Below, piece by piece: positions 1 to 64,000 of a DNA stretch of 64,000 bases. The notes under the pieces were generated by a model. The model did no database searches. It was not told the origin of the DNA and saw only the letters and a list, made by a program, of their open reading frames with translations. A program made the translations under genes and the position numbers. This DNA is from Colwellia sp. (GTDB taxonomy: Bacteria; Pseudomonadota; Gammaproteobacteria; Enterobacterales; Alteromonadaceae): contig NVWU01000005.1 in NCBI GenBank assembly GCA_002733765.1, positions 62,247 through 126,246 on the forward strand, given 5' to 3'. Each line of letters begins with the position of its first letter. Positions within the stretch are counted from its first letter, which is position 1.

Positions 1-107
1 CCAATGCGTGCATAGCGACGGTGCGAGCCACCAAGAACCTTTATACATTGAACACGCTTAGCGCCACTGTTATCAGCAACATTCAGCTGTGATTGCATTT
101 GGATCAT
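1..107 (-). CDS. rplN: 50S ribosomal protein L14, 5' part only
   Basis: Reading leftwards from the ATG at 107 gives 35 residues that match the L14 N-terminus ([15 protein letters not shown], then [13 protein letters not shown]), and the gene leaves the window at position 1. L14 binds 23S rRNA at the subunit interface and is the first gene of the spc operon. A GGAG about 12 bases before the ATG can serve as ribosome binding site. The gene normally following rpsQ (S17) is here preceded by about 180 bases of leader and an extended -10 promoter, then by an unrelated outer membrane protein gene, so the S10 operon is not upstream. Identification is sure; the unusual position is seen directly. Confidence 0.93.
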
Positions 108-556
108 TGATTTTTTGCTCCATTGTTATCTTTTTACCTACATGCTTTCAAAAGAAAACAACCAGTAAAACAAAAAGATAAGTTATAATTCAAGGCCAGA
201 AATTTGACCCGTCACTGCCTTTAAAAGACTACCCACCACTGAGAATACAAGTTAACTAACTAACACTCAAAGCGAGCGGGCGCGAGATTATAACACCGCT
301 ATAGATAAAGTGGTAGTTTAATTAACTAAAAAACAATCAAGTGTATTAATTTTTCACCTAATGAATATAACAACCTCCATAGAATGCCAGTAAAATAAAA
401 TCATCCTCTAACTTCACTAATTTAGTCATACGTAGTAATACGCTCAAAAATTGGTATGTTTTCTGTTCGAAGAGTAAGCTTTTACTTCATTTATAGCCAA
501 GCACCTCAATATGCGAACGTCAAGATAATAGAATTACTACTGGTGCGTTAAAAAGT
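108..556. other. Leader and intergenic region upstream of rplN
   Basis: About 450 bases without a convincing gene. It holds the rplN leader and promoter. At about 492-524 it holds a degenerate copy of the end of the MITE-like repeat family seen at 14774 and 52323 (shared TATAxCCAA, CACCTCAA and ATGCG). No rpsQ or other ribosomal-protein remnant was recognised in either strand. Confidence 0.5.
288..296 (-). promoter_or_regulatory. Candidate spc-operon promoter (extended -10)
   Basis: On the minus strand there is a perfect TATAAT preceded by TG and one base (an extended -10) and followed by a GC-rich discriminator, ctcgcgccc. That discriminator type is known from stringently controlled rRNA and ribosomal-protein promoters. 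No good -35 hexamer is seen at 17 bases. It lies about 180 bases before rplN and points towards it, so it probably drives the spc operon. Confidence 0.6.
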
Positions 557-593
557 AAAAAGTCTAAGTATTCATCAAATACTTAGACTTTTT
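557..593 (-). terminator. Rho-independent terminator of the beta-barrel gene
   Basis: A perfect 16-bp stem (557-572 with 578-593) around a 5-base loop, flanked by T runs on both sides. It sits 35 bases beyond the stop of the minus-strand outer membrane protein gene and separates it from the rplN leader. The symmetry would let it act in both directions. Confidence 0.85.
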
Positions 594-627
594 TATAACG
601 CATATTGGTAACAGATCATTTAGAAGA

Positions 628-1299
628 TTAAAAAATAGAACCTATTTCCAAATGAACCATCCCTACACTTAAGTCATCAGAGTGGCTCATACTAATCCAA
701 TTCTGCTGGTAACTAGCACGAAAGAACATGCTGTTATCTAACTCATAACGCACACCCGCCGCTAGATTATAAGAGAAACGTGTATCATCGAATGTATTTT
801 GATCGCCTATACACTGGCGCCCCCACCACGGATCATACCAACAAAAATAGTCAGGAGGACCATCGGCAATATTACTATCAAGATAAGTCCACCCAATACC
901 CGCTTGCACAAACGGTGTAAATTGTTCAGTCATCAAATTATAAACAACATTAAATTGGCTGTTGTATAAGTCCATATTATGCCTAATATGGTAAGAATCA
1001 TTATTATCTTCCTTGGTTAAAGTAGCATCATAATCGGGTGTTGTGGCCGAAAACTGATAATTAACTAAAACATGTGGGTTAACATTATAGCCTAAGGTAA
1101 AACCCCAGCCAATATCACTGTCTATTTCAACGCCTGAACCGTTCTTACCGTCAAAATCTGTTGATAAGCTGTTTAGTAATTGAAAACTTGCTTCCCATTT
1201 ACCATCACGTTTAGTGTATTTAGCTTGAGAGTCAACACTATAACTAAGTGCTAATAAAGCTATAATGCTTAAAAGAACGAGCCATTTTTTTGCTAACAT
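628..1299 (-). CDS. Outer membrane beta-barrel protein, OmpW/porin-like
   Basis: A 223-residue protein with an N-terminal signal peptide (about residues 1-26, ending at SQA) followed by alternating amphipathic strands rich in aromatic residues and a C-terminal segment ending in phenylalanine (HLEIGSIF), the usual signature of a small outer membrane barrel read by the BAM complex. Residues 140-165 contain an aromatic, Cys-containing loop (FCWYDPWWGRQC) that may form an extracellular disulfide. The gene starts 32 bases after the efp stop on the same strand, so it may be co-transcribed with efp, and it ends at a strong terminator. The ligand or channel function cannot be read from sequence. Confidence 0.75.
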   Translation of the reverse strand: MLAKKWLVLLSIIALLALSYSVDSQAKYTKRDGKWEASFQLLNSLSTDFDGKNGSGVEIDSDIGWGFTLGYNVNPHVLVNYQFSATTPDYDATLTKEDNNDSYHIRHNMDLYNSQFNVVYNLMTEQFTPFVQAGIGWTYLDSNIADGPPDYFCWYDPWWGRQCIGDQNTFDDTRFSYNLAAGVRYELDNSMFFRASYQQNWISMSHSDDLSVGMVHLEIGSIF

Positions 1300-1331
1300 A
1301 TATAAATATCCTTTTAAAATTAGTAACCAAA

Positions 1332-1901
1332 TTACTTTGTCGCACGAGAGACATATTCACCCGAACGTGTATCTACTTTAACTTTTTCACCTATTTGTAC
1401 AAATAAAGGCACACGAATGACAGCACCCGTTGCTAATGTAGCAGGTTTTCCACCAGTACCCGCTGTATCACCTTTAAGGCCAGGATCTGTTTCAGTAATA
1501 TCTATTTCAACAAAATTAGGTGTTGTCACTGAAATAGGAGTATTGTTCCATAAGGTGATAGTACAAACATCACCTTCAACTAACCATTTCACGGTATCAG
1601 CAACCGCTTTTTCATCCGCGCCAATTTGTTCAAAGGTTTCATTATTCATGAAATGCCAGAACTCACCATCAGCATAAAGATAAGCTAACTCTACCTCCAT
1701 TACATCAGCACCTTCAACTGACTCGCCAGATTTAAAGGTTTTCTCTAACACTTTACCTGAAATTAACTTACGAATTTTAACGCGGCTGAACGCTTGCCCC
1801 TTGCCTGGTTTCACCAATTCATTTTCAATAATGTTACATGGTTCGCCATCAAGCATGATTTTAAGTCCAGCTTTAAACTGGTTGGTACTGAAATTCGCCA
1901 T
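1332..1901 (-). CDS. efp: Translation elongation factor P
   Basis: A 189-residue EF-P of standard length with the KOW-like N-terminal domain, central OB domain and C-terminal OB domain (SGEYVSRA at the end, as in the family). EF-P enters the ribosomal E site and relieves stalling on polyproline. The loop PGKGQAF carries the lysine (K34) that is beta-lysylated in the EpmA/EpmB pathway; the arrangement and the divergent neighbour epmB argue that this EF-P is of the lysylated type rather than the rhamnosylated type, which has arginine there. The start ATG lies 79 bases from the epmB start, so both share one promoter region. Confidence 0.97.
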
Positions 1902-1980
1902 AAGTGTACTCTTTTATTAATTGTTGATAACCTTTAAACTACACAGCAGAGCTAAATCATAACTGAGTAGAAACTTACCA

Positions 1981-3021
1981 TTGGAATTAGAATTACCGCA
2001 GATAATAACCCAAATAGACAACGATTTGCATCTTTGTGAACAAAAATTATGGCAAAAAGATTTGCAAGAAATCATTACTGAGCCAGAAGAATTACTCTCC
2101 TTAGTGAATATTAATCCAGAACAGTATTTACAACATTTTAAGGCACGACAATTATTTCCAGTGCGAGTACCGCTACCTTTTATTAAACGAATTAAAAAAG
2201 GCGATATTGACGATCCACTTTTAAAGCAAGTAATGCCATTATCAAATGAGTTTGTTATTAGTGAAGGTTTTGTTGCAGATCCATTGCAAGAGCATGATAC
2301 TGTCGCAACAGGGTTACTGCATAAATATAAAAATCGTGTGTTAATGATAGTAAAATCAGGCTGTGCGATAAACTGCCGCTATTGTTTTCGTCGACACTTT
2401 CCTTATCAAGATAATAGCCCGAGCAAGCAACATTGGCAGTCCGCTTTAAACTACATAGCAAAACATAAAGAAATATCTGAAGTAATTTTTAGCGGTGGTG
2501 ATCCCTTAATGGCCAGCGATCAACATTTAGCATGGCTAGTTAAACAAATAGAACAAATCTCTCACATTAAGTGGCTACGCATCCATACAAGGTTACCCGT
2601 GGTAATACCGAACCGCATCACAACTGGTTTAGTTGCTTTACTCAAAAATAGTCGTTTGAAGGCCACCATGGTACTACATATAAACCATGGTAATGAAATT
2701 GATGATGATTTTACTGCAGCACTTGAACCATTGCGCGATGCTAGAATTCCATTGTTCAATCAAAGCGTTTTACTTAAAGGCATAAATGATAGAGCCAAGA
2801 CGTTGATTGAGCTAAGCGAAAAAATGTTTTATGCCGGTATTCAGCCCTATTATTTACACCTTTTTGATCCCGTACAAGGGGCTGCGCATTTTGATGTAAA
2901 AGAAGAGGTCGCCGTTAACATCATGAACGAAATGCTTGCGACATTACCGGGGTTTTTAATGCCTAAGCTTGTAAGAGAAATTGCAGGACAAACTAACAAA
3001 ACGCCAATTAATCTGACATAA
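1981..3021 (+). CDS. epmB: EF-P lysine 2,3-aminomutase (radical SAM)
   Basis: A 346-residue radical SAM and PLP enzyme that turns (S)-alpha-lysine into (R)-beta-lysine for attachment to EF-P by EpmA. The cluster motif CAINCRYC gives cysteines 128, 132 and 135; nearby RRHFPYQD and SGGDPLMA are strongly conserved, and HINHGNEIDDDF and PYYLHLFDPVQGAAHF are typical of EpmB. The length fits E. coli EpmB (342). The start is TTG; no ATG gives a full N-terminus, and the encoded N-terminal region (ITEPEELLSLVNI) aligns with the family, so the TTG is accepted. It is divergent from efp. EpmA is not in this window. Confidence 0.94.
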   Translation: MELELPQIITQIDNDLHLCEQKLWQKDLQEIITEPEELLSLVNINPEQYLQHFKARQLFPVRVPLPFIKRIKKGDIDDPLLKQVMPLSNEFVISEGFVADPLQEHDTVATGLLHKYKNRVLMIVKSGCAINCRYCFRRHFPYQDNSPSKQHWQSALNYIAKHKEISEVIFSGGDPLMASDQHLAWLVKQIEQISHIKWLRIHTRLPVVIPNRITTGLVALLKNSRLKATMVLHINHGNEIDDDFTAALEPLRDARIPLFNQSVLLKGINDRAKTLIELSEKMFYAGIQPYYLHLFDPVQGAAHFDVKEEVAVNIMNEMLATLPGFLMPKLVREIAGQTNKTPINLT

Positions 3022-3129
3022 TTCTCTGAAGGTCGTACTTTAACAATATATACATATAGTAGACAATGCAGAGTGCATATTATTCTGTACGATCATATTA
3101 TTAACCATTCAAACCAACAAAGAAACACT

Positions 3130-3438
3130 ATGACCAAAGCAATAGAGCAACAATTAATCGAAAACATTTCAGTAATATTAAAAAAATCATTAACCGCAGA
3201 CGCCACTTTAGCCGATCTACGCGAGAAGAAGAAAGCCAGTTTTGAAGCCATTTTCAAAAAAGATGCTGGTTTTACTTGTTCTGCCAACACCTTTCAACCT
3301 TATGTTCAAGAAATTGCTGACGATTTCCTACATTGGCAAGAAAATAAAGCCCAACAACAATTACTCATTCCACTGGTGAAAAAAATTGAACAGTTATTCA
3401 CTGTGTTGGCCGGTTTTGAGCAAAGCCATCATGCCTAA
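3130..3438 (+). CDS. Small conserved-looking protein of unknown function
   Basis: A 102-residue cytoplasmic protein, helical and charged, without signal peptide or membrane segment. I do not recognise a family. The stretch LREKKKASFEAIFKKDAG suggests an amphipathic basic helix. The start chosen is the ATG at 3130; a GTG at 3073 in the same frame would add 19 residues but overlaps probable promoter sequence. It follows epmB by about 110 bases on the same strand and converges with the MscS gene, whose stop lies 12 bases away. Coding is supported by frame integrity and composition only. Confidence 0.6.
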   Translation: MTKAIEQQLIENISVILKKSLTADATLADLREKKKASFEAIFKKDAGFTCSANTFQPYVQEIADDFLHWQENKAQQQLLIPLVKKIEQLFTVLAGFEQSHHA

Positions 3439-3450
3439 CACTTAAATAAT

Positions 3451-5085
3451 TTACGCTACTCTATCGCTAACAATTTGTAGTGGGCAATTATGCTGTTCAA
3501 GCAATGATAAAATAGTTAAGTTTAACTGATTTATTTCATTTAAATAAACATCAAAATTAGTGGTTTTTACATACAATAGGATATTAAGTTCTATTCCCAT
3601 GTGTGTACATGCTTTGATATGTACCCGTTGTGGTTCAACTGATAATGTATCTATACTGGAAAAATATTCACGTAAAGCGCTCAATAAAGCATCTATATTC
3701 GTTTTAGAGCACGTTGGTATTAAATACATTTTAGGGCGAAAAGATATTCTTTCACGTTCTGAAAAGTTCTCAATTTCCATATCAACAAATTTTGCATTGG
3801 CAATATAAATCACTGTTCTATCTAGTGTTCTTATTCTCGTAGCACGTAAACCAATTTCCTCGACCACACCTAAGTGTTTACCAAACCGACAAAAATCGCC
3901 TATTTTTACAGGAGCAGAGGTATATAAAGTTATCGCACCAATAATATTTTCGACCGTTTTTTGTGCCGCAAGGGCAATAGCTAAGCCACCAAGGCCTAAA
4001 CCAGTAAGTAAAGTGGCCGCATTAAAACCTAAATTTTCAAACCAAATCAAGGCAGTTGACACTATTATGATCGATTTTGCCACTGTACCTGCAGGTCTTA
4101 ATAAATAAACAGCTAATGGCTTATCCTTCTTAACAAAGCGCTCAGCCATTTTAACTTTCAGTAAATCGACTAAACGAAATAATACCCACAACCACGCAAT
4201 AGTCAGTAACGTTGCCCCTTCAGCCACCGCTTTAGATTCATGGGTAGAATTGGCTTCAGGAATGAAGTATCTGAGTAAAACTACAGTCAGTAATAACGCG
4301 AGTGGCTTTTCAATAAACTGCTGAGTCTCCAGCGAAACACTAGGCTTGAAACGTTTTAATATATAACTAAATCCTAAGGTGAAAACTTTAGCAATAATAA
4401 AAAAAACAAAAATCATGTATATAAAATAAAGCCATTGCCATAATTTTACTCCCAAAAAACTCATTGCGGGTGAGTTTTTTGATAACCATTCGCCTAATGG
4501 GGTATATGAATACTCAAGGCTTAACCTTGGTATTTTTGCAACCGTAGAGTTAGAAACTTTCCAAATTTTAACTTTATCTTCTTTACGTGGTACACGCTGA
4601 AGGTATAATTTTACCGAACCGCTTTTGGTTGTTATATTGCCAAAAAATTCTCGGTAACTAGGGACATTCTTTTCATTTAGATCACCTTGAGGCTCATCGC
4701 TGAGATCATTCAGATCAATCCATATAGTTCTACTTAATACCACATAAAGTTGACGAGCTAGCTCTTCTTTCCCAATATCGAGTATCTCTTCAGGTAAGTT
4801 TCTATAATCAAGGTAATTAGTTGCTGTTATATAATCTTGTTTTTTTACAGCAGATAAAAAGCCTTGAAAACTACTTCTTGGTTGACCTCGCCTGTATTTA
4901 TCCTCAGTTACATTTTCGTCGATAAAAGACTCATCTTCAGCTGTCTCTTCCTTTGGCTGAATTTTTTCATTTAATATATCTTTCAAAGAAACTTTAGGTG
5001 TTTGCTGTTCTTGTGCATACAGAGCATTGGAAAAAAGTAAAATAAACAGATAAAACAATATGGATAAGGAAGATTTCATGAACAA
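3451..5085 (-). CDS. MscS-family mechanosensitive channel with periplasmic domain
   Basis: A 544-residue inner membrane channel that opens on membrane tension. Residues 1-24 are a signal peptide (ending ALYA); residues about 25-205 are a soluble periplasmic domain with acidic linker; then come membrane segments at about 215-240, 258-275, 288-310 and 335-355. The pore helix and the start of the beta domain are clear (TGLGLGGLAIALAAQKTVEN, then FGKHLGVVEEIGLRATRIRT), which is the MscS signature. It is much longer than E. coli MscS (286) and so resembles the YbdG/YnaI or MscM-like extended members. Monocistronic by context; no known regulator site was seen. Confidence 0.9.
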   Translation of the reverse strand: MFMKSSLSILFYLFILLFSNALYAQEQQTPKVSLKDILNEKIQPKEETAEDESFIDENVTEDKYRRGQPRSSFQGFLSAVKKQDYITATNYLDYRNLPEEILDIGKEELARQLYVVLSRTIWIDLNDLSDEPQGDLNEKNVPSYREFFGNITTKSGSVKLYLQRVPRKEDKVKIWKVSNSTVAKIPRLSLEYSYTPLGEWLSKNSPAMSFLGVKLWQWLYFIYMIFVFFIIAKVFTLGFSYILKRFKPSVSLETQQFIEKPLALLLTVVLLRYFIPEANSTHESKAVAEGATLLTIAWLWVLFRLVDLLKVKMAERFVKKDKPLAVYLLRPAGTVAKSIIIVSTALIWFENLGFNAATLLTGLGLGGLAIALAAQKTVENIIGAITLYTSAPVKIGDFCRFGKHLGVVEEIGLRATRIRTLDRTVIYIANAKFVDMEIENFSERERISFRPKMYLIPTCSKTNIDALLSALREYFSSIDTLSVEPQRVHIKACTHMGIELNILLYVKTTNFDVYLNEINQLNLTILSLLEQHNCPLQIVSDRVA

Positions 5086-5388
5086 TTCCGAAAAAGAAAT
5101 ATAACAATAAGTTTACACAGGTAATTAATTAACCTCAAGATGACCATTTTATTTGTGCAATAAAATAGCTGTGGGAGCAGGTTTTTTTTATAGGTTTGTT
5201 AAGAAAGTGACTTAAACTATTTAAAAGTGCCTGAAACTAAGCACCTAACATTTTCATAGCCTAATGATTAATGACAGTACTTTACATTGCGGCCCATCAT
5301 AAAAGTCATCTCTTTGATTACAATTTAATCTGACGTAACTATACTACCATCAGCATTAACAACCTGAATAATGAAATAAAAGTAAATG
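5086..5388. other. Intergenic region without a recognised gene
   Basis: About 300 bases between the MscS gene start and the DUF4136 stop. It must hold the promoter of the MscS gene. On the minus strand at about 5330-5365 a short open frame ends in QVVNADGSIVTSD and a stop, but has no start; it may be the eroded tail of a lost gene. Nothing else is supported. Confidence 0.4.
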
Positions 5389-5955
5389 TTAATTCGTTTG
5401 ATAAAATTGTTTCATTACATTTGCTACAATCTTAGCGGCACGCTGTTGGCGTTGCTCTGGTGTCAGCTCAGCTTTAGCAAACCCTTGCGCTATACCTCGC
5501 CATACTCGTTGCCCAGTAACGCCATCTTCAATATAAACTAAAAAGCTGCCTTTTTTTAAATCTAATTTTTCCGGTAGGCCCGGCGTAACACCAAATTTTT
5601 CACTAATTTTTTTATCCGAAAAATCATCCGCAAGCGCAATACCAAAGCCTACATAAAAAGCAGGTTGTTGCCCTTTCCGCCCATTAATATAACCATTTTT
5701 TGTTAAGTCATTCACAATAGCCTTGCTATAAATATGATAAATGGCTTGAGTTTGTTCTGCCTTTAAAGATGTTTCTTTGACATATTTTGGGGAAAGTAAA
5801 AATAAACTATCTTGAGGGTAACTGACAGGCAAATCTCTAACACTAGAAATAGCGAGCTGATTGTTATTTTGTTTATATTCAGGTGTCACTTGCACACAAC
5901 CAGTGATTATCCAGCTAGACAAAATCATCACAAATAAACTGATATTTTTCTTCAT
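5389..5955 (-). CDS. DUF4136-type lipoprotein
   Basis: A 188-residue envelope lipoprotein. The signal peptide ends in the lipobox IITGC, so C20 would be lipidated and the protein anchored in a membrane. The body shows the DUF4136 pattern: an early SSVRDLPVSYP strand, a central helix with DLTKNGY, a YVGFGIAL strand and a late segment ITGQRVWRG-like (here VTGQRVWRGIAQG) followed by a basic helix ending KIVANVMKQFYQ. The role of DUF4136 proteins is unknown; they are usually outer membrane lipoproteins. The gene is alone, flanked by long intergenic regions. A palindrome or terminator was not evident after the stop. Confidence 0.8.
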   Translation of the reverse strand: MKKNISLFVMILSSWIITGCVQVTPEYKQNNNQLAISSVRDLPVSYPQDSLFLLSPKYVKETSLKAEQTQAIYHIYSKAIVNDLTKNGYINGRKGQQPAFYVGFGIALADDFSDKKISEKFGVTPGLPEKLDLKKGSFLVYIEDGVTGQRVWRGIAQGFAKAELTPEQRQQRAAKIVANVMKQFYQTN

Positions 5956-6208
5956 TATTCAATCCTAGAAATGTTTAAGCTAGACTATCATATTCGTTAC
6001 TAACTTATTGCAACGAGACAAAGTAAGTATCAATACAACCATTTTATAGCCTTATAAATCGCGTATTCTACGCTAAAATAGTAGTTGTTTTTTTAATTTT
6101 AAGATTATTTTTAAAATAATTAAATAAATTTGTGAGCTGATGAGTTACTCTTCCGCTATAAAATCATAAATTAAATAAAATCACATAAAACTCTACAAGG
6201 ATTTATCC

Positions 6209-7294
6209 ATGAAAACACTTAAAATAACTCTCTTAGCAGCATTAATCAGTTCTCCGTTAGCCGCTGAAACCATCGATAAAACATGGGAAGTGGGTGTATT
6301 TGGTGAATACATCAAATCAAGTACAAATAAAGATAACCAAGCAGACTGGCAACAAATTGAAGCTGGTAGAGGCCTTGGCATTGATTTAGAAAAAATAATT
6401 AATGAACAATGGAATGCTCGTTTTGAATTAGCGAAAACTCGTTACGATATTCAAAATGGTAATGATACTGATTACGGTACGCGATTCGGCCTTGATGCCA
6501 TTTATAAAATTGAAGATTCAGGTCTATATCTTTTTGCCGGTGTAAAGCGGTTTAACAATGTAAAAAGTTACAATGCCGTAAATGTCGGTGCTGGATATGA
6601 CTATCAAATAAATGATCGCTTTTCTTTCTATAGTGAAGCGGTTGTTTATCGTGATGTAGATTATGGTTACACCGATCAAGGCATTAAATTTGGCTTAAAA
6701 TACGCCTTTGGTGATGTGAAAAAAACCGCTACTTCTAGTCAACCTGTACAACAGGAAGTCATATCAGCCCCCGTTGAAAAGGAAGTCATTACCGCTGCAG
6801 CTGTGCCAGTAGCAATGATAATTGATAGCGATAATGACGGTATTAGTGATAAAAATGACAATTGTAAAAGTACACCAGAAAACGTAAAAGTTGACTCAAA
6901 AGGTTGTCCACTATTTTTAGAAACAGCTGTAGATGTTGATTTGAACGTGGCATTTGAAACTAATAGCGCACAATTGAAAACAGAATCAATGAGTGATATT
7001 CAACGTTTAGCTGATTTCATGACGGAATACAAAAATACAAGTGTTGTTATTGAAGGACATAGCTCTGCTGTCGGTAGTGCAAAATACAACTTAACACTTT
7101 CACAAAAACGTGCTGATGCAGTTAAAAATGTATTAATTAATAAGTTTAATATAGAGACAAGCCGTTTATCTTCGAAAGGCTTTGGTGAAACACAGTTAAT
7201 TTCTAAAGGAAATACTAAAACCGATCATGAAGCAAACCGTCGAGTAGTTGCAAAAATTGAAGCAACCATTAAAAAAATGATGATTAAAGGCTAA
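6209..7294 (+). CDS. OmpA-family outer membrane protein with calcium-binding repeats
   Basis: A 361-residue protein with signal peptide (1-19, ending PLAAE), an eight-stranded-type beta-barrel up to about residue 175, a Pro/Val linker, an Asp-rich thrombospondin type 3-like calcium-binding stretch at about 203-236 (DSDNDGISDKNDNC and a second Cys in KGCP) and a C-terminal OmpA peptidoglycan-binding domain (about 240-355; VVIEGHSSAVGSAKYN, SQKRADAVKNVL, EANRRVVAKI). It links the outer membrane to peptidoglycan. The expected D of the usual GHTD motif is replaced by SS (GHSS), a minor variation. An AAGGA lies 7 bases before the ATG. A strong terminator follows. Confidence 0.92.
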   Translation: MKTLKITLLAALISSPLAAETIDKTWEVGVFGEYIKSSTNKDNQADWQQIEAGRGLGIDLEKIINEQWNARFELAKTRYDIQNGNDTDYGTRFGLDAIYKIEDSGLYLFAGVKRFNNVKSYNAVNVGAGYDYQINDRFSFYSEAVVYRDVDYGYTDQGIKFGLKYAFGDVKKTATSSQPVQQEVISAPVEKEVITAAAVPVAMIIDSDNDGISDKNDNCKSTPENVKVDSKGCPLFLETAVDVDLNVAFETNSAQLKTESMSDIQRLADFMTEYKNTSVVIEGHSSAVGSAKYNLTLSQKRADAVKNVLINKFNIETSRLSSKGFGETQLISKGNTKTDHEANRRVVAKIEATIKKMMIKG

Positions 7295-7361
7295 AAATAA
7301 CATCACATATAGTAGTGAGGTGAAGTAAATACACTTGACGATATCCACGACTATAAATAAA

Positions 7362-7387
7362 AAACCCGAATATTGCTATTCGGGTTT
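7362..7387 (+). terminator. Rho-independent terminator after the OmpA-like gene
   Basis: An 11-bp perfect stem (7362-7372 with 7377-7387) with a TTGC loop, GC-rich centre and following T run. It is 67 bases after the stop of the OmpA-like gene. Confidence 0.88.
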
Positions 7388-7463
7388 TTGTTAAAATACA
7401 TAAAGGTAATAACACAGACTGTACAATTAATGAAAACTTCCTGATAGCTCATCCCCTTTTACT

Positions 7464-7595
7464 TCATTTAATACCCTTCTGACAATATTGATCGCCATAA
7501 TAGTTATTTGAATAATTACAATTAACCGCTTCTTTTTTAGAGTTAGCATTGATTAAGTTAACTATTGATTTTAGCTTGTTAAGGATGTTTTTCAT
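7464..7595 (-). CDS. Possible 43-residue small protein
   Basis: A short open frame on the minus strand from the ATG at 7595 to a TGA at 7464. A good ribosome binding site, AGGTGA, lies 6 bases before the ATG. The product begins with a basic amphipathic helix (MKNILNKLKSIVNLINANS) and ends with a Cys/Tyr/Asn-rich part (CNYSNNYYGDQYC), in which two cysteines could pair. I recognise no family. It lies between the OmpA terminator and oxyR and reads in the same direction as oxyR, about 110 bases beyond its stop. The binding site and residue pattern favour a real gene, but the length leaves doubt. Confidence 0.5.
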   Translation of the reverse strand: MKNILNKLKSIVNLINANSKKEAVNCNYSNNYYGDQYCQKGIK

Positions 7596-7708
7596 ATTTA
7601 TCACCTGTTGATTTAAGATGATACTATGTTGACCTATCGTTAAGGTTCAGTAAATCAAGTAAAATTAAATATATACTTCTATAAAATTGAACTAAATAGT
7701 ATTTAGCC

Positions 7709-8611
7709 CTAACGACACTTTTTGGTTAATTGTTCAGTAAAAATATCTTTAAGTATGGTCAATTCATTGGTTCTGACATAATTTGGTCTGATCACTAAAG
7801 CAATAGTTCGGTGTGGGCCGGGTTCATTTAAATGAATAGCCCTTAATTCTGATTCGTTGTAGATTAATTGATCTAACGCCATTTGTGGTACTAGTGTTGT
7901 CCCCAGTTTACCTGCCACCATCTGAATTAAGGTATGTAAACTCGCTGAATCAAAATCAGAATCTTGCTTCTTGTTTTGCAAACTACACGCCGCTAATGCG
8001 TGTTCTTTTAAACAATGACCGTCTTTTAACAGCATGAGCTTTTCAATTTCCAAGTCATCACTGGTAATTTCCTGCACTTTACTTGGGCACTCATCTTTAT
8101 GACATACCCAATAAAAATCTTCTTGCCAAAAATCAAACCGCATTAACCCCTCGATAGGAAAAGGCAATGCGAGTATCGCTGCATCAATCTCTCCAGTTCG
8201 TACCTTTTCAACTAGAGTATGGGATTGCTCTTCAATAATTCTTAACTTAAAACTCGGATATTGCTTTCTTACTTCAGGTAGTACTTTAGGTAAAAGATAA
8301 GGACCAATGGTCGGGATCACTCCGATAGACATAGCGCTAGAAAAAGGTTCTTTATTGATTTGTGATATTTGCATCAACTCGTCTAATTCCAGTTTCACCC
8401 TCTTAGCTTTATTAAGTATCAACTGGCCATTATCGGTGATTAATACTTGTTTGTTATTACGTTCAAATATAGTGAGACCTAACTGTTTCTCAAGTTCGTT
8501 TATTGCCGTACTCAATGCTGATTGAGACACATTGCACGCCTCTGCAGCCTTTTTAAAGTGTAACGTTTTTTCAATGGCTAGTGCGTAGTGCAGCTGTTTG
8601 ATGGAGATCAT
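7709..8611 (-). CDS. oxyR: Hydrogen peroxide-sensing LysR regulator OxyR
   Basis: A 300-residue LysR-type regulator: winged helix-turn-helix at residues 1-60 (ALSTAINELEKQLG), linker helix, then the periplasmic-binding-like sensor domain. The redox pair is present in DGHCLKEHALAAC, giving C200 and C209 with the nine-residue spacing of E. coli C199/C208, which form the activating disulfide on peroxide exposure. It is transcribed away from ahpC with 320 bases between, so it most likely controls ahpC and ahpF, as in other bacteria. T4-like variants are not indicated. Identification is strong from motif plus neighbours. Confidence 0.95.
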   Translation of the reverse strand: MISIKQLHYALAIEKTLHFKKAAEACNVSQSALSTAINELEKQLGLTIFERNNKQVLITDNGQLILNKAKRVKLELDELMQISQINKEPFSSAMSIGVIPTIGPYLLPKVLPEVRKQYPSFKLRIIEEQSHTLVEKVRTGEIDAAILALPFPIEGLMRFDFWQEDFYWVCHKDECPSKVQEITSDDLEIEKLMLLKDGHCLKEHALAACSLQNKKQDSDFDSASLHTLIQMVAGKLGTTLVPQMALDQLIYNESELRAIHLNEPGPHRTIALVIRPNYVRTNELTILKDIFTEQLTKKCR

Positions 8612-8931
8612 AATTCTAATGATAACTTTTATTGAACATAGATTTTATTTTAATCAAAATTACAGAATTAGTCACCTTCTTTCCTAAAAGCCTATTTTAC
8701 ATAGTATTTAGATAATTCGAAGATGAGACTAAACACAAGTTCACTCTTCTTATATTAACCATTCATTATTTAATAGTTCTATTTTTTAGAATGTTAAAAT
8801 CTATTTAATCAATTTTATTAATTTATCACTTAACTTTACTATACCCACATCGAAAACAAACATACTTTTTAAACCCGATAAATACAAAATTTCAATTTTA
8901 ACTTTAATTTAAATAAACGAGGAAATATCCC
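8612..8931. promoter_or_regulatory. oxyR-ahpC divergent control region, possible OxyR site
   Basis: About 320 AT-rich bases hold both divergent promoters. At about 8773-8804 there is an ATAG ... CTAT arrangement containing an inner TAGA/TCTAT half-site that resembles the loose OxyR consensus (ATAGnT repeats). The spacing is not ideal, so this is only a candidate operator. No other gene fits here. Confidence 0.35.
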
Positions 8932-9495
8932 ATGGCTCAAATAGGCAAAACTATCCCAGAATTTAACGCACAAGCATTCCATAACGGTGAGTTTGTTGAA
9001 GTAACTTCTGAAGGCGTAAAAGGTAAATGGTCAATATTTTTATTCTACCCTGCTGACTTCACTTTTGTTTGCCCTACTGAATTAGAAGACATGGCAAATC
9101 AATATGTCGAATTACAAGAGCTAGGTGTTGAAGTATACGCAGTATCAACAGATACCCATTTTTCACACAAAGCATGGCATGACTCTTCAGAAGCCATTGG
9201 AAAAATAAAATTTCCAATGATTGGTGATCAAACAGGTAACATTACTCGTGGCTTTGATGTCATGATTGAAGAAGACCACATGGCACACCGTGGCACTTTC
9301 TTAGTAGACCCTGACGGCGTTATCCAAGTTGCCCATATTCATGCCGGTGGTATAGGTCGAAGTGCTAAAGATATGGTTCGTAATGTAAAAGCGGCACAAT
9401 ATGTTCGTGAGAATGACGGTGAAGTTTGTCCTGCCGCTTGGGAACAAGGCGAAGCAACACTAACACCTAGTTTAGATTTAGTTGGTAAAATCTAA
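8932..9495 (+). CDS. ahpC: Alkyl hydroperoxide reductase subunit C (peroxiredoxin)
   Basis: A 187-residue typical 2-Cys peroxiredoxin that reduces hydrogen peroxide, organic peroxides and peroxynitrite in the cytosol. The peroxidatic cysteine is C47 in DFTFVCPTE and the resolving cysteine is C166 in GEVCPAAW; the arginine of the active site lies in the conserved [11 protein letters not shown] segment. Length is exactly that of E. coli AhpC. The start ATG has GAGGAAAT upstream. It is followed by ahpF, its reductase, after 178 bases, and lies opposite oxyR. The spacing to ahpF suggests a partly separate leader or a processed transcript. Confidence 0.98.
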
Positions 9496-9673
9496 ACGTC
9501 CTTCTATGATTAGCGGAAATTGGTATTATTTTTAACGATGCTTTTCCGCCTTATTTCACCAGTTAAAATTACTTATATTAGCGAAACTTATTACCATTTA
9601 AAGGACAGAATTTCATATACATCTTGATTGGTAATGAGTCTAAACTAAGTGAGCTAAGCAGTAAGGTACTCCT

Positions 9674-11239
9674 ATGTTAAGCAAAGATATTCTAAACGCA
9701 GTAAAAACTTATACTCAAAACATGACTAACAAAGTATCACTAGTTTTACAGACTGGTGAACATGAAAAACGTCCAGAATTAAAAGAATTTTTAACACAAC
9801 TCTGTTCAATATCAGAAAATTTAATTTTAGTTGAACGTAATGATAATTTACGTAGTCCAATTACTTTTTATCTAGAAGTTGAAGACAAAAATAATGGTAT
9901 TTATTTTTCGGGCATCCCGAGTGGTCATGAATTTAATTCACTTATTCTAGCAATATTACAGTCTTCAGGCACTGTACTTAAACTTGATAGCACCTTAACT
10001 AAAATGGTACGAAAAATAACAGAAACTTTACACTTTGAAGTGTTTATTTCGTTAAGTTGTCATAATTGTCCTGACGTAGTCCAATCGTTAAACCAGTTTG
10101 CTTTACTGAATAATAACATCAGTACAGAAATGATCGATGGTGGTTTATACCCTGACCTTATCAACGAGCGCAACATTCAAGGCGTGCCAAGTGTTTATCT
10201 TAATGGCAAGTTGTTTGCTAACGGTAAAATAGATACCGCACAGTTAGTTGATAAGCTTATTGAGCGTTTTCCTTATATTATCGACAGTAGCGATACTGAA
10301 CAGTTACCACTACAAGATATTACCGTCATTGGCGCAGGCCCTGCGGGTGTTGCTGCCGCAATTTATGCCGCGCGTAAAGGGCTAAACGTCACCATGATCG
10401 CGGATAGAATTGGTGGTCAAGTCAAAGATACGGTTGGAATTGAAAACCTAATTTCAGTCCCTAAAACTACGGGTACAGAACTAACAGGCAATATGCAGGC
10501 TCACTTGAATGACTACGATATCACGATCAAAGAATTTTTACGTGTCGACAAAATAGAGAAAGGTTATCCTGAAAGTAACGCACCTAAAAAGCTGCATCTT
10601 TCTAGCGGTGAAGTCATTGAATCTAAAACGATAATTATTGCTACTGGGGCAAAATGGCGTGAGCTTGGTATACCCGGAGAGAAAGAAAATATAGGCTCAG
10701 GCGTTGCTTATTGCCCACATTGTGATGGTCCATTTTTCAAGGGTAAAGACGTGGCCGTTGTTGGTGGTGGTAATTCAGGTATAGAAGCCGCATTAGATTT
10801 AGCGGGTATGGTTAATCATGTAACTGTATTTGAATTTTTACCCCAATTAAAAGCCGATCAAGTTTTAGTAGAGAAAGCTGAAGCACATGACAGAATCACA
10901 ATTATCAAAAATGTCGCTACGAAAGAAGTTATTGCTGAAAAAGGTAAAGTTGTTGCGCTTGCCTATGAAGATAGAGCATCTGGTGAAGTAAAACAGCAAC
11001 ACTTATCAGGTATTTTTGTACAAATTGGCTTACTACCAAACAGTAGCTTTTTAAATGGTGTTGTTGAGCGCACCCCGCAGGGTGAAGTTATTATTGATGA
11101 GAGATGTCAGACAACAGAGCCTGGTATATTTGCCGCGGGTGATGTATCGACCGTACCTTATAAACAAATAGTTATTGCTATGGGTGAAGGTGCCAAAGCA
11201 TCACTGTCTGCATTCGATTATATTATTAGAGAAAGCTAG
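9674..11239 (+). CDS. ahpF: Alkyl hydroperoxide reductase subunit F
   Basis: A 521-residue NADH-dependent flavoprotein that re-reduces AhpC. The N-terminal part is a double thioredoxin fold with the redox motif C129-H-N-C132; the C-terminal part is a thioredoxin-reductase-like unit with FAD motif GAGPAGVAAAIYAARKG, redox centre C347-P-H-C350 in AYCPHCDGP, an NADH motif VGGGNSGIEAALDLA and the final FAD motif GIFAAGDVS. Length equals that of E. coli AhpF. It probably shares control with ahpC. A hairpin of 10 bp lies just after the stop. Confidence 0.98.
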   Translation: MLSKDILNAVKTYTQNMTNKVSLVLQTGEHEKRPELKEFLTQLCSISENLILVERNDNLRSPITFYLEVEDKNNGIYFSGIPSGHEFNSLILAILQSSGTVLKLDSTLTKMVRKITETLHFEVFISLSCHNCPDVVQSLNQFALLNNNISTEMIDGGLYPDLINERNIQGVPSVYLNGKLFANGKIDTAQLVDKLIERFPYIIDSSDTEQLPLQDITVIGAGPAGVAAAIYAARKGLNVTMIADRIGGQVKDTVGIENLISVPKTTGTELTGNMQAHLNDYDITIKEFLRVDKIEKGYPESNAPKKLHLSSGEVIESKTIIIATGAKWRELGIPGEKENIGSGVAYCPHCDGPFFKGKDVAVVGGGNSGIEAALDLAGMVNHVTVFEFLPQLKADQVLVEKAEAHDRITIIKNVATKEVIAEKGKVVALAYEDRASGEVKQQHLSGIFVQIGLLPNSSFLNGVVERTPQGEVIIDERCQTTEPGIFAAGDVSTVPYKQIVIAMGEGAKASLSAFDYIIRES

Positions 11240-11252
11240 CGCTAATAATTAT

Positions 11253-11283
11253 CCTGAACTAATTAAGTACAAGTTAGTTCAGG
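11253..11283 (+). terminator. Hairpin after ahpF
   Basis: A perfect 10-bp stem (11253-11262 with 11274-11283) starts 14 bases after the ahpF stop. The T run after it is poor, so it may be a weak terminator or an RNA-stabilising hairpin. The remaining bases to 11522 hold only short frames without ribosome binding sites. Confidence 0.55.
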
Positions 11284-11522
11284 TACTATTTGCCAATAGC
11301 GCATTGCTAAAATTTATAATCATTTAATCCGTTATTAATAAAGGTATTATCCAATAAATCAAATATTTCTAATAGAAATTTATGAGCATTGTTTGAGAAA
11401 AAAGTAAGCATAGCAACTGATGAACCAGAAAAAAGGCTATTCATTGAACCTACTGTATTTAAAACTTGCAGTGACACAAAATATGTCAAGACTCACGACA
11501 AGTCCCAAAATAGTCTTTTAAC

Positions 11523-12239
11523 TTATTCAGCCGTTGCTGTTTTATTTGAACCCGATATATTACTTTGTTGTAACAACCTGATATGTTGATCCTTCATATA
11601 CATTGGATGGTATGGCCCAACAGGCATACTACCAATAAATCGTCCATTTGCTTGTTTAGCATAAACCGTATAATCAGCCGCAGCAGTATTGATTGCTGTT
11701 GCTATAGCACTAACTAATAAACCAGCTATTCCGCCGCCGCCATTTACTGATAAATCGACAACAACCGCACCATTGTATTGCCATAAAACCTCAGAGGTTT
11801 TGGTTGACTTTATCTCTGCATCGATAGAAACCGTTAGTGTTGAGGCTAAAACAGTATAGGAAGTATCCCACTTAACTATTTTTGTAAATAATACTGCGTC
11901 AGCACCAAAATATTCATGAAATTTATTTAGTGGTACATTATAAACTAGCTCACTATCATAAATGCCTTGCTGTCTTAATACATCAGCAGTAAGTTGATAA
12001 GGAAAGGTATAATAACCTTGTAACGCAATAGGCATTTCAACTGTCGTTGAATAATAATCTTTTGCTTCAGCATCGGTACTTAGATTTATTGGTGGCATAA
12101 CAAGAAGTGAGCGAGGCTTTTCTTGGTACATTTTAGGGAACTCTTCACCTTTTGTTATGTAAGTAGGAGTTACACAACCGCTAAGAAGTACTATAGATAG
12201 GGTTAACAGTACGATTTTTATTTTTGTTATGGTATTCAT
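11523..12239 (-). CDS. DUF799 (GNA1162-like) lipoprotein
   Basis: A 238-residue lipoprotein (lipobox VLLSGC, C22) of the DUF799 family, whose Neisseria member GNA1162 is a surface lipoprotein. Visible family marks are RSLLVMPPINLSTDAEAKDYY near the N-terminus (split by family-specific positions), ADAVLFTKIVKWD and the Gly/Ala-rich segment NGGGGIAGLLVSAIATA that may insert in a membrane. It is the last gene of a four-gene operon with DUF4810, a PEGA-like lipoprotein and a CsgG-type protein; the next gene lies 6 bases upstream. The set is thought to form an outer membrane-associated complex, but the cargo or function is not established. Confidence 0.88.
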   Translation of the reverse strand: MNTITKIKIVLLTLSIVLLSGCVTPTYITKGEEFPKMYQEKPRSLLVMPPINLSTDAEAKDYYSTTVEMPIALQGYYTFPYQLTADVLRQQGIYDSELVYNVPLNKFHEYFGADAVLFTKIVKWDTSYTVLASTLTVSIDAEIKSTKTSEVLWQYNGAVVVDLSVNGGGGIAGLLVSAIATAINTAAADYTVYAKQANGRFIGSMPVGPYHPMYMKDQHIRLLQQSNISGSNKTATAE

Positions 12240-12245
12240 TTCTTA

Positions 12246-12599
12246 TTACCCCTTCGCTTTTGCTTTTTGAATTAAGTTTTCCATAAATCTACTTGATTCA
12301 GGGTAAGTACTTTTTTCTTGCTCAAAAAATTCAATTGCCTTTGAGTAATGGTTTGCTTTTAACTGAATGTAACCTAAGTTTGCGTAAATTCCCGGTGGAA
12401 CTCTTACCGCTTTCGCATTTGATTTTTTAATAATGCTTTCTAATGAACTCTGCCATTGAGCATCACTTTCATCACCACTTACTTTTTTCAGGTTGTAAAA
12501 ACTTTCAGAATAATTTTCATACATATACATTGGTGGTGGTGTTGTATTACAGCCACTAAGAATAGCGGTAAATAACAAAAGTGTTAATACTAATTTCAT
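12246..12599 (-). CDS. DUF4810 lipoprotein with TPR-like repeat
   Basis: A 117-residue lipoprotein (lipobox ILSGC, C17). The mature part has the DUF4810 pattern: an MYMYENYSESFY start, a linker, then a helix pair resembling one TPR motif (YANLGYIQLKANHYSKAIEFFEQE). It lies between the PEGA-like gene (18 bases) and the DUF799 gene (6 bases) and is the constant partner of DUF799 and CsgG-type genes in other Gram-negative bacteria, including Neisseria. It probably acts as an adaptor in the periplasm; this is inference from the context. Confidence 0.88.
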   Translation of the reverse strand: MKLVLTLLLFTAILSGCNTTPPPMYMYENYSESFYNLKKVSGDESDAQWQSSLESIIKKSNAKAVRVPPGIYANLGYIQLKANHYSKAIEFFEQEKSTYPESSRFMENLIQKAKAKG

Positions 12600-12617
12600 G
12601 TGAATCCTTTTACTGTT

Positions 12618-12941
12618 TTAATTATTATGGGGAATGTTTATTTCTTTCTCGTGACCATCACCAAGTAATACGTTACGTTGAACAACCATATTGCCTTGTT
12701 TAGTCACTATGATTGTATGCTTACCCGGGGTTACTTTATATTGTTGTTTAGGGCCTGCTTTGGTTACCACAAATGATGGTGCGCCATCAATAGAAACTTC
12801 AGCGCCTATAATGTCTCCTGAGAAATAAAGATAAGATACTGGTTCAGCCGTCGTTTGACCTGAACTATAAGTATTGTAACTACTACAAGCAGATGTAATA
12901 GCCAGTAGTGAAAATATAAATAATGTCTGAAGAATATTCAT
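12618..12941 (-). CDS. Small PEGA-like lipoprotein
   Basis: A 107-residue lipoprotein with signal peptide and lipobox ITSAC (C19). The mature part is a single beta-sandwich of the PEGA type: GAEVSIDGAPSF, then VTPGKHTIIVTKQGN and a final strand, with the P-G-K/H turn that names such domains. It sits inside the CsgG-DUF4810-DUF799 operon, 15 bases after the CsgG gene, a position usually without an extra gene in the simpler three-gene sets. PEGA domains often bind cell-surface material; the role here is unknown. Confidence 0.75.
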   Translation of the reverse strand: MNILQTLFIFSLLAITSACSSYNTYSSGQTTAEPVSYLYFSGDIIGAEVSIDGAPSFVVTKAGPKQQYKVTPGKHTIIVTKQGNMVVQRNVLLGDGHEKEINIPHNN

Positions 12942-12956
12942 TTTAGCTCCCTTGTG

Positions 12957-13931
12957 TTATTTAACAATTTCTTGAATAAACAAATCTTTATAATCATTTC
13001 CTTTGATATAGGCATCTAAGTTTCCATCAATAATCTGACTAAATGAAACTTCTGATTCTGGTGAGTCACCAAATGAGCTTAAAACTTTAACTGTGGCAAT
13101 TTTTTTACCGGGTAAAGTGATAAACATTCCTGTTTGAGGATTCTTAACTTTTTTGCCTGACTTAACTACCTCAAAAATTGACCCTTGTGTAATATTTTGA
13201 GATTTACCACCAGAGATTATTAAATTACCTTCATCATAAGAAAGAATATAAGAACGCCATGTTTTACCTAACATATTTTCAATAATATTCGATGCTAAAT
13301 CAGTAATAGCAACATCTATTACCTTGTCATTTAAGGAACTGTCATAAGCCGCTTTATCACCTACACCTAGTACAGTACCGGCTTCTGAATAAGCTATGCC
13401 TTTACCTTTTTCTGAATAAATAATTTGACCTGTAGATACATCAATAATGCGAATATTTACCGTAGCATTAGCTTCTTGGCGTTTAACACGTGAGAAAACC
13501 CCTACATCACTAACTTCTTTGCGTCCGAATTCCGTAATTGAACCAACAATTAAAAAATCGGCGGCATTATTTAGGGCCGAACTGCCTGACATGGAAAGTT
13601 CTTTTTCAATTTTTGTTAGGTCAGCACGCTCAAGCATGATGAATTTACCTGTTTCAAATAGTTTAGATGAAAGAATATCCATGGCTTGTTTACCAATACG
13701 ATTATTATCATTATCAATAAAAAAACTTTGTCCATAGGTTGTTTCGTTAGTGAAACGTCCAATAGCAACTTTTCTTTTTAGATATTTAGTTTGATTGGCA
13801 GTTTCTGCGATTGTTTTACTTACGGTAGGGGGTTGAACAGGTGTTTTGTAGATTTCTTTTTTGTCGACTGTTGCACAACCAGTAAAGATTAGACTAACTG
13901 ATATAGCGAATATTAGAATTTTGTGATTCAT
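12957..13931 (-). CDS. CsgG/HfaB-type outer membrane lipoprotein
   Basis: A 324-residue lipoprotein (lipobox IFTGC, C16) with a CsgG-like nucleotide-free Rossmann-type domain at about residues 45-200 (KRKVAIGRFTNET, DILSSKLFETGKFIMLERADL, ADFLIVGSITEFGRK, ATVNIRIIDVSTGQIIYSE). CsgG forms the curli secretion pore, but no curli genes are here; this belongs to the CsgG-DUF4810-DUF799 lipoprotein set. A C-terminal region of about 100 residues (from GNLIISGGKSQN) forms an extra beta domain not found in short CsgG. The ATG at 13931 is chosen because AAGGAAAGAT lies just before it and the lipobox then falls correctly; an in-frame start 42 bases upstream would spoil the signal peptide. Confidence 0.87.
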   Translation of the reverse strand: MNHKILIFAISVSLIFTGCATVDKKEIYKTPVQPPTVSKTIAETANQTKYLKRKVAIGRFTNETTYGQSFFIDNDNNRIGKQAMDILSSKLFETGKFIMLERADLTKIEKELSMSGSSALNNAADFLIVGSITEFGRKEVSDVGVFSRVKRQEANATVNIRIIDVSTGQIIYSEKGKGIAYSEAGTVLGVGDKAAYDSSLNDKVIDVAITDLASNIIENMLGKTWRSYILSYDEGNLIISGGKSQNITQGSIFEVVKSGKKVKNPQTGMFITLPGKKIATVKVLSSFGDSPESEVSFSQIIDGNLDAYIKGNDYKDLFIQEIVK

Positions 13932-14450
13932 ATCTTTCCTTGATAATATTAATAATTGAAAGGATACTAACACGGATCAAATAAAAGCTACTATTGTTAT
14001 TAAATCAACCCAAAAAATGGTTAACCTTCCAATCTTAAAGCTAGCCTTTAATGCCTGATATTTGCTGCTCTCTCTTTTTTGCGAAAAAATACATAATAAT
14101 ATATAAAGCGTCCCAATTTCATTTAATGTTGGAAAGTATTACAGCTAATATTTGTTTACAATACAGTCTGTTCAATTAGCCTTAAAAATATTTTAATACA
14201 TAACTTTTTATCAAGGTGACCTCCCCCCTATTCGCATAGCTCCTTTCAATAAACACTGACATTTTTATCTTGCTGAGTATATTGTCGAATGTGAGATTGA
14301 ACATTCACCTCAATTATGACTGGCGTGTATGCGTCTGGGCGACAACACATATTTGTAGCAATGAAATCGTACAGCTATAATCTAAAAAGTTACCTTTTTT
14401 TGAAATGACGAGTGTTCTTTACTATACGCTTACAAGAGTGAGTTGCTATC
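13932..14450. other. Long AT-rich intergenic stretch with no recognised gene
   Basis: About 520 bases between the CsgG operon start and the AbrB-like gene. It should contain the promoter of the lipoprotein operon. No open frame with a ribosome binding site, no clear terminator and no repeat-family copy was seen. The composition becomes less AT-rich near 14220-14340, matching the beginning of the acquired patch. Confidence 0.4.
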
Positions 14451-14657
14451 ATGATTGAACTTAAGATACGAGCAGTAGGCTCTGGGTTGGGGGTGGAACT
14501 GCCACCTGAAGTGCTCAAGCACCTGGAAGCTACTAAGGGGGAGAGCATCTTCCTTGAATATATGTTTAATGGCAGCTACAGGCTGGCAAAACATGATGCA
14601 GAGTCTGTTGAGCAAACGATGTTGATTGATGGGCAGATGCATGAGGAAGATGCTTGA
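14451..14657 (+). CDS. Orphan AbrB/MazE-type DNA-binding protein
   Basis: A 68-residue protein with a swapped-hairpin (AbrB/MazE/SpoVT) N-terminal domain: IKIRAVG-like start (here IELKIRAVGSGLGVELPPEV), then LEATKGESIFLEYM. Such proteins are usually antitoxins that bind DNA and neutralise a MazF- or Doc-like toxin encoded next door. No toxin frame follows, so it is an orphan, a stand-alone regulator, or the survivor of a broken toxin-antitoxin pair. The gene is visibly richer in G and C than its neighbours (runs such as GGGTTGGGGGTGG), and it sits in a degraded patch, both of which suggest horizontal transfer. Confidence 0.65.
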   Translation: MIELKIRAVGSGLGVELPPEVLKHLEATKGESIFLEYMFNGSYRLAKHDAESVEQTMLIDGQMHEEDA

Positions 14658-14773
14658 ATAGTTAGCTGCATGAATATGAGTACTGAACGGAAATCTTGTT
14701 TATGGTTATTTAATAAACATAGCTAAGATAAACACTATATTTTGACAGATATTTTTTGGTGTAAGAAAGCGAC

Positions 14774-14812
14774 TATACCCAAAACACCTCAACATGCGGG
14801 TTTCAGGACGCC
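14774..14812 (+). repeat. Solo end of the MITE-like repeat family
   Basis: Thirty-six of 39 bases match the inverted right end of the complete element at 52323-52500 (it begins TATACCCAAA and continues CACCTCAACATGCG). No matching partner end is seen within 300 bases, so this is a truncated copy. It marks the decayed region between the orphan AbrB-like gene and argA. Confidence 0.7.
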
Positions 14813-15129
14813 CAAACTAAAGTAAGCGCATTATAAAAATATGAATATGGCGATCGCTACAAAAAAGTGCTTAAGCATATTTAAGCAGTCAGAGAAACTT
14901 TATTAATAAACGATATCGATCCTGAAGAAGTAAATGGTGAGATAAACCCCGAACATACACCGCGTTCGAGTTATTAATAATATAAAAATAATCTCCGCAT
15001 TGATATTGTCAAGTTATCGAAGCCATAGTGAAGTATGAGATAAGCCGAAGATGAAACATATAAAATGTATTCCGCTCCCCCTTTTCTACGCATTAGCCAC
15101 ACTGACGGTTTTGCTGGTAACACTACGCC
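14813..15129. other. Decayed sequence, coding remnant likely
   Basis: No intact gene. From about 14843 to 14975 one plus-strand frame reads YGDRYKKVLKHI, a stop, then a run beginning AVRETLLINDIDPEEVN and closing HTPRSSY before a second stop. The residue choice looks like former coding sequence split by a nonsense change, but I cannot assign a family. With the solo repeat end and the orphan AbrB-like gene this suggests an old insertion that is eroding. Confidence 0.35.
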
Positions 15130-15171
15130 AAAGAGATTTAATAATCTCTACTACAATAATTAAATCTCTTT
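15130..15171 (-). terminator. Inverted repeat at the end of argA
   Basis: Twelve-base arms (15130-15141 and 15160-15171) pair perfectly around an 18-base loop; the right arm overlaps the argA stop codon. The T run is short, so this is a likely but not strong terminator for the arginine operon. Confidence 0.5.
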
Positions 15172-16467
15172 AATGAACACTTTTGATTTTCGCTGAAAAT
15201 TATACATTTTTTGTTTACCTTCAGGGAGCTTGTTCATCGGTTGCTCAAGAAAGCCTTGCTCAAGAAACCAATGACCACTTACCGTTGTTAACACAAATAT
15301 AGAGGTTAATTGCTGTTGCCTAGCAACATTTTCCAAAGCTGCCATCAAACGTCCACCGCGATTACCTTTGCGGTAATCTGGGTGAATAGCAACACAGGCT
15401 ACCTCACCCATTTTCGCATCCGAATAGGGATATAAAGCGGCACAAGCAATAATAACGTCTTCTTTTTTAAGTACGGTAAACTTATCAATTTCTACTTCAA
15501 GTAATTCACGTGAACGTTTGACTAAAACACCTTCAGCCTCAAGCGGAGCAAGTAGTTCCAAAATACCGCCAACATCATCAATAGTCGCTATCGCTATTTG
15601 TTCTTTATAGTCTTTAGCAATCAAAGTGCCTGCGCCATCACGAGTAAAAAGCTCTTGCAATAATGCAGTGTCACTTTGATAACTCACACAATGACAACGT
15701 TCAACGCCATTTTCACCACACTGAATGATTGCGCGTAGCAATAACTGACGTACATGGCAATCTTTCTCATCCAATAAGGTTTTAACAGTACGCACACTAC
15801 AACTTCGGATCAATTCGCCTGTTTTAGCTAATAAACCATCGTCTTGAGTTAAGGTGATCAATTTATCCGCTTTTAACGCGATAGCCGTTTGCGCAGCTAC
15901 ATCCTCTAACGCAAGATTAAATACTTCACCCGTAGGTGAGTAACCAATTGGTGACAATAAAACAATTGAGCCATAATTTAGCTGCATGTTAATGCCATCA
16001 GAGTCAATTCTGCGCACAGTACCGGTATATTTGTAATCGACACCATCACGAACGCCCATAGGCTTGGCAATCACAAAATTTCCCGTGCTCACCCGAATTT
16101 GTGAGCCATACATAGGTGAGTTAACTAAGCCGGTACTTAATAAAGCTTCAATATGTAAACGTAAAGAACCAATCGCATCTTTTACCGCCACTAGCGTATC
16201 AGCGTCAGTTACCCGAATATTATCTTCAATTACTTGGTTAATATTTCGCTGTATCATGCGTTCTTCAATTTGTGGACGTGCGCCATGCACCACCACTAAC
16301 TTAACGCCTAAACTACGTAATAAAGAAATATCATGAATAATATTGGCAAAATTTGCGTGTGAAACAGCTTCTCCGCCAAACATTAATACTACAGTCTTAC
16401 CACGATGCGCATTAATATAAGGCGCAGCATTTCTAAACCATTTTACATTGTTTTTATTATTATCCAT
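15160..16467 (-). CDS. argA: N-acetylglutamate synthase
   Basis: A 435-residue classical ArgA that makes N-acetylglutamate from glutamate and acetyl-CoA, the first step of arginine synthesis. Residues 1-290 are the amino-acid-kinase-like domain that senses arginine (VVLMFGGEAV, LVVVHGARPQI, GSIVLLSPIGYSPTGE) and residues about 295-430 are the GNAT acetyltransferase domain (VACVAIHPDYRKGNRGGRLM, the acetyl-CoA loop). It is the last gene of the arg operon, 18 bases after argH(A). It therefore coexists with a second GNAT domain fused to ArgH, which is an unusual redundancy. Control would be through feedback by arginine and ArgR boxes upstream of argC. Confidence 0.96.
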   Translation of the reverse strand: MDNNKNNVKWFRNAAPYINAHRGKTVVLMFGGEAVSHANFANIIHDISLLRSLGVKLVVVHGARPQIEERMIQRNINQVIEDNIRVTDADTLVAVKDAIGSLRLHIEALLSTGLVNSPMYGSQIRVSTGNFVIAKPMGVRDGVDYKYTGTVRRIDSDGINMQLNYGSIVLLSPIGYSPTGEVFNLALEDVAAQTAIALKADKLITLTQDDGLLAKTGELIRSCSVRTVKTLLDEKDCHVRQLLLRAIIQCGENGVERCHCVSYQSDTALLQELFTRDGAGTLIAKDYKEQIAIATIDDVGGILELLAPLEAEGVLVKRSRELLEVEIDKFTVLKKEDVIIACAALYPYSDAKMGEVACVAIHPDYRKGNRGGRLMAALENVARQQQLTSIFVLTTVSGHWFLEQGFLEQPMNKLPEGKQKMYNFQRKSKVFIKEI

Positions 16468-16485
16468 GATCTCTATTTCTTTTTC

Positions 16486-18426
16486 CTAAGCCGTGCCTGA
16501 ACGATCAACAATGTATGCCATTGCTACTTCATCAGCGGGATCTTTATGCGGACTTTGTTCACTGTCTTCAATAATATTGTCAGCCAGAGAGCTTTTTTCA
16601 ATTAAGGAAAAATCAAGCTTTTTAAAGAATTCAGGTACATACGTTAATACAATTATTTTTTGCAGTTCCATTTGATGCGCAAACTCAAGTAAGTATTGTA
16701 CTAAAGCTTGGCCTTGCCCTTGACCATGAGCTGACTTATCAATCACAATTGAGCGTATTTCAGCTAAACCTGTTTGATAGATATATAAAGAAGCACAACC
16801 GACAACATCACCGTCAACTTCAGCAACCACAAAGTTTTGAATATCATGAATAATATTGTCACGTGAACGTGGTAATATTTCGCCTTTATCCGCCCAATAA
16901 TCGACTTGTTGATAAATTTTATCAACATCAGACATACGTGCTCTTCGCACCGAAAGTGCCGCAGCTTTTTGCGCATTTAAACGTTGTTTAACCTGTTTTA
17001 ACGCCATGTTAATTTGATTTTTACTTGGCGCACCAACCACTTGACCATTTAAACTATCGCTATTACCTTGAATATCCGCTAAGGCTTTTTGCACTTGCGT
17101 TCTTGACGTGCCACCAATCGCAACACGTTTATCTAAGCAAGACTCAATGGATAAATGCTGATACACATCTTGTTCAATTTTGTCATTGAAGGCTTGCAAT
17201 TGCGTTAAAGAAAACTCTTCTAACGCATGACCTGCGTCAATGGCAGCCAAAACGACTTCACCCACTATATGGTGAGCTTCTCTAAATGGAATATCTTTAC
17301 CAACAAGGTAATCAGCCAATTCAGTAGAATTTGCATAACCTTGTTGTGCTGCGGCTAAAGTACGGGCACGATTTACTTTTAAACCATCAGCAATTAACAC
17401 TGCCATTTCCATACATTCTTGCCACGTATCAAGAGCATCAAAAAGCCCTTCTTTATCTTCTTGCATATCTTTATTGTAGGCAAGCGGAAGTCCTTTCATG
17501 GTCACCATCATAGCCGTAAGTGAGCCCATAACACGACCCGCTTTACCACGAATAAGTTCACAAGCATCAGGGTTTTTCTTTTGTGGCATTAGTGATGAAC
17601 CAGAGCTAACTAAATCACTCATTTCAACAAAGCCCGCTTCACCAGAATTATAAAAAATCAAATCTTCAGCGAAACGCGATAAATGCATCATAGAAATACT
17701 CGCACTTGATAATAATTCAAGCACATGATCTCTATCAGAAACCGCATCTAAGCTATTTAAAGTGGCACTTCTAAAACCTAAATTATGCGCTAATAAATCA
17801 CGATCAATCGGGTAAGCAGTTCCTGCTAATGCACCAGAGCCTAACGGTGAAGTGTCAGCGCGGTATAAGGTATCTTTTAAACGACCAATATCACGGTTAA
17901 ACATTTCCACATAAGCCAAACACCAGTGACCAAATGTTACTGGCTGTGCACGTTGTAAGTGAGTATAGCCAGGTAATACCGTATTGCTTTCACGTTCGGC
18001 TAAGTTTAATAATGCTTGTTGTAAGTTAACTAAGGCAAATAAAATATCACCGCCTGTTTCTTTACACCATAGTTTTAAATCTGTCGCCACTTGGTCATTA
18101 CGACTACGGCCAGTATGGAGCTTCTTGCCTAAATCACCCGTTTTTTCAATTAGGTTAATTTCAACCCAACTGTGAATATCTTCCGCATCAGACGTTAGAA
18201 TTTGATTAGGATCATTTTCAACTGACGCTTTTAGTTCTAACAATGCGGCTTTTAAACGTGTGAATTCATCTTGGCTTAACACATCAACAGTCGTTAATGC
18301 TTCTGCCCAAGCGATTGAACCAACAATATCTTGTATTGCCATGCGATAATCAACTGGCAACGAGTCATTGAATTTTTTAAATTGTACACTCGCTTTTTCT
18401 TTAAAGCGTCCGCCCCATAAAGCCAT
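16486..18426 (-). CDS. argH: Argininosuccinate lyase fused to a GNAT domain, ArgH(A)
   Basis: A 646-residue fusion. Residues 1 to about 460 form argininosuccinate lyase, which splits argininosuccinate into arginine and fumarate; the signature [12 protein letters not shown] lies near 275-287 and [12 protein letters not shown] near 110. Residues about 490-640 form a GNAT acetyltransferase ([20 protein letters not shown] is the acetyl-CoA loop). Plain ArgH is about 460 residues. Such ArgH(A) fusions are known in Moritella, Alteromonas and relatives, where the extra domain can give N-acetylglutamate synthase activity. The gene lies 97 bases after argG and 18 before argA. Whether this GNAT domain is active here cannot be told from sequence. 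Confidence 0.95.
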
Positions 18427-18523
18427 GGTTATTTACTCCAATTTTTTTCGAAAATACTATTTATACTGCAAAAAGAACGAGCAACGCTATAGCGTCCACC
18501 ACATCCCACAAGTAAAGCTATGG

Positions 18524-19762
18524 TTATTTACCTTTTTGAGAAAGCGCAGTAATACGGCTAGACAAACTGAATAGACGAATAAAACCTTCGGCATGTTTTT
18601 GGTCATAAACATCGTCAGCACCAAATGTAGCAAATGCTTCTGAATAAAGGCTATTAGGAGAGCGACGTTGAATAACTTGCGCCATACCTTTGTATAGTTT
18701 AACGACAACATCACCCGTTAATTTTTCAGCAAATGACGCAGCTGAAGCCAATTGTGCTTTTGCTAATGGCGTAAACCAACGACCATCATAAATCACATGA
18801 GAAAACTCATGGCCTACTGATTCACGGTATTTTAATGATTCTTTATCAAGAATAAGTGTTTCTAAACCTTTATAAGCAGCCATTAATACTGTGCCACCTG
18901 GTGTTTCATAACAGCCACGAGATTTCATGCCCACTAAACGGTTTTCAACAATATCGATACGACCAACACCATGTGCTGCTGCTTTATCATTTAAGTACAT
19001 CAGCGCATCATAAGCTGGCGTGTTGTTTTCGCTAAAGTCTTTGCCATCAACGCTAACTAATTCACCTTCGACAAAGCTCAATTGTACTTTTTCGGCTACA
19101 TCAGGTGCATCCATAGGATCAACTGTCATCGTCCATACTTCTTTAGAAGGCTCACACCATGGGTCTTCTAATTCACCACCTTCGTGAGAAATATGCCAAG
19201 CATTGGCATCACGGCTGTAAATTTTAGTTAATGAAGCAGCACAAGGGATATTACGTTCAGCTAAATAATCAAGTAAGTCTTCACGTGAAACCATGTCCCA
19301 CTCACGCCAAGGAGCAATAACGGTAAGCTCAGGGGCAAGCGCAGCAAAACACGACTCAAAACGTACTTGGTCATTACCTTTACCAGTACAGCCATGACAA
19401 ACTGCATCAGCACCAACTTTTAAAGCAATTTCAATGTGAGCTTTAGCGATAATAGGACGTGCCATTGACGTACCTAACAAATATTGACCTTCGTAAACCG
19501 CACCCGTTTTAAGGATTGGGTAAATATACTCTTTAACATACTCTTCTTTTAAATCGGCTACATAGCACTCAGAAGCACCTGAAGCGATGGCTTTTTCTTT
19601 AATGCCAACTAGCTCTTCTTCACCTTGGCCAACATCAGCGCAAAAGGCAATAACTTCACAGTTATCATAATTTTCCTTTAACCATGGAATAATCGCTGAG
19701 GTGTCTAAACCACCTGAATAAGCTAATACGACTTTTTTAATTTTTTTCTTTTGAATACTCAT
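18524..19762 (-). CDS. argG: Argininosuccinate synthase
   Basis: A 412-residue enzyme joining citrulline and aspartate with ATP. The PP-loop ATP site is [14 protein letters not shown] at the N-terminus; further family marks are [26 protein letters not shown] and [12 protein letters not shown]. It is of the short (type 1) class common in most bacteria rather than the E. coli long class (447 residues). The gene is in the arg operon after argF, with 159 bases between them that contain no gene. Confidence 0.97.
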
Positions 19763-19921
19763 TATTTTGTTCTCTAAATTTGTTTAAATATTTTATTAAC
19801 TAAGATATGTATAATTATATCGCTGTTTATTGCAGATAGTTAGTTCAATTAAAAAAAAGTACGAAGTTGACGTTAATCAATGCGTACTTTTAACATTTAA
19901 ATAAACTAAATATCAAAAAAA

Positions 19922-20866
19922 TTATCGCGGCTTAAATAGTGATACTAAAACGGCATTTTGTGCCCACATTCTATTTTCCGCTTGTTGAAAGACAACCGCC
20001 ATATCACTGTCAAACAGTTCGGTGGTAATCTCTTCTTCCAAATGTGCTGGTTGACAATGCATTACGACACTTGCGTTCGCTTTAGTCATCAATTGATGAT
20101 TGACTTGATACGGAGCAAAGTGAGCCAATATTTTTGCTTTATTATTTGCGTCTTCATCACCCATTGAAATCCAAGTATCTGTATAGATAACATCTTGTGC
20201 GCCAATAGCATTAACATCTGTAGTAATGTTAAGTTTTGCACCCGACTCTTTTGCCAACGCCTGCGCTGTTTCTATAATATTGCTTTGTGCTTCATAACCT
20301 GTCGGCGTAAGTAGGGTAAAATCAACACCTAACGTTGCCGCCATAATCATCAATGAATTAGAAACATTGTTACCATCACCGACATAAGCCAATTTCACCG
20401 CACTTAATTCGCTTTTGTTTAACGACGGAAGTAGCTCTGTTAAAGTAACAAAATCAGCCAATGCTTGACAAGGATGATAGATATCACATAAGGCATTAAT
20501 CACAGGAACACTGCCGTGTTTAGCTAAACCTTGAATGGAATCATGGCTAAAGACACGAGCAACAATAGCATCGGCAAAACATGATAAATTTTTAGCATAA
20601 TCACTGACACGTTCACGTTCGCCTAATTTGCCGTTTTGTTGCCCTAAATACAAGGCATGACCACCAAGCTTGCTGATACCCATATCAAAACTGACATGAG
20701 TTCTTAATGACGGTTTTTCAAAAATCATTGCTACTGATTTTCCCGCTAACGCTTGATTATAGTCGGTAGGGTTGTTTTTAATCTTAATTGCTAATTTAAT
20801 CAAAGCTAACAATTGGCTTTTATTCAACTGATCATCAGCTAAAAAATGGTTTAATAGGTTCGACAT
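19922..20866 (-). CDS. argF: Ornithine carbamoyltransferase
   Basis: A 314-residue enzyme that makes citrulline from ornithine and carbamoyl phosphate. The carbamoyl-phosphate site reads PSLRTHVSFDMG where family members normally have S-x-R-T-R; the second arginine is histidine here. The ornithine loop is DTWISMGDE and the second catalytic loop is HCQPAHLEEE (HCLP class with Q, as in Shewanella). Other parts (GDGNNVSNSLM, YHPCQALADF) are standard. The acetylornithine pathway alternative is made unlikely by the presence of argE in the same locus. It is third in the arg operon. Confidence 0.94.
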   Translation of the reverse strand: MSNLLNHFLADDQLNKSQLLALIKLAIKIKNNPTDYNQALAGKSVAMIFEKPSLRTHVSFDMGISKLGGHALYLGQQNGKLGERERVSDYAKNLSCFADAIVARVFSHDSIQGLAKHGSVPVINALCDIYHPCQALADFVTLTELLPSLNKSELSAVKLAYVGDGNNVSNSLMIMAATLGVDFTLLTPTGYEAQSNIIETAQALAKESGAKLNITTDVNAIGAQDVIYTDTWISMGDEDANNKAKILAHFAPYQVNHQLMTKANASVVMHCQPAHLEEEITTELFDSDMAVVFQQAENRMWAQNAVLVSLFKPR

Positions 20867-20934
20867 GGTATCTTCTTTTAAAAAATTTATTACGTTAATG
20901 CCCTGCTGTTCTTTATTCGAAGGGCTATAAAATG

Positions 20935-21714
20935 TTAATCAGGTTGAATTTGTGTTCCTACACCCTGACCATCAAGCAATTGCATAATTTGCTCTGGCGA
21001 TTGCCAGCTGGCAACCGCGATACTTCGTCGTAATTGATTCGCCGCATGTAAGGCTGCATTGACTTTAGCGGTCATGCCGCCCGCAATAACACCTTCACTA
21101 ATAAGCTTGTTTGCTTGCTCACTATTTAAACTAGGCAAATACTCGCCATCAGCACCTTTTACGCCATTAACATCAGTCAATAACAATAATTGTGCGTTTA
21201 ATAACTGGCAAATAGCAACGGCAGCATCATCCGCATTTACATTTACTAGGTCACCATTGGTTAAGGCGCCAATAGAAGAAATAACCGGTAGAAAATGACT
21301 ATTTAACAAGGCATCTAATAATATACTATTTTTAGCACTAGGAAGACCCACTTGCCCTAAGTTTTGTGGTGATAAACTGCAGTGAATCATATCACCATCG
21401 GCTAACGATAAGCCCACAGCCGGTAAATTCATACTATTCGCAGCCGCCACTATCGATTTATTCACCGTACCCGCTAGTGCGCCGCTAATTAGGCCAATTT
21501 GCTCTTTAGGGGTTACTCTCAAACCATGCTTTTTAACGGTGGTAAAACCTGCTTGCGCTAACATATCATCAACGACACAACCGCCACCATGTACTAAAAC
21601 GACTTTGGCGTCAGCCTTTAGCTTGACGATCACTGATAATAAATTATTAAGTGCACCTTCTTTTTCTAAGATAGCACCGCCTATTTTTATAACTAAAGGT
21701 TTAGGATTATTCAT
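20935..21714 (-). CDS. argB: Acetylglutamate kinase
   Basis: A 259-residue amino acid kinase phosphorylating N-acetylglutamate. The glycine loops KIGGAILEKEGA and LVHGGGCVVDDML bind ATP and substrate; VNADDAAVAICQLL and LLTDVNGVKG complete the nucleotide site, and VIAGGMTAKVNAAL the substrate site. The length and lack of the N-terminal helix extension make it the short, E. coli-type, arginine-insensitive class, so feedback control would sit at ArgA. It lies between argC (39 bases) and argF (68 bases). Confidence 0.96.
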   Translation of the reverse strand: MNNPKPLVIKIGGAILEKEGALNNLLSVIVKLKADAKVVLVHGGGCVVDDMLAQAGFTTVKKHGLRVTPKEQIGLISGALAGTVNKSIVAAANSMNLPAVGLSLADGDMIHCSLSPQNLGQVGLPSAKNSILLDALLNSHFLPVISSIGALTNGDLVNVNADDAAVAICQLLNAQLLLLTDVNGVKGADGEYLPSLNSEQANKLISEGVIAGGMTAKVNAALHAANQLRRSIAVASWQSPEQIMQLLDGQGVGTQIQPD

Positions 21715-21753
21715 CTTTTGTCTCTTAATGTTGCCGTGATGCTCTATTCGATA

Positions 21754-22776
21754 TTACAGTTTATTGGGTAGCAAACTATACTCACTTGGTAAACCAAGAG
21801 AAATATTAAAACATTGTAACGCCTGTGATGCTGCACCTTTTAATAAATTATCAATAGCACAACTTACCACCAGCACATGTTTTTCTTCATCAAGCTGCCA
21901 ATGTACATCAGCAAATGGGGTATTGGCAACATTGCCAATTTGCGGCCAAGCTTTGACTAATCTCACCAATGGCTTATCAGCATAGGCTTGCTCAAATGCT
22001 TGAGTTACTTGTTTAGCGGTAATTTCTGTTTTTAACTGCAAAGTCACCGTTGCCAATAAACCTCTAGTATAAGGGGCTAAATGGGGATTAAATATCACTT
22101 GCGCATTCGCTTCTTGCGATATTTCTGGTTGGTGTCTGTGCTGTAAAATATTATAGGGCTTTAGACTCACTTCATTAAAGTTAGTGGCCAAAGAGGCGCT
22201 TCTGCCAGCACCACTAACACCACTAATACCATTAACCACAATAAGTGAATTTTCGATATGAAAGTTGTTGCTGGTGATAGGTTTGAGAGAAAGTAAACTG
22301 GCAGTTGGATAACAACCGGGGACGGCAATTAAATTAGTACTCGCAATGTCGTCTTGCTGCCATTCGGCTAGGCCATACTTAGCACTTGCTAGTGCCTCTA
22401 TATTGGCATGTTCGAAACCATAAAAAGTTGGATAATCTTGAGGGTTTTTCAGTCTAAAGCCACCTGAGAGATCAAAAACTTTGACTCCTGCCTCGACAAA
22501 AGCATGTGCCCAATCAGCACTAAACTCATGAGGAGTAGCAAAAAAAACAGCATCTAATTGTTTGGCCGAAGCCTCAAACCATTCCTTAGAAAAAGATTTC
22601 AGAGGTATATCACATATCCCCTGCCAGCGACCATGTAACTCGCTAAAAAGTTTTCCACAAGAAGTAGAGTTTTCCGACACAACCAAATGTTGTATTGAAA
22701 CTTTATCGTGCCGACATAATAAACCAACTAATTCAGCACCCGCATAACCACTTGCGCCGATAACGGCGACCTTCAT
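21754..22776 (-). CDS. argC: N-acetyl-gamma-glutamyl-phosphate reductase
   Basis: A 340-residue NADPH-dependent reductase, third step of arginine synthesis. The Rossmann motif is VAVIGASGYAGAELVGLLCRH right at the N-terminus, the catalytic cysteine is in VPGCYPTAS and the histidine in HRHQPEI. First gene of the argCBFGH(A)-argA operon. The ATG at 22776 places the Rossmann strand as in the family; a GTG at 22788 preceded by AAGG, or an ATG at 22806, would add 4 or 10 residues and cannot be excluded. Expression is probably repressed by ArgR at the boxes lying between this gene and argE. Confidence 0.95.
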   Translation of the reverse strand: MKVAVIGASGYAGAELVGLLCRHDKVSIQHLVVSENSTSCGKLFSELHGRWQGICDIPLKSFSKEWFEASAKQLDAVFFATPHEFSADWAHAFVEAGVKVFDLSGGFRLKNPQDYPTFYGFEHANIEALASAKYGLAEWQQDDIASTNLIAVPGCYPTASLLSLKPITSNNFHIENSLIVVNGISGVSGAGRSASLATNFNEVSLKPYNILQHRHQPEISQEANAQVIFNPHLAPYTRGLLATVTLQLKTEITAKQVTQAFEQAYADKPLVRLVKAWPQIGNVANTPFADVHWQLDEEKHVLVVSCAIDNLLKGAASQALQCFNISLGLPSEYSLLPNKL

Positions 22777-23004
22777 AACTTTTGACACAACAAAATACCT
22801 TAACATTCAAATAAACAATAACGATATGCTTTTTACCAGGGAATAACTACCTCTTATAACTAAAGCATTCAAGAGATAATAAAAAATTCTCTATCGTCGT
22901 CGTATTTCTTGAACAATTAGCATTACACTATACCTTATAAAAAATAGCCTTATGAAAACAGGTTATCTACAATATGATAGTAATTTATCAGTTAATGGAT
23001 AGTT

Positions 23005-23043
23005 ATGCAACAATTAAGCATAACTATTTAAGTTTTTATTCAG
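23005..23043. promoter_or_regulatory. Tandem ARG boxes (ArgR operator)
   Basis: Two 18-base imperfect palindromes of the ARG-box type lie at 23005-23022 (ATGCAacaattaaGCATA) and 23026-23043 (on the minus strand CTGAATaaaaACTTAAAT), separated by exactly 3 bases, the spacing at which an ArgR hexamer binds. They sit 22 bases before argE and about 230 before argC, so direct repression of argE is most likely and repression of the divergent argC promoter is possible. Confidence 0.75.
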
Positions 23044-23064
23044 TATTTTTCCGGAATAGTTTTT

Positions 23065-24237
23065 ATGTCACAACTACCTAATTTCACACAATCATTAACT
23101 CAGTTGATTGCCTGCCCTTCTATTAGCTCAACTCAAGCCAGTTGGGATCAGGGTAATTTAGAAGTTATTCAATTGCTTGCTACGTGGTTTGAGCAGTTAG
23201 GCTTTAGCATTGATATTCAAAAAGTACCCGGCGCACATAAAAGCAGTGACAATAAATATAACTTGCTCGCTAAACTTGGCAGTGGTGAAGGAGGCTTGTT
23301 ACTTGCGGGTCATAGTGACACCGTTCCCTTTGATGAAAAACGCTGGCAAAGTGATCCTATGGGTGTAGTCAATAAAGATGATAAATTTTATGGCTTAGGT
23401 ACTTGTGATATGAAAGGATTTTTCGCCTTTATTTTACAAGCCTGTAAAGGTCTTAATGCTAAACAATTAAAAAAACCATTATATATTTTAGCAACTGCCG
23501 ATGAAGAAACCACCATGGCTGGAGCGCGTTTTTTTGCCCAAAGCCAAGCAGCAAAACCTGACGTGGCAATTATTGGTGAACCCACTAACTTAGTACCGGT
23601 AATGATGCACAAAGGCCACATGTCACATCGTATTAGTGTGCAAGGACAGTCGGGCCATTCGAGTAAACCGAGTTTGGGTGTTAATGCTATTGAAATTATG
23701 TATAAGGTGATTGGTGAACTCATCAGCCTACAAGAAAAGTTCAGAGTGAATTATAAAAATGAAGCCTTTGATGTACCCGCGCCAACGTTAAATTTTGGCG
23801 CTATTAAAGGCGGTGATAATGCCAACCGTATATGTGGCCATTGCGACTTAGACATTGATTTACGATCACTGCCAGGTATGACTGATGACGAATTATTACA
23901 TTGGTTAAGTGAAACATTAAAGCCCTTAGCTGAGCAATATCCCGGCAGGATTAGTTTTGAAGAGTTACATCCTAGCTCACCAAGCTTTGAACAAGAGAAA
24001 CGCACCAATGACAAAGAATGTTTTGTTAGCATTGCTGAAGAAATTAGTGGTCATGCCTGCTGTGCGGTAAATTACGCGACTGAAGCACCCTATATTCAAC
24101 AGCTAGGCTGCCAAACAATTGTACTTGGACCAGGTTCAATTGACCAAGCACATCAGCCGAATGAGTTTTTAGCTCATAGTGAAATTGAAAAAACAGATAA
24201 GTTGTTGGTAGCAATGATCCAACGTTATTGTTTATAA
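23065..24237 (+). CDS. argE: Acetylornithine deacetylase
   Basis: A 390-residue M20-family zinc hydrolase that frees ornithine from N-acetylornithine. Metal ligands and catalytic residues are in LLAGHSDTVPFDE, LGTCDMKGFFAF, TADEETTMAGARF and the late LGPGSIDQAHQPNEFL; the dimerisation/lid domain lies at about 180-290 (GQSGHSSKPSLGVNAIE). Having argE rather than argJ means a linear pathway in which N-acetylglutamate must be made anew, which fits the presence of argA. It is divergent from the argC operon across the ARG boxes. Confidence 0.96.
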   Translation: MSQLPNFTQSLTQLIACPSISSTQASWDQGNLEVIQLLATWFEQLGFSIDIQKVPGAHKSSDNKYNLLAKLGSGEGGLLLAGHSDTVPFDEKRWQSDPMGVVNKDDKFYGLGTCDMKGFFAFILQACKGLNAKQLKKPLYILATADEETTMAGARFFAQSQAAKPDVAIIGEPTNLVPVMMHKGHMSHRISVQGQSGHSSKPSLGVNAIEIMYKVIGELISLQEKFRVNYKNEAFDVPAPTLNFGAIKGGDNANRICGHCDLDIDLRSLPGMTDDELLHWLSETLKPLAEQYPGRISFEELHPSSPSFEQEKRTNDKECFVSIAEEISGHACCAVNYATEAPYIQQLGCQTIVLGPGSIDQAHQPNEFLAHSEIEKTDKLLVAMIQRYCL

Positions 24238-24279
24238 ATATAAAACAACCTCAAAAATGTGAGAACGTCACTAATGTTC

Positions 24280-24651
24280 TCATTTCCCCAAGTTTTTTAA
24301 CTCTTTAAGATCACTGCGTGCTATTTCTTGAGCGTAAATAGCCGTTGGATTATCTCTAATGCTCGAATATAGTACGACTTTACTATCAGTTACTTGAATA
24401 CCATAATTACCTGATGTTAGGTAAATACCACCCGAATATCGACCCGATGTCGATAACCAGCCAGCTTTGTGTTGCTCTAGCCATTCCTTCAGCATAACGT
24501 ACTCTGCATCTTTCGCAGTTAACGGTATTTGTTTTTCACCGTCATCGCTCAAAAATACTATTACTTCGGTATCAAGTTGCACATCAATCAACTTACTGCA
24601 GCCTGTTAACAAAAGTAATAGTGTTGATAAAACTAAAACATATTTTTTCAT
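24280..24651 (-). CDS. Lipoprotein of unknown function
   Basis: A 123-residue lipoprotein with signal peptide and lipobox LLTGC (C18). The mature part is about 105 residues, mixed alpha/beta (VIVFLSDDGEKQIPL, then a helix KDAEYVMLKEWLEQHK, then the strands GGIYLTSGNYGIQVTDSKVV). No family is recognised. It converges with argE, 42 bases after the argE stop, with an imperfect hairpin around 24255-24283 between them. Upstream, 200 bases separate it from the divergent Fur-boxed operon. Confidence 0.65.
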   Translation of the reverse strand: MKKYVLVLSTLLLLLTGCSKLIDVQLDTEVIVFLSDDGEKQIPLTAKDAEYVMLKEWLEQHKAGWLSTSGRYSGGIYLTSGNYGIQVTDSKVVLYSSIRDNPTAIYAQEIARSDLKELKNLGK

Positions 24652-24800
24652 TTTTATTGTCCAATCTATTTATATTGTGAATCAAGTACGTTAAAACTAA
24701 TATTTTAAACTAGTTTTCTTTTGATGATTTGATAGAACTCAAGCTATTGCCTTCATTTTTCTTTTAATTAACCAAAACAGTAAAAAACCTTGCAAATACA

Positions 24801-24819
24801 AATAGGAATGATTATCATT
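24801..24819. promoter_or_regulatory. Fur box A, upstream of the pseudoazurin/Ni-SOD operon
   Basis: The 19-base site contains AATGATTATCATT-type core (7-1-7 symmetry) and fits the gammaproteobacterial Fur consensus in 15 of 18 defined positions by eye. It lies 32 bases before the ATG of the pseudoazurin gene, where binding of Fur-Fe(II) would block transcription. The operon would thus be switched on when iron is scarce. Confidence 0.75.
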
Positions 24820-24850
24820 TATATATCAATATAAACTGAGAATCACATAA

Positions 24851-25291
24851 ATGACTAAGTTAACAATATTCAGCCTTTGCCTACTTCTTTGCTCAAGTGT
24901 AGTAAATGCTAAAGAACATATAGTAAATTTAAAAACGACTGGTAATAACGGAAAAATGATGGTGTTTGAACCGATGTTATTACAGATTTCTGTTGGTGAT
25001 ACGGTAAATTTCATTCCTTCTGACACATCACATAATGCCGTCTCATTTTCAGTGCCCTCTGATAAATCAACATTTAACACGCCATACGGAAAAGCAACAA
25101 AAATCACCTTCAGCGAAAAGGGTGTTGTATTAGTCAAATGCCTACCTCATTTTGTTATGGGTATGATTGGCGTTATTCAAGTTGGTGATGATGTTGATAA
25201 AACAAAAGCATTAGCTGATTGGAATGCCATTAAGGATGGCGTTGCTATGAATAAAGAAGCAGTAGATAAGGCATTAGCTAAAATAAAATAA
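24851..25291 (+). CDS. Pseudoazurin-type periplasmic blue copper protein
   Basis: A 146-residue cupredoxin with signal peptide (1-20, ending VNA). The type 1 copper ligands are a histidine in DTSHNAVSF and the cluster VKCLPHFVMGM, giving Cys, His and Met with pseudoazurin spacing. The C-terminal helical tail (about 115-146) is also as in pseudoazurins. It carries electrons in the periplasm, usually to nitrite or nitrous-oxide reductase or to cytochromes; none is in the window. Here it opens an iron-controlled operon with nickel superoxide dismutase, which suggests a role as copper-based replacement for an iron electron carrier. That role is inference. Confidence 0.85.
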   Translation: MTKLTIFSLCLLLCSSVVNAKEHIVNLKTTGNNGKMMVFEPMLLQISVGDTVNFIPSDTSHNAVSFSVPSDKSTFNTPYGKATKITFSEKGVVLVKCLPHFVMGMIGVIQVGDDVDKTKALADWNAIKDGVAMNKEAVDKALAKIK

Positions 25292-25326
25292 CATCACATT
25301 TACAAACAAATATTTGCGAGAAAATT

Positions 25327-25755
25327 ATGTATCAATGGCAAAGCTTACTAGCAGACGGTAATGATTGTTTCCATAAAAAAGATTGGTCTCAAGCTGAATA
25401 TTATTATAAGGATGCCGCTTTTTGTCTTGAGCTCTTATGCGCAACTAATACCAAAGATATTCAATTATTGATGGGATGGATATGTGCTTTACATAATCTA
25501 GCAACTTTATTTGAAGTACAAAATAATCCCGATTTATCTTTAAAATATTTATTAATTCCCCATAACCGAATGTTATCAATTACGGCCTCAAATGAACAAT
25601 GTGAAGACATGAAGCTTATCGCATCAAATGCCTTAAAAATCACATTTATGCCTATCCTTATGTTTTCAAAACGGCACCCCATCTGCCCAAGTTGTCAGCA
25701 ATCTTTGGAAGAATTTAAACAAAACCTTGAAGCACAACAATGTGACATTCATTAG
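25327..25755 (+). CDS. Small TPR-like protein of unknown function in the Ni-SOD operon
   Basis: A 142-residue cytoplasmic protein starting 35 bases after the pseudoazurin stop. Residues 1-75 look like two helical-hairpin repeats of TPR kind (DGNDCFHKKDWSQAEYYYKDA; LMGWICALHNLATLFEVQNN). The C-terminus contains CPSCQ and further His/Cys residues (RHPICPSCQQS, QQCDIH), which could bind a metal. It resembles short helical proteins reported in Vibrio-like genomes without assigned function (DUF2753-like is a possible match, not certain). Operon position suggests a chaperone or adaptor for nickel or copper insertion; this is inference. Confidence 0.72.
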   Translation: MYQWQSLLADGNDCFHKKDWSQAEYYYKDAAFCLELLCATNTKDIQLLMGWICALHNLATLFEVQNNPDLSLKYLLIPHNRMLSITASNEQCEDMKLIASNALKITFMPILMFSKRHPICPSCQQSLEEFKQNLEAQQCDIH

Positions 25756-25782
25756 GCTCTACTATTAAACAAGGAACCCACC

Positions 25783-25986
25783 ATGAAAACGACACAACTA
25801 ATTTTAATAATTTTTATGAGCTGTTTTAGCGCAGTAACATTTGCTCACGCTGGCCATGACCATAACTCTCCTTTGGCACTATTAAGTCATTTATTTTGGG
25901 TTGTTCCTGTAATAATCATCGCGGCTATTTTATATAGTAAAAATTTAAAGAAAGAATACGGTATTAAACCTACCAAACAAAAGTGA
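25783..25986 (+). CDS. Small histidine-rich membrane protein
   Basis: A 67-residue protein with a signal peptide or first membrane helix (1-21), a short metal-binding-like motif AHAGHDHNS exposed after it, and a second membrane helix (about 33-50, LFWVVPVIIIAAILY), ending in a basic tail. The histidine cluster directly after the signal sequence resembles metal-binding N-termini of nickel or cobalt transport components. It lies 27 bases after the TPR-like gene and 19 before sodN, with AAGGA in front of the start. A role in nickel handling for SodN is a reasonable guess only. Confidence 0.72.
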   Translation: MKTTQLILIIFMSCFSAVTFAHAGHDHNSPLALLSHLFWVVPVIIIAAILYSKNLKKEYGIKPTKQK

Positions 25987-26005
25987 AATATTGAAGGATA
26001 ACGTC

Positions 26006-26509
26006 ATGCTATATAACTTAATTCAAAAATTAGATGAAAAAGTACATTTTTCAACCGTGTCAGCTCATTGTGATATTCCCTGCAAAATTTATGATCCTAT
26101 TCATGCTCAACTAGCAACATTAACCATGATAAGAATGGTTGATTTACTAAATGAATTACAAAATAAATCTGAATTATCTATTAATGATCAAGCTCAATTT
26201 TTACGTTTAGTTACGCAAAAAGAAACACATGGCATTCAGGTAAAAAAAGAAATTACCGTTATTTGGGGTGATTTTATTAAAGCACCTCAATTAGAGAAAT
26301 TTCCTGAAATTCATTCACTAGTGCATAGCATTATGCTAGAAACATCGAATGCGAAACAACGTATTAGTAAAGAAGCAACCTTATCTTTATTAGCAAAAGT
26401 AAATCGTTTTGCCGAAATATTTTGGCATTGCAAAGGCATCCAAACTTATAAGGCACAATGTCCATATCCACCAGAGCAAGATTTAATTTACCCTGTATTA
26501 ACTTCATGA
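26006..26509 (+). CDS. sodN: Nickel superoxide dismutase precursor
   Basis: A 167-residue precursor of Ni-SOD. The diagnostic nickel hook HCDIPCKIYDP starts at residue 21, so a 20-residue propeptide would be removed to free the N-terminal histidine that, with the two cysteines, binds nickel. The following helical bundle (AQLATLTMIRMVDLLNEL; HSLVHSIMLETSNAKQRIS) and a C-terminal YKAQCPYPP fit the family. The mature form of about 147 residues is somewhat longer than that of Streptomyces (117). Start: the ATG at 26006 has AAGGAT 7 bases before it; a TTG at 25991 would lie between the ribosome binding site and the preceding stop. The sodX start overlaps its stop. Confidence 0.93.
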   Translation: MLYNLIQKLDEKVHFSTVSAHCDIPCKIYDPIHAQLATLTMIRMVDLLNELQNKSELSINDQAQFLRLVTQKETHGIQVKKEITVIWGDFIKAPQLEKFPEIHSLVHSIMLETSNAKQRISKEATLSLLAKVNRFAEIFWHCKGIQTYKAQCPYPPEQDLIYPVLTS

Positions 26510-26805
26510 CATTTTTAGGTTTAAAAATTTGGAAAGTAACTGGGCATAGCATGTTTCCGAGTATTCCTCAGCATAGCTATGTTTTAGTTGTTCATTGGTT
26601 TAAATTTAAAAAACTAAAACCTGATCAAACAATATTAATAAACCATCCTCAACACGGCTTACTGATCAAAAATATCGCATTAATAGACAAAAATGATTTG
26701 GTTTGGTGTAAAGGTGAAAATTTATCTAGCATCACTGTTGAAAAGTTAGGTCCGGTAAATAAAAGGCAAATCATTGGTAAGGCATTAAAAATATTTAAAA
26801 ATTAG
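26506..26805 (+). CDS. sodX: Ni-SOD maturation protease (S24/S26 family)
   Basis: A 99-residue member of the signal-peptidase-like S26 group. The catalytic serine lies in VTGHSMFPSI (residue 15) and the lysine in a LLIKNIALID segment; small residues and KGENLSS follow the type. SodX-like proteases cut the SodN propeptide ahead of the hook histidine. The ATG overlaps the sodN stop (ATGA), a classic translational coupling. An upstream in-frame start would intrude into sodN. It closes the Fur-controlled operon; about 40 bases later the next Fur box begins. Confidence 0.88.
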   Translation: MTFLGLKIWKVTGHSMFPSIPQHSYVLVVHWFKFKKLKPDQTILINHPQHGLLIKNIALIDKNDLVWCKGENLSSITVEKLGPVNKRQIIGKALKIFKN

Positions 26806-26842
26806 TTTTTTATAGAGGAAGGGAATAAAACAAACAAATCTA

Positions 26843-26861
26843 ATTGAGAATGATTTTCATT
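26843..26861. promoter_or_regulatory. Fur box B1 upstream of the haem receptor
   Basis: The site matches the Fur consensus in 16 of 18 defined positions by eye (GAGAATGATTTTCATT core). It lies 61 bases before the TonB receptor ATG and is the strongest Fur box in the window. Confidence 0.8.
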
Positions 26862-26891
26862 TACAGGTGAATATAAACAACGCATAATAGA

Positions 26892-26910
26892 AACAACAAT
26901 GATTCTCACT
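26892..26910. promoter_or_regulatory. Fur box B2 upstream of the haem receptor
   Basis: A second Fur-like site (AATGATTCTCACT core; 14 of 18 positions by eye) lies 31 bases after B1 and 11 bases before the receptor ATG. Two boxes would give cooperative repression overlapping the ribosome binding region. Confidence 0.6.
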
Positions 26911-26921
26911 TAGATTTACAT

Positions 26922-28955
26922 ATGAAAGCCACTTCACCTTCCTATTTTAAAACTTGTCTCTTCGGCTATTTTGCCTTTTTTAATCTGACAAGTTTTGCTG
27001 AAATTATTAACCAACCAGATGACAATCACCTTGAACATATCGTTGTTTCTGGCACCCGCACACCTAAACTACTATCAAATTCTCCTGTGTCAATTCAAGT
27101 TATTGATCAAGAAACGATTAAAATACTAACACAAGGTACTTTAGCTAACGCGCTTAATTACATTCCAGGTGTGGTGGTTACCCGTAACGTTAAAGGCGGT
27201 TACAACATACAAATGCAAGGTTTTGATGGTGATCATGTACTCGTTTTAATCAATAGCCAACCATTAATATCGCCCGCGGGCTCAGCAGCAGATTTAGACC
27301 AAATAAATGCTAATGAAATTGAACAAATAGAAGTATTACGCGGTGCGGCATCAGTGATGTATGGCAGCTCAGCCATGGGTGGGGTGATTAATATTATCAC
27401 TAAAGATTATGATGAAAACCAAGCTCAAATTAGTACACAAATAGGTCATTACGCTGACGCACTAAGTGATGATCCACTTTCATATACCACCCGAGTTAAC
27501 GCCAGCCTTTCTAAAGGTGATTGGGATTATAAACTAAGCTTGCTACACATTAATGATTCTGGTTTTGATTATGAGCCATCAACCATTAAGCAAGATGCCA
27601 GTGGCATGAAAAAATCGTTCATTAATCTCTCGACAAAAACAGATTCACTTAGCTTCTTTACCAATAATAAAGTAAATACTGAAGTTAAATATCAATATTT
27701 GAATGAAGATAAATCTCGCCCCGTCTCTATTGTACCGGGACAAAACAGTATTATTACTTACGTTTCAAAAGTTGAGCAAAATCAAGTAGATTTCTCATTA
27801 AGTACTGATGCTTTTAATACTGAACAACATGAAAATCAGCAAACTAGTTGGCAATTAAATACCCGCTATATTAATCATCAAGAAACCAGTGGCCAGTCAA
27901 GTAGTATTCGAAATACTGATATTAATCTTGCTGAAATCAATGGCCAATATGTCTCGTCAAGTGACAACTTAGAAATAGTTTCAGGTGGTGTTATCCACTT
28001 TGACAGCTTAGAGCAAATAAAACCAGCAACAAGCTCGATTGAAATTGATGATGAGTCTCGCCAGAATATTGATGCTTTTATTCAAGCTAACTGGATTAAT
28101 CCAAATTATCAAATTTTAGCTGGCCTTCGTACTCAACATGATTCTGATTTTGGTTTTCATTCAGCAGCCAGAGTAAGTACCTTGAACAAGTTTGGTGATA
28201 AGGAAAATAGATGGCAATGGCGAAATGGCATCGGCCAAGGCTATAGAGTACCTAGTTTAAAAGAACGTTTTTATATATTTGATCATAGTAACTTAGGTTA
28301 TATGGTGCTTGGTTCAACTGACCTAAAACCTGAAGAATCAAATACCATCAATACCACCTTAAGCTATAACACTGATGTATTTAAGAATTCAACATTATTT
28401 AATCAAGCTCAATTAAATCTAGAAGTGAATGCTCACTACTCTAAAACTAAAAATTTTATAGAAACGGTTCGTGACCCTGAAAAATCAGCAGAAACACAAC
28501 TCGATATTTCGGTCTATCAAAACGTCGCTCGAGCAACCATTCAAGGGCTAGATTTTAGTATTGATCTTAGCTTTAACGAATGGTCAGGACAAATAAATTA
28601 CAGCTATTTAGATGCAAAAAATGAAGATGGGCAACGCCTTACCGAGCGCCCTTATCATCAACTCAAAACCAATCTCGCTTACCATAATTATGAACATGAA
28701 TTAGATGTTCTATTTTACCTTGTTTATCAATCAAATGAAGCATACAACAGTGATTATGCTCAAGAGCTAAATAACCATTGGTTTAGCGCAAATATCAATA
28801 TAAACCAAAACATAAATGACCAATTTTCATGGAATTTTGGTGTCAGCAATATTTTCAATGAACATAAAGACGTTAATGCCAATAGCCTAAACGCGTTTGA
28901 CTCACGACAAGTATCAAGTCGCAACATAACGTTAGGCATTGCCTACCAGTTTTAA
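26922..28955 (+). CDS. hmuR: TonB-dependent haem receptor, HmuR-like
   Basis: A 677-residue outer membrane receptor: signal peptide (1-26), a TonB-box-like EHIVVSGTR segment, plug domain (about 45-165; PGVVVTRNVKGGYNIQMQG, VLRGAASVMYGSSAMGGVINIIT) and a 22-stranded barrel ending in NITLGIAYQF. Degenerate FRAP and NPNL haem-receptor motifs are visible as YRVPSLKERFY and STDLKPEES. It heads a unit with a HmuY lipoprotein, an ExbB-like protein, DUF2149 and a CobN-like chelatase, which is the composition of the Porphyromonas/Bacteroides hmu locus; haem is therefore the likely substrate. Two Fur boxes lie before it. Confidence 0.88.
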   Translation: MKATSPSYFKTCLFGYFAFFNLTSFAEIINQPDDNHLEHIVVSGTRTPKLLSNSPVSIQVIDQETIKILTQGTLANALNYIPGVVVTRNVKGGYNIQMQGFDGDHVLVLINSQPLISPAGSAADLDQINANEIEQIEVLRGAASVMYGSSAMGGVINIITKDYDENQAQISTQIGHYADALSDDPLSYTTRVNASLSKGDWDYKLSLLHINDSGFDYEPSTIKQDASGMKKSFINLSTKTDSLSFFTNNKVNTEVKYQYLNEDKSRPVSIVPGQNSIITYVSKVEQNQVDFSLSTDAFNTEQHENQQTSWQLNTRYINHQETSGQSSSIRNTDINLAEINGQYVSSSDNLEIVSGGVIHFDSLEQIKPATSSIEIDDESRQNIDAFIQANWINPNYQILAGLRTQHDSDFGFHSAARVSTLNKFGDKENRWQWRNGIGQGYRVPSLKERFYIFDHSNLGYMVLGSTDLKPEESNTINTTLSYNTDVFKNSTLFNQAQLNLEVNAHYSKTKNFIETVRDPEKSAETQLDISVYQNVARATIQGLDFSIDLSFNEWSGQINYSYLDAKNEDGQRLTERPYHQLKTNLAYHNYEHELDVLFYLVYQSNEAYNSDYAQELNNHWFSANININQNINDQFSWNFGVSNIFNEHKDVNANSLNAFDSRQVSSRNITLGIAYQF

Positions 28956-29011
28956 AAATAACTTAAATTAATAACTAACAACTAAAAAACAATAACCTTT
29001 TGGAGAATATA

Positions 29012-30118
29012 ATGAATAACAAATTTACCCTAATTGCCTGCTTATCCGCAGTATTAGGTTTAACGGCTTGTGGTAGCGACTCTGATAGTTTTAAGCCGCC
29101 TACTACAGGTCCTGAAGTAGGCGTAATTCATGGACCCTTTACAACAGGAACCGTGCAAGCACGTACTTTCGCTTATTTCGATGTTGATACTTTATCAATA
29201 GTTGAATTAACTGAAGAGCAAGCCGCTACTGATACGAGTTGGGATATAGCTTTTAAAGGTACAGGTGTATTTTTAAATACTAATGATAGTGATAATGATA
29301 AAGCACCCGTAAGTCTATATTTCACCGGCAATAACAGTGAGTTTTTTGATGCTGAAGGTAATGCGGTAGTTGATACATTCATTAATGCCACCGCTGATGG
29401 TGAACTAGATGATTTTGTTGCTGTAACAAGTGCAGATATTCCAGCTAATGAAGAGTTTTTAACAGATGACACCAAGGGTATTTTAGACGATTTTTACAAC
29501 TATAATGCCACTACACACCAAGTAACTGCGGCAGATGAACACTACTACATTGTTAATTCCGACACTACCTTAACTAAATATAGAATTACTACTTTGACAC
29601 AAGCTGGCTATGGTATGTCTGATTTTACCATTAGCTTTGCCAATCAATTATCCGGTGCTACTGAATTTGACACTATCACTACAGAATTAATGGTTGATGC
29701 GGCAACCGAATGTAGCAGTAATGATGAAATTTATGTCGATTTTGATGTCAATGGTATCGTAACAAGTACTGATGCATGGGACATAAAAATCCCTTGTCTT
29801 GATGATAACACTGGTGCTGATTTCACCTTAACCTTGGCTGATGATGCCACAGCAATACAAGACTTTACTAATAATTACGATGGTATCCCTGTAGAAAGTA
29901 TTTCTTATTATGGCTTTAAAACAGATCAATACACTGTTTTAGCTTTTAAAAATCATGCTTGGTACAAATATAGCCTTGAAGGCAACCATAAAATTTGGTC
30001 TCAATATGGCGTTTATTTAGTTAAAAATGCTAATGGTGTTTTTAAACTACAAATCACCAGTTATTACGATACTGACGGAAATTCAGGTAATTACTCATTC
30101 CGTGTTGAAGCACTTTAA
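29012..30118 (+). CDS. hmuY: HmuY-family haem-binding lipoprotein
   Basis: A 368-residue lipoprotein (signal peptide, lipobox LTACG, C17 or so) of the HmuY family. The characteristic SWDIAFKGTGVFLNT strand and repeats of the same type (DAWDIKIPCLDD) are seen, with the all-beta character and final NYSFRVEAL. HmuY takes haem from host or environmental haemoproteins and hands it to HmuR at the cell surface. It is longer than Porphyromonas HmuY (about 216), apparently by a duplicated half. Start: TGGAG lies 6 bases before the ATG at 29012; an upstream in-frame TTG precedes that site. A strong terminator follows, partly uncoupling it from the inner membrane genes. Confidence 0.87.
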   Translation: MNNKFTLIACLSAVLGLTACGSDSDSFKPPTTGPEVGVIHGPFTTGTVQARTFAYFDVDTLSIVELTEEQAATDTSWDIAFKGTGVFLNTNDSDNDKAPVSLYFTGNNSEFFDAEGNAVVDTFINATADGELDDFVAVTSADIPANEEFLTDDTKGILDDFYNYNATTHQVTAADEHYYIVNSDTTLTKYRITTLTQAGYGMSDFTISFANQLSGATEFDTITTELMVDAATECSSNDEIYVDFDVNGIVTSTDAWDIKIPCLDDNTGADFTLTLADDATAIQDFTNNYDGIPVESISYYGFKTDQYTVLAFKNHAWYKYSLEGNHKIWSQYGVYLVKNANGVFKLQITSYYDTDGNSGNYSFRVEAL

Positions 30119-30147
30119 TTTTGCTTAACCAATAATTATCACCCCGA

Positions 30148-30180
30148 AAGTTACTTGAGTCCTATGCACTCAAGTAACTT
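30148..30180 (+). terminator. Intra-operon terminator between hmuY and hmuU
   Basis: A perfect 13-bp stem (30148-30160 with 30168-30180) with a 7-base loop and a following T-rich tail. It lies 30 bases after the hmuY stop. With hmuU starting 32 bases later and no second Fur box seen, it probably attenuates rather than ends transcription, giving more receptor and hemophore than chelatase. Confidence 0.88.
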
Positions 30181-30211
30181 TTTATTTTATCTTTTTATTT
30201 AAGAGCATTTT

Positions 30212-30808
30212 ATGATCAGCACCATCGAACAACTTATGTACCAATTGTCAGACTTTTTTATGGCACCGGTACTATTACTCATCAGTGGATTATTTATTTA
30301 TGCTTTGTTTGCCAGTGGACAATTTTTTGCCCAAAGCATACAGCGTCGAACAAACAAAACACATTTTCAGCAATTACTGTTAAGTAAACTTGGTGAAAAT
30401 AAGCAGTTAACCTTAGCTGGTTACACTTTATCTCAACTTGCCAATAAACAACCAAATATCAGCAAAGATCAACTTGATGTTGCCGCACTTTGCAACCTTG
30501 AAGGCGTAAGAAATGTCAGCCGCTTGGCACCTATGTTAGGCCTAATAGCGACAATGGTACCTATGGGGCCAGCATTAAAAAGCCTTGCTGACGGTAATAT
30601 TCAAGGTATTAGTGAAAATCTTATCGTCGCTTTTTCATCCGTTATTTTTGGTTTAGTTATTGCCTCAATTACGTTTTGGATAGCCTCAGTAAAAAAACGT
30701 TGGTTAGCCGAAGAGTTAGTGGCACTTACACCTTTATTACAACATGTCCCCATAACACAAATTATTCAACCAACTGAATTAAAGGAGCAAAAACATGCGG
30801 CTGCTTGA
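30212..30808 (+). CDS. hmuU: MotA/TolQ/ExbB proton-channel family protein, HmuU-like
   Basis: A 198-residue inner membrane protein with helices at about 17-38, 98-120 and 140-165. The ExbB/TolQ/MotA signature is visible in VSRLAPMLGLIATMVPMGPAL and the third helix AFSSVIFGLVIASITFWIA. Such proteins form pentameric proton-driven channels that power TonB or a dedicated partner. It is followed without gap by the DUF2149 gene, which has one membrane helix like ExbD/TolR. Together with the CobN-like protein this matches the HmuU position in Bacteroidetes hmu loci. Its last codons overlap the next start. Confidence 0.87.
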   Translation: MISTIEQLMYQLSDFFMAPVLLLISGLFIYALFASGQFFAQSIQRRTNKTHFQQLLLSKLGENKQLTLAGYTLSQLANKQPNISKDQLDVAALCNLEGVRNVSRLAPMLGLIATMVPMGPALKSLADGNIQGISENLIVAFSSVIFGLVIASITFWIASVKKRWLAEELVALTPLLQHVPITQIIQPTELKEQKHAAA

Positions 30809-31100
30809 TGAAGATGAAAGTATGAATCCTGCCTTATCAGTGGTCAACTTAGTTGACGTGTTTTTAGTACTAATTGCAGCTTTATTAATAGCCATTGCAC
30901 AAAACCCATTAAATCCTTTTTTAGCTGAAGACGTTACCGTGATCAAAAATGCCGGTAAAGAAAACATGGAAATTATTGTCAAAAAAGGTAACAAAATAGA
31001 ATCCTTTAAAAGCCAAGGAAAAACCGGCGCAGGCACAGGAAAAAAAGCAGGTACAGCATACGAAATGGCTGATGGTTCAATTATTTACGTCGCCGAATAA
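30795..31100 (+). CDS. hmuV: DUF2149 protein, HmuV-like
   Basis: A 101-residue protein with a short cytoplasmic start (MRLLDEDESMNPALS, the family hallmark), one membrane helix (about 18-38, LVDVFLVLIAALLIAI), and a periplasmic Gly/Lys-rich tail. DUF2149 proteins accompany MotA/TolQ/ExbB-like proteins and CobN-like chelatases; by topology they resemble ExbD/TolR. The ATG overlaps the last 14 bases of hmuU and has AAGGAG in front, so translation is coupled. It probably completes an energising complex for HmuS or HmuR; the mechanism is not established. Confidence 0.87.
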   Translation: MRLLDEDESMNPALSVVNLVDVFLVLIAALLIAIAQNPLNPFLAEDVTVIKNAGKENMEIIVKKGNKIESFKSQGKTGAGTGKKAGTAYEMADGSIIYVAE

Positions 31101-31155
31101 ATACGTAACCTAGCGACAAAACACCTTAAAAAATGAATAACATTAGAGCGAAAAA

Positions 31156-34100
31156 ATGAAATTAAAGCGTCCTACACTCCGCTTATTACCATTACTTATC
31201 GTAGTAATAAGCTTATTAACTAGCTACTTTACCGTTGCCAATGAAGCACTAACAACAAAATTACTGTTTGTCGGCTCCGCACACTCCAATAAAGCAAAAG
31301 TTACTTTATTAAAAGAAATTGCTAATAAAAACCAACAAAAAAACTGGCAAATTACTTATAAATCAGCACGTAGTTTAAAAGATCTTCAACAAGCACAAAC
31401 GTTATTTAGTCAACAAGACATTATTGTCTTTGATGCGGTATCAGCCAACGAATCAGCAAAAACTTTTGATAAATATGTATCATTACTTAATAAGACAGAT
31501 AGCAATAATAAAACAAAATTTATCAGTTTAAATTGGCTAGACAATCCAAAATCACATCAAGGTTTTACCCCAAAACAACTACAAACATTAACTGATTATT
31601 GGCAAAATGCCGGACGAAAAAACTTAGCTAACTTACTAAGGTTTCTATCGGTAAATATATTAAAACAAAATAATAAACTAACAGTTTCCGCACCCATTAT
31701 TTTTCCGATGCAGGGTATTTATCATCCGAACCAACCAAATTTAATCAGCAACAGTTTAAACGCTTACCAAGCATGGTCAGCGCCGAAAAAAGACCAACCG
31801 AGAATAGCAATATTATTACAAAGAGCATTAATTGAAAGTGAGCAAACTCAGCTAATTGATGCCACCATTCAACAGTTAGAAGAACAAGGTATTTATGTGG
31901 TGCCATTTTTCTTTGAACTTAGTCAAGTTAATGGCGATTATCGTCATTTATTGCTGTTAGCAGATGAGTTAGCCAATAAGGTAGAAAAAACGAGCCAAAT
32001 TGACTTAATTATTAGCTTTAGAAATATCCATTGGGCTAATAAACGTAAAATAGAATTTGAACAGTTTGGTGTACCTGTTATACAGGCAATGACCTATTAC
32101 TCTGGCGATCAAAAAGCTTGGGAAGCAGACAAACAAGGGGTGTCAGCCGGTATGATGTCCTTTACTTTAGTACTGCCTGAAAGCGCTGGCGTGGTTGATC
32201 CTATGGTAGTCGCGGCTATGGACATGAAAAGTCAAACCACTCAAATTATTGATTATCAGCTTGAACATTTAGTTAATAAAGCGGTAAACCTAGTTAAGCT
32301 TAAATACAAAGCTAACAAAGAGAAAAAACTAACGGTATTTATTTGGGGTGATCAAGATGTTGGTGCCTCATTTATGAATATTCCCGCAAGTTTAACGGCC
32401 ATTAGCCAACATTTAGCAAGTAAAGGCTATCAAACAAACCAGCGCGATCAAGACTATTTAACTGATAATGTGAAGCGCATTTTAGATCCCTTCTACCGCG
32501 ACTATCAATTATCTCAATTACTAGACGATGATTTAGCTGAACTCATGCCAATGACAAGTTATTTAACTTGGTTTAATAACTTACCCACGCACGTAACCGA
32601 GCCAATTAACCAGTATTGGGGCGATCCAAAAGATCACTTTATGGCCGTTGAACGCGATGGCGAGCATTATTTCATTTTACCGCGCATGCGCGATGGTAAT
32701 GTATTAATAATGCGTCAACCACCACGTACCGACAAAAAAAATGATGAGGATGCGGTATATCACCAAGGCATAGTACCGATGAATCACTTCTATTTAGCTG
32801 CCTATTTTTACGCCCGCGAATATTGGCAAAGTGATGCGATTGTGCATCTAGGTACGCACGGCTCACAAGAATATTTAGGAGGTAAAGAACGTGGTTTATC
32901 TATTTATGACCAAGGTAATTTAGCTGTTTGGGATACTCCAGTAGTTTATCCTTTTATTGTTGACGATGTTGGTGAAGCTATGCAAACCAAGCGTCGCGGT
33001 AGAGCTACTGTTATTTCTCACATGACACCACCATTTGCAGCGGCAGGCTTACATGGTGACATGAGCCACTTACATGAATTAATGCATCAATATAAGTCAT
33101 TAGATCAAGGTGGTGTAAAACAAAAAACGGCGCAGCAAATTGTTGAGTTATGTTTTAGCACCAATATTTGTAAAGACATCGCATGGCAACAAACTGAAAT
33201 AGATAAAAATTATGATGGCTTTTTTGATGACTTACACCTTCATATGGAGTCGCTCGCAACAGCTAATCAACCCTTAGGCCTACATACCTTTGGCGAACTT
33301 GCTGAACAAGAGTTATTAATATCGACTTTAATTCAAATGTTAGGTAATGATTTTACTAAACTAGCCAGTAAGTTTGAGCATGAATATTATCCATCATCAG
33401 CAGAAGCTGTTGACTTAGATAATAGTGACCATAGCCATAGCTACCATAACAGTGAGAGTAAAAATGGCGTTGATACTAACAATGACCACACTGACCACAC
33501 TGAACAAGGTAAGCAACTTGAAGGAGAAATTGACCAATTAGCCGGCTTTAAATTTGTTAAAAACTATATTGTCATGCCTGATAAAAAACCGAGTAAAGAA
33601 GCTAATAACGAACTGCCTGTTGCCGTTGATGATTTAGACGAAGCATTAAAAGCATTAGTTGCTCGTGGTAAAACCTTATACCAAGCAATGACCGGCATTC
33701 ATGAATTAGAAGCAATGACCGATTTCTTATCTAACAAATACATCCCCGTTAAAACTGGTGGCGATCCAATACGCCACCCTGAATCGCTAGCTACGGGGTA
33801 CAACTTGTATGGTTTCGACCCATCAAAAGTTCCCACCAAAGCAGCGTTTGAGCAAGGTAAAGAACTTGTTGATCAAATGATTCATAACTACCAGAAAAAA
33901 AATGGCAAGTTGCCTGACAAAATGGCTTTTTCATTGTGGTCAATTGAAACCATGCGTCACTATGGTGTGTTAGAATCACAAGTATTATACGCCATGGGCG
34001 TTATACCAAAGTGGAGTAAAGGTGGCCGAGTAATTGGCACTGAAGTTATTCCTTACAATGAACTAAAACGGCCACGTATTGACGTTGTATTGTCAGCTAC

Positions 34101-35355
34101 GGGTTTATACCGCGATGCATTCCCCAGTGTAATACAAATGCTCGCCAAAGCAGTAGAACAAGTCGCCGAACTTAAAAGTGATAGCGGCTCAATGTGGAAA
34201 AACCATGTCGCGTTAAACAGCCAACGTATTCAGGCTGAATTAACCGAGCAAGGTATTGAAGTGGATGAAGCTCAATATTTGTCAACTATTCGCATGTTTT
34301 CTAACGCATCGGGTGATTATGGTTCAGGTGTTGATGGCCCTGCTTGGGCAAGTGATACTTGGGAAACCGATAAGAAAATTTCTGATAATTATTTAGGAAA
34401 AATGGGCTTCTTCTTTGGTAGCGACAGTTCACGTTGGGGCGAAAAAGCTAAAAACGCCCAAGGCCAAGACATCCAGTTATATGCAAAACAATTATCAGGG
34501 ACTGATATTGCCCTACTCTCTCGTTCATCCAATTTATTTGGCATGTTAAGCTCTGACGATCCTTTTGAATACTTTGGCGGTATTAGCTTAGCAGTACGTA
34601 ATATTGATGGCAAAAGCCCTGATATGGTGATTTCAAATTTACGTAATGCGACTAATCCTAAAGCAGAAGATGCCGCATTATTTATGGCAAAAGAGTTAAG
34701 AACCCGTATGTTTCATCCTCGCTGGATCAAAGCAATGCAAAAAGAAGGTTATTCAGGTGCGGTATCGTTAGCCTCAAAAATGGATAACTTTTTTGGTTGG
34801 CAAGTGGTTGATCCTAATTTAGTACGTAATGATCAATGGGATGAATTTTTTGATATTTACGTCAATGATAAGCTAAATATTGGGCTCGATGAATGGTTTG
34901 AAAAAACTAATCCGGCATCACTTGCTAGAATGATGGCAAGAATGTTAGAAGCTGAGCGTAAAGACTATTGGCAAGCTGATCCTGAGCGTTTACAACAGTT
35001 GGTTGAACAATACATGCAAATGGTTAATCAATACGACTTAATTATTTTAAACGACGCACTACGTGAAAATGTCAACCAACTAGCAACAGGGTTTGGTTTA
35101 ACCGCCGTTCTTGAACAACCAACAATGAAAGACATCGCCAAACAAGTAGCGGAACAAAATATAAAAAATAAACAAGCAATGAAAGCTCAACAACAAACTC
35201 AAAATGAGCAAGTTGAAGGACAAAAGCTTGAAAAACAAAGCCAGCAACAAGAAGCTGAGCCTAATGACTTTATTTGGCAGGCTTTATTTACTATGTTATT
35301 CATCATCGGATTAGGTGGTTTACATCAGCATTTTCGAAGCAAACGTAGCGAATAA
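31156..35355 (+). CDS. hmuS: CobN-like membrane chelatase, HmuS-like haem dechelatase
   Basis: A 1399-residue protein of the CobN/BchH large-subunit family. It has an N-terminal signal or anchor helix (about 8-27) and a C-terminal membrane helix (about 1372-1390), so the body probably faces the periplasm, unlike cytosolic CobN. The chelatase signature AIVHLGTHGSQEYLGGKE (H564, H568) is clear, followed by KRGRATVISHMTPP and later PRIDVVLSATGLYRDAFP and GDYGSGVDGPAW. Residues about 743-790 hold an Asp/His-rich insertion. No cobalamin genes or CobS/CobT ATPases are near; the hmu neighbours indicate iron removal from haem, reported for Bacteroides HmuS. A terminator follows. Confidence 0.88.
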   Translation: MKLKRPTLRLLPLLIVVISLLTSYFTVANEALTTKLLFVGSAHSNKAKVTLLKEIANKNQQKNWQITYKSARSLKDLQQAQTLFSQQDIIVFDAVSANESAKTFDKYVSLLNKTDSNNKTKFISLNWLDNPKSHQGFTPKQLQTLTDYWQNAGRKNLANLLRFLSVNILKQNNKLTVSAPIIFPMQGIYHPNQPNLISNSLNAYQAWSAPKKDQPRIAILLQRALIESEQTQLIDATIQQLEEQGIYVVPFFFELSQVNGDYRHLLLLADELANKVEKTSQIDLIISFRNIHWANKRKIEFEQFGVPVIQAMTYYSGDQKAWEADKQGVSAGMMSFTLVLPESAGVVDPMVVAAMDMKSQTTQIIDYQLEHLVNKAVNLVKLKYKANKEKKLTVFIWGDQDVGASFMNIPASLTAISQHLASKGYQTNQRDQDYLTDNVKRILDPFYRDYQLSQLLDDDLAELMPMTSYLTWFNNLPTHVTEPINQYWGDPKDHFMAVERDGEHYFILPRMRDGNVLIMRQPPRTDKKNDEDAVYHQGIVPMNHFYLAAYFYAREYWQSDAIVHLGTHGSQEYLGGKERGLSIYDQGNLAVWDTPVVYPFIVDDVGEAMQTKRRGRATVISHMTPPFAAAGLHGDMSHLHELMHQYKSLDQGGVKQKTAQQIVELCFSTNICKDIAWQQTEIDKNYDGFFDDLHLHMESLATANQPLGLHTFGELAEQELLISTLIQMLGNDFTKLASKFEHEYYPSSAEAVDLDNSDHSHSYHNSESKNGVDTNNDHTDHTEQGKQLEGEIDQLAGFKFVKNYIVMPDKKPSKEANNELPVAVDDLDEALKALVARGKTLYQAMTGIHELEAMTDFLSNKYIPVKTGGDPIRHPESLATGYNLYGFDPSKVPTKAAFEQGKELVDQMIHNYQKKNGKLPDKMAFSLWSIETMRHYGVLESQVLYAMGVIPKWSKGGRVIGTEVIPYNELKRPRIDVVLSATGLYRDAFPSVIQMLAKAVEQVAELKSDSGSMWKNHVALNSQRIQAELTEQGIEVDEAQYLSTIRMFSNASGDYGSGVDGPAWASDTWETDKKISDNYLGKMGFFFGSDSSRWGEKAKNAQGQDIQLYAKQLSGTDIALLSRSSNLFGMLSSDDPFEYFGGISLAVRNIDGKSPDMVISNLRNATNPKAEDAALFMAKELRTRMFHPRWIKAMQKEGYSGAVSLASKMDNFFGWQVVDPNLVRNDQWDEFFDIYVNDKLNIGLDEWFEKTNPASLARMMARMLEAERKDYWQADPERLQQLVEQYMQMVNQYDLIILNDALRENVNQLATGFGLTAVLEQPTMKDIAKQVAEQNIKNKQAMKAQQQTQNEQVEGQKLEKQSQQQEAEPNDFIWQALFTMLFIIGLGGLHQHFRSKRSE

Positions 35356-35395
35356 GTAAGACTATTTCTTATTGTTAATATTTATAAATGATAAT

Positions 35396-35428
35396 AAATA
35401 CAAGGCGGAATACATGCGCCTTGTATTT
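35396..35428. terminator. Bidirectional terminator between hmuS and the Crp/Fnr gene
   Basis: A perfect 12-bp stem (35396-35407 with 35417-35428) with a 9-base loop and A/T runs on both sides. It lies 40 bases after the hmuS stop and 64 bases before the end of the convergent regulator gene, so it can serve both. Confidence 0.85.
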
Positions 35429-35492
35429 AAGGCAACTTTAACAAGCTATTAGATACCTTAAAAAATTGATAGAGCTAATATTTTAGTTCTAG

Positions 35493-36185
35493 TTAATGGC
35501 ACTCTTCAAAAATGCTAGGCACTAAATCAACCTCACGGCATAAACCATTAAAGTCAGGAACAGTAATACAAGTACCCGACTCAGTTATTAAGCCATTAAA
35601 CTTTAGCTTGTGAAATAAGCGAGATAATGTTTCTGGTGTGATGCCTAGCTGGGTTGCCAATACTTTTTTAGTACTAGGTAAAAAAAATTTATTATTAACC
35701 TGTTTTTGCTTTCGATATATCTCAGCAAAATACATCACTAAACGCTGATTAGCATTCACTTGCGTAAGCATATCTAGTGAATTCATTAATTGCCCCACTC
35801 TATTACTCATAAAGCCAATAACCTTTATAGCAAGTGCGTTATCTGATTTAAACAAATCGTTCAAACTTTTATAGCTATAACAAGTTAATGTCGTATTTTG
35901 TTCTACCTTTGCACTCATTGGGTACTCTCTAGGTGTCATAAAAATAGCCATTTCTGCAATAACACCGCCACTTAAAAAAACTTTAAACACTTTTTGTTCG
36001 CCATTAGGCATTAATCGATAAAGCGTAACCTTACCTCGACTAACCAAATAAATATTATCAGCACGATCACCTTTTTCAAAGAGGTACTCGCCTGTTTTTC
36101 TGGTGATTTGTTTACTTTTCGCTTCAAGGGTATCTTTCTGCTTTTTATTTAAAAGCTGCAATAAATTCAGTTGGGCAGCTGACAT
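35493..36185 (-). CDS. Crp/Fnr-family transcription regulator
   Basis: A 230-residue regulator with a cyclic-nucleotide-binding-like beta roll (about 20-125; EKGDRADNIYLVSRGKVTLYR, GGVIAEMAIFM), a dimer helix (140-165) and a winged HTH (about 165-225; VLATQLGITPETLSRLFHKL). The N-terminus lacks the cysteine cluster of FNR, and the cAMP-contact residues of CRP are not kept, so it is closer to the Dnr/NnrR-like branch, in which haem or NO is sensed; this is tentative. It ends CREVDLVPSIFEECH, with two cysteines and a histidine. It lies between two Fur-controlled loci and is divergent from the ABC importer by about 110 bases, so it may regulate one of them. Confidence 0.85.
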   Translation of the reverse strand: MSAAQLNLLQLLNKKQKDTLEAKSKQITRKTGEYLFEKGDRADNIYLVSRGKVTLYRLMPNGEQKVFKVFLSGGVIAEMAIFMTPREYPMSAKVEQNTTLTCYSYKSLNDLFKSDNALAIKVIGFMSNRVGQLMNSLDMLTQVNANQRLVMYFAEIYRKQKQVNNKFFLPSTKKVLATQLGITPETLSRLFHKLKFNGLITESGTCITVPDFNGLCREVDLVPSIFEECH

Positions 36186-36266
36186 TAATGTTTCCTCAAG
36201 TCGTTATTAATTATAAACAGCCTTGATAATTATCAAGTGTAAGATTACTAAAGTTGTATTATTATA

Positions 36267-36285
36267 AATGCAAATCATTCTCACT
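36267..36285. promoter_or_regulatory. Fur box C upstream of the ABC importer operon
   Basis: The site AATGCAAATcATTCTCACT fits the Fur consensus in 15 of 18 defined positions by eye. It lies 11 bases before the ATG of the substrate-binding protein gene and about 80 bases before the divergent Crp/Fnr gene, so iron status would control the importer and possibly the regulator. Confidence 0.72.
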
Positions 36286-36295
36286 TGCAACAACG

Positions 36296-37276
36296 ATGAC
36301 TAAATACATTTTCTCATTTCTATGTGTTTCTTTTTTATTAAGTCTTAACTCGACTTATGCCGAAACAAAAAAATTAACACTGGCGGGACCCGCTGCAGTT
36401 GTTAGTTACCCACTAATGGTTATGGCTACACAACAGACACTTGCGTCATCTTCAATTGAATTTTCATTCATTCGTTGGAAGAATCCTGATCAATTACGAG
36501 CAATGGTCATTGGCGAACAAATAGATTTTTCAGCTATGCCTTCAAATTTAGCTGCTATTTTTTACAATAAAGGTCACCACCTAACGTTAATGAATATTTC
36601 AGTTTGGAATATTATGGATATTATTAGCCAAGACAATTCCATGAGTTCGCTAGATCAACTATTAGGGAAAGAAATAGTTGTCCCCTTCAAAAATGATATG
36701 CCTAGTATTGTATTACAGCGATTATTAGACGCACAATTAGACAACAACGCAGAGCAAGTAAAAATACGATACAGCCATAGTTTAGCTGATGCAGCACAAT
36801 TATTGCTTACTGGAAAAGTAGAACATGCACTATTGATTGAGCCACTAAGTTCAGTTGCCTTATACCAAAACTTACATAAAGGTAATATTAAGCTTTTTCG
36901 TGTTATCAATATCAGCGAGCAATGGGAAAAAACTTTTCCTAACCTGCCTAAATTGCCACAAGCAGGCATTATTGCCAACACCACAGTTAATGCTGATAAA
37001 GCACTGATATCAAAAGTCAATAAATCTTATAAAGATGCGGTTGCTTGGTGTAATAGTAACATTATGCTATGTGCAGATATTGTTAATAAATATCTTCCTA
37101 AAATACCAAAATCTGCATTGGTTTCTGCAATAAAAAGCACAAAGCTAGAGCCAATCAACAGTAATACGGCTAAAAAAGATCTACAAGGTTTCTACCAACT
37201 GCTTGCTGATTATGACGTTAAGCGCATAGGCGGAAAGCAACCCGATGACAAATTTTATTTTCCGTTAGTAGATTAA
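36296..37276 (+). CDS. ABC importer substrate-binding protein, NitT/TauT (NMT1-like)
   Basis: A 326-residue periplasmic binding protein with signal peptide (about 1-22, ending TYAE) and the two-lobed NMT1/ThiY/SsuA-like fold: LTLAGPAAVVSYPLMVMA, a DQLRAMVIGEQIDFSAMPSN segment (lobe I), a GKEIVVPFKNDMPSIVLQRLL segment (lobe II) and LLTGKVEHALLIEPLS. Members bind nitrate, taurine, aliphatic sulfonates, thiamine precursors or other small molecules; the ligand here is unknown. The ATG at 36296 is chosen because the Fur box overlaps the codons that a longer frame from 36254 would use. First gene of a unit with permease, ATPase, CopD-like protein and a TonB receptor. Confidence 0.82.
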   Translation: MTKYIFSFLCVSFLLSLNSTYAETKKLTLAGPAAVVSYPLMVMATQQTLASSSIEFSFIRWKNPDQLRAMVIGEQIDFSAMPSNLAAIFYNKGHHLTLMNISVWNIMDIISQDNSMSSLDQLLGKEIVVPFKNDMPSIVLQRLLDAQLDNNAEQVKIRYSHSLADAAQLLLTGKVEHALLIEPLSSVALYQNLHKGNIKLFRVINISEQWEKTFPNLPKLPQAGIIANTTVNADKALISKVNKSYKDAVAWCNSNIMLCADIVNKYLPKIPKSALVSAIKSTKLEPINSNTAKKDLQGFYQLLADYDVKRIGGKQPDDKFYFPLVD

Positions 37277-37283
37277 CCTTCAG

Positions 37284-38039
37284 ATGAAAACAAAACAAAA
37301 ATTAGCGCTATATCTACTCAGTCTAACTAGTCTATTAGTGCTATGGCAAATACTGGCTAATCAGTTAAACCCAATGATTCTTGCTTCACCATGGCAAACA
37401 TTGATGCAATTATTTGAGCTAATACTAACAGCAGATTTTTGGCAACAACTTTTAGTCACACTAAATAGGTTGCTTTACGCGCTCAGTATTGCGTGCTCCA
37501 TAGGTTTTACTTTAGGCCTAATTGCTGGCAGACACGCTTGGTTAAAGTTTTATTTAGCCCCTTTTCGCTGGTTGCTGATGAGTATTCCTCCCGTAATTAT
37601 TGTACTACTTGCAATGTTGTGGTTTGGCATGGGTAGCACTATGGTCGTTTTTATTACCGTATTATTGCTTACCCCTACAATTTATATCAATACGCAAAAG
37701 TCTGTAGAGCAGATAGACAATCACTGGTTTGAGCTTGCCCAAGTTTATCAATTCTCTTGGTATCAGCGTTTAAGCAAAATTTATATCCCGGCTATTTCGG
37801 GTCCGTTGTGCGCCACCCTAATTATTGTTTGTTGTAGCGGTGTCCGTATTGTTGTATTAGCTGAAGTACTAGGTGCTCACCAAGGCATTGGGTTTGAGCT
37901 AGCCAATGCCAGTAGTAATTTTGATACCGCAGAATTATACGCTTGGGTGGTTGTTAGTTTATCTATTGTCGCTTTCATGGAACTCATACTTTTAAAACCT
38001 ATTCAATATTACTTATTACGTTGGCGGAAGCTCAGCTAA
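37284..38039 (+). CDS. ABC importer permease, NitT/TauT type
   Basis: A 251-residue inner membrane permease with about six helices (8-28, 65-83, 95-115, 120-135, 180-200, 215-240). The ATPase-contact loop characteristic of the BPD_transp_1 fold is in WFELAQVYQFSWYQRLSKIYIPAI (shown only in part: ELAQVYQFSWYQRLSKI). It starts 7 bases after the binding-protein stop and its stop overlaps the ATPase start (TAATG). It forms the channel of a type I importer with its two neighbours. Confidence 0.88.
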   Translation: MKTKQKLALYLLSLTSLLVLWQILANQLNPMILASPWQTLMQLFELILTADFWQQLLVTLNRLLYALSIACSIGFTLGLIAGRHAWLKFYLAPFRWLLMSIPPVIIVLLAMLWFGMGSTMVVFITVLLLTPTIYINTQKSVEQIDNHWFELAQVYQFSWYQRLSKIYIPAISGPLCATLIIVCCSGVRIVVLAEVLGAHQGIGFELANASSNFDTAELYAWVVVSLSIVAFMELILLKPIQYYLLRWRKLS

Positions 38040-38752
38040 TGAATAAAAAACCACTTACAAAGCAGATAAATAGCTTAATTTCACTACAAAATGTTGTTTT
38101 AACATTAGCCGATCAAAGTATTTTTAGTCATCTGTCATTAACATTTAATATTGGCGAAAAAGTCGCCCTACTTGGTGATAGCGGTGTAGGTAAGTCTTCG
38201 TTGTTGAAGTTAATTGCGGGTATTCATCAACCAACACAAGGTGAATTAACAAATAAAGCACTACGAATAGGTTATGTGTTTCAAGAACCACGTTTATTAC
38301 CGTGGTTAACCGTTGAGCAAAATATTACCGAAGTAATGAAAGCAAATGGGATCATAAAAATGCAAAGAGAGATAAAACTAACGGAATTACTAACTCAAGT
38401 TGAACTCACTCAATATAGACATTACTACCCTCATCAGCTTTCCGGTGGTATGGCACAACGTGTTTCGTTGGCTAGAGCCTTTGCAATTGAACCTGATTTA
38501 TTACTACTTGATGAACCTTTTAGTGCTTTAGACAAAAACCTAACGCAACAATTAAGTCAGCTATTAAGTCGTTTTTTAAAGCCTGAAACTACCATGATTT
38601 ACGTTAGTCATTATATAGAACAAGTACTGCCATTAGCACAGTCATGCTTATTTTTACATAACGCTTCAAGTACACAAAAGAAAAAATTCACTTGGCATAG
38701 CACTGCAAATGCAATTGAACGAGAGCAATTTCTAAAGCAATTCTATCAATAA
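38039..38752 (+). CDS. ABC importer ATPase, NitT/TauT type
   Basis: A 237-residue ATP-binding subunit. Walker A is LLGDSGVGKSSLLKLI, the Q-loop is VFQEPRLLPWLTV, the signature is LSGGMAQRVSLARAFA and Walker B is LLLLDEPFSALD, followed by the H-loop in YVSHYIEQVL. The sequence type is that of SsuB/TauB. The ATG overlaps the permease stop; an upstream TTG at 38021 is less likely. It energises uptake by the permease with the preceding binding protein. Confidence 0.92.
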   Translation: MNKKPLTKQINSLISLQNVVLTLADQSIFSHLSLTFNIGEKVALLGDSGVGKSSLLKLIAGIHQPTQGELTNKALRIGYVFQEPRLLPWLTVEQNITEVMKANGIIKMQREIKLTELLTQVELTQYRHYYPHQLSGGMAQRVSLARAFAIEPDLLLLDEPFSALDKNLTQQLSQLLSRFLKPETTMIYVSHYIEQVLPLAQSCLFLHNASSTQKKKFTWHSTANAIEREQFLKQFYQ

Positions 38753-38801
38753 ATTTTTCAAATAAAATCAAATTAAATCAAATCAACAAGGTAAGTAACC
38801 T

Positions 38802-39242
38802 ATGCCCTACCAAATATTAATTACACTTCATATTTTCGCTGCCATCGCCTTTATTGGCGTGGTATTTTTTGAAGTGATCTTTTTAGAATCAATCCGAAAA
38901 AAACTGCCCGTCGATATGATGCTATTACTACAAGAATGCATTACTACAAGAGCTCGTCAGATAATGCCTTATGTTTTAGCTTTTTTATTTCTTTCTGGTT
39001 TGGCAATGGCGCACCACCATTTCCCTCATTTTTCAAACATGATGTCATCACCATTTGGCATTTTACTTTCTATAAAAATGTTACTTGCGTTCAGCTTACT
39101 AGGTCATTTTTTTACTGCTATGTACCTTTCTCGTACAAAAAAAATGAGCTGCAATCGCTTTAAATTCATTCATTTAAGTGTTTTTTGTCATCAAATACTC
39201 ATTGTTATTTTGGCAAAAAATATGTTTTACATTTCTTGGTAA
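38802..39242 (+). CDS. Small CopD-like integral membrane protein
   Basis: A 146-residue protein with four predicted helices (about 5-27, 50-67, 85-105, 122-142). The pattern of an early LHIFAAIAFIGVVFFE helix, AMAHHHFPHF in a loop and conserved His residues in helices (LLGHFFTAMYL, HLSVFCHQ) resembles the CopD/DUF2269/YbaN-like four-helix proteins that may bind haem or copper within the membrane. It sits between the importer ATPase (49 bases) and the second TonB receptor (16 bases), so it probably belongs to the same iron-controlled unit. Function is not known. Confidence 0.7.
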   Translation: MPYQILITLHIFAAIAFIGVVFFEVIFLESIRKKLPVDMMLLLQECITTRARQIMPYVLAFLFLSGLAMAHHHFPHFSNMMSSPFGILLSIKMLLAFSLLGHFFTAMYLSRTKKMSCNRFKFIHLSVFCHQILIVILAKNMFYISW

Positions 39243-39258
39243 TAAAAAGGAAAAAATT

Positions 39259-41385
39259 ATGATTATCAAACACTCTTATTTAACACTATGCTTGGCCACC
39301 GCCTTATTTAGTAGCTCATTACTCGCAGATGAAATCACTAAAAATTCAGCGACAATAGACGCAGATGAACACATTGAGGTTTGGGCACAGAAAGCACAGC
39401 GAGCCTTTCCAACCCGCGATGAAGCACAAGCTGAATTAAAAAAAATAGCCGGTGCTACCAACTTAATTGACATCACTAAGCTACCTGCACGACAAGCAAC
39501 ACTGCAAGATGCTTTAGGTTTTGAGCCGGGTATCATTATGCAAAGTTTCTTTGGTGGTAATGATCAGCCAAGGCTGAATATTCGCGGCTCAGGTTTACAA
39601 GGTAACCCTGTCAACCGCGGGGTAGAATTACTCTATGATGGCATGGCACTTAACCAAGCTGATGGCAGTTTTATTATTGGCTTTTTAGATCCTAAACTTG
39701 CAGAAATGGTTACCGTTTATCGTGGTGCAAATGGCTTACGCTACGGAGCCACTACCTTAGGTGGTGCGATAAATATGATCAGTAAAAACGGTACCACCGC
39801 AAGCCCAAGTATTCGTTTAGAGTATGGCAGCGATAATCGAATTGGAGCCAGCGCCCAAATAGCAGGAGAAAGTAACCGCTGGGACTATTATATTAATGCA
39901 TCAACCGATCGTGCTGATGGCTATCGCCATTTCAGCGAATCTGAACGTTCAAGTATTGCCGGTAATATTGGTGTTGATATAAGCGATACTATTAGTAACC
40001 GTACTTTTTTTCAATGGAGTGATAGTTATTTTCAAATTCCTTTTGTTGTACCAAAAGCTCGTGCCTTAGAAGATCCAAAGCTTGTTATGGGTGATGGAAA
40101 TACACCTTTAGATACGTTATTAAACACCTATAATCGTAAACCACACCGCGATTCTCAAATTAATCGAATAGCCAATAAAACACGTATAAGCCAAGAAAAC
40201 ATCATTCATGAAGTTAATGTTGTTTATCAACAAGTAGATGATATTTTTACCGATCCACTAATGCATAACATCACTGACAGTAAAGACATTGGCTTTGAGT
40301 ATGCCTTTTCTGCTCAAGGCGATTATATTAGTAATAATGACGAATTTTTCTTATCTATAACAGCCAATAAAAGTAATATGAGTAGAGCTTATGTTGCTAA
40401 TAACCCTGCTAATGGCAGCATGTTACAAACATTTGGCAACGTAGATTTTGATGCCAGTAATCTAATATTTGCCGCACAGTGGCAAGCTCAACTTACTGAA
40501 AATTGGCAGGTAGTAACAGCAGCACAATTTGTTAATTCTACTAGAGATATTAGTGATAAAATGAGTGGAGATCATAATCAAGATAAAAATTACGAGAGTA
40601 TCAATCCTAAGCTTGGCTTGATTTACCACGCTTCTGACGATATTAGGTTTTTCGCTAATATTAGTAGTACAAGTGAAGCACCAACTTATTGGGAATTAGT
40701 ATCTGCTAGTGTTAGCCCCAAAAATTCTGCAATGGCCAAAATAAAACTTAATGATCTAGACTCTCAAGACTCGACAACAATAGAGATAGGAAGCAGTGGT
40801 AGCATTAATCAAACTCAATGGGATGTGGCACTCTATCGCAGTAATGTTGATGATGAGCTTATTTCAATCGTTAGCGACTTTGCCGTTAATGGCAAAACTA
40901 GTAATTATGAAGAAGGTAGTATTCATCAAGGCGTTGAGTTAGAAATTATACAGGGGCTTAGCGATAACTTGCTTAATAGAGGCGATAGTTTATCGACCAA
41001 ATTAGTTTACAATTACAGCGATTTTTACTTTGATGGCGGAAAATACGACGGTAACCAAATTGCAGGTATTCCTGAGCATATGGCACAAGTAGAATTACGC
41101 TATCAAAATGGCGGTTTTTATATTGCTCCCAGTGTGAAATGGCAAATTGATGATACACCTATTGATCATTCCAACAATCAGTTTCAGGACTCTTATACGT
41201 TATTGTCATTACAAGTGGCTTACCAAGTAAATAAGCAGTTGAAGGTGTATTTTGACGGGCAAAACTTAACGGACGAAATTTACCAAACATCCTACGTTAT
41301 TCGTGGCTTTTCTGCCACTCCACAGCCTAGCTTTTTACCCGGGTTTGGGGCCACTTACTCTGTAGGTGTTAACTATACTTTTTAA
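39259..41385 (+). CDS. TonB-dependent receptor of unknown substrate
   Basis: A 708-residue outer membrane receptor with signal peptide (about 1-24, ending SLLADE), a TonB-box-like DEHIEVWAQ, a plug domain (about 60-180; RLNIRGSGLQGNPVN, GVELLYDGMALNQADG, VTVYRGANGLRYGATTLGGA) and a barrel with family-typical C-terminus (LTDEIYQTSYV, YSVGVNYTF). The start is the ATG at 39259, with AAAAAGGAAAA ahead; a longer frame begins inside the CopD-like gene. Haem-receptor FRAP/NPNL motifs were not found. With the NitT-type importer it forms a complete outer-to-inner membrane import route controlled by a Fur box. Confidence 0.85.
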   Translation: MIIKHSYLTLCLATALFSSSLLADEITKNSATIDADEHIEVWAQKAQRAFPTRDEAQAELKKIAGATNLIDITKLPARQATLQDALGFEPGIIMQSFFGGNDQPRLNIRGSGLQGNPVNRGVELLYDGMALNQADGSFIIGFLDPKLAEMVTVYRGANGLRYGATTLGGAINMISKNGTTASPSIRLEYGSDNRIGASAQIAGESNRWDYYINASTDRADGYRHFSESERSSIAGNIGVDISDTISNRTFFQWSDSYFQIPFVVPKARALEDPKLVMGDGNTPLDTLLNTYNRKPHRDSQINRIANKTRISQENIIHEVNVVYQQVDDIFTDPLMHNITDSKDIGFEYAFSAQGDYISNNDEFFLSITANKSNMSRAYVANNPANGSMLQTFGNVDFDASNLIFAAQWQAQLTENWQVVTAAQFVNSTRDISDKMSGDHNQDKNYESINPKLGLIYHASDDIRFFANISSTSEAPTYWELVSASVSPKNSAMAKIKLNDLDSQDSTTIEIGSSGSINQTQWDVALYRSNVDDELISIVSDFAVNGKTSNYEEGSIHQGVELEIIQGLSDNLLNRGDSLSTKLVYNYSDFYFDGGKYDGNQIAGIPEHMAQVELRYQNGGFYIAPSVKWQIDDTPIDHSNNQFQDSYTLLSLQVAYQVNKQLKVYFDGQNLTDEIYQTSYVIRGFSATPQPSFLPGFGATYSVGVNYTF

Positions 41386-41482
41386 GGTAATCGGTAGATA
41401 GTATGTAGATGTAGAAAGTTTTCTGCATCTTCGACAATTAGCTGTATTTTTTATTCAACTGATAAAAAGTACACTTTTAATA

Positions 41483-42163
41483 TTATTTCTTGAAAAAAGG
41501 GTCGAATTCTTTACCTATCGCTTGCGCTCGTTGAAATGCAGGTCTGTTCTTTAGTCTTATCAAATAAGCTGATATTGGTGGACTAAAGTGTTTATCTAAC
41601 TGTAATAAGGTAGCAAGATGCAAAGAAAATCCAATCGCAATATCCGCAATAGTAAACCGATCCGCACATAAGTAATCATGGTGAAGTAAATGTTCACTTA
41701 AACGCGTTAAACGCGCAGCAAACCAAGCATCATAATCATCCGCAGTTTGTTGTTGAGTGCAACCTTTAGCCGAAAAAGCACGATACCTTAACACTAATGT
41801 TTGTGGAAACGTTAACGTGGCATCGCTATGATAGAGCCAGTTAAGGTAATCACCATAATCACTGTCAACGGCAGAAAGTATCAAGTTATTTTCATTTTGA
41901 TACTTTTCACCTAAGTAATGGCAAATCGCCACCGACTCAGTCATCTGGATTTCACCATTTTCACCATCAACAAAGAAAGGTACTGTACCTAGGCTATTCA
42001 GCACTTTATAGTCTTTAACCGTATAGCGAGGAGGAAACGCCATAGTTTCAACCTCATACGCTATCCCTAACTCTTCTAAGGCCCATAATGCTCGTAGTGA
42101 ACGGCTATTATAACAATGCCAAAGTTTGGGTTTAGCTTGTTTTTTAACTAAAAAGTTTTTCAT
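41483..42163 (-). CDS. Glutathione S-transferase family protein
   Basis: A 226-residue cytosolic GST. The thioredoxin-like N-terminal domain (KLWHCYNSRSLRALWALEEL) holds the catalytic-residue site, here with Ser rather than Tyr near the start, followed by the cis-proline segment LGTVPFF and ESVAICHYL. The all-helical C-terminal domain (YLCADRFTIADIAIGFSLHLA) has the N-capping box of GSTs. It is the last gene of a minus-strand set with DUF1624 (26 bases) and a degenerate HD protein. Substrate unknown. Confidence 0.9.
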   Translation of the reverse strand: MKNFLVKKQAKPKLWHCYNSRSLRALWALEELGIAYEVETMAFPPRYTVKDYKVLNSLGTVPFFVDGENGEIQMTESVAICHYLGEKYQNENNLILSAVDSDYGDYLNWLYHSDATLTFPQTLVLRYRAFSAKGCTQQQTADDYDAWFAARLTRLSEHLLHHDYLCADRFTIADIAIGFSLHLATLLQLDKHFSPPISAYLIRLKNRPAFQRAQAIGKEFDPFFKK

Positions 42164-42188
42164 GTATATCCTTCTTATTATTATTCTA

Positions 42189-43307
42189 TTATAAATATTT
42201 TAACCAAATAGAATCTGGATGTTTGGCTTTAAATCCACGATACCAGACACAAAAAGGATAAAGCAATAGCAACATAATAAAGGTAATAAGATAAGTGTTA
42301 GGTAGATCAGTAAACTTTTTCATCTCGGCAAAATTTGCGGTGCCCGTTAAAAATAGACGATGTACAAGATAAAACATCATAGAAGTTTGACCAAAAACTA
42401 ATAAAATACCATTGGGACGAGTACCAATAATTTTTTCTAATTTAATCATTATGGCTAAAATAACCGACATGATGCCTAGCTCTAAAAAGATAAAGCTCAT
42501 TGATGGTGGATACTTACTGACATGTAACCACTGTTGCCAACTAAAACCTTCACGATATAACTGCATATTACCGTAGCCGTTTAAATATCTGACGGCTACA
42601 AAAGCGGTTAAAGCTGAAAAGCCTAAAATAAAAAGCAGTGTAGCGGGTTCAAATTTAGTTTTTCCTTGACCATAATCTAAAATATAGCGACCAAAGGCCC
42701 AACCTAGAATCATCACAGACAACCAAGGTACAAAGGCATAAGAAATACTTAATTCTTGGGTGTTGTATTTAGCAAGGAACAATGCCGATAAAGCGGATTG
42801 ACTGGCAACATCAAAATCCCAAAATTGCGCAGTAACCCATTCACCTGCAACTATCCATGATAAAGCAATAGCAATTAACGTACGCGTAGAGAAACGTCGA
42901 AAAATAACCATGCACATCATAGCTATGCCGATGGCATATAAGACTTGAAAGGTAAATTTACCGCCAAAAATAGAGATCAGTGTTGGATCGAGAATAGCAA
43001 TAAAAGCACCACGTAAAAGAATATCTTTATCAATAACCTTGGTATCAAAGCCTTTACTTACCTTGCGCTCAACACTAATAGCGAGTGCTGTACCGGCAAG
43101 AAAAACAAACACAGGGGCACAAATATGACTGATCCAACGGGTAAAAAATTCAAAGGCGGGTAAAGGCATACCAACAATATAATTTGCCGCAGAGTCTTTA
43201 GCTAAATGCTCTGCGTTATAAGCCATAGACACATGGTCTAAGACCATAATGATCATAACAAAACCACGCATCCAATCAATTGAAGCAATACGTTTTGATT
43301 TACTCAC
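42189..43307 (-). CDS. DUF1624 / acyltransferase-like membrane protein
   Basis: A 372-residue integral membrane protein with ten or so helices. The start RIASIDWMRGFVMIIMVLDHVSMA is the DUF1624 (heparan-alpha-glucosaminide N-acetyltransferase-like) signature, in which the aspartate and the D-H pair are thought to lie in the membrane active site. The C-terminus is a further helix pair (LITFIMLLLLYPFCVWY). Proteins of this group move acyl groups to sugars across membranes in eukaryotes; the bacterial substrate is unknown. It is the middle gene of a minus-strand three-gene set, 38 bases after the HD-like gene. Confidence 0.85.
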   Translation of the reverse strand: MSKSKRIASIDWMRGFVMIIMVLDHVSMAYNAEHLAKDSAANYIVGMPLPAFEFFTRWISHICAPVFVFLAGTALAISVERKVSKGFDTKVIDKDILLRGAFIAILDPTLISIFGGKFTFQVLYAIGIAMMCMVIFRRFSTRTLIAIALSWIVAGEWVTAQFWDFDVASQSALSALFLAKYNTQELSISYAFVPWLSVMILGWAFGRYILDYGQGKTKFEPATLLFILGFSALTAFVAVRYLNGYGNMQLYREGFSWQQWLHVSKYPPSMSFIFLELGIMSVILAIMIKLEKIIGTRPNGILLVFGQTSMMFYLVHRLFLTGTANFAEMKKFTDLPNTYLITFIMLLLLYPFCVWYRGFKAKHPDSIWLKYL

Positions 43308-43345
43308 AATAACTCTCCCTAGTTAATTCCAGTATTGTTTTTTTA

Positions 43346-44698
43346 CTAATCCACTTTATTCCACAGCTTTTGATTCGTTTTAACTGAAAAAAATTCATTT
43401 GCATACCAACAACGTGGCAGTAAATCCAATTCTTGTCTTTCCTTATAATTTGAAGATAGCAACTCAAGTATTTCATTCAAGCGTTCTTTGCTTAAGTTCG
43501 CTATTTTTTTAGCCATATGTGGGAAATATAAATTACTTATTTTCTTCACCTCTATATTATGCCCATAACCAATAAAAGCTAGTTTTCTCGTTGCTATACG
43601 ACATAAAGGCTCTTCAGGTAACGTTGGGTATAATCGATTAACAATGGCATATTCATAGCATCCTTCTTCCTGTGGCATATAAATCACACCGTAGCCTTGA
43701 GGAAACATACCTGTTATTTGATAAAGTGCATCGACAATTTTCTGAGAACAAGCCCCTAATTCCGCATTTTTATTTAATACCTGATAAACCTTAGGTAGCA
43801 CTTTGTAGTTATAGCTATCCTTAGTTGAAAAAATAATAGACGTGTATATTTGCGGTACTTTTAATAAATTACCTACCGTTTGTTTTGGCTTAAAACTGCT
43901 TTTAATTAATTGTTGTAAAAATTGTAACTTTCCTTGTTCATCAATAACAAACTGATCCCGTTCTTCTTTAGAGCTGCCAATATAAACAGGAACACTTAAG
44001 CCATCAGTAATATACTTTAACGTTTGCTTATAATTGATAGTTAAGAGCTTTTTCCGTTCATCTCTATCCAATGTTCTATAAGGATTTTTTGTCGAATCTG
44101 CACCAACAAGTAACTCTTGTGCTTCGCTTTGATAAAGACCAATATCTTGCAATAATGCGGCCATCAACAGCGGTATTTTGATTTGTGCTATGACACGACG
44201 CTGAGCATCACAATCAAACTCCGCAAAAGGTTGTTCAGGAAATTCAGCTAATACATTAGCGATATACAGATCGGTGATTTCAATATCAAGCAACAGTCGA
44301 TCTAATAAACGTAAGCTTAAAATTGCTTTATATAATGATTTACAATACTCATTATTAGCGGGTACCTTTTTACCTTCAGTTGGGCTAATTAACTGAATAG
44401 TGCCAAGAAGTTGAGCGGATTTACGGTTACTTTCCTCAAAGCTGTCACCTTCAGTTAAGTCAATAATTTCACGACAAATATTAAGTAAATGATTATGACG
44501 ATCAATACGTTCTAATTTTTCTAACTCAAGATGACTTTCACTTAACGCTTGATCCGTTGCCATAAAGGATTGATGATTAAAATAATGAATTGCTCGCTCA
44601 AGCATAGAGTCTTGCTGTTTACTACGTCCATAGATTTTACTCAGCAAGATCTGAACCTGGCGAGTATAGTGTGTTTGATGCTGAGGAGGTTTAACCAT
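43346..44698 (-). CDS. Large protein resembling a degenerate HD-GYP domain
   Basis: A 450-residue cytoplasmic protein without signal or membrane segments. No family is recognised with certainty. The central region IKIPLLMAALLQDIGLYQS is laid out like the HD-box of HD-GYP proteins (LLHDIGK) but with Q for the metal-binding H, and a later FPQGYGVIYMP recalls the GYP motif. If this reading is right, catalysis is lost and a binding role remains. The ATG at 44698 is preferred over a TTG at 44710; neither has a strong ribosome binding site. It begins a set with DUF1624 and GST genes. Confidence 0.6.
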   Translation of the reverse strand: MVKPPQHQTHYTRQVQILLSKIYGRSKQQDSMLERAIHYFNHQSFMATDQALSESHLELEKLERIDRHNHLLNICREIIDLTEGDSFEESNRKSAQLLGTIQLISPTEGKKVPANNEYCKSLYKAILSLRLLDRLLLDIEITDLYIANVLAEFPEQPFAEFDCDAQRRVIAQIKIPLLMAALLQDIGLYQSEAQELLVGADSTKNPYRTLDRDERKKLLTINYKQTLKYITDGLSVPVYIGSSKEERDQFVIDEQGKLQFLQQLIKSSFKPKQTVGNLLKVPQIYTSIIFSTKDSYNYKVLPKVYQVLNKNAELGACSQKIVDALYQITGMFPQGYGVIYMPQEEGCYEYAIVNRLYPTLPEEPLCRIATRKLAFIGYGHNIEVKKISNLYFPHMAKKIANLSKERLNEILELLSSNYKERQELDLLPRCWYANEFFSVKTNQKLWNKVD

Positions 44699-44754
44699 TA
44701 CGTCAATCAAGCTTATGAATAAAAATCAATCATGCTAGAAAAAACAAAACTAAG

Positions 44755-44800
44755 CAACTGAGATATTTAATACCAACTAAATTAATAAACAGCTCAGTTG
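44755..44800. repeat. Short inverted repeat upstream of the HD-like gene
   Basis: Arms CAACTGAG (44755-44762) and CTCAGTTG (44793-44800) enclose AT-rich sequence that starts with TAATACCAA, a motif seen in other intergenic regions here (46246, 53833). It may be a small repeat element or a promoter feature. Confidence 0.4.
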
Positions 44801-44902
44801 ATATAAAATAAATAACTAAAAAAGTATTCTAATAACAGTATGAAATATATTTCCCAAAAATAATCTCAAGATAAGATTAAATCGATCGATTTACTCTTAT
44901 CA

Positions 44903-46063
44903 CTAAGCAATTTGACTCTGTTTTAAACCATGAGCTAAATCGGCTAAAATATCTTCAATATCTTCAATACCCACTGAAATTCGTACTAATGAATCTGTAA
45001 TACCTGCTTCAAGTCGAGCGGCTTCTTCCATGCCTGCATGCGTCATTGTTGACGGATGACTAATCAAACTCTCTACCCCACCTAACGATTGCGCTAAAGT
45101 AAATAAGCTTAAATTATCAAATAATTTTTTCACTGCATTAACGCCACCTATTACTTCAAAACTTAACATGGCACCAAAACCTGATTGTTGCTTTTTAGCA
45201 AGTTCATGACCTGGATGATCAGTGAATCCAGGATAATAAACGACATCAATAGCAGTATGGTGCTTTAAAAAAGCAGCCACTTGCTCAGCATTTTCTTGGT
45301 GCTGTCTAATACGCACAGGTAAAGTTTTTAAACCACGTAAAGCTAAAAAGCTATCAAAAGCACTGCCCGTAATACCGATGCAATTGGCCCACCATGCTAG
45401 CTCTTCACCTAATGCTTGCTCTTTAGTCACTAATACACCGCCAACAACATCGCTATGACCGTTGATGTATTTGGTTGTGGAATGAAAAACGATATCGGCA
45501 CCAAGTAACAGTGGCTGCTGTAAAGCTGGCGATAAAAAAGTATTATCAACAGCAACTAAAGCCCCAACGTTATGACAAGCTTTAGTAATTTTCTCAATGT
45601 CTACCAAGCGTAATAACGGGTTACTTGGGCTTTCGAGTAACACTAATTTAGGTTTTTGCGCTAACGCCTCAACTAAAGCCTGTTGATCATTTTGATCAAC
45701 TACAATTAATTTAAATTGACCACGTTTAGCTAAATGAGTAAATAAACGAAAACTTCCCCCATAGCAATCATGAGGAATCACCACCAAATCATCTGTTGAT
45801 AATAGCTGACAGATTAAATGAACTGCAGCCATTCCGGTACTGGTCACAATGCCAACACTGCCTTGTTCTAATTTAGCAATAGCTTGTGCAAAAGTAGCAC
45901 GCGTTGGATTGCCAGTACGAGAATAGTCAAATTCACGCTTATCATTAAAACCTTTTAGTGAATAAGTACTGGATAAATAAATAGGCGCAACCACAGCACC
46001 ATGATGTGGGTCGGTATTAATACCTGCTTGTACTGCAGCAGTGCTAATTTTATTGATCGACAT
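44903..46063 (-). CDS. metB: Cystathionine gamma-synthase
   Basis: A 386-residue PLP enzyme of methionine synthesis that joins O-succinylhomoserine and cysteine. The N-terminal AAVQAGINTDPHHGAVVAPI and the PLP lysine in FHSTTKYINGHSDVVGG are those of the Cys/Met PLP family; the length equals E. coli MetB. Cystathionine beta-lyase or methionine gamma-lyase are alternatives in the same family, but the divergent metJ and the MetJ boxes in front favour MetB. The start has AGAGGAATTT upstream on the minus strand. Confidence 0.93.
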   Translation of the reverse strand: MSINKISTAAVQAGINTDPHHGAVVAPIYLSSTYSLKGFNDKREFDYSRTGNPTRATFAQAIAKLEQGSVGIVTSTGMAAVHLICQLLSTDDLVVIPHDCYGGSFRLFTHLAKRGQFKLIVVDQNDQQALVEALAQKPKLVLLESPSNPLLRLVDIEKITKACHNVGALVAVDNTFLSPALQQPLLLGADIVFHSTTKYINGHSDVVGGVLVTKEQALGEELAWWANCIGITGSAFDSFLALRGLKTLPVRIRQHQENAEQVAAFLKHHTAIDVVYYPGFTDHPGHELAKKQQSGFGAMLSFEVIGGVNAVKKLFDNLSLFTLAQSLGGVESLISHPSTMTHAGMEEAARLEAGITDSLVRISVGIEDIEDILADLAHGLKQSQIA

Positions 46064-46129
46064 ATAAATTCCTCTTATTCATCACTTTGCTTGCTTGATT
46101 TATTCATGTAATTTGCTTATTTGTTTTTT

Positions 46130-46201
46130 AGATGTTTGGACGTCTATAACTCTAAACTTTTTGATTATTTAGGTCAAGATTTTTTAGACATCTAAACTTC
46201 T
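46130..46201. promoter_or_regulatory. MetJ operators (met boxes)
   Basis: Two groups of tandem 8-base met boxes (consensus AGACGTCT) lie between metB and metJ. Group one is AGATGTTT, GGACGTCT, ATAACTCT, AAACTTTT at 46130-46161; group two is AGACATCT and AAACTTCT at 46186-46201. Such tandem copies let MetJ dimers bind cooperatively with S-adenosylmethionine. They lie 67 bases before the metB start and about 140 before metJ. Confidence 0.85.
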
Positions 46202-46245
46202 ACTTGACTGAGTTTCAACAACTAGTAAAATCTATCTTATAACTA

Positions 46246-46303
46246 ATACCAAATGAAGTAATGAATTAACTATTCAACGAGAATTCATTACTTCATTTGG
46301 TAT
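46246..46303. repeat. Perfect 22-bp inverted repeat before metJ
   Basis: Arms 46246-46267 and 46282-46303 are exact complements around a 14-base loop; the ends read ATACCAAATG and CATTTGGTAT. The hairpin ends 35 bases before the metJ ATG, so it lies in the leader. It is not a met box. The AATACCA-type ends recall other intergenic elements of the window. Confidence 0.8.
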
Positions 46304-46337
46304 CATAAAATAACTAGAATAAGATTAAGGAAGTAAC

Positions 46338-46667
46338 ATGGCTCAGTGGAATGACGAATATATAAATCCCTATGCCGAGCATGGAAAAAAAAGTGAACAG
46401 GTAAAAAAAATTACCGTATCAATTCCTTTGCGTGTTTTAAAAGTATTAACTGATGAACGTACTAGGCGCCAAGTAAAGAATTTACGCCATGCGACTAACA
46501 GTGAATTACTATGTGAGGCCTTTTTACATGCTTTTACTGGTCAACCTTTACCTAATGATGAAGATTTGGCCAAAGATAATAATGAAAAACTACCAGCAAG
46601 CGTACGTCGCATCTTAGAAGAAAAGGGAATCACTGATTTTAGTGCTTATGACGTAGATGAAGATTAA
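46338..46667 (+). CDS. metJ: Methionine repressor MetJ
   Basis: A 109-residue ribbon-helix-helix repressor (E. coli 105). The beta strand that enters DNA is [15 protein letters not shown], followed by the helix [24 protein letters not shown]; the C-terminal part keeps the SAM-binding region. It represses methionine genes with S-adenosylmethionine as corepressor and should bind the met boxes in the shared region with metB. The start has AAGGAAGTAAC before the ATG. Confidence 0.97.
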
Positions 46668-46673
46668 CGAGCG

Positions 46674-46738
46674 GTGAGTTGAAAGTAGTAGCAAACTCTA
46701 AAGAGCTCGCTACCTTTATGACTCATAGCTCGCCACTT
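46674..46738. terminator. Imperfect hairpin between metJ and hemE
   Basis: Partly complementary stretches (GTGAGTT near 46675 with ACTCAT near 46720, GTAGTAGC with GCTCGCTAC) form a long imperfect stem in the convergent intergenic region. It probably terminates both genes; the stem has mismatches and no strong T run was seen. Confidence 0.4.
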
Positions 46739-47809
46739 TTACTTGTGATATTGCTTACTTAATCGATGTACCGATTCAATAAAGTGTCCTGCATGTTCAG
46801 GTTTAACATCAGGATGAATACCGTGGCCTAAGTTAAACACGTGTCCTGTGCCGCCATGACCAAAACCTGCCAAAATTTTCGCTACTTCTTCCTCTATACG
46901 AGGTAAAGGTGCATATAACATAGACGGGTCCATATTGCCTTGCAATGCAACTTTATCACCTACACGTGCTTTAGCCTGCTCAATATCAATAGTCCAATCA
47001 AGCCCTACCGCATCACAACCTGTTGCAACAATATCTTCTAGCCACATACCACCATTTTTAGTAAACAACGTAACCGGCACTTGGCGACCGTCTGCATGAC
47101 GAGTTAAGCCATCCACTATTTTCGCCATATATTGTAGTGAAAAATCTTTATAATCGCGTGGAGATAACACGCCACCCCACGTATCAAATACCATGACTGA
47201 TTGTGCACCCGCAGCAATTTGACCGTTAAGATAGGTAATGACAGAGTCTGCTAACTTATCAAGTAACAAGTGTAAACATTGCGGATCTGAGAACATCATT
47301 TTTTTGATTTTAGTAAAAGCTTTTGAGCTGCCACCTTCAATCATATAGGTTGCTAATGTCCACGGACTGCCTGAAAAACCAATTAATGGTACTTCACCCT
47401 TCAACTCTTTGCGAATAGTACGCACAGCATTCATGACATAACCCAATTCATCTTCTGGATCAGGAATGCCTATTTTCTCAATATCTGCTTTGCAGGTAAT
47501 AGGATTAGTAAATTTAGGACCTTCACCTGTTTCAAAATACAACCCTAAGCCCATCGCATCTGGGATAGTTAAAATATCACTAAACAGAATAGCGGCATCA
47601 AGTTTGAAGCGACGTAAAGGCTGAATAGTTACTTCACACGCTAAGTCGGCATCACGACAAACCGACATGAAATCGCCAGCGTCTTTACGCACTTCCCTAT
47701 ATTCAGGTAAATAACGCCCTGCTTGTCTCATCATCCACACAGGAGTGTAATCTACTGGTTGCTTTAAAAGCGCGCGTAAATAATTATCATTTTTTAATTC
47801 GGTCACCAA
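46739..47809 (-). CDS. hemE: Uroporphyrinogen III decarboxylase
   Basis: A 356-residue cytosolic enzyme that removes four carboxyl groups from uroporphyrinogen III to give coproporphyrinogen III in haem synthesis. The signature [17 protein letters not shown] is at residues 20-40, with [14 protein letters not shown] and [11 protein letters not shown] further on, and the GHGIHPD motif near the end. Length is standard. It converges with metJ. The presence of hemE shows that haem is made de novo; the haem-uptake genes nearby would be for iron or economy. Confidence 0.97.
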
Positions 47810-48099
47810 TAAATCCTCTAAATTTACTTACTGTTTGCTTACTCTTGTTACCATTAGTATTAGATAACAAGAAATTTATGCCGCTTATTCTAGCACTGGT
47901 ACTATTTTGGATCTATGCGCCAAATCAATTGCTTTTATTAACGCTAACAAATTACCAATGATAAGTTAAAAACATTTTTAAATATGCCACCTTATACTGA
48001 ATGCACATAAAACATTAATAATCAGCAACTTACAAAAACCAATAGCCAAGCGATTAATAGTACGAAGGAATTAGTCGAGTTTATACTCTATTAAAGTTG

Positions 48100-48128
48100 T
48101 TGCAGTAGATAAAACGCTTTGTTATAAA
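48100..48128 (+). promoter_or_regulatory. Candidate promoter of a small RNA
   Basis: A TTGCAG hexamer at 48100-48105 and an extended -10 TATAAA at 48123-48128 are 17 bases apart; a TG lies before the -10. The start would be near 48135. It points to an A-rich segment ending in a terminator, with no gene between. Confidence 0.4.
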
Positions 48129-48152
48129 ATAGCGGCACTAGCAAGGAAGTCT

Positions 48153-48186
48153 AAAAATAAAAATAAAAATAAAAATAAAAATAAAA
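48153..48186. repeat. AAAAAT hexanucleotide repeat, five copies
   Basis: Five perfect tandem copies of AAAAAT (48153-48182) followed by AAAA. Such a run can change in length by slippage. It lies within the candidate small RNA and not within a gene. Confidence 0.9.
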
Positions 48187-48246
48187 GCTGCTAGAAAGAA
48201 CAAATAATAAGAATCTTGTTTAACAAGACCATAAAGCGAGCATTTC

Positions 48247-48271
48247 AAGCCTTTCTCTTCGAGAAAGGCTT
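48247..48271 (+). terminator. Rho-independent terminator without a gene upstream
   Basis: An 11-bp perfect stem with a 3-base loop (TTC) and a TTTTTA tail. The nearest plus-strand gene upstream (metJ) ends 1.6 kb before. It supports a transcript starting in the 47.8-48.2 kb gap. Confidence 0.88.
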
Positions 48272-48527
48272 TTTTATTTCCAATTGATTAAAAAATCAAA
48301 TGGCTTCTACTTTTCAGTATCGTGGTAGGGGTATTTTTGAAAGGTATTGAAGCCTTGAATTATAGGTTAGAATATATTGCGTACAGACCTTAATTCTATT
48401 CGTTGTCTACTATATTTAGCTATTAGTGTATAAATTATAAACATCGAAAAAAATAGTTTCAAATGATTTGCTAATAATGCATTAACCATATAAATTTCTT
48501 TTAATACGTAACTTTAGAGCACTACAA

Positions 48528-49004
48528 ATGAATAAACCACAACGAGATATTACCCTACGATTTTTAGCCGAACCGCAAGATGTCAATTTTGGCGGAAAAG
48601 TTCACGGTGGGGCAGTAATGAAATGGATCGATCTAGCTGCTTATGCTTGCGCAGCTGGTTGGAGTGGTCGTTATTGTGTAACGGCTTACGCTGGTGGAAT
48701 TCGTTTTGTTGCGCCTATTCATGTAGGTAGCTTAGTAGAAGTAGAAGCCAAGGTTATTTACACTGGCAATTCTTCCCTACATATAGCACTTGAAGTTAAT
48801 GCTTGTGATCCAAAATCATTAAATCGCCGCTTAACTACCCATTGTATTGTTATTATGGTGGCCGTTGATCAAAATGGTCAATCAGAGCACGTTCCTCAGT
48901 GGGTTCCTATAACAGAAGCCGATAAAAAACAGCATGATACTGCGGTAAAGTTAATGGAGATGCGTAAAAAAATTGGTGAAGAAATGGAAATATTTGTTGA
49001 TTAA
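48528..49004 (+). CDS. Acyl-CoA thioesterase, YciA/hotdog type
   Basis: A 158-residue hotdog-fold thioesterase that hydrolyses acyl-CoA. The family segment VNFGGKVHGGAVMKWIDLAAYACAAG (given in part: GGKVHGGAVMKWIDLAAY) covers the central helix with the catalytic aspartate; strands FVAPIHVGSLVEVEAKVIY and the nearby NSSLHIALEVNA are typical. YciA-like members act on short to long acyl-CoAs. It stands alone, 230 bases after the terminator of the candidate small RNA. Confidence 0.88.
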   Translation: MNKPQRDITLRFLAEPQDVNFGGKVHGGAVMKWIDLAAYACAAGWSGRYCVTAYAGGIRFVAPIHVGSLVEVEAKVIYTGNSSLHIALEVNACDPKSLNRRLTTHCIVIMVAVDQNGQSEHVPQWVPITEADKKQHDTAVKLMEMRKKIGEEMEIFVD

Positions 49005-49100
49005 TACTAAAGCATTAATCTCATTGTTGTGGTGACTTTTCTACGGATATAAAAACTTAGCTTTGTGGTAAAATCGCAAAGCTAAGCCTAGGGATAAATT

Positions 49101-49973
49101 TTGTTCACAAAGCTCTTTTTTTTAACCTTGGTATTAATGACTTATGCTAACCCCAGTTTTGCCCTAGGAAAACTGGGTCACCAAATTGTCTGTCAATTAG
49201 CTTTTGAACACTTACCCCTAACTAAACAAACGCAAATATCCACGTTACTTAAGATTATCCCAAAGAAACATCAACGTTTAATTAATAATTACAATTATAA
49301 AAAACAAGATAGTCCAATCACCTTTGCCAATGCCTGTACTTGGGCTGATGCGATTAAACGCTTAGAAAGTTTCAAAGCCTATAGTTCTTGGCATTATATG
49401 AATGTGCCTCGTAATCACCTAAAGATAAAAACCAACGATTGTAGTAAAAACTGCCTACCTCAAGCCATTTTAATACATCAAAAAACATTAACTAAAATAA
49501 AAAAAGATGCGACTTGGCAACAAGTACAAGCTTTATTATTTTTAGGTCATTGGCTAGGTGATATTCATCAACCCTTGCATATCAGTTTTGCCGATGACTT
49601 AGGTGGCAATAACGTTAAATTTTCCCACCTAGCAACAAAATGTGAAAATTTACATTGGTATTGGGATGAATGTATTTTATATAAAGGAAGAAAAAGTAAA
49701 GAAAAATGGTTAGCGTTATTAACAAAAAAATGGCATCAACATTCGCAGCAAAACTGGCAAAAAGAACAGGTTTGGCAATGGGCTGATGAATCTTTTCAGT
49801 TAGTAAAAAGGGCTAGCTTGAACTATTGCCAAGTAAACAACAACAGTTGCCAAGCATTGACAGGAAAAATAAGATTACCGGAAAATTATTTAAGCCAGCA
49901 TCAAGTGATTATGGAACAAAGATTATTATTCGCCGCACAACGATTAAGTAAAATATTAATAGCATCGTTATAG
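49101..49973 (+). CDS. S1/P1-type nuclease, secreted
   Basis: A 290-residue periplasmic or secreted zinc nuclease cutting single-stranded nucleic acids. The signal peptide (1-22) ends PSFA, so the mature N-terminus would be LGKLGHQIV. The zinc ligands are visible in LGKLGH, ACTWADAIK, SWHYMNVP, LGHWLGDIHQPLH (His, Asp, His), and LHWYWDECI. In most members residue 1 is tryptophan; here it is leucine, though backbone ligation should still work. The start is TTG with AGGG about 8 bases before; the next ATG would cut the signal peptide. Confidence 0.86.
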   Translation: MFTKLFFLTLVLMTYANPSFALGKLGHQIVCQLAFEHLPLTKQTQISTLLKIIPKKHQRLINNYNYKKQDSPITFANACTWADAIKRLESFKAYSSWHYMNVPRNHLKIKTNDCSKNCLPQAILIHQKTLTKIKKDATWQQVQALLFLGHWLGDIHQPLHISFADDLGGNNVKFSHLATKCENLHWYWDECILYKGRKSKEKWLALLTKKWHQHSQQNWQKEQVWQWADESFQLVKRASLNYCQVNNNSCQALTGKIRLPENYLSQHQVIMEQRLLFAAQRLSKILIASL

Positions 49974-49983
49974 CGGCGATAGC

Positions 49984-51213
49984 TTACAACTTGTTTTTTA
50001 CTTCAATCCATTGCGACATATACTTAGTGCTTTTATGGTGGTGATGATTCAGCATAGTGCCAATAAAATTATTCTGCCGGTGTTGATCTATATCGGCTAG
50101 TAACTTATCTATACAGCCTGATAAAGCTGTAAAATGTTTCACTTGCTCAAAGAGTTCTTCTGCATTGGTTGCCCCTAAATCACTCGCAATTTGCCAAGTA
50201 CTCTCTTGTTGATAAAGATTCACGGCAGCATCCGCAATTGCTTGCGCCTCATTCGCTATCATACCTGGCCATGCTAATTGGGTTTGCATACCTTCTATCC
50301 CTATATCCGTAGTTACCGAGGGAGTCGCGCATAACATCGCTTCAGCCAATTTGCCTTTTATACCGGCACCAAAGCGTAAAGGCGCTAAACATACTCTCGC
50401 AGACTGCATAGCGTGTACTGCATCATCAACCCAACCTTTCACTAAAAACCCTGACTTTGGATCATGTAAATCAGTCGCTTTCGGCGGAGGATAAGCACCG
50501 CAGATCAACAGTTCAGCGTTCGGTAATTGCTGACGAATTAATGGCCAAATTTGTTGTTTAAGCCATAATACGCAATCCCAATTCGGTGGGTGACGAAAAT
50601 TACCAATAGAAATAAAGTTCTGTCGCTCATGATAAGTAGGGTTATGTTGTTGACGCTGCTCTTGAGTAAAAACAAAGGGTAAGTAGTGCAATAAGCTAGC
50701 ATCCACTTTAAATAGGCCAGTCAACAATGCCATTTCAACGGGTGAGATCATTAAGGTTAGATCACAACGAAAAATAGCCGCGATCTCTCTTTGCGCCAAA
50801 TCTGAACTCAACAAATCAGCATTTGTCATGGTGCGTTTTTGTTTATAAGCCGTGTGACGCGCATTACGTAAGCAAAACAAATCTTCAGTATCTAATACTT
50901 TCAACGCTTGTGGGCACTTTTCACTCACACGCCAACCAAACTGCTCTTCCATCATAAAGCGATCAAACATCACCATATCAGGTTGTAGTTTCTCAATAAA
51001 AACATCAAAACTTGAGCAATTTAACTTAATATCGACACAGTCTACATTAAGTTGAACGAGATTTACCATATGCTCAGTACGCTGAGCAGTACATGCAAAG
51101 GTGATGGCATAACGTTGCTGTTGGAAGAACTGGATCAACTGTAACATGCGGCTACCTGCCGCAGAAGAATTAGGCTCAGGCCATACCCAACCTATGATTA
51201 AAAGTTTTTTCAT
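49984..51213 (-). CDS. Glycosyltransferase, GT4-like
   Basis: A 409-residue GT-B glycosyltransferase. The N-terminal domain opens KKLLIIGWVWPEPNSSAAG (glycine loop of the GT4 fold) and the C-terminal domain holds FISIGNFRHPPNWDC, VCLAPLRFGAGIKGKLAEAM and ATPSVTTDIGIEGM, the donor-nucleotide site. It converges with the nuclease gene. An in-frame ATG at 51231 would add six residues; the ATG at 51213 puts the first strand at the normal place. Acceptor unknown; no other polysaccharide genes are near, so the role is unclear. Confidence 0.87.
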   Translation of the reverse strand: MKKLLIIGWVWPEPNSSAAGSRMLQLIQFFQQQRYAITFACTAQRTEHMVNLVQLNVDCVDIKLNCSSFDVFIEKLQPDMVMFDRFMMEEQFGWRVSEKCPQALKVLDTEDLFCLRNARHTAYKQKRTMTNADLLSSDLAQREIAAIFRCDLTLMISPVEMALLTGLFKVDASLLHYLPFVFTQEQRQQHNPTYHERQNFISIGNFRHPPNWDCVLWLKQQIWPLIRQQLPNAELLICGAYPPPKATDLHDPKSGFLVKGWVDDAVHAMQSARVCLAPLRFGAGIKGKLAEAMLCATPSVTTDIGIEGMQTQLAWPGMIANEAQAIADAAVNLYQQESTWQIASDLGATNAEELFEQVKHFTALSGCIDKLLADIDQHRQNNFIGTMLNHHHHKSTKYMSQWIEVKNKL

Positions 51214-51358
51214 AATTCGCGTAACATTCATCTTGTTGTATAACCCAATTCATGCGTCAAAAGTACTCATTGATAGTCATCAATTCCGTGCTTTTTCCTT
51301 TTAATTGAACTATACAACTTAAAGTTGAATAGTTACCAGGGATATGACTATAAAATAT

Positions 51359-51392
51359 AAAAGCCAGCTACAATAATTTGTAGCTGGCTTTT
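51359..51392. terminator. Terminator after fkpA
   Basis: A perfect 15-bp stem (51359-51373 with 51378-51392) and a TAAT loop, T-rich on both sides. It lies 49 bases after the fkpA stop and may also help end transcription from the other side. Confidence 0.88.
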
Positions 51393-51440
51393 CGCAACTC
51401 GTTACTGTCTTACTAGTAACTATTTATTTGTAACTAACGC

Positions 51441-52226
51441 TTATTTTTCCGCTGCAGCTTGATCATCTACTTGAGGGGCAATGCCTGAATTGCGAATTTC
51501 TAATAACTCAATTTCAAACTGTAACACTGAATTACCCGGAATACGTGGTGGATTACCATTAGGGCCATAGGCTAAATCTGAAGGGATAGTAAATTTAAAT
51601 TTAGCCCCTACAGACATAAGTTGTACACCTTCTGTCCAACCTCTGATGACACGATTCAGTGGAAATACAGCAGGCTCACCACGTTCGTATGAGCTATCAA
51701 AAGTATCACCATTTAAGAAAGTACCTTTGTAATGTACTTTTACCGTATCTGTAGCCGCAGGTTTTGCACCTTCGCCTTCTGCTAATACTAAGTACTGAAT
51801 ACCTGATTCAGTGACTTTTACGCCTTCTTTCTTGGCATTTTCTTCAAGAAACTTCAGGCCAAAATCTAAACTTTCTTTGGCTTCTTTTACCGACATTTCT
51901 TGTTGTTTAGCTTTCATGGTTTGTTCTAAATTCGTCAACAATGCTTGAATTTCTTCTTTTTCAATCACCGACTTATCATTAATACTATCAACAAAACCAC
52001 GCACTATTAATTCTTTATCTAGTGCTAACCCTAACTTGTCATGCTCGTCCAAATTACGTTGCATGTAACTACCAATAGAAGCGCCAAGGCCATAAGCTTG
52101 TTTTTGTATTTCAGTGTCTAATACTGGTAATACAGCTGCTTTTGTCTCTTCTTTTTTAGCGCCTTCTGAACAACCAACTACAGCTAATAAAGCAACTGCA
52201 ATTAAGGTGGGTTTAAATAATCTCAT
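51441..52226 (-). CDS. fkpA: FKBP-type prolyl isomerase, lipoprotein (FkpA-like)
   Basis: A 261-residue periplasmic folding enzyme. It has a signal peptide with a lipobox-like VVGC (C19), so it may be a lipoprotein, a helical dimerisation domain (about 35-135; AYGLGASIGSYMQRNLDEH) and an FKBP domain (about 140-250; VKVHYKGTFLNGDTFDSSYERGE, GWTEGVQLM, IPSDLAYGPNG). It catalyses cis-trans proline isomerisation and acts as chaperone. It neighbours slyX (with a WD40 gene between), as in E. coli, where fkpA and slyX are adjacent. The usual E. coli form has an unlipidated signal peptide. Confidence 0.93.
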   Translation of the reverse strand: MRLFKPTLIAVALLAVVGCSEGAKKEETKAAVLPVLDTEIQKQAYGLGASIGSYMQRNLDEHDKLGLALDKELIVRGFVDSINDKSVIEKEEIQALLTNLEQTMKAKQQEMSVKEAKESLDFGLKFLEENAKKEGVKVTESGIQYLVLAEGEGAKPAATDTVKVHYKGTFLNGDTFDSSYERGEPAVFPLNRVIRGWTEGVQLMSVGAKFKFTIPSDLAYGPNGNPPRIPGNSVLQFEIELLEIRNSGIAPQVDDQAAAEK

Positions 52227-52322
52227 TTATTTCTCCATTAAAACATCACAATTGGAGAGTTCCCCAATCCATTTACCATTCTAGCTAAACTAAAATAAAG
52301 CTAAACAATTTAAAAAACGCCT

Positions 52323-52500
52323 TATACTCAAGCCACCTCAAGATGTAGAATTCAGCTGGAATTCGAAACGTCTTTAGGCAAAACATGCTCGTCGTTGCAT
52401 CTATTTTTAAGGGAGCAAGCAACCATTAATAAAAAGATACGCCTTGAATATGATTCGCTCAGGCGTCCTGAAACTCGCATGTTGAGGTGGTTTGAGTATA
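52323..52500. mobile_element. MITE-like element, complete copy, 178 bp
   Basis: Terminal inverted repeats of 23 bases (52323-52345 and 52478-52500) agree in 21 positions; both begin TATACTCAA. There is no coding frame inside. The left half shares long identity with the element at 58153-58275 (AGCTGGAATT and CTTTAGGCAA), and the right half with the solo end at 14774. It lies between fkpA and the WD40 lipoprotein gene, so it may also carry promoters or terminators for them. Confidence 0.82.
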
Positions 52501-52536
52501 TACTAACGAGAAATGATAAAATAAAAAAGACCTAAT

Positions 52537-53565
52537 ATGTTGCTTAATTTTTCAAAACATAAAAAGCACCTGTTTTCGGTGATTAAATTCTCTGTGACTA
52601 TATTGCTATCAGGAATTTTTTTACTCGCATGTAGTCCTTCCGGCGATAAACCTATCCAGAGGTTTCAACACGCAATAGAAGGTAGCTATGCCGGTAACAT
52701 ATCTAATGATGGCAAGTGGAGTGTTATTTCGTCTATTCATCACGGTATTAGCGTTTGGGACTTAGAACAAAATGCATTAACGTATCAATGGTATCAAAAA
52801 CAAGATAGCAGTGATAATTTAGTATTAGCTATTGATATCAGTGATAACAATAGCCACGCACTTACCGCTAGCCGAGAAAACTTTGCTTTGTGGAACATGA
52901 AAACAGGGCAGTCTGAAGGTTATTGGAAAGTGCGCGAATCAAACATTCGTGATATTGCCATTAGTAACAATGGTAATTATTTACTTATCGGTAAAGGTAA
53001 TGGTGTCGTTGTACATGTCGCGGTGGATACTGGCAGACGTTTAGAGTTTTTAGGACATAAAGAAAAAATAAATACCGTGGATATGATGCCCAATGGCAGA
53101 GTAGCGATGTCAGGTGGTAATGATTTTATTGCTTATGTATGGGACACCGTGTCAGGACAAGTTATTTATCAATTTAATCACACCAGTCGAGTATCACAAG
53201 TTGCACTGGATAGCCGAGGCCGTTTTGCCTTCTCAGCTGACAGCATGAAATCAGCTCATATATGGAATTTAAAAACCGGTGAACTAATTAGCAAGCTAAA
53301 GGGTACTAAACGCCACGAAGTATTTAGTTCGGTGAGTTTTTCACCCGATGGAAAAACCTTAGTTACCGGAGCGGCAAGCAGTAAAGTTAGCGTTTGGGAT
53401 ATCGCGACCGGAAAACGTACTGCAAGTTGGCATGTTACCCCAAAAGAAGCAAATAGACCCACAGGAGCCGTTGTCTATAGTCTCGCATTTAGCGATAATG
53501 ACACCCTAATAACAGAAAGCTCTTCTGGATATGCCGAACGTTGGCATATCCCCCAAACACACTAA
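52537..53565 (+). CDS. WD40-repeat lipoprotein
   Basis: A 342-residue lipoprotein: signal peptide with lipobox LLAC (C32), then a beta-propeller of about six or seven WD40 blades ending W-D or W-N (ISVWDLEQNAL, FALWNMKTGQS, AYVWDTVSGQV, HIWNLKTGELI, SVWDIATGKR, AERWHIPQ). WD40 propellers are scaffolds for protein contacts; no enzymatic residue set is seen. It lies between fkpA and slyX, and its stop precedes the slyX start by 14 bases. A link to outer membrane assembly or cell-envelope surveillance is conceivable but not shown. Confidence 0.82.
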   Translation: MLLNFSKHKKHLFSVIKFSVTILLSGIFLLACSPSGDKPIQRFQHAIEGSYAGNISNDGKWSVISSIHHGISVWDLEQNALTYQWYQKQDSSDNLVLAIDISDNNSHALTASRENFALWNMKTGQSEGYWKVRESNIRDIAISNNGNYLLIGKGNGVVVHVAVDTGRRLEFLGHKEKINTVDMMPNGRVAMSGGNDFIAYVWDTVSGQVIYQFNHTSRVSQVALDSRGRFAFSADSMKSAHIWNLKTGELISKLKGTKRHEVFSSVSFSPDGKTLVTGAASSKVSVWDIATGKRTASWHVTPKEANRPTGAVVYSLAFSDNDTLITESSSGYAERWHIPQTH

Positions 53566-53579
53566 CTTATAATAATAGA

Positions 53580-53828
53580 ATGAAGTCAATGACGAACGAC
53601 AATCAGAACAAAGAAATCAATATATTAGAAGATCGCATCAATGCCTTGGAGTCTCGCAACATTTTTCAAGATGATGTGATAGAGCAACTCAGTGAAGAAC
53701 TAGCGGTACATCAAGCCCAAATTGTAGAGCTGAAAGAGCAAATTCAATTAGTGGCAAACCGTTTAAAAGATGCGGGTAGCATGTCATCAGATAAAAATGA
53801 TATCGAACCACCACCACCGCATTATTAA
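53580..53828 (+). CDS. slyX: SlyX family protein
   Basis: An 82-residue coiled-coil protein (heptads in ILEDRINALESRNIFQDDVIEQLSE, shown here in part: LEDRINALESRNIFQDDVI) with the characteristic proline-rich tail PPPPHY. SlyX function is unknown. The start may be the ATG at 53580 or the ATG at 53589, which has GAAG just before it; the shorter form has 79 residues. It follows the WD40 lipoprotein on the same strand. Confidence 0.85.
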   Translation: MKSMTNDNQNKEINILEDRINALESRNIFQDDVIEQLSEELAVHQAQIVELKEQIQLVANRLKDAGSMSSDKNDIEPPPPHY

Positions 53829-53832
53829 AGAT

Positions 53833-53966
53833 AATACCAATAAACATGTGGTCATTCTAAATGGCCTAAATTTTCAATAATATTGTTACTTTTAATTACA
53901 CACGCCAGCTTTTACTCAATCAATCGCCTTGCTCTTGAAAATCTATCCTCATTGATAGCTGGTATT
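53833..53966. repeat. Possible short repeat element with AATACCA ends
   Basis: The stretch starts AATACCA (53833-53839) and closes TGGTATT (53960-53966), an inverted pair of 7 bases, 134 bp apart. The inside has no gene. Similar AATACCA ends occur at 46246 and 44770. The remaining bases to 54195 show no further feature apart from the probable promoter of the next gene. Confidence 0.4.
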
Positions 53967-54195
53967 CCACCTAGATAAAAAAGAGTCTTTTGATAATAGG
54001 TGTAGCCAATGAATTATTCAGCCAGAATGCAGGCTTTGTTCCTTAGTGCTATTTCTACTTTACCAAAATCTTAAATATAAATAGATAGCAAGAAATTTAA
54101 CATTTAAGTCTACACCCTTTCTATGCAGACACCCATATGGGTTAGCACCAAATTAAATTGAGACAACAACATATAGTCATTCATAATTAAGTTTT

Positions 54196-54915
54196 ATGCT
54201 AAAAAAATTAGTTCTCATGGTACTATATCGAAAAATCACCTTGAACACTATTAAGATACCTATGACTACCATCAAAGAAGAACCTCAAGAGTTACAACCT
54301 ACCATTCTTTCCTATGTAAAAGACCTTCCCAACTTGTGTTCACTTGCAGGGTTAGCGTGCACCATATCAGCTATTTACTTCAGTATTTTAGGTGTTTATT
54401 ACGCAGCAATGATTGGCATGGTATGGGCGGTTGCTTTTGACTGGGCCGATGGCCTTATTGCACGAAGAATGAAAGGTAGAACAGGAGCCGATAGTACATT
54501 CGGCGGACAACTTGATGTATTAATCGACATTGTGAGCTACGGTGTCACTCCCGCCATTCTTCTGTTGAGTTACGGAAAATTCGAACCTATCTATCTTGTA
54601 GGCGCATTTATTATGGTTGCTGCCAGTGCAATACGACTGAGTTATTTCAGCACATACGGTCTTGCTGGCGGAACAAAGTACACTGGGCTAGCACTTGATA
54701 ACAATTCGTTAATACTTGTGCTCATATTTTTATTGGAAGCTTTTGTTAGTGAAGGCACCTTTTCAGCCGTTCTGTATGTCAGTGGTGTAGGGCTTGCGGT
54801 CTTAAATGTTTCACAAATAAAAACACCAAAACTTTCTGGAAACCCCAATAATGTTTATATTCTTGCTGTTTATACGCTGGTAATTACTGGCATTTATGGC
54901 TTTAAACTTATTTAG
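54196..54915 (+). CDS. CDP-alcohol phosphatidyltransferase
   Basis: A 239-residue membrane enzyme (about six helices) that transfers a phosphate-linked group from a CDP-alcohol to an acceptor alcohol. The catalytic motif starts DWADGLIARR and closes GGQLDVLIDI; the D-x2-D-G-x2-A-R part is complete and the last G-x3-D-x3-D is present, but the linker between the halves is longer than usual. Helices follow the motif. It is similar to phosphatidylserine synthase-type enzymes. The start is uncertain (ATG at 54196, 54217 or 54262). It is paired with the cytidylyltransferase below and interrupts the otherwise fkpA-slyX-yheV-yheS order. Confidence 0.82.
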   Translation: MLKKLVLMVLYRKITLNTIKIPMTTIKEEPQELQPTILSYVKDLPNLCSLAGLACTISAIYFSILGVYYAAMIGMVWAVAFDWADGLIARRMKGRTGADSTFGGQLDVLIDIVSYGVTPAILLLSYGKFEPIYLVGAFIMVAASAIRLSYFSTYGLAGGTKYTGLALDNNSLILVLIFLLEAFVSEGTFSAVLYVSGVGLAVLNVSQIKTPKLSGNPNNVYILAVYTLVITGIYGFKLI

Positions 54916-54971
54916 AGCATACTAACATTAGAAAATTAATAATTATTTTTAACTAGGAGTTAAAGGTCATA

Positions 54972-55415
54972 GTGATTGTATATACAGTAGGAACTTTTGA
55001 TTTATTACATGTGGGTCACCTCGCTTTGTTGGAATATTGCAAAACCTTAGGGGATGTTGTTGCCGTTGGTGTTGCCGCCGACAGCGTGGTCAATTCTTAC
55101 AAGCCTCATGTGCCTGTTATTCCACTTGAGCAAAGAATGGAAATGCTCAGAGCCTTAAAGTGTGTTGATATAGTTATCCCTTACCATGAACTTGAATATG
55201 TCTCTGGTTGCAAAGAAGTGAAGGCAGACATATTTGTGATAGGAGAAGACTGGGGCAACAAAAAACATAATACAGATGTGGAAGAGTATTTGAAAGCTGA
55301 GGGGAAAAAGATCCTTCAAGTTAGCTATAATCCGCTAACATCTTCCTCAAAAATAAAGCAAAATGTCATTGCGCAAGTGCACAGAGGAAAGTTTTTAGCA
55401 CAAGAAATTGAGTAG
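54972..55415 (+). CDS. Cytidylyltransferase, glycerol-3-phosphate type
   Basis: A 147-residue nucleotidyltransferase that joins CTP to a phosphorylated alcohol. The HxGH motif is in GTFDLLHVGHLALLEY and the second motif in NPLTSSSKIKQ (usually ISTTxIKx). The size and the KPHVPVIPLEQRMEML segment are those of TagD (glycerol-3-phosphate cytidylyltransferase). The start is GTG; AGGAG and AAAGG lie upstream. It follows the CDP-alcohol transferase by 56 bases, so the pair should make and use one CDP-alcohol. A short hairpin comes after the stop. Confidence 0.87.
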   Translation: MIVYTVGTFDLLHVGHLALLEYCKTLGDVVAVGVAADSVVNSYKPHVPVIPLEQRMEMLRALKCVDIVIPYHELEYVSGCKEVKADIFVIGEDWGNKKHNTDVEEYLKAEGKKILQVSYNPLTSSSKIKQNVIAQVHRGKFLAQEIE

Positions 55416-55427
55416 CATATAACGAAT

Positions 55428-55460
55428 AAGGAGATATATGTGCAGCCATAACATCTCCTT
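55428..55460 (+). terminator. Hairpin after the cytidylyltransferase gene
   Basis: An 8-bp stem AAGGAGAT/ATCTCCTT (55428-55435 with 55453-55460) with a 17-base loop and a following TTTTAT. It starts 13 bases after the stop and probably ends the two-gene unit. Confidence 0.6.
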
Positions 55461-55488
55461 TTATAGCATAATTCATCTTTCAAATCAG

Positions 55489-55763
55489 CTACCCTATACA
55501 CATGATGATTTGGGGTTCAAATCGCTCAATCTCTTCATGCACTAATAAATTTTCCGTCACTGGTTTACTATGCTCTAATAGTCCCAGTAGCTCACAGATA
55601 ATCCCACAAATTTCCGTTTTTTTTGGTGCTCAACCTGCTTGATGAGAGAAACGATCGCCAATAACATATCGCGTTATAAGGGCTTTCATTATACAGTTCA
55701 CTAAACCAATAAAATGCAGCTGCTGCTGTGGTCCGTCCCGCTTCACGAGTTCAGCTGAAAACA
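55489..55763 (-). pseudogene. Decayed coding remnant, family not recognised
   Basis: One minus-strand frame reads FSAELVKRDGPQQQLHF and goes on to FSHQAG, then an in-frame stop, then KKTEICGIICELLGLLEH and a stop at 55489-55491. The residue choice looks like former coding sequence with a nonsense change and no start. The family is not identified. It may be the trace of a mobile gene in the region where the CDP-alcohol pair is inserted. No ribosome binding site or start codon fits. Confidence 0.3.
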
Positions 55764-55883
55764 CTAATTAACTTCCCAAGATAAAATGCTAACGCTAATT
55801 CATTGGTGGCTTTGCCACTGTCAGGTTAGCATTAAGTCTATAGAGCTCTAGGGTCTATTCAAGTTTGAGCTAGTACAAAATAG

Positions 55884-56087
55884 TTACGGTTTAAACACCC
55901 CAATAACTTGCTCATGTTGACGTACCACTTTCTGAACTTGAGGTTCACTTTGTGTCATTTGTTCGCCACAATTAACACAGGTAGCTTTCTCTACACCATC
56001 TTCTTTGGTTAAGGCCATCGTATCTTGCGCCTTACATTTAGGACAAACAGCACCCGCGATAAATCTTTTTTTAATCTTATTTTTCAC
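55884..56087 (-). CDS. yheV: YheV-like zinc-ribbon protein
   Basis: A 67-residue cytosolic protein with two CxxC knuckles, CPKCKAQD and CVNCGEQM, which bind one zinc. Its family (YheV) has unknown function and is found beside slyX or kefB in enterobacteria, so its place here fits the E. coli order. It is divergent from yheS with 111 bases between. The start ATG lies at 56087; no strong ribosome binding site is visible. Confidence 0.9.
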   Translation of the reverse strand: MKNKIKKRFIAGAVCPKCKAQDTMALTKEDGVEKATCVNCGEQMTQSEPQVQKVVRQHEQVIGVFKP

Positions 56088-56198
56088 AACAATGGTCTCA
56101 AAAGGGAAAATAAATACTATTTAGACTATTTTACCTTGAACTACCCCCTAAGGAAAAGCGACAATAGTCTCGAATTAACTTATTTTTAGGATACTTTC

Positions 56199-58103
56199 TT
56201 GATCACTGCAACCGATTTAAGCTTAGATAGAGGCGCAAAAAACCTTATCAACGCGTCAAGCTTCACTATTCACCCCAACCATAAAGTAGGTTTAGTGGGC
56301 AGTAATGGTTGTGGCAAGTCATCTCTTTTTGCCGCTTTATTAGGAGAGCTATCTCCTGATGCAGGTAACTTGAGTATGCCAAGTACTTGGGAAATATCGA
56401 CCGTTAAACAAGAAACACCGTCGCTTGGACAATCTGCGCTTGATTATGTGATGGACGGTGACAAAGAATTTCGTCAGCTAGAACAACAATTAGAACAAGC
56501 TCGAACCAATGACGATGGTAATTTAGAAGCAACATTAATTAATAAAATAGACACTATTCATGGTTACAGCTTACCTGCTCGGGCTGGTGAACTGCTGCAC
56601 GGCTTAGGTTTTTTACAAAATCAATTATCCAACCCAGTAAAAGACTTTTCAGGTGGTTGGCGCATGCGCTTAAACTTGGCGCAAGCCTTAATAAGCCGTG
56701 CTGATTTACTACTGCTAGATGAACCCACCAACCATTTGGATTTAGATGCGGTTATTTGGCTGCAACGTTGGCTGAAGCGTTTTACGGGTACCTTAGTGCT
56801 TATTTCTCATGACCGAGACTTTCTTGATACCGTTATTGGTCAAATTTTGCATATTGAACATAAACGCGCCAAACTTTATAACGGTAATTACACCGCCTTT
56901 GAGCGACAACGACGTGAACATTTAGCACAACAAGATGCGCAATATCAAAAACAACAAAAAGAAGCCGCTCATTTAACCGCTTTTGTTGACCGTTTTAGGG
57001 CAAAAGCCAGTAAAGCCAAGCAAGCACAAAGTCGCTTAAAACGCTTAGAAAAATTACCCGACTTAGCACCTGCTCATGTTGATAGCCAATTTACCTTTAG
57101 CTTTGAGCAACCAGAAAGCCTGCCTTATCCTTTATTATCGTTGACAGAAAGTCAGTGTGGTTATAACACTGAAACCATTATTCTTAATGACGTAGGCTTA
57201 ACCTTAGTACCCGGCAGTCGCATTGGCCTATTAGGGCGAAATGGTGCAGGCAAATCTACCTTGATCAAGTCGTTGGCCGGTGAAATAGCACTGCTAAATG
57301 GCGAGCGTTATTGTGCTCAAGAATTAAAAATAGGGTATTTTTCACAACACCAACTAGAACAACTACATAGCGGTTCCAGCCCTGTTGATCATATTATTCG
57401 TGCTAAGCCTACTTTAGGCGAACCACAAGCACGAAGCTTTTTAGGTAAGTTTGGCTTTAGCGGAGATCAAGCATTAGAGTCAGTTAATACCATGTCTGGA
57501 GGTGAAAAAGCTCGCTTAGTATTAGCATTGATTGTGTTAGAAAAACCACAACTATTACTCCTTGATGAGCCAACCAACCATTTAGACTTAGAAATGCGCC
57601 AAGCTTTAGTGATGGCACTGCAAGATTTCGGCGGCGCTATTATCTTAATTGCCCATGACAGGTTTTTACTAGAATCTTGTGTGGATGAATTCTACCTAGT
57701 CGCTAACGGCCAAGTCAGTGACTTTAGTGGCGATATTGATGATTATCAGCAATGGCTTAATGACGATAAAAAACAAGCGTTCAATAACAATAAAAACAGT
57801 GGCAGCACGACAGAAAAAGGCATAGATAAAAAACAGTTACGTCAGCAACAAGCTGAACTACGAAAAAAATCTGCGCCACTGCGTAAAGAAGCTGACAAAC
57901 TAGAGAAAAAGATCAATCAATGGCAAGCAGAGTTAACACAAGTTGAAGCATTACTTAGTGACAGTGATATTTACCAAGCAGAACGTAAAAGTGAACTAAC
58001 CATACAATTAAAGCTACAAGCGAATTTAAAGGGCAAAGTAGAAGAAAATGAAATGTTATGGTTAGAGTTAGCTGAAGAAATTGAAAATATCCAAGCATCA
58101 TAA
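56199..58103 (+). CDS. yheS: ABC-F family ATPase YheS
   Basis: A 634-residue soluble ATPase with two nucleotide-binding domains and no membrane part. Walker A motifs are GSNGCGKSS and GRNGAGKST, the signatures are FSGGWRMRLNLAQ and MSGGEKARLVLAL, the Walker B sequences both read LLLLDEPTNHLD. The linker between them and the basic, helical C-terminal tail (about 535-630) are typical of YheS. ABC-F proteins act on ribosomes. The start is TTG at 56199 with AGGA 7 bases before; no ATG lies near enough. Confidence 0.95.
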   Translation: MITATDLSLDRGAKNLINASSFTIHPNHKVGLVGSNGCGKSSLFAALLGELSPDAGNLSMPSTWEISTVKQETPSLGQSALDYVMDGDKEFRQLEQQLEQARTNDDGNLEATLINKIDTIHGYSLPARAGELLHGLGFLQNQLSNPVKDFSGGWRMRLNLAQALISRADLLLLDEPTNHLDLDAVIWLQRWLKRFTGTLVLISHDRDFLDTVIGQILHIEHKRAKLYNGNYTAFERQRREHLAQQDAQYQKQQKEAAHLTAFVDRFRAKASKAKQAQSRLKRLEKLPDLAPAHVDSQFTFSFEQPESLPYPLLSLTESQCGYNTETIILNDVGLTLVPGSRIGLLGRNGAGKSTLIKSLAGEIALLNGERYCAQELKIGYFSQHQLEQLHSGSSPVDHIIRAKPTLGEPQARSFLGKFGFSGDQALESVNTMSGGEKARLVLALIVLEKPQLLLLDEPTNHLDLEMRQALVMALQDFGGAIILIAHDRFLLESCVDEFYLVANGQVSDFSGDIDDYQQWLNDDKKQAFNNNKNSGSTTEKGIDKKQLRQQQAELRKKSAPLRKEADKLEKKINQWQAELTQVEALLSDSDIYQAERKSELTIQLKLQANLKGKVEENEMLWLELAEEIENIQAS

Positions 58104-58152
58104 ACTTTAATTTTAAGCTACGCTTTAGTTAATAGGCACATTCATCAACCCT

Positions 58153-58275
58153 TATACCCGCTCCACTTGAAGTTGCAGGCTCTAGCTGGAATTATAAATG
58201 CCTTTAGGCAAGGCATTGATTGAGAGAATAATTATTCTATTGTCGAAATCAATAACGTAGCATAAAGCGGGTATA
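58153..58275. mobile_element. MITE-like element, short copy, 123 bp
   Basis: Ten-base inverted ends, TATACCCGCT at 58153-58162 and AGCGGGTATA at 58266-58275, flank a stretch without coding frame. The first 60 bases follow the left half of the element at 52323 closely (AGCTGGAATT, CTTTAGGCAA). It lies 25 bases before the start of the Sel1 gene and 50 after the yheS stop. Confidence 0.75.
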
Positions 58276-58300
58276 TATATTAAAACTAACAGAGAAAACT

Positions 58301-59041
58301 ATGCCAACTAAAATAGCATCATTATTTTTTTTATTACTGAGCGGCTTTTCCACATTGAGCCAAGGTAACGATCTAGAGCTTGGTATTTACGAGTTGAATC
58401 GTGGTGAATTTCATGCCGCTATTGAACAATTCCGCCCTTTAGTAGTAGAAGGCTACGCACCAGCCCAGTATCAAATGGCTATCGTTTATCAGCATGGTTA
58501 CGGAGTGGCTAAAAATGGCATGAAAGCGCTAACGTTATTTGAACTGGCAGCGAAGCAAAATTATTCTGATGCTCAATTTGAATTAGCATTAATTTATAGT
58601 GAAGGAAAGTTAGTACCACAGGATTTAAAAAAAGCTTACGAGTTAACACATAAAGCTGCTAAAAAAGGTCTCGCAAGTGCTCAATTCAATTTAGCTGTAA
58701 TGTTTGCTAATGGCACTGGCGTGAAGCAGGACGATTTTAAGGCATCTCGGTGGTATCAACGTGCTGCTGACCAAAACTATGCATTAGCACAGTACAACTT
58801 AGCCTTATTATACAGCGAGGGTAAAGGCGTAGAAAAAAGTACGGAAATGTCACTTGTATGGAACACTATCGCTTCTTGGAATGGTTACCCTCACGCCAAC
58901 CAAAGCCGCTTATTAGATGAACGACAACTATCAAAAGCAAAAAAATATAGTGCTATCGAAAAAGCCAATCAAATTTACAAAAAAATCACAAGCCAGGTCA
59001 AATTAAAAGCTGAAATAGCGCAAAAAAGCGACTTATATTGA
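58301..59041 (+). CDS. Sel1-repeat periplasmic protein
   Basis: A 246-residue protein with signal peptide (1-22) and four to five Sel1-like helical repeats (AQYQMAIVYQHGYGVAKN, AQFELALIYSEGKLVPQD, AQFNLAVMFANGTGVKQD, AQYNLALLYSEGKGVEKS), each with the A-x-x-x-L/M-G/N pattern. Sel1 proteins act as adaptors in signalling or envelope stress. It has its own upstream region, including the small repeat element. No lipobox was seen. It precedes a tiny membrane-protein gene. Confidence 0.87.
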   Translation: MPTKIASLFFLLLSGFSTLSQGNDLELGIYELNRGEFHAAIEQFRPLVVEGYAPAQYQMAIVYQHGYGVAKNGMKALTLFELAAKQNYSDAQFELALIYSEGKLVPQDLKKAYELTHKAAKKGLASAQFNLAVMFANGTGVKQDDFKASRWYQRAADQNYALAQYNLALLYSEGKGVEKSTEMSLVWNTIASWNGYPHANQSRLLDERQLSKAKKYSAIEKANQIYKKITSQVKLKAEIAQKSDLY

Positions 59042-59109
59042 TCTAAATCACATACTAATTGATTTCAACTTCTTATAATATTAGCAATACAAAATATAAG
59101 GAGCTTCCC

Positions 59110-59241
59110 ATGGATTTGTTTAAAATGTTAACCAATGATCCCGTTGTTATGTTTGCCTTTGGTGGCATGGTCGTTATGCTAGGCATATGTGCATTTTATG
59201 TCTATTATTTTCTTAAAAATATCAACGAAGATAAAAAGTAA
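59110..59241 (+). CDS. DUF3149 small membrane protein
   Basis: A 43-residue protein with one membrane helix (about 12-35, PVVMFAFGGMVVMLGICAFY). The start MDLFKMLTNDPVVM and the basic tail match DUF3149, a family of unknown function. The ATG at 59110 has AAGGAG before it. It lies 69 bases after the Sel1 gene and may be co-transcribed. Confidence 0.75.
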   Translation: MDLFKMLTNDPVVMFAFGGMVVMLGICAFYVYYFLKNINEDKK

Positions 59242-59571
59242 TCAAAAACACTACTTTTTTTAGCCCGTGTCAATGCCTTTGCTATACTAAACGTTATGGT
59301 TAATCACCGAAGTAACATAGTAGATGCAAAGGTCACATTTTATTATTTTTCAATAAAATAAAGCACCTCAACAGTTACTATAATTGCACCACGCATAAAG
59401 TAAACGGTGAGAAAACAGAATAAATACTCAATCACATCAAATACAACCAGAAAAGTTCAATAACGATTTCGTCCTTTATAGCTATACTCCGCTCATTTAC
59501 TCAATACTAACCTTACATAAAAAACAAACAATACATTGTAACTTGGGTTAGAATAAGTTTAAATACAAAAC
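59242..59571. other. Intergenic region before the aldehyde dehydrogenase gene
   Basis: About 330 bases without a gene. Some short frames occur but none has a ribosome binding site. The promoter of the aldehyde dehydrogenase gene and an operator (59572-59589) lie at its right end. Confidence 0.4.
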
Positions 59572-59589
59572 AGACTAACCAGTCAGTCT
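59572..59589. promoter_or_regulatory. Candidate TetR operator
   Basis: The 18-base site AGACTAACCAGTCAGTCT is almost perfectly palindromic (seven of eight pairs around a CA centre). It lies about 85 bases before the aldehyde dehydrogenase start. The TetR-type gene downstream (61264) is the natural candidate to bind it. No second copy was found before the TetR gene itself. Confidence 0.5.
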
Positions 59590-59673
59590 ATTATTTCAAT
59601 GGTTGCTGGGTCTATTAAAGAAACAGGTCTAAACTTGAATAAGCACTAAGCCATTTGATTGATGGAGTTATCA

Positions 59674-61101
59674 ATGAATATGTCAGAAAAAACAAATACC
59701 GAGCTTCACGAATTATCAACCATACTAACAGCCCAAAAACAGGCATACTGCTGTGCTCCTAACCCTTCAACAAAAGAGCGAATGGTAAAATTATCTGCAT
59801 TAAAAAATGCGTTGCTTTCTTATCAAGACCGCTTAGTCAATGCACTTAATCAAGATTATGGACAACGTCCCAAACAAGATAGTTTAATAGCCGATATCAT
59901 GCCTTGTATCGTCAACATTAATTACACCATTAAGCGTCTTAATAAATGGATGAAACCTCAACGCCGTCATGCTGGGCTATTATTAGCGCCAGCTAAAGTT
60001 GAAGTACATTACCAACCTTTAGGCGTAATAGGCATTATGGTACCGTGGAATTTTCCTGTAATGTTATCTATTGGCCCTTTAATCACAGCATTAGCTGCTG
60101 GCAACAGAGCCATGATTAAGTTGTCAGAGTTTACCCCCTGTACCAACCAAATTATTAAAGAAATGCTAAGCAGTATTTTTACAAAAGAGACCGTTGCCTG
60201 CATTGAAGGTGAAGCCGATATCGCAGCAAGATTTTCTGCATTAGCCTTTGATCACTTAATTTTTACCGGATCCACCACGGTTGGCCGTCATGTTATGCGA
60301 GCGGCAGCTGATAACCTTACCCCGGTCACTTTAGAGCTTGGTGGCAAGTCTCCGGTTATTATTGCTCCTGACATGCCCATAGATACTGCAGTAGAGCGCT
60401 TAATTTTTGGTAAATGTTTAAATGCCGGACAAATATGTGTCGCACCCGATTACATACTTTGCCCAAAAGATAAGGTCGAAGCCTTTATCAATAGCTATCA
60501 AAAACAATTTCAAAAGATGTATGGCGATAATCATAAAAGTACAGATTATGCCCATATTATTAATTCAACTCAGCACAGTAGATTACTTGCTTGGTTAGAT
60601 GACGCAATCAGTAAAGGGGCAAAGGTAGTTTCTGCTAATGGACAAGAGATTGAGCGAAATTCACGTGAACTTGCCACGCAATTAGTCACTGAAACCACCG
60701 ATGACATGCTAATAATGCAACAAGAGATTTTTGGCCCAATTCTGCCCATTATTAGCTATGAAGATATTTCTGAAACGATTGATTATATTAATCGGCGCCC
60801 TAGACCGCTAGCGCTTTATATTATGAGTTTTGATAACGATACCCAGCAACAATTGCTGAGTCAAACTCACTCTGGTGGTGTTTGTATTAATGAAACAATT
60901 TTTCATGTCGCTGCCGATGATGCGCCTTTTGGCGGTATAGGAGACTCTGGCATGGGGCAATATCATGGTAAGGAAGGTTTTTTAACCTTTTCTAAAGCAA
61001 AAACAGTGCTATCTCGAGGCAAGTTAAATATAGGAAAGTTGATACACCCTCCATATGGGGGTTGGGTACAAAGGTTAATGTTGAAGTTTTTCTTACGATA
61101 A
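59674..61101 (+). CDS. Coniferyl-type aldehyde dehydrogenase
   Basis: A 475-residue NAD(P)-dependent aldehyde dehydrogenase. The catalytic cysteine lies in NAGQICVAPDYIL, the general base in VTLELGGKSPVII, and the nucleotide loop is FTGSTTVGRHVM. The profile, with LLLAPAKVEVHYQPLGVIGI-like entry and KFFLR end, fits the coniferyl aldehyde dehydrogenase group, which oxidises aromatic and long-chain aldehydes. The start at 59674 has GGAG 6 bases before; an in-frame TTG precedes it but is less likely. The TetR regulator follows after about 160 bases. Confidence 0.9.
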   Translation: MNMSEKTNTELHELSTILTAQKQAYCCAPNPSTKERMVKLSALKNALLSYQDRLVNALNQDYGQRPKQDSLIADIMPCIVNINYTIKRLNKWMKPQRRHAGLLLAPAKVEVHYQPLGVIGIMVPWNFPVMLSIGPLITALAAGNRAMIKLSEFTPCTNQIIKEMLSSIFTKETVACIEGEADIAARFSALAFDHLIFTGSTTVGRHVMRAAADNLTPVTLELGGKSPVIIAPDMPIDTAVERLIFGKCLNAGQICVAPDYILCPKDKVEAFINSYQKQFQKMYGDNHKSTDYAHIINSTQHSRLLAWLDDAISKGAKVVSANGQEIERNSRELATQLVTETTDDMLIMQQEIFGPILPIISYEDISETIDYINRRPRPLALYIMSFDNDTQQQLLSQTHSGGVCINETIFHVAADDAPFGGIGDSGMGQYHGKEGFLTFSKAKTVLSRGKLNIGKLIHPPYGGWVQRLMLKFFLR

Positions 61102-61263
61102 TAGAAAACTATTAACGCTAAATGATACGATAACCTTGTCATTTCAGCGTGATATAATGGCATTATTTTCCACTTGAATAATGCTAACACTTAACGTAAA
61201 TGGTACCCGTTTATTATTGTTCAATTAACAAAGATATAACCCATATAAAGAGTAAGCGCATCT

Positions 61264-61851
61264 ATGCCGATACATTCAAATCAGCCTAAAAATAAAAAGC
61301 AACAACTCTTAGATGCCGCATTAACCTTATTTGTAAATCAAGGCATTTATGCAACATCCACTGCCTCTATTGCTAAAACAGCAGGCGTTGCCACCGGAAC
61401 TCTTTTTCATCATTTTCCTTCAAAAGAAGTACTAGTACTTGAGCTTTATAAAAAAATAAAACAAGACTTTGTACTGCAAATCGCCCCATTCAAACTAGAG
61501 GTTACTCAATTAGAACAGCAAACCAAAGTGATTTGGCAACAAGCTATTGATTGGGCTTTAGCTAATGCTGACCAACAGAATTTTTGCTTATTGGTAATGC
61601 AATACCAACCTCTTTCGGCTCAAACTAAAGCTCAAATATTTGCTGATGAATTCAGCTTTTTAAAAGAAATAATACTCTTTGGGCAACAACATCAACTTAT
61701 CGCTAATTATCCAATTGAGCTTATGTTAGAAAGTGCTCATGGCCAATTTCTTACCAGTAGTCAGTTTTTCATTAACAACACTGAACTCGCTCAAGAGGCT
61801 AAATATAGCGAAGCAGCATTTAAGCTATTTTGGAAATCATTCACAAATTAA
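61264..61851 (+). CDS. TetR-family transcription regulator
   Basis: A 195-residue repressor with N-terminal HTH (about 15-60; QGIYATSTASIAKTAGVATG and LFHHFPSKEVLVLELY) and a helical ligand domain without recognised class. It follows the aldehyde dehydrogenase and could control that gene through the palindrome at 59572. The ligand is likely an aldehyde or fatty-acid-like compound, but this is inference. Confidence 0.88.
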   Translation: MPIHSNQPKNKKQQLLDAALTLFVNQGIYATSTASIAKTAGVATGTLFHHFPSKEVLVLELYKKIKQDFVLQIAPFKLEVTQLEQQTKVIWQQAIDWALANADQQNFCLLVMQYQPLSAQTKAQIFADEFSFLKEIILFGQQHQLIANYPIELMLESAHGQFLTSSQFFINNTELAQEAKYSEAAFKLFWKSFTN

Positions 61852-61961
61852 CTAAGCACAATCAAACACAGGCCAAGCTTATGACTACCGATATTGGTTA
61901 ACACCGCGTGTACTTGATTTTTTTAACTAAATATTTAATGAAAGAAAATGAGAAATAACAG

Positions 61962-62198
61962 ATGATAATTCCATTAGAACAAATTGACGAAGAGACCCTA
62001 ACAGCCATCATTGAAGATTTTATTTTACGCGAAGGAACCGACTACGGCGTAATTGATACGAGTAAAGCAGATAAGGTTGCCCAAGTGAAATTGCAGTTGC
62101 AACAAGGCAGCGCAGTAATAGTATATTCAGAGCTTCATGAAAGCGTTAATATTTTACCACGAGAGCAATTCAATGACGAAAATAAAACTCAGCATTAA
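61962..62198 (+). CDS. yheU: YheU family protein (UPF0270)
   Basis: A 78-residue protein of the YheU family: IPLEQIDEETLTAIIEDFIL, REGTDYG, then KVAQVKLQLQQGSAVIVYSE. The role is unknown. In E. coli it lies beside yheS and yheT, so this too follows the ancestral order, split by inserted genes. It converges with cysQ. Confidence 0.93.
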   Translation: MIIPLEQIDEETLTAIIEDFILREGTDYGVIDTSKADKVAQVKLQLQQGSAVIVYSELHESVNILPREQFNDENKTQH

Positions 62199-62208
62199 TA
62201 AACCTGAA

Positions 62209-63057
62209 TTAATAAACCTTTCGATGTGGTTTAATAATATCCTGCCAAGGAATGCTTTGATTACCTAAACTAAGAAAATCGGGGTTAAGTAAACTTTCTC
62301 TTTTATTATAAGTCATCGGGTTAAATTCACTGTTTATAATGCTGCCACCAGCTTGTTCTAATATACATTGGCTAGCCCCAGTATCCCATTCACCGGTAAC
62401 ACCAACACGTAAATAGCAATCAGCGCCACCTTCGGCAATTAAACAGTTTTTGAGCGAACAACTACCAAGAGCAACATAGTCAAAATCGTATTCGTCATTT
62501 AAGTATTGCCCCATTAAATCAAGTTGTTGCCGCCTACTAATAGCAACTTTAACACGACGCTTTTCATGATACTCAGCGACATGAATTTGATAGCTCGATT
62601 GGCTTTTTTCTTGTTTACTGCTGTCTAATACATTACATTCTTTAAAAGCACCTAAGTGCGTTTGAGCATAATAGGTTAAGTGGTGATCAGGCGCATGAAT
62701 AACACCAATACTTGGCCAACCATTTTCAATTAAAGCAATATTGACAGCGAAATCACCACTACCAATAATAAATTCACCCGTGCCATCAATAGGGTCGAGT
62801 AACCAATATTTAGACCAATTTTTACGTTCTGCTAAAGGTACTGTACCAACTTCTTCAGAGATAATAGGAATATCCGGCGTTAGTGTTCTCAGTTGATCCA
62901 TCAAAATATCATTGGCGGCAATGTCAGCACTCGTTACTGGGCTTTCATCTTCTTTTAGCTGTGCAGTGAAGCTCTTATCTCGGTAATATTTCATCACCTC
63001 AACACCTGCTTTTTTAGCGCCATCAAGGGCAATATTTAATAACCGTTCATTACTCAT
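62209..63057 (-). CDS. cysQ: 3'(2'),5'-bisphosphate nucleotidase
   Basis: A 282-residue inositol-monophosphatase-like magnesium enzyme that turns 3'-phosphoadenosine 5'-phosphate into AMP. Metal motifs are IISEEVG, LLDPIDGTGEFI and GEWDTGASQCILEQAGG. The length is longer than E. coli CysQ (246), with some insertion after residue 140. Its start is 2 bases after the nudE stop, so both are translated from one transcript. Confidence 0.92.
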   Translation of the reverse strand: MSNERLLNIALDGAKKAGVEVMKYYRDKSFTAQLKEDESPVTSADIAANDILMDQLRTLTPDIPIISEEVGTVPLAERKNWSKYWLLDPIDGTGEFIIGSGDFAVNIALIENGWPSIGVIHAPDHHLTYYAQTHLGAFKECNVLDSSKQEKSQSSYQIHVAEYHEKRRVKVAISRRQQLDLMGQYLNDEYDFDYVALGSCSLKNCLIAEGGADCYLRVGVTGEWDTGASQCILEQAGGSIINSEFNPMTYNKRESLLNPDFLSLGNQSIPWQDIIKPHRKVY

Positions 63058-63059
63058 AT

Positions 63060-63632
63060 TTAATCCTTATTGACTAACTTATTGGGGAAAAGGTGATCAA
63101 TTAGCAACATTAATGCCGCAATACTGCGTGCCTCTTTAAAATCAGGTTGTTGTAATAAGTTTTTATAATCTTTAATTACCCAAGGAACTACCTCTAACTC
63201 CTCAGGTTCATCACCTTCTAATTGTGCAGAATATAAAGCTCTAGCGATAAATATATCCATTTTTGCATTAAAAAACGCAGGTGCCATCATCACCTGAGAA
63301 AGGTGGATGAGTTGTTCGCTGCCATACGATATTTCTTCTTTTAACTCTCTATTTGCTGCTTGTTCTGGACTTTCTCCAGCATCGATCAAACCTTTTGGAA
63401 AGCCAAGTTCATAACTGTGAGTACCCGCGCAATATTCTCGCACTAACAATAACGTTTCATCATCAAGCATAGGTACCATCATCACCGCACCACTCCCTGA
63501 ACCAAGCATACGTTCATAATAACGTTGCTCGCCATTGCTAAAGGTTAAATCAAGCTGCTCTACCGTAAATAAACGACTTTTAGCTACCTGTTTTTGACCA
63601 TTAATTTTTGGTAATTGATTATTCCCAGTCAT
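63060..63632 (-). CDS. nudE: ADP-sugar/NADH Nudix hydrolase NudE
   Basis: A 190-residue Nudix enzyme that splits ADP-ribose, NADH and Ap(n)A-type compounds. The Nudix box is GLIDAGESPEQAANRELKEE followed by ISYG, where the usual glycine after EE-x is serine. The rest, such as LGFPKGL and MMAPAFFNAKMDIFIAR, fits NudE. It is translated with cysQ and is divergent from yrfG, as in E. coli (nudE-yrfG). Confidence 0.93.
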   Translation of the reverse strand: MTGNNQLPKINGQKQVAKSRLFTVEQLDLTFSNGEQRYYERMLGSGSGAVMMVPMLDDETLLLVREYCAGTHSYELGFPKGLIDAGESPEQAANRELKEEISYGSEQLIHLSQVMMAPAFFNAKMDIFIARALYSAQLEGDEPEELEVVPWVIKDYKNLLQQPDFKEARSIAALMLLIDHLFPNKLVNKD

Positions 63633-63709
63633 AAGCTTTTAAGATTAATTATTAATTCATTTGATTATAGTTATAATGACACGATAAACATCAATTATGG
63701 AACCTCTAA

Positions 63710-64000
63710 ATGCTCAATTGGTCAGAAATTTCTACTGTTTTACTCGATATGGATGGAACAATATTAGATTTACACTTTGATAACCATTTCTGGTTAGAGC
63801 ACTTTCCGAGGCGCTACAGTGAAAAACATGGCATTAGCGTTGAAGAAGCTAAGCAAAAATTCATTGGCCATTATCAAGAGCTCACCGGAACGATTGAATG
63901 GTATTGTTTAGATTATTGGACTGAGTTTACCCAAATGCCAATTTCACTAATAAAGCGTGAAGTACAACATTTAATTCAATTACGTGAAGATGCAGATGAA
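63710..64000 (+). CDS. yrfG: GMP/IMP nucleotidase YrfG, 5' part only
   Basis: The first 97 residues of a HAD-type nucleotidase, open to the right edge. The HAD motif I is VLLDMDGTILDLHFDN, followed by HFWLEHFP and IEWYCLDYWTEF, which match YrfG of E. coli (DVDTVLLDMDGTLLDL). It frees the nucleoside from GMP and IMP. It is divergent from nudE with 77 bases between. Confidence 0.93.
   Translation, partial: MLNWSEISTVLLDMDGTILDLHFDNHFWLEHFPRRYSEKHGISVEEAKQKFIGHYQELTGTIEWYCLDYWTEFTQMPISLIKREVQHLIQLREDADE

Follow-up and report, generated by a model that had tools for sequence, protein, structure and literature searches.

A Probable Haem-Iron Operon of Colwellia sp. with a CobN-Family Chelatase Parallel to HmuS

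A five-gene operon of Colwellia sp. is probably a Fur-repressed haem-iron operon, and its chelatase a membrane-anchored enzyme of the periplasm that strips iron from haem, a parallel to HmuS of the Bacteroidota; we put the probability of this reading near 0.62. The operon lies on the + strand of a 64,000-nucleotide stretch of DNA (hereafter the window) and encodes a receptor, an HmuY-family protein, a MotA/ExbB protein, a DUF2149 protein, and a CobN-family chelatase, in the order R-Y-U-V-S, with HmuT absent. The original prediction of an hmu-like system holds in that this haem-iron operon probably works like hmu, but the chelatase is not the Bacteroidota-type HmuS. The features discussed below are as follows.

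26845-26859, strand not assigned: first of two Fur-like sites ahead of the operon, TGAGAATGATTTTCA (12/14 to the 7-1-7 consensus)
26895-26910, strand not assigned: second, weak Fur-like half-site (3 mismatches to a pattern built on site one)
26922-28955, + strand: TonB-dependent receptor (HmuR-like), 677 aa (PF00593 1.6e-24, PF07715 1.7e-24)
29012-30118, + strand: HmuY-family lipoprotein, 368 aa (PF14064 2.6e-7, 31.3 bits, cut-off 27)
30212-30808, + strand: MotA/TolQ/ExbB proton channel (HmuU-like), 198 aa (PF01618 7.8e-8)
30795-31100, + strand: DUF2149 protein (HmuV-like, ExbD-like), 101 aa (PF09919 9.4e-29)
31156-35355, + strand: CobN-family chelatase, 1399 aa, with a hydrophobic anchor at either terminus (PF02514 2.3e-287, hydropathy, trees, residues)
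32857-32859, + strand: codon for His568, the counterpart of catalytic His538 in HmuS (residue alignment)
33379-33510, + strand: His-rich stretch, about aa 742-785, replacing the Met-rich insertion of HmuS (between blocks aligned to PDB 9d26)
34558-34560, + strand: codon for Asp1135 at the position of HmuS His1209, His to Asp (residue alignment)

Pfam matches place all five predicted genes on the + strand and within the predicted span, and the genome is Colwellia-like, in keeping with the gammaproteobacterial host that had been proposed. Conservation in relatives indicates that the arrangement is not due to chance. In the best 80 named relatives (of 391 matched stretches), the chelatase has ExbB nearby in 74, DUF2149 likewise in 74, a TonB receptor in 70, and HmuY in 29, of which one is a 136-aa fragment. 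The predicted absence of HmuT was borne out, with no gene in its place in the operon and zero matches in the genome to a four-row HmuT profile, a search that had no positive control. No AAA+ or VWA protein is found among the five genes. An SsuA/NMT1-type ABC importer is encoded directly downstream of the operon (36254-38752). A first class-wide search, in which 41 of 369 genomes had any chelatase match, mixes all kinds of chelatase and served only to collect loci.

Two Fur boxes had been claimed upstream of the receptor. The first is a good site, scored against the 7-1-7 Fur consensus, but the second is only a half-site and is missing from the sites with at most three mismatches to that consensus. 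Because five sites of at least 12/14 occur in the window, one good site is little proof, and conservation among relatives is the stronger evidence for Fur-like control. Fur-like sites (at least 11/14) stand ahead of 53 of the 71 receptors compared in relatives (the 80 loci minus 9 without a usable receptor upstream) versus 5.9% of 437 controls, and in a partly overlapping set they precede 22 of 34 receptors versus 9.2% of 304 controls. The window operon is probably under iron control. Zinc control was rejected, a Zur-like site (at least 11/14) being present at only one of 34 receptors (locus L088) versus 4.3% of 304 controls. No cobalamin riboswitch was found in the window.

Haem as the substrate is supported by the sequence and fold of the HmuY-like protein, by haemoglobin-type receptors in HmuY-less loci, by the Fur-like sites, and by an alternation with HutZ-like proteins described below. 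The best NCBIfam match of the window receptor is the TonB-hemin model TIGR01785, at 137.9 bits under a cut-off of 316.85, which the HmuR of Bacteroides finegoldii also fails (137.0 bits). A histidine between the GYRxP and LKPE boxes (His455) is conserved in 19 of 19 receptors. There are 52 loci without a full-length HmuY, of which 21 have no divergent receptor beside ExbB and were left out of the receptor scan; of the 31 scanned receptors, 30 match TIGR01786 at E 2e-96 or better (about the curated cut-off) and 28 match TIGR01785 likewise.

The HmuY-family protein is about twice the usual length, and its lipobox cysteine is conserved in 19 of 19 rows. Its AF2 model (pLDDT 90) has five best PDB fold matches (E 2e-4 to 1e-3) that all belong to the HmuY family, with poor superposition over the whole chain (rmsd 13-16). 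An internal repeat is probable from the sequence, the two halves aligning with each other (hhalign E 5.5e-4, probability 30%). Each half alone matches PF14064 under the cut-off of 27 (23.2 and 18.8 bits). As to the pair of axial haem ligands of HmuY, each half carries one conserved histidine (His150, invariant, and His307, at least 90%). The structure alignment comprised 20 rows and the window, 8 of 28 full-length rows, including the permuted L161, being excluded. Since the isolated C-terminal half models poorly (pLDDT 61), the two halves may be intertwined. A plasmid search with this protein returned zero matches.

In a careful tree built on 30 of 55 rows, the window chelatase falls in its own clade (100/100 support); Bacteroidota HmuS and CobN each form a separate 100/100 clade. 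The trees, which span four deep chelatase clades, exclude a spurious ORF of the Cupriavidus locus L096 and every chelatase ORF of at most 1200 aa, among them the split L079 gene and the partial L076. Grouping with cobalamin CobN, the outcome that would have told against the original prediction, did not occur, and the genome search found no CbiC and no other CobN; the best NCBIfam CobN model, NF004644, scores 1197.5 bits, just under its cut-off of 1248. A B12 cobaltochelatase was rejected on the clade, on the missing CbiC and second CobN, and on the lack of a riboswitch in the window. Nor is the chelatase a one-off case: its clade is wide and mainly proteobacterial, and among 391 matched stretches the best 80 have no title that names Bacteroidota.

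Residue alignment separates the chelatase further from HmuS. The HmuS motif HFG(T/A)HG (Nath et al. 2025) is matched by HLGTHG, which contains His568; this is not diagnostic of HmuS, because His538 occurs superfamily-wide. In place of the motif LSLDHxxEFMGG (Nath et al. 2025) the window chelatase has LSSDDPFEYFGG. Aspartate occupies the His1209 position in 80 of the 80 best named relatives (of 391 matched stretches), as it does in CobN and in type C, the chelatases linked to corrinoids; histidine is found there in the HmuS rows, in the one ChlH, and in three outlying rows of the wider window clade (L073, L075, and Azospirillum L093). In the window chelatase, haem site 1 of HmuS (Met79/His254; Nath et al. 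2025) is replaced by Val and Asn, and Trp1202 is likewise missing; two rows of the HmuS clade itself, L088 and Aureibacter, have Arg instead of Met79. The Met-rich insertion in domain IV that marks HmuS (Nath et al. 2025) is absent; between flanking PDB 9d26 blocks (window 728/chain 697 and window 787/chain 874) lies the His-rich stretch; 13 of 16 close rows have at least 6 His within 40 residues, versus 0 of 39 others. The single TM helix at each end, another HmuS trait (Nath et al. 2025), is indicated by hydropathy. The claim of a Bacteroidetes-type HmuS therefore does not stand, and on these alignments and trees we place the chelatase in a parallel branch of class-I chelatases.

The predicted lack of a haem oxygenase in the locus was supported by four models (PF01126, PF10615, TIGR04109, and TIGR04110), which gave zero matches in the genome. 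Across one family, 40 of 147 genomes encode a window-clade chelatase; a HutZ-like protein (E 1e-7 or better) occurs in none of these 40 versus 30 of the 107 others (Fisher 3.9e-5, kinship of genomes ignored), or in 1 of 40 versus 31 of 107 when the two weakest matches are counted, all HutZ/HugZ scores being under curated cut-offs. The two proteins alternate within three genera (g285, g288, and g300). PF01126 matches occur in 2 of the 40 genomes with the chelatase, the one in G462 being strong, and in 22 of the 107 others. At the best 4 of the 30 HutZ-like loci an ABC ATPase adjoins the gene, with the haem-type NF010068 as its best NCBIfam match in all four, above cut-off in one. The window-type operon is most likely used in place of a haem importer and oxygenase. 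FeoB is found in the window's genome; it was rejected as an obligatory partner, being detected in 25 of the 40 chelatase genomes of the family and not found in 15.

We infer haem binding, de-chelation, location, and motor coupling of the window system, as well as the originally proposed use of proton-channel energy and entry of iron alone, along the following lines. A surface HmuY-like lipoprotein would capture haem and hand it to the TonB receptor, which would bring it into the periplasm. The chelatase, anchored at both ends in the inner membrane, would take haem into its central cleft and release ferrous iron, leaving the porphyrin behind, and the iron would enter through FeoB or another ferrous transporter. 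ExbB and DUF2149 would form a proton motor for the receptor, the chelatase, or both. Counting against the main reading are Asp at the His1209 position, the absence of site 1, a window receptor below the haem-receptor cut-off, outside relatives in nickel-hydrogenase and corrinoid surroundings, the 15 chelatase genomes in which FeoB was not found, the HutZ/HugZ scores under their cut-offs, the shift in the HutZ split when the two weakest matches are counted, the PF01126 matches in two chelatase genomes, and the kinship that the Fisher test ignores.

The two putative motor proteins combine an ExbB domain (PF01618) with a TM Asp in the partner, as in an ExbB/ExbD-like pair. This Asp, in the DUF2149 segment NLVDVFLVL, is present in 32 of 32 aligned rows, and we take it to be the counterpart of ExbD's Asp. 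HmuV is likened to ExbD in one paper (PMC10100974). Class-I chelatases might be of two mechanical kinds, a speculative idea to which we give rather low credence: cytoplasmic CobN and ChlH driven by ATP/AAA+, and membrane-anchored extracytoplasmic ones (HmuS, the window clade, and type C) driven by proton motive force through ExbB/DUF2149 acting on the chelatase itself and not only on the TonB receptor, so that the window operon would encode a proton-powered haem de-chelatase. Pointing this way, the chelatase has both motor genes nearby in 74 of 80 window-clade loci, in 4 of 4 HmuS-clade loci, and in all 10 of the type C loci L077-L086, among which 5 have no receptor in the stretch covered; the motor genes and the C-terminal anchor are both missing from five CobN loci and one ChlH locus; and the type C protein of Marinobacter L101 has neither a C-terminal anchor nor motor genes beside it. 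Against it stand five intact loci (L096, L111, L112, L115, and L116, the last the same as L058) whose chelatase is anchored although the stretch covered contains no motor genes.

It is unlikely, in our estimate, that the module works on some other metallo-tetrapyrrole or metal complex (corrinoid, or zinc or nickel chelate), as related ExbB/DUF2149 chelatases appear to do. The Asp shared with CobN and type C and the His-rich stretch would fit such a role, as would the flanks of type C genes, where CbiA/GATase, CobA/BtuR, and CbiZ were found (ten neighbour proteins scanned at six loci). The nearest outside relatives are a Runella copy inside a hyp (nickel-hydrogenase) cluster and a Trichlorobacter copy near BzaF, in corrinoid surroundings, so the module can serve other metals, and P. 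aeruginosa PA1922-PA1925 is Zur-regulated according to two papers (PMC9431628, PMC13083405). However, clade-wide Fur-like sites with a Zur-like one at 1 of 34 receptors, haem receptors of curated level at 30 of the 31 HmuY-less loci scanned, the HmuY fold, the alternation with a HutZ-like protein, and a window without a cobalamin riboswitch all favour haem.

If haem is indeed taken up, the chelatase could still free no iron, and instead store or carry haem or insert metal into imported porphyrin. Metal insertion is what the known CobN and ChlH enzymes carry out, the window chelatase lacks site 1 and His1209 of HmuS, and no activity is known for its clade; yet the catalytic His538 and its motif are retained, the four oxygenase models reveal no known alternative for freeing haem iron in this genome, and the AAA+/VWA partners needed for insertion in CobNST are not among the five genes, which makes this quite improbable. 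Acquisition of a true Bacteroidota HmuS operon by transfer, which would account for the same kinds of genes and leaves room in a sister relation to HmuS that is not rejected (p-AU 0.115), is largely contradicted and very improbable: the clade is its own (100/100) and widely spread in Proteobacteria, the HmuS marks are lacking, the gene order differs and HmuT is absent, and the relative G494 separately encodes a protein with the true HmuS motif (L088). Straight transfer was rejected on residues, spread, and tree together.

Removal of iron from intact haem has been shown biochemically only recently, for Bacteroidota HmuS (PMC12583661). If the haem de-chelatase reading is true, many marine Proteobacteria also rely on de-chelation, an alternative to haem importer and oxygenase that is swapped between close relatives; the second active-site histidine of HmuS is not required for it; and whether a proton motor drives the chelatase becomes a testable question.

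Among known systems, PA1922-PA1925 of P. aeruginosa combines a receptor, a CobN-like protein, a proton channel, and DUF2149 in one operon, gene kinds as in the window operon, but is reported to be Zur-regulated (PMC9431628, PMC13083405). The large subunit of CobNST shares PF02514 and the Asp at the same active-site position with the window chelatase, whereas the five CobN rows have neither a C-terminal anchor nor ExbB/DUF2149 nearby and form their separate 100/100 clade. The HmuTUV importer and HugZ/HutZ oxygenase, by which whole haem is imported and its ring opened in the cytoplasm, presumably have in common with the window operon the role of obtaining iron from haem, and HutZ-like proteins beside a haem-type ABC ATPase exist in the same bacterial family (4 loci). 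Closest is hmuYRSTUV of Bacteroides thetaiotaomicron and Porphyromonas gingivalis, which likewise has an HmuY lipoprotein, a TonB receptor, ExbB, DUF2149, and, in HmuS, a membrane-anchored CobN-family chelatase with the catalytic His; the receptors of the window and of B. finegoldii are equally far from the curated haem model (137.9 and 137.0 bits). The window operon differs from six-gene hmu in having no HmuT, the order R-Y-U-V-S, a separate chelatase clade, and an HmuY of double length, and its chelatase differs from HmuS in the change of His1209 to Asp, the lack of Met79/His254, and a His-rich stretch replacing the Met-rich insertion. Unlike the hmu hosts, the hosts of window-type operons are marine Proteobacteria, which are mostly not obligate anaerobes.

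In the window, five adjacent genes stand behind a Fur-like site and code for the following:

26845-26859: Fur-like site, 12/14 matches to a 7-1-7 consensus
26922-28955, + strand: TonB receptor, first of the five genes
29012-30118, + strand: HmuY-family lipoprotein, second
30212-30808, + strand: MotA/TolQ/ExbB protein, third
30795-31100, + strand: DUF2149 protein, fourth
31156-35355, + strand: CobN-family chelatase of 1399 aa, fifth

Sites were scored against this 7-1-7 pattern, which we take to be the Fur consensus. The second Fur box of the original prediction, at 26895-26910, is reduced to a half-site, and the pattern used to find it was derived from the first site, so that its recognition was partly circular. 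Fur-like sites scoring at least 11/14 precede 53 of the 71 receptors of relatives, as against 5.9% of controls (437 upstream regions); in an earlier, partly overlapping set they occurred at 22/34 receptors versus 9.2% of 304 controls. No Rfam family reaches its gathering score in the window, and hence no cobalamin riboswitch is present there.

The surroundings of the operon include a further Fur-like sequence, AGGAATGATTATCATT, at 24804-24819, just 5' of a small secreted protein gene (24851-25291), and, directly upstream of the operon, genes for nickel superoxide dismutase and for the protease that matures it (25991-26805). The latter pair also lies near the chelatase in three loci of relatives (L117, identical to L059; L149; and L157), and the dismutase without its protease in L135. 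Downstream, 35493-41385 encodes a Crp/Fnr regulator, an SsuA/NMT1-like binding protein, a permease, an ATPase, a CopD-like protein, and another TonB receptor; this segment also contains a Fur-like sequence (36267-36283). SsuA/NMT1-like binding proteins are likewise found near window-type chelatases in Diaphorobacter (L092) and a Methylococcales MAG (L135).

A 16-row profile scan of named genomes identified 391 stretches encoding a relative, of which the best 80 were examined. These are nearly all from Proteobacteria (e.g., Colwellia, Cognaticolwellia, Thalassotalea, Psychrosphaera, Pseudoalteromonas, Catenovulum, Bowmanella, Microbulbifer, Shewanella), with one Nitrospirales MAG, and none of the 80 has Bacteroidota in its title. 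Near the chelatase, ExbB and DUF2149 are each encoded in 74/80, a TonB receptor in 70/80, and HmuY in 29/80, one of the last being a 136-aa fragment. Of the six loci without the motor genes ExbB and DUF2149, two (L139 and L145) begin at contig ends and have a cut or split chelatase. Tandem chelatase genes within one operon, pairing a type A with a type B sequence (the two sequence groups of the window clade), occur in a Catenovulum maritimum contig (L052, identical to L138) and in genome G415 (L063).

Phylogenetic analysis of 55 chelatases in a quick tree, and of 30 of these in a more careful one, separated HmuS, CobN, a corrinoid-linked clade (type C), and the clade of the window protein, each fully supported in both trees. 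The window protein is outside the HmuS clade, which comprises sequences from B. finegoldii, Prevotella nigrescens, Aureibacter, and one gammaproteobacterial locus (L088); proteins from Pseudoalteromonas, Diaphorobacter, and Azospirillum fall in the window clade, and those of Trichlorobacter and Runella are the next to join it (94/95, careful tree). A constraint placing the window clade and HmuS together was not rejected (p-AU 0.115), so HmuS may be the sister of the window clade. The window genome encodes a single PF02514 protein, namely the window chelatase, whose closest named relatives among the matches listed are Colwellia MAGs (86% identity across the chelatase).

The gammaproteobacterial HmuS locus L088 (5346-14270, genome G494 of the same family) encodes a chelatase carrying LSLDHVYEFMGG, an exact HmuS motif, a receptor, ExbB, DUF2149, a MerC-type protein, and, in the HmuT position, a 198-aa protein with no Pfam match. 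Its genes lie behind a Zur-like site (13/14), and this gammaproteobacterial HmuS may therefore be zinc-controlled.

Several features of the operon are those of haem acquisition. The window HmuY-like protein scores above the Pfam cut-off and is a lipoprotein, with its cysteine found in 19/19 sequences; the five best PDB matches to its AF2 model (pLDDT 90) are all HmuY-family proteins. It is about twice the normal length, and weak alignment between its halves (hhalign E 5.5e-4, probability 30%), together with a reversed order of halves in Marinifaba aquimaris (L067/L161), suggests internal duplication. Against a simple duplication, one Pfam profile extends over both halves; the C-terminal half alone gives no confident fold. 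The window receptor scores 137.9 bits against TIGR01785 and B. finegoldii HmuR 137.0, both being equally far from this haem-receptor model. A histidine between the GYRxP and LKPE boxes marks haem receptors, and it is present in 19/19 relatives. Full-length HmuY is lacking from 52 loci, of which 31 with a divergent receptor adjoining ExbB were scanned: at E 2e-96, about the curated cut-off, 30/31 match the haemoglobin family TIGR01786, and at E 2e-96 28/31 match TIGR01785.

In a family sample of 147 genomes, 43 have a chelatase match, which we classed by identity and length: 40 belong to the window clade (18 being close type A and 22 type B), whereas three have type C only. With every HutZ and HugZ score under its curated cut-off, a HutZ-like protein (E <=1e-7) was found in 0/40 window-clade genomes versus 30/107 others (Fisher 3.9e-5, with kinship considered only via three genera), or 1/40 versus 31/107 if the two weakest matches are included, and HugZ in 0/40 versus 28/107. 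PF01126 was found in 2/40 (G462 having a strong match) versus 22/107. In the three genera (g285, g288, and g300), no genome combines the two proteins; the chelatase occurs in some genomes and the HutZ-like protein in one. In the four best-scoring of the 30 HutZ-like loci, the adjoining gene encodes an ABC ATPase that matches the haem-type NF010068 best among NCBIfam models (4/4, the cut-off being exceeded in 1/4), and in one of them a FecCD permease lies further on. The window-clade chelatase and the HutZ-like route thus look like two exchangeable ways of using haem iron.

On the preferred interpretation, the anchored chelatase would de-chelate haem in the periplasm, and ferrous iron would then be taken up. 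FeoB is present in the window genome and in 25/40 clade genomes versus 44/107 others, so that in some genomes another transporter must serve. The transmembrane segment of DUF2149 carries an aspartate in 32/32 sequences, and a resemblance of HmuV to ExbD is already published (PMC10100974). Chelatases with a terminal hydrophobic anchor are mostly accompanied by ExbB/DUF2149; five CobN loci and one ChlH locus (the ChlH stretch covering only 6 kb) are without motor genes, and their chelatases without a C-terminal anchor. An anchor without nearby motor genes occurs at five intact loci, L096 and four (L111, L112, L115, and L116) with receptor, HmuY, and chelatase only. L096, on a Cupriavidus megaplasmid, has from 8346 an anchored, long-branched chelatase followed closely by a CobN-type chelatase, with no ExbB/DUF2149 in the examined stretch.

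Related modules are found in the context of other metals. Type C chelatases (L077-L086 and L101) have 1440-1600 aa and an HLGRHSTYEF motif, that of L079 being split into two ORFs; those of L077-L086 adjoin ExbB/DUF2149, and several type C loci include the corrinoid genes CbiA, CobA, and CbiZ. In the Marinobacter member (L101), C-terminal anchor and motor genes are both missing. On a Runella plasmid (L095, 2524-10558), a receptor, a urease-accessory-type protein, ExbB, DUF2149, and a chelatase are embedded in a hydrogenase maturation cluster, a setting that suggests nickel. The Trichlorobacter module is near BzaF, and P. aeruginosa PA1922-PA1925 is under Zur (PMC9431628, PMC13083405). Given these settings and residue Asp1135 of the window chelatase, it is possible that the window operon handles a non-haem substrate.

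HmuS of Bacteroides thetaiotaomicron takes iron out of haem (EMBO J 2025, PMC12583661), and a 2026 paper on P. gingivalis HmuS sets it apart from CobN and ChlH (PMC13227078). The proteobacterial operon is described in no title or abstract opening among the matches listed, subscription literature lying mostly beyond this scope. HmuS is marked by His538, by His1209 within LSLDHxxEFMGG, by a haem site made up of Met79 and His254, by an insertion rich in methionine, and by a TM helix at both ends (PMC12583661). Residues were numbered via B. finegoldii HmuS (L098), which aligns without gaps to PDB 9d26 across residues 1-600. His538 is retained in the window chelatase as His568, as are Glu577, Ser1014, Ser1199, Asp1208, and Glu1212. 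In contrast, His1209 is replaced by Asp1135, Met79 and His254 of the haem site by Val and Asn, Trp1202 by Phe, Gln1198 by Ser, Ser1067 by Thr, and Phe502 by Asp. The His1209 position is Asp in 80/80 named relatives examined, and His only in three outlying rows (L073, L075, and Azospirillum L093) of a wider 32-row clade. With its position outside the HmuS clade and with His1209, Met79/His254, and the Met-rich insertion all missing, the window chelatase was rejected as an HmuS, the identity originally predicted for it. Where HmuS has its Met-rich insertion, the same gap between the 9d26-aligned blocks holds a His-rich stretch in the window chelatase; at least six His per 40 residues are found in 13/16 close rows (window included) versus 0/39 other rows, making this stretch common, though not universal, in the close group.
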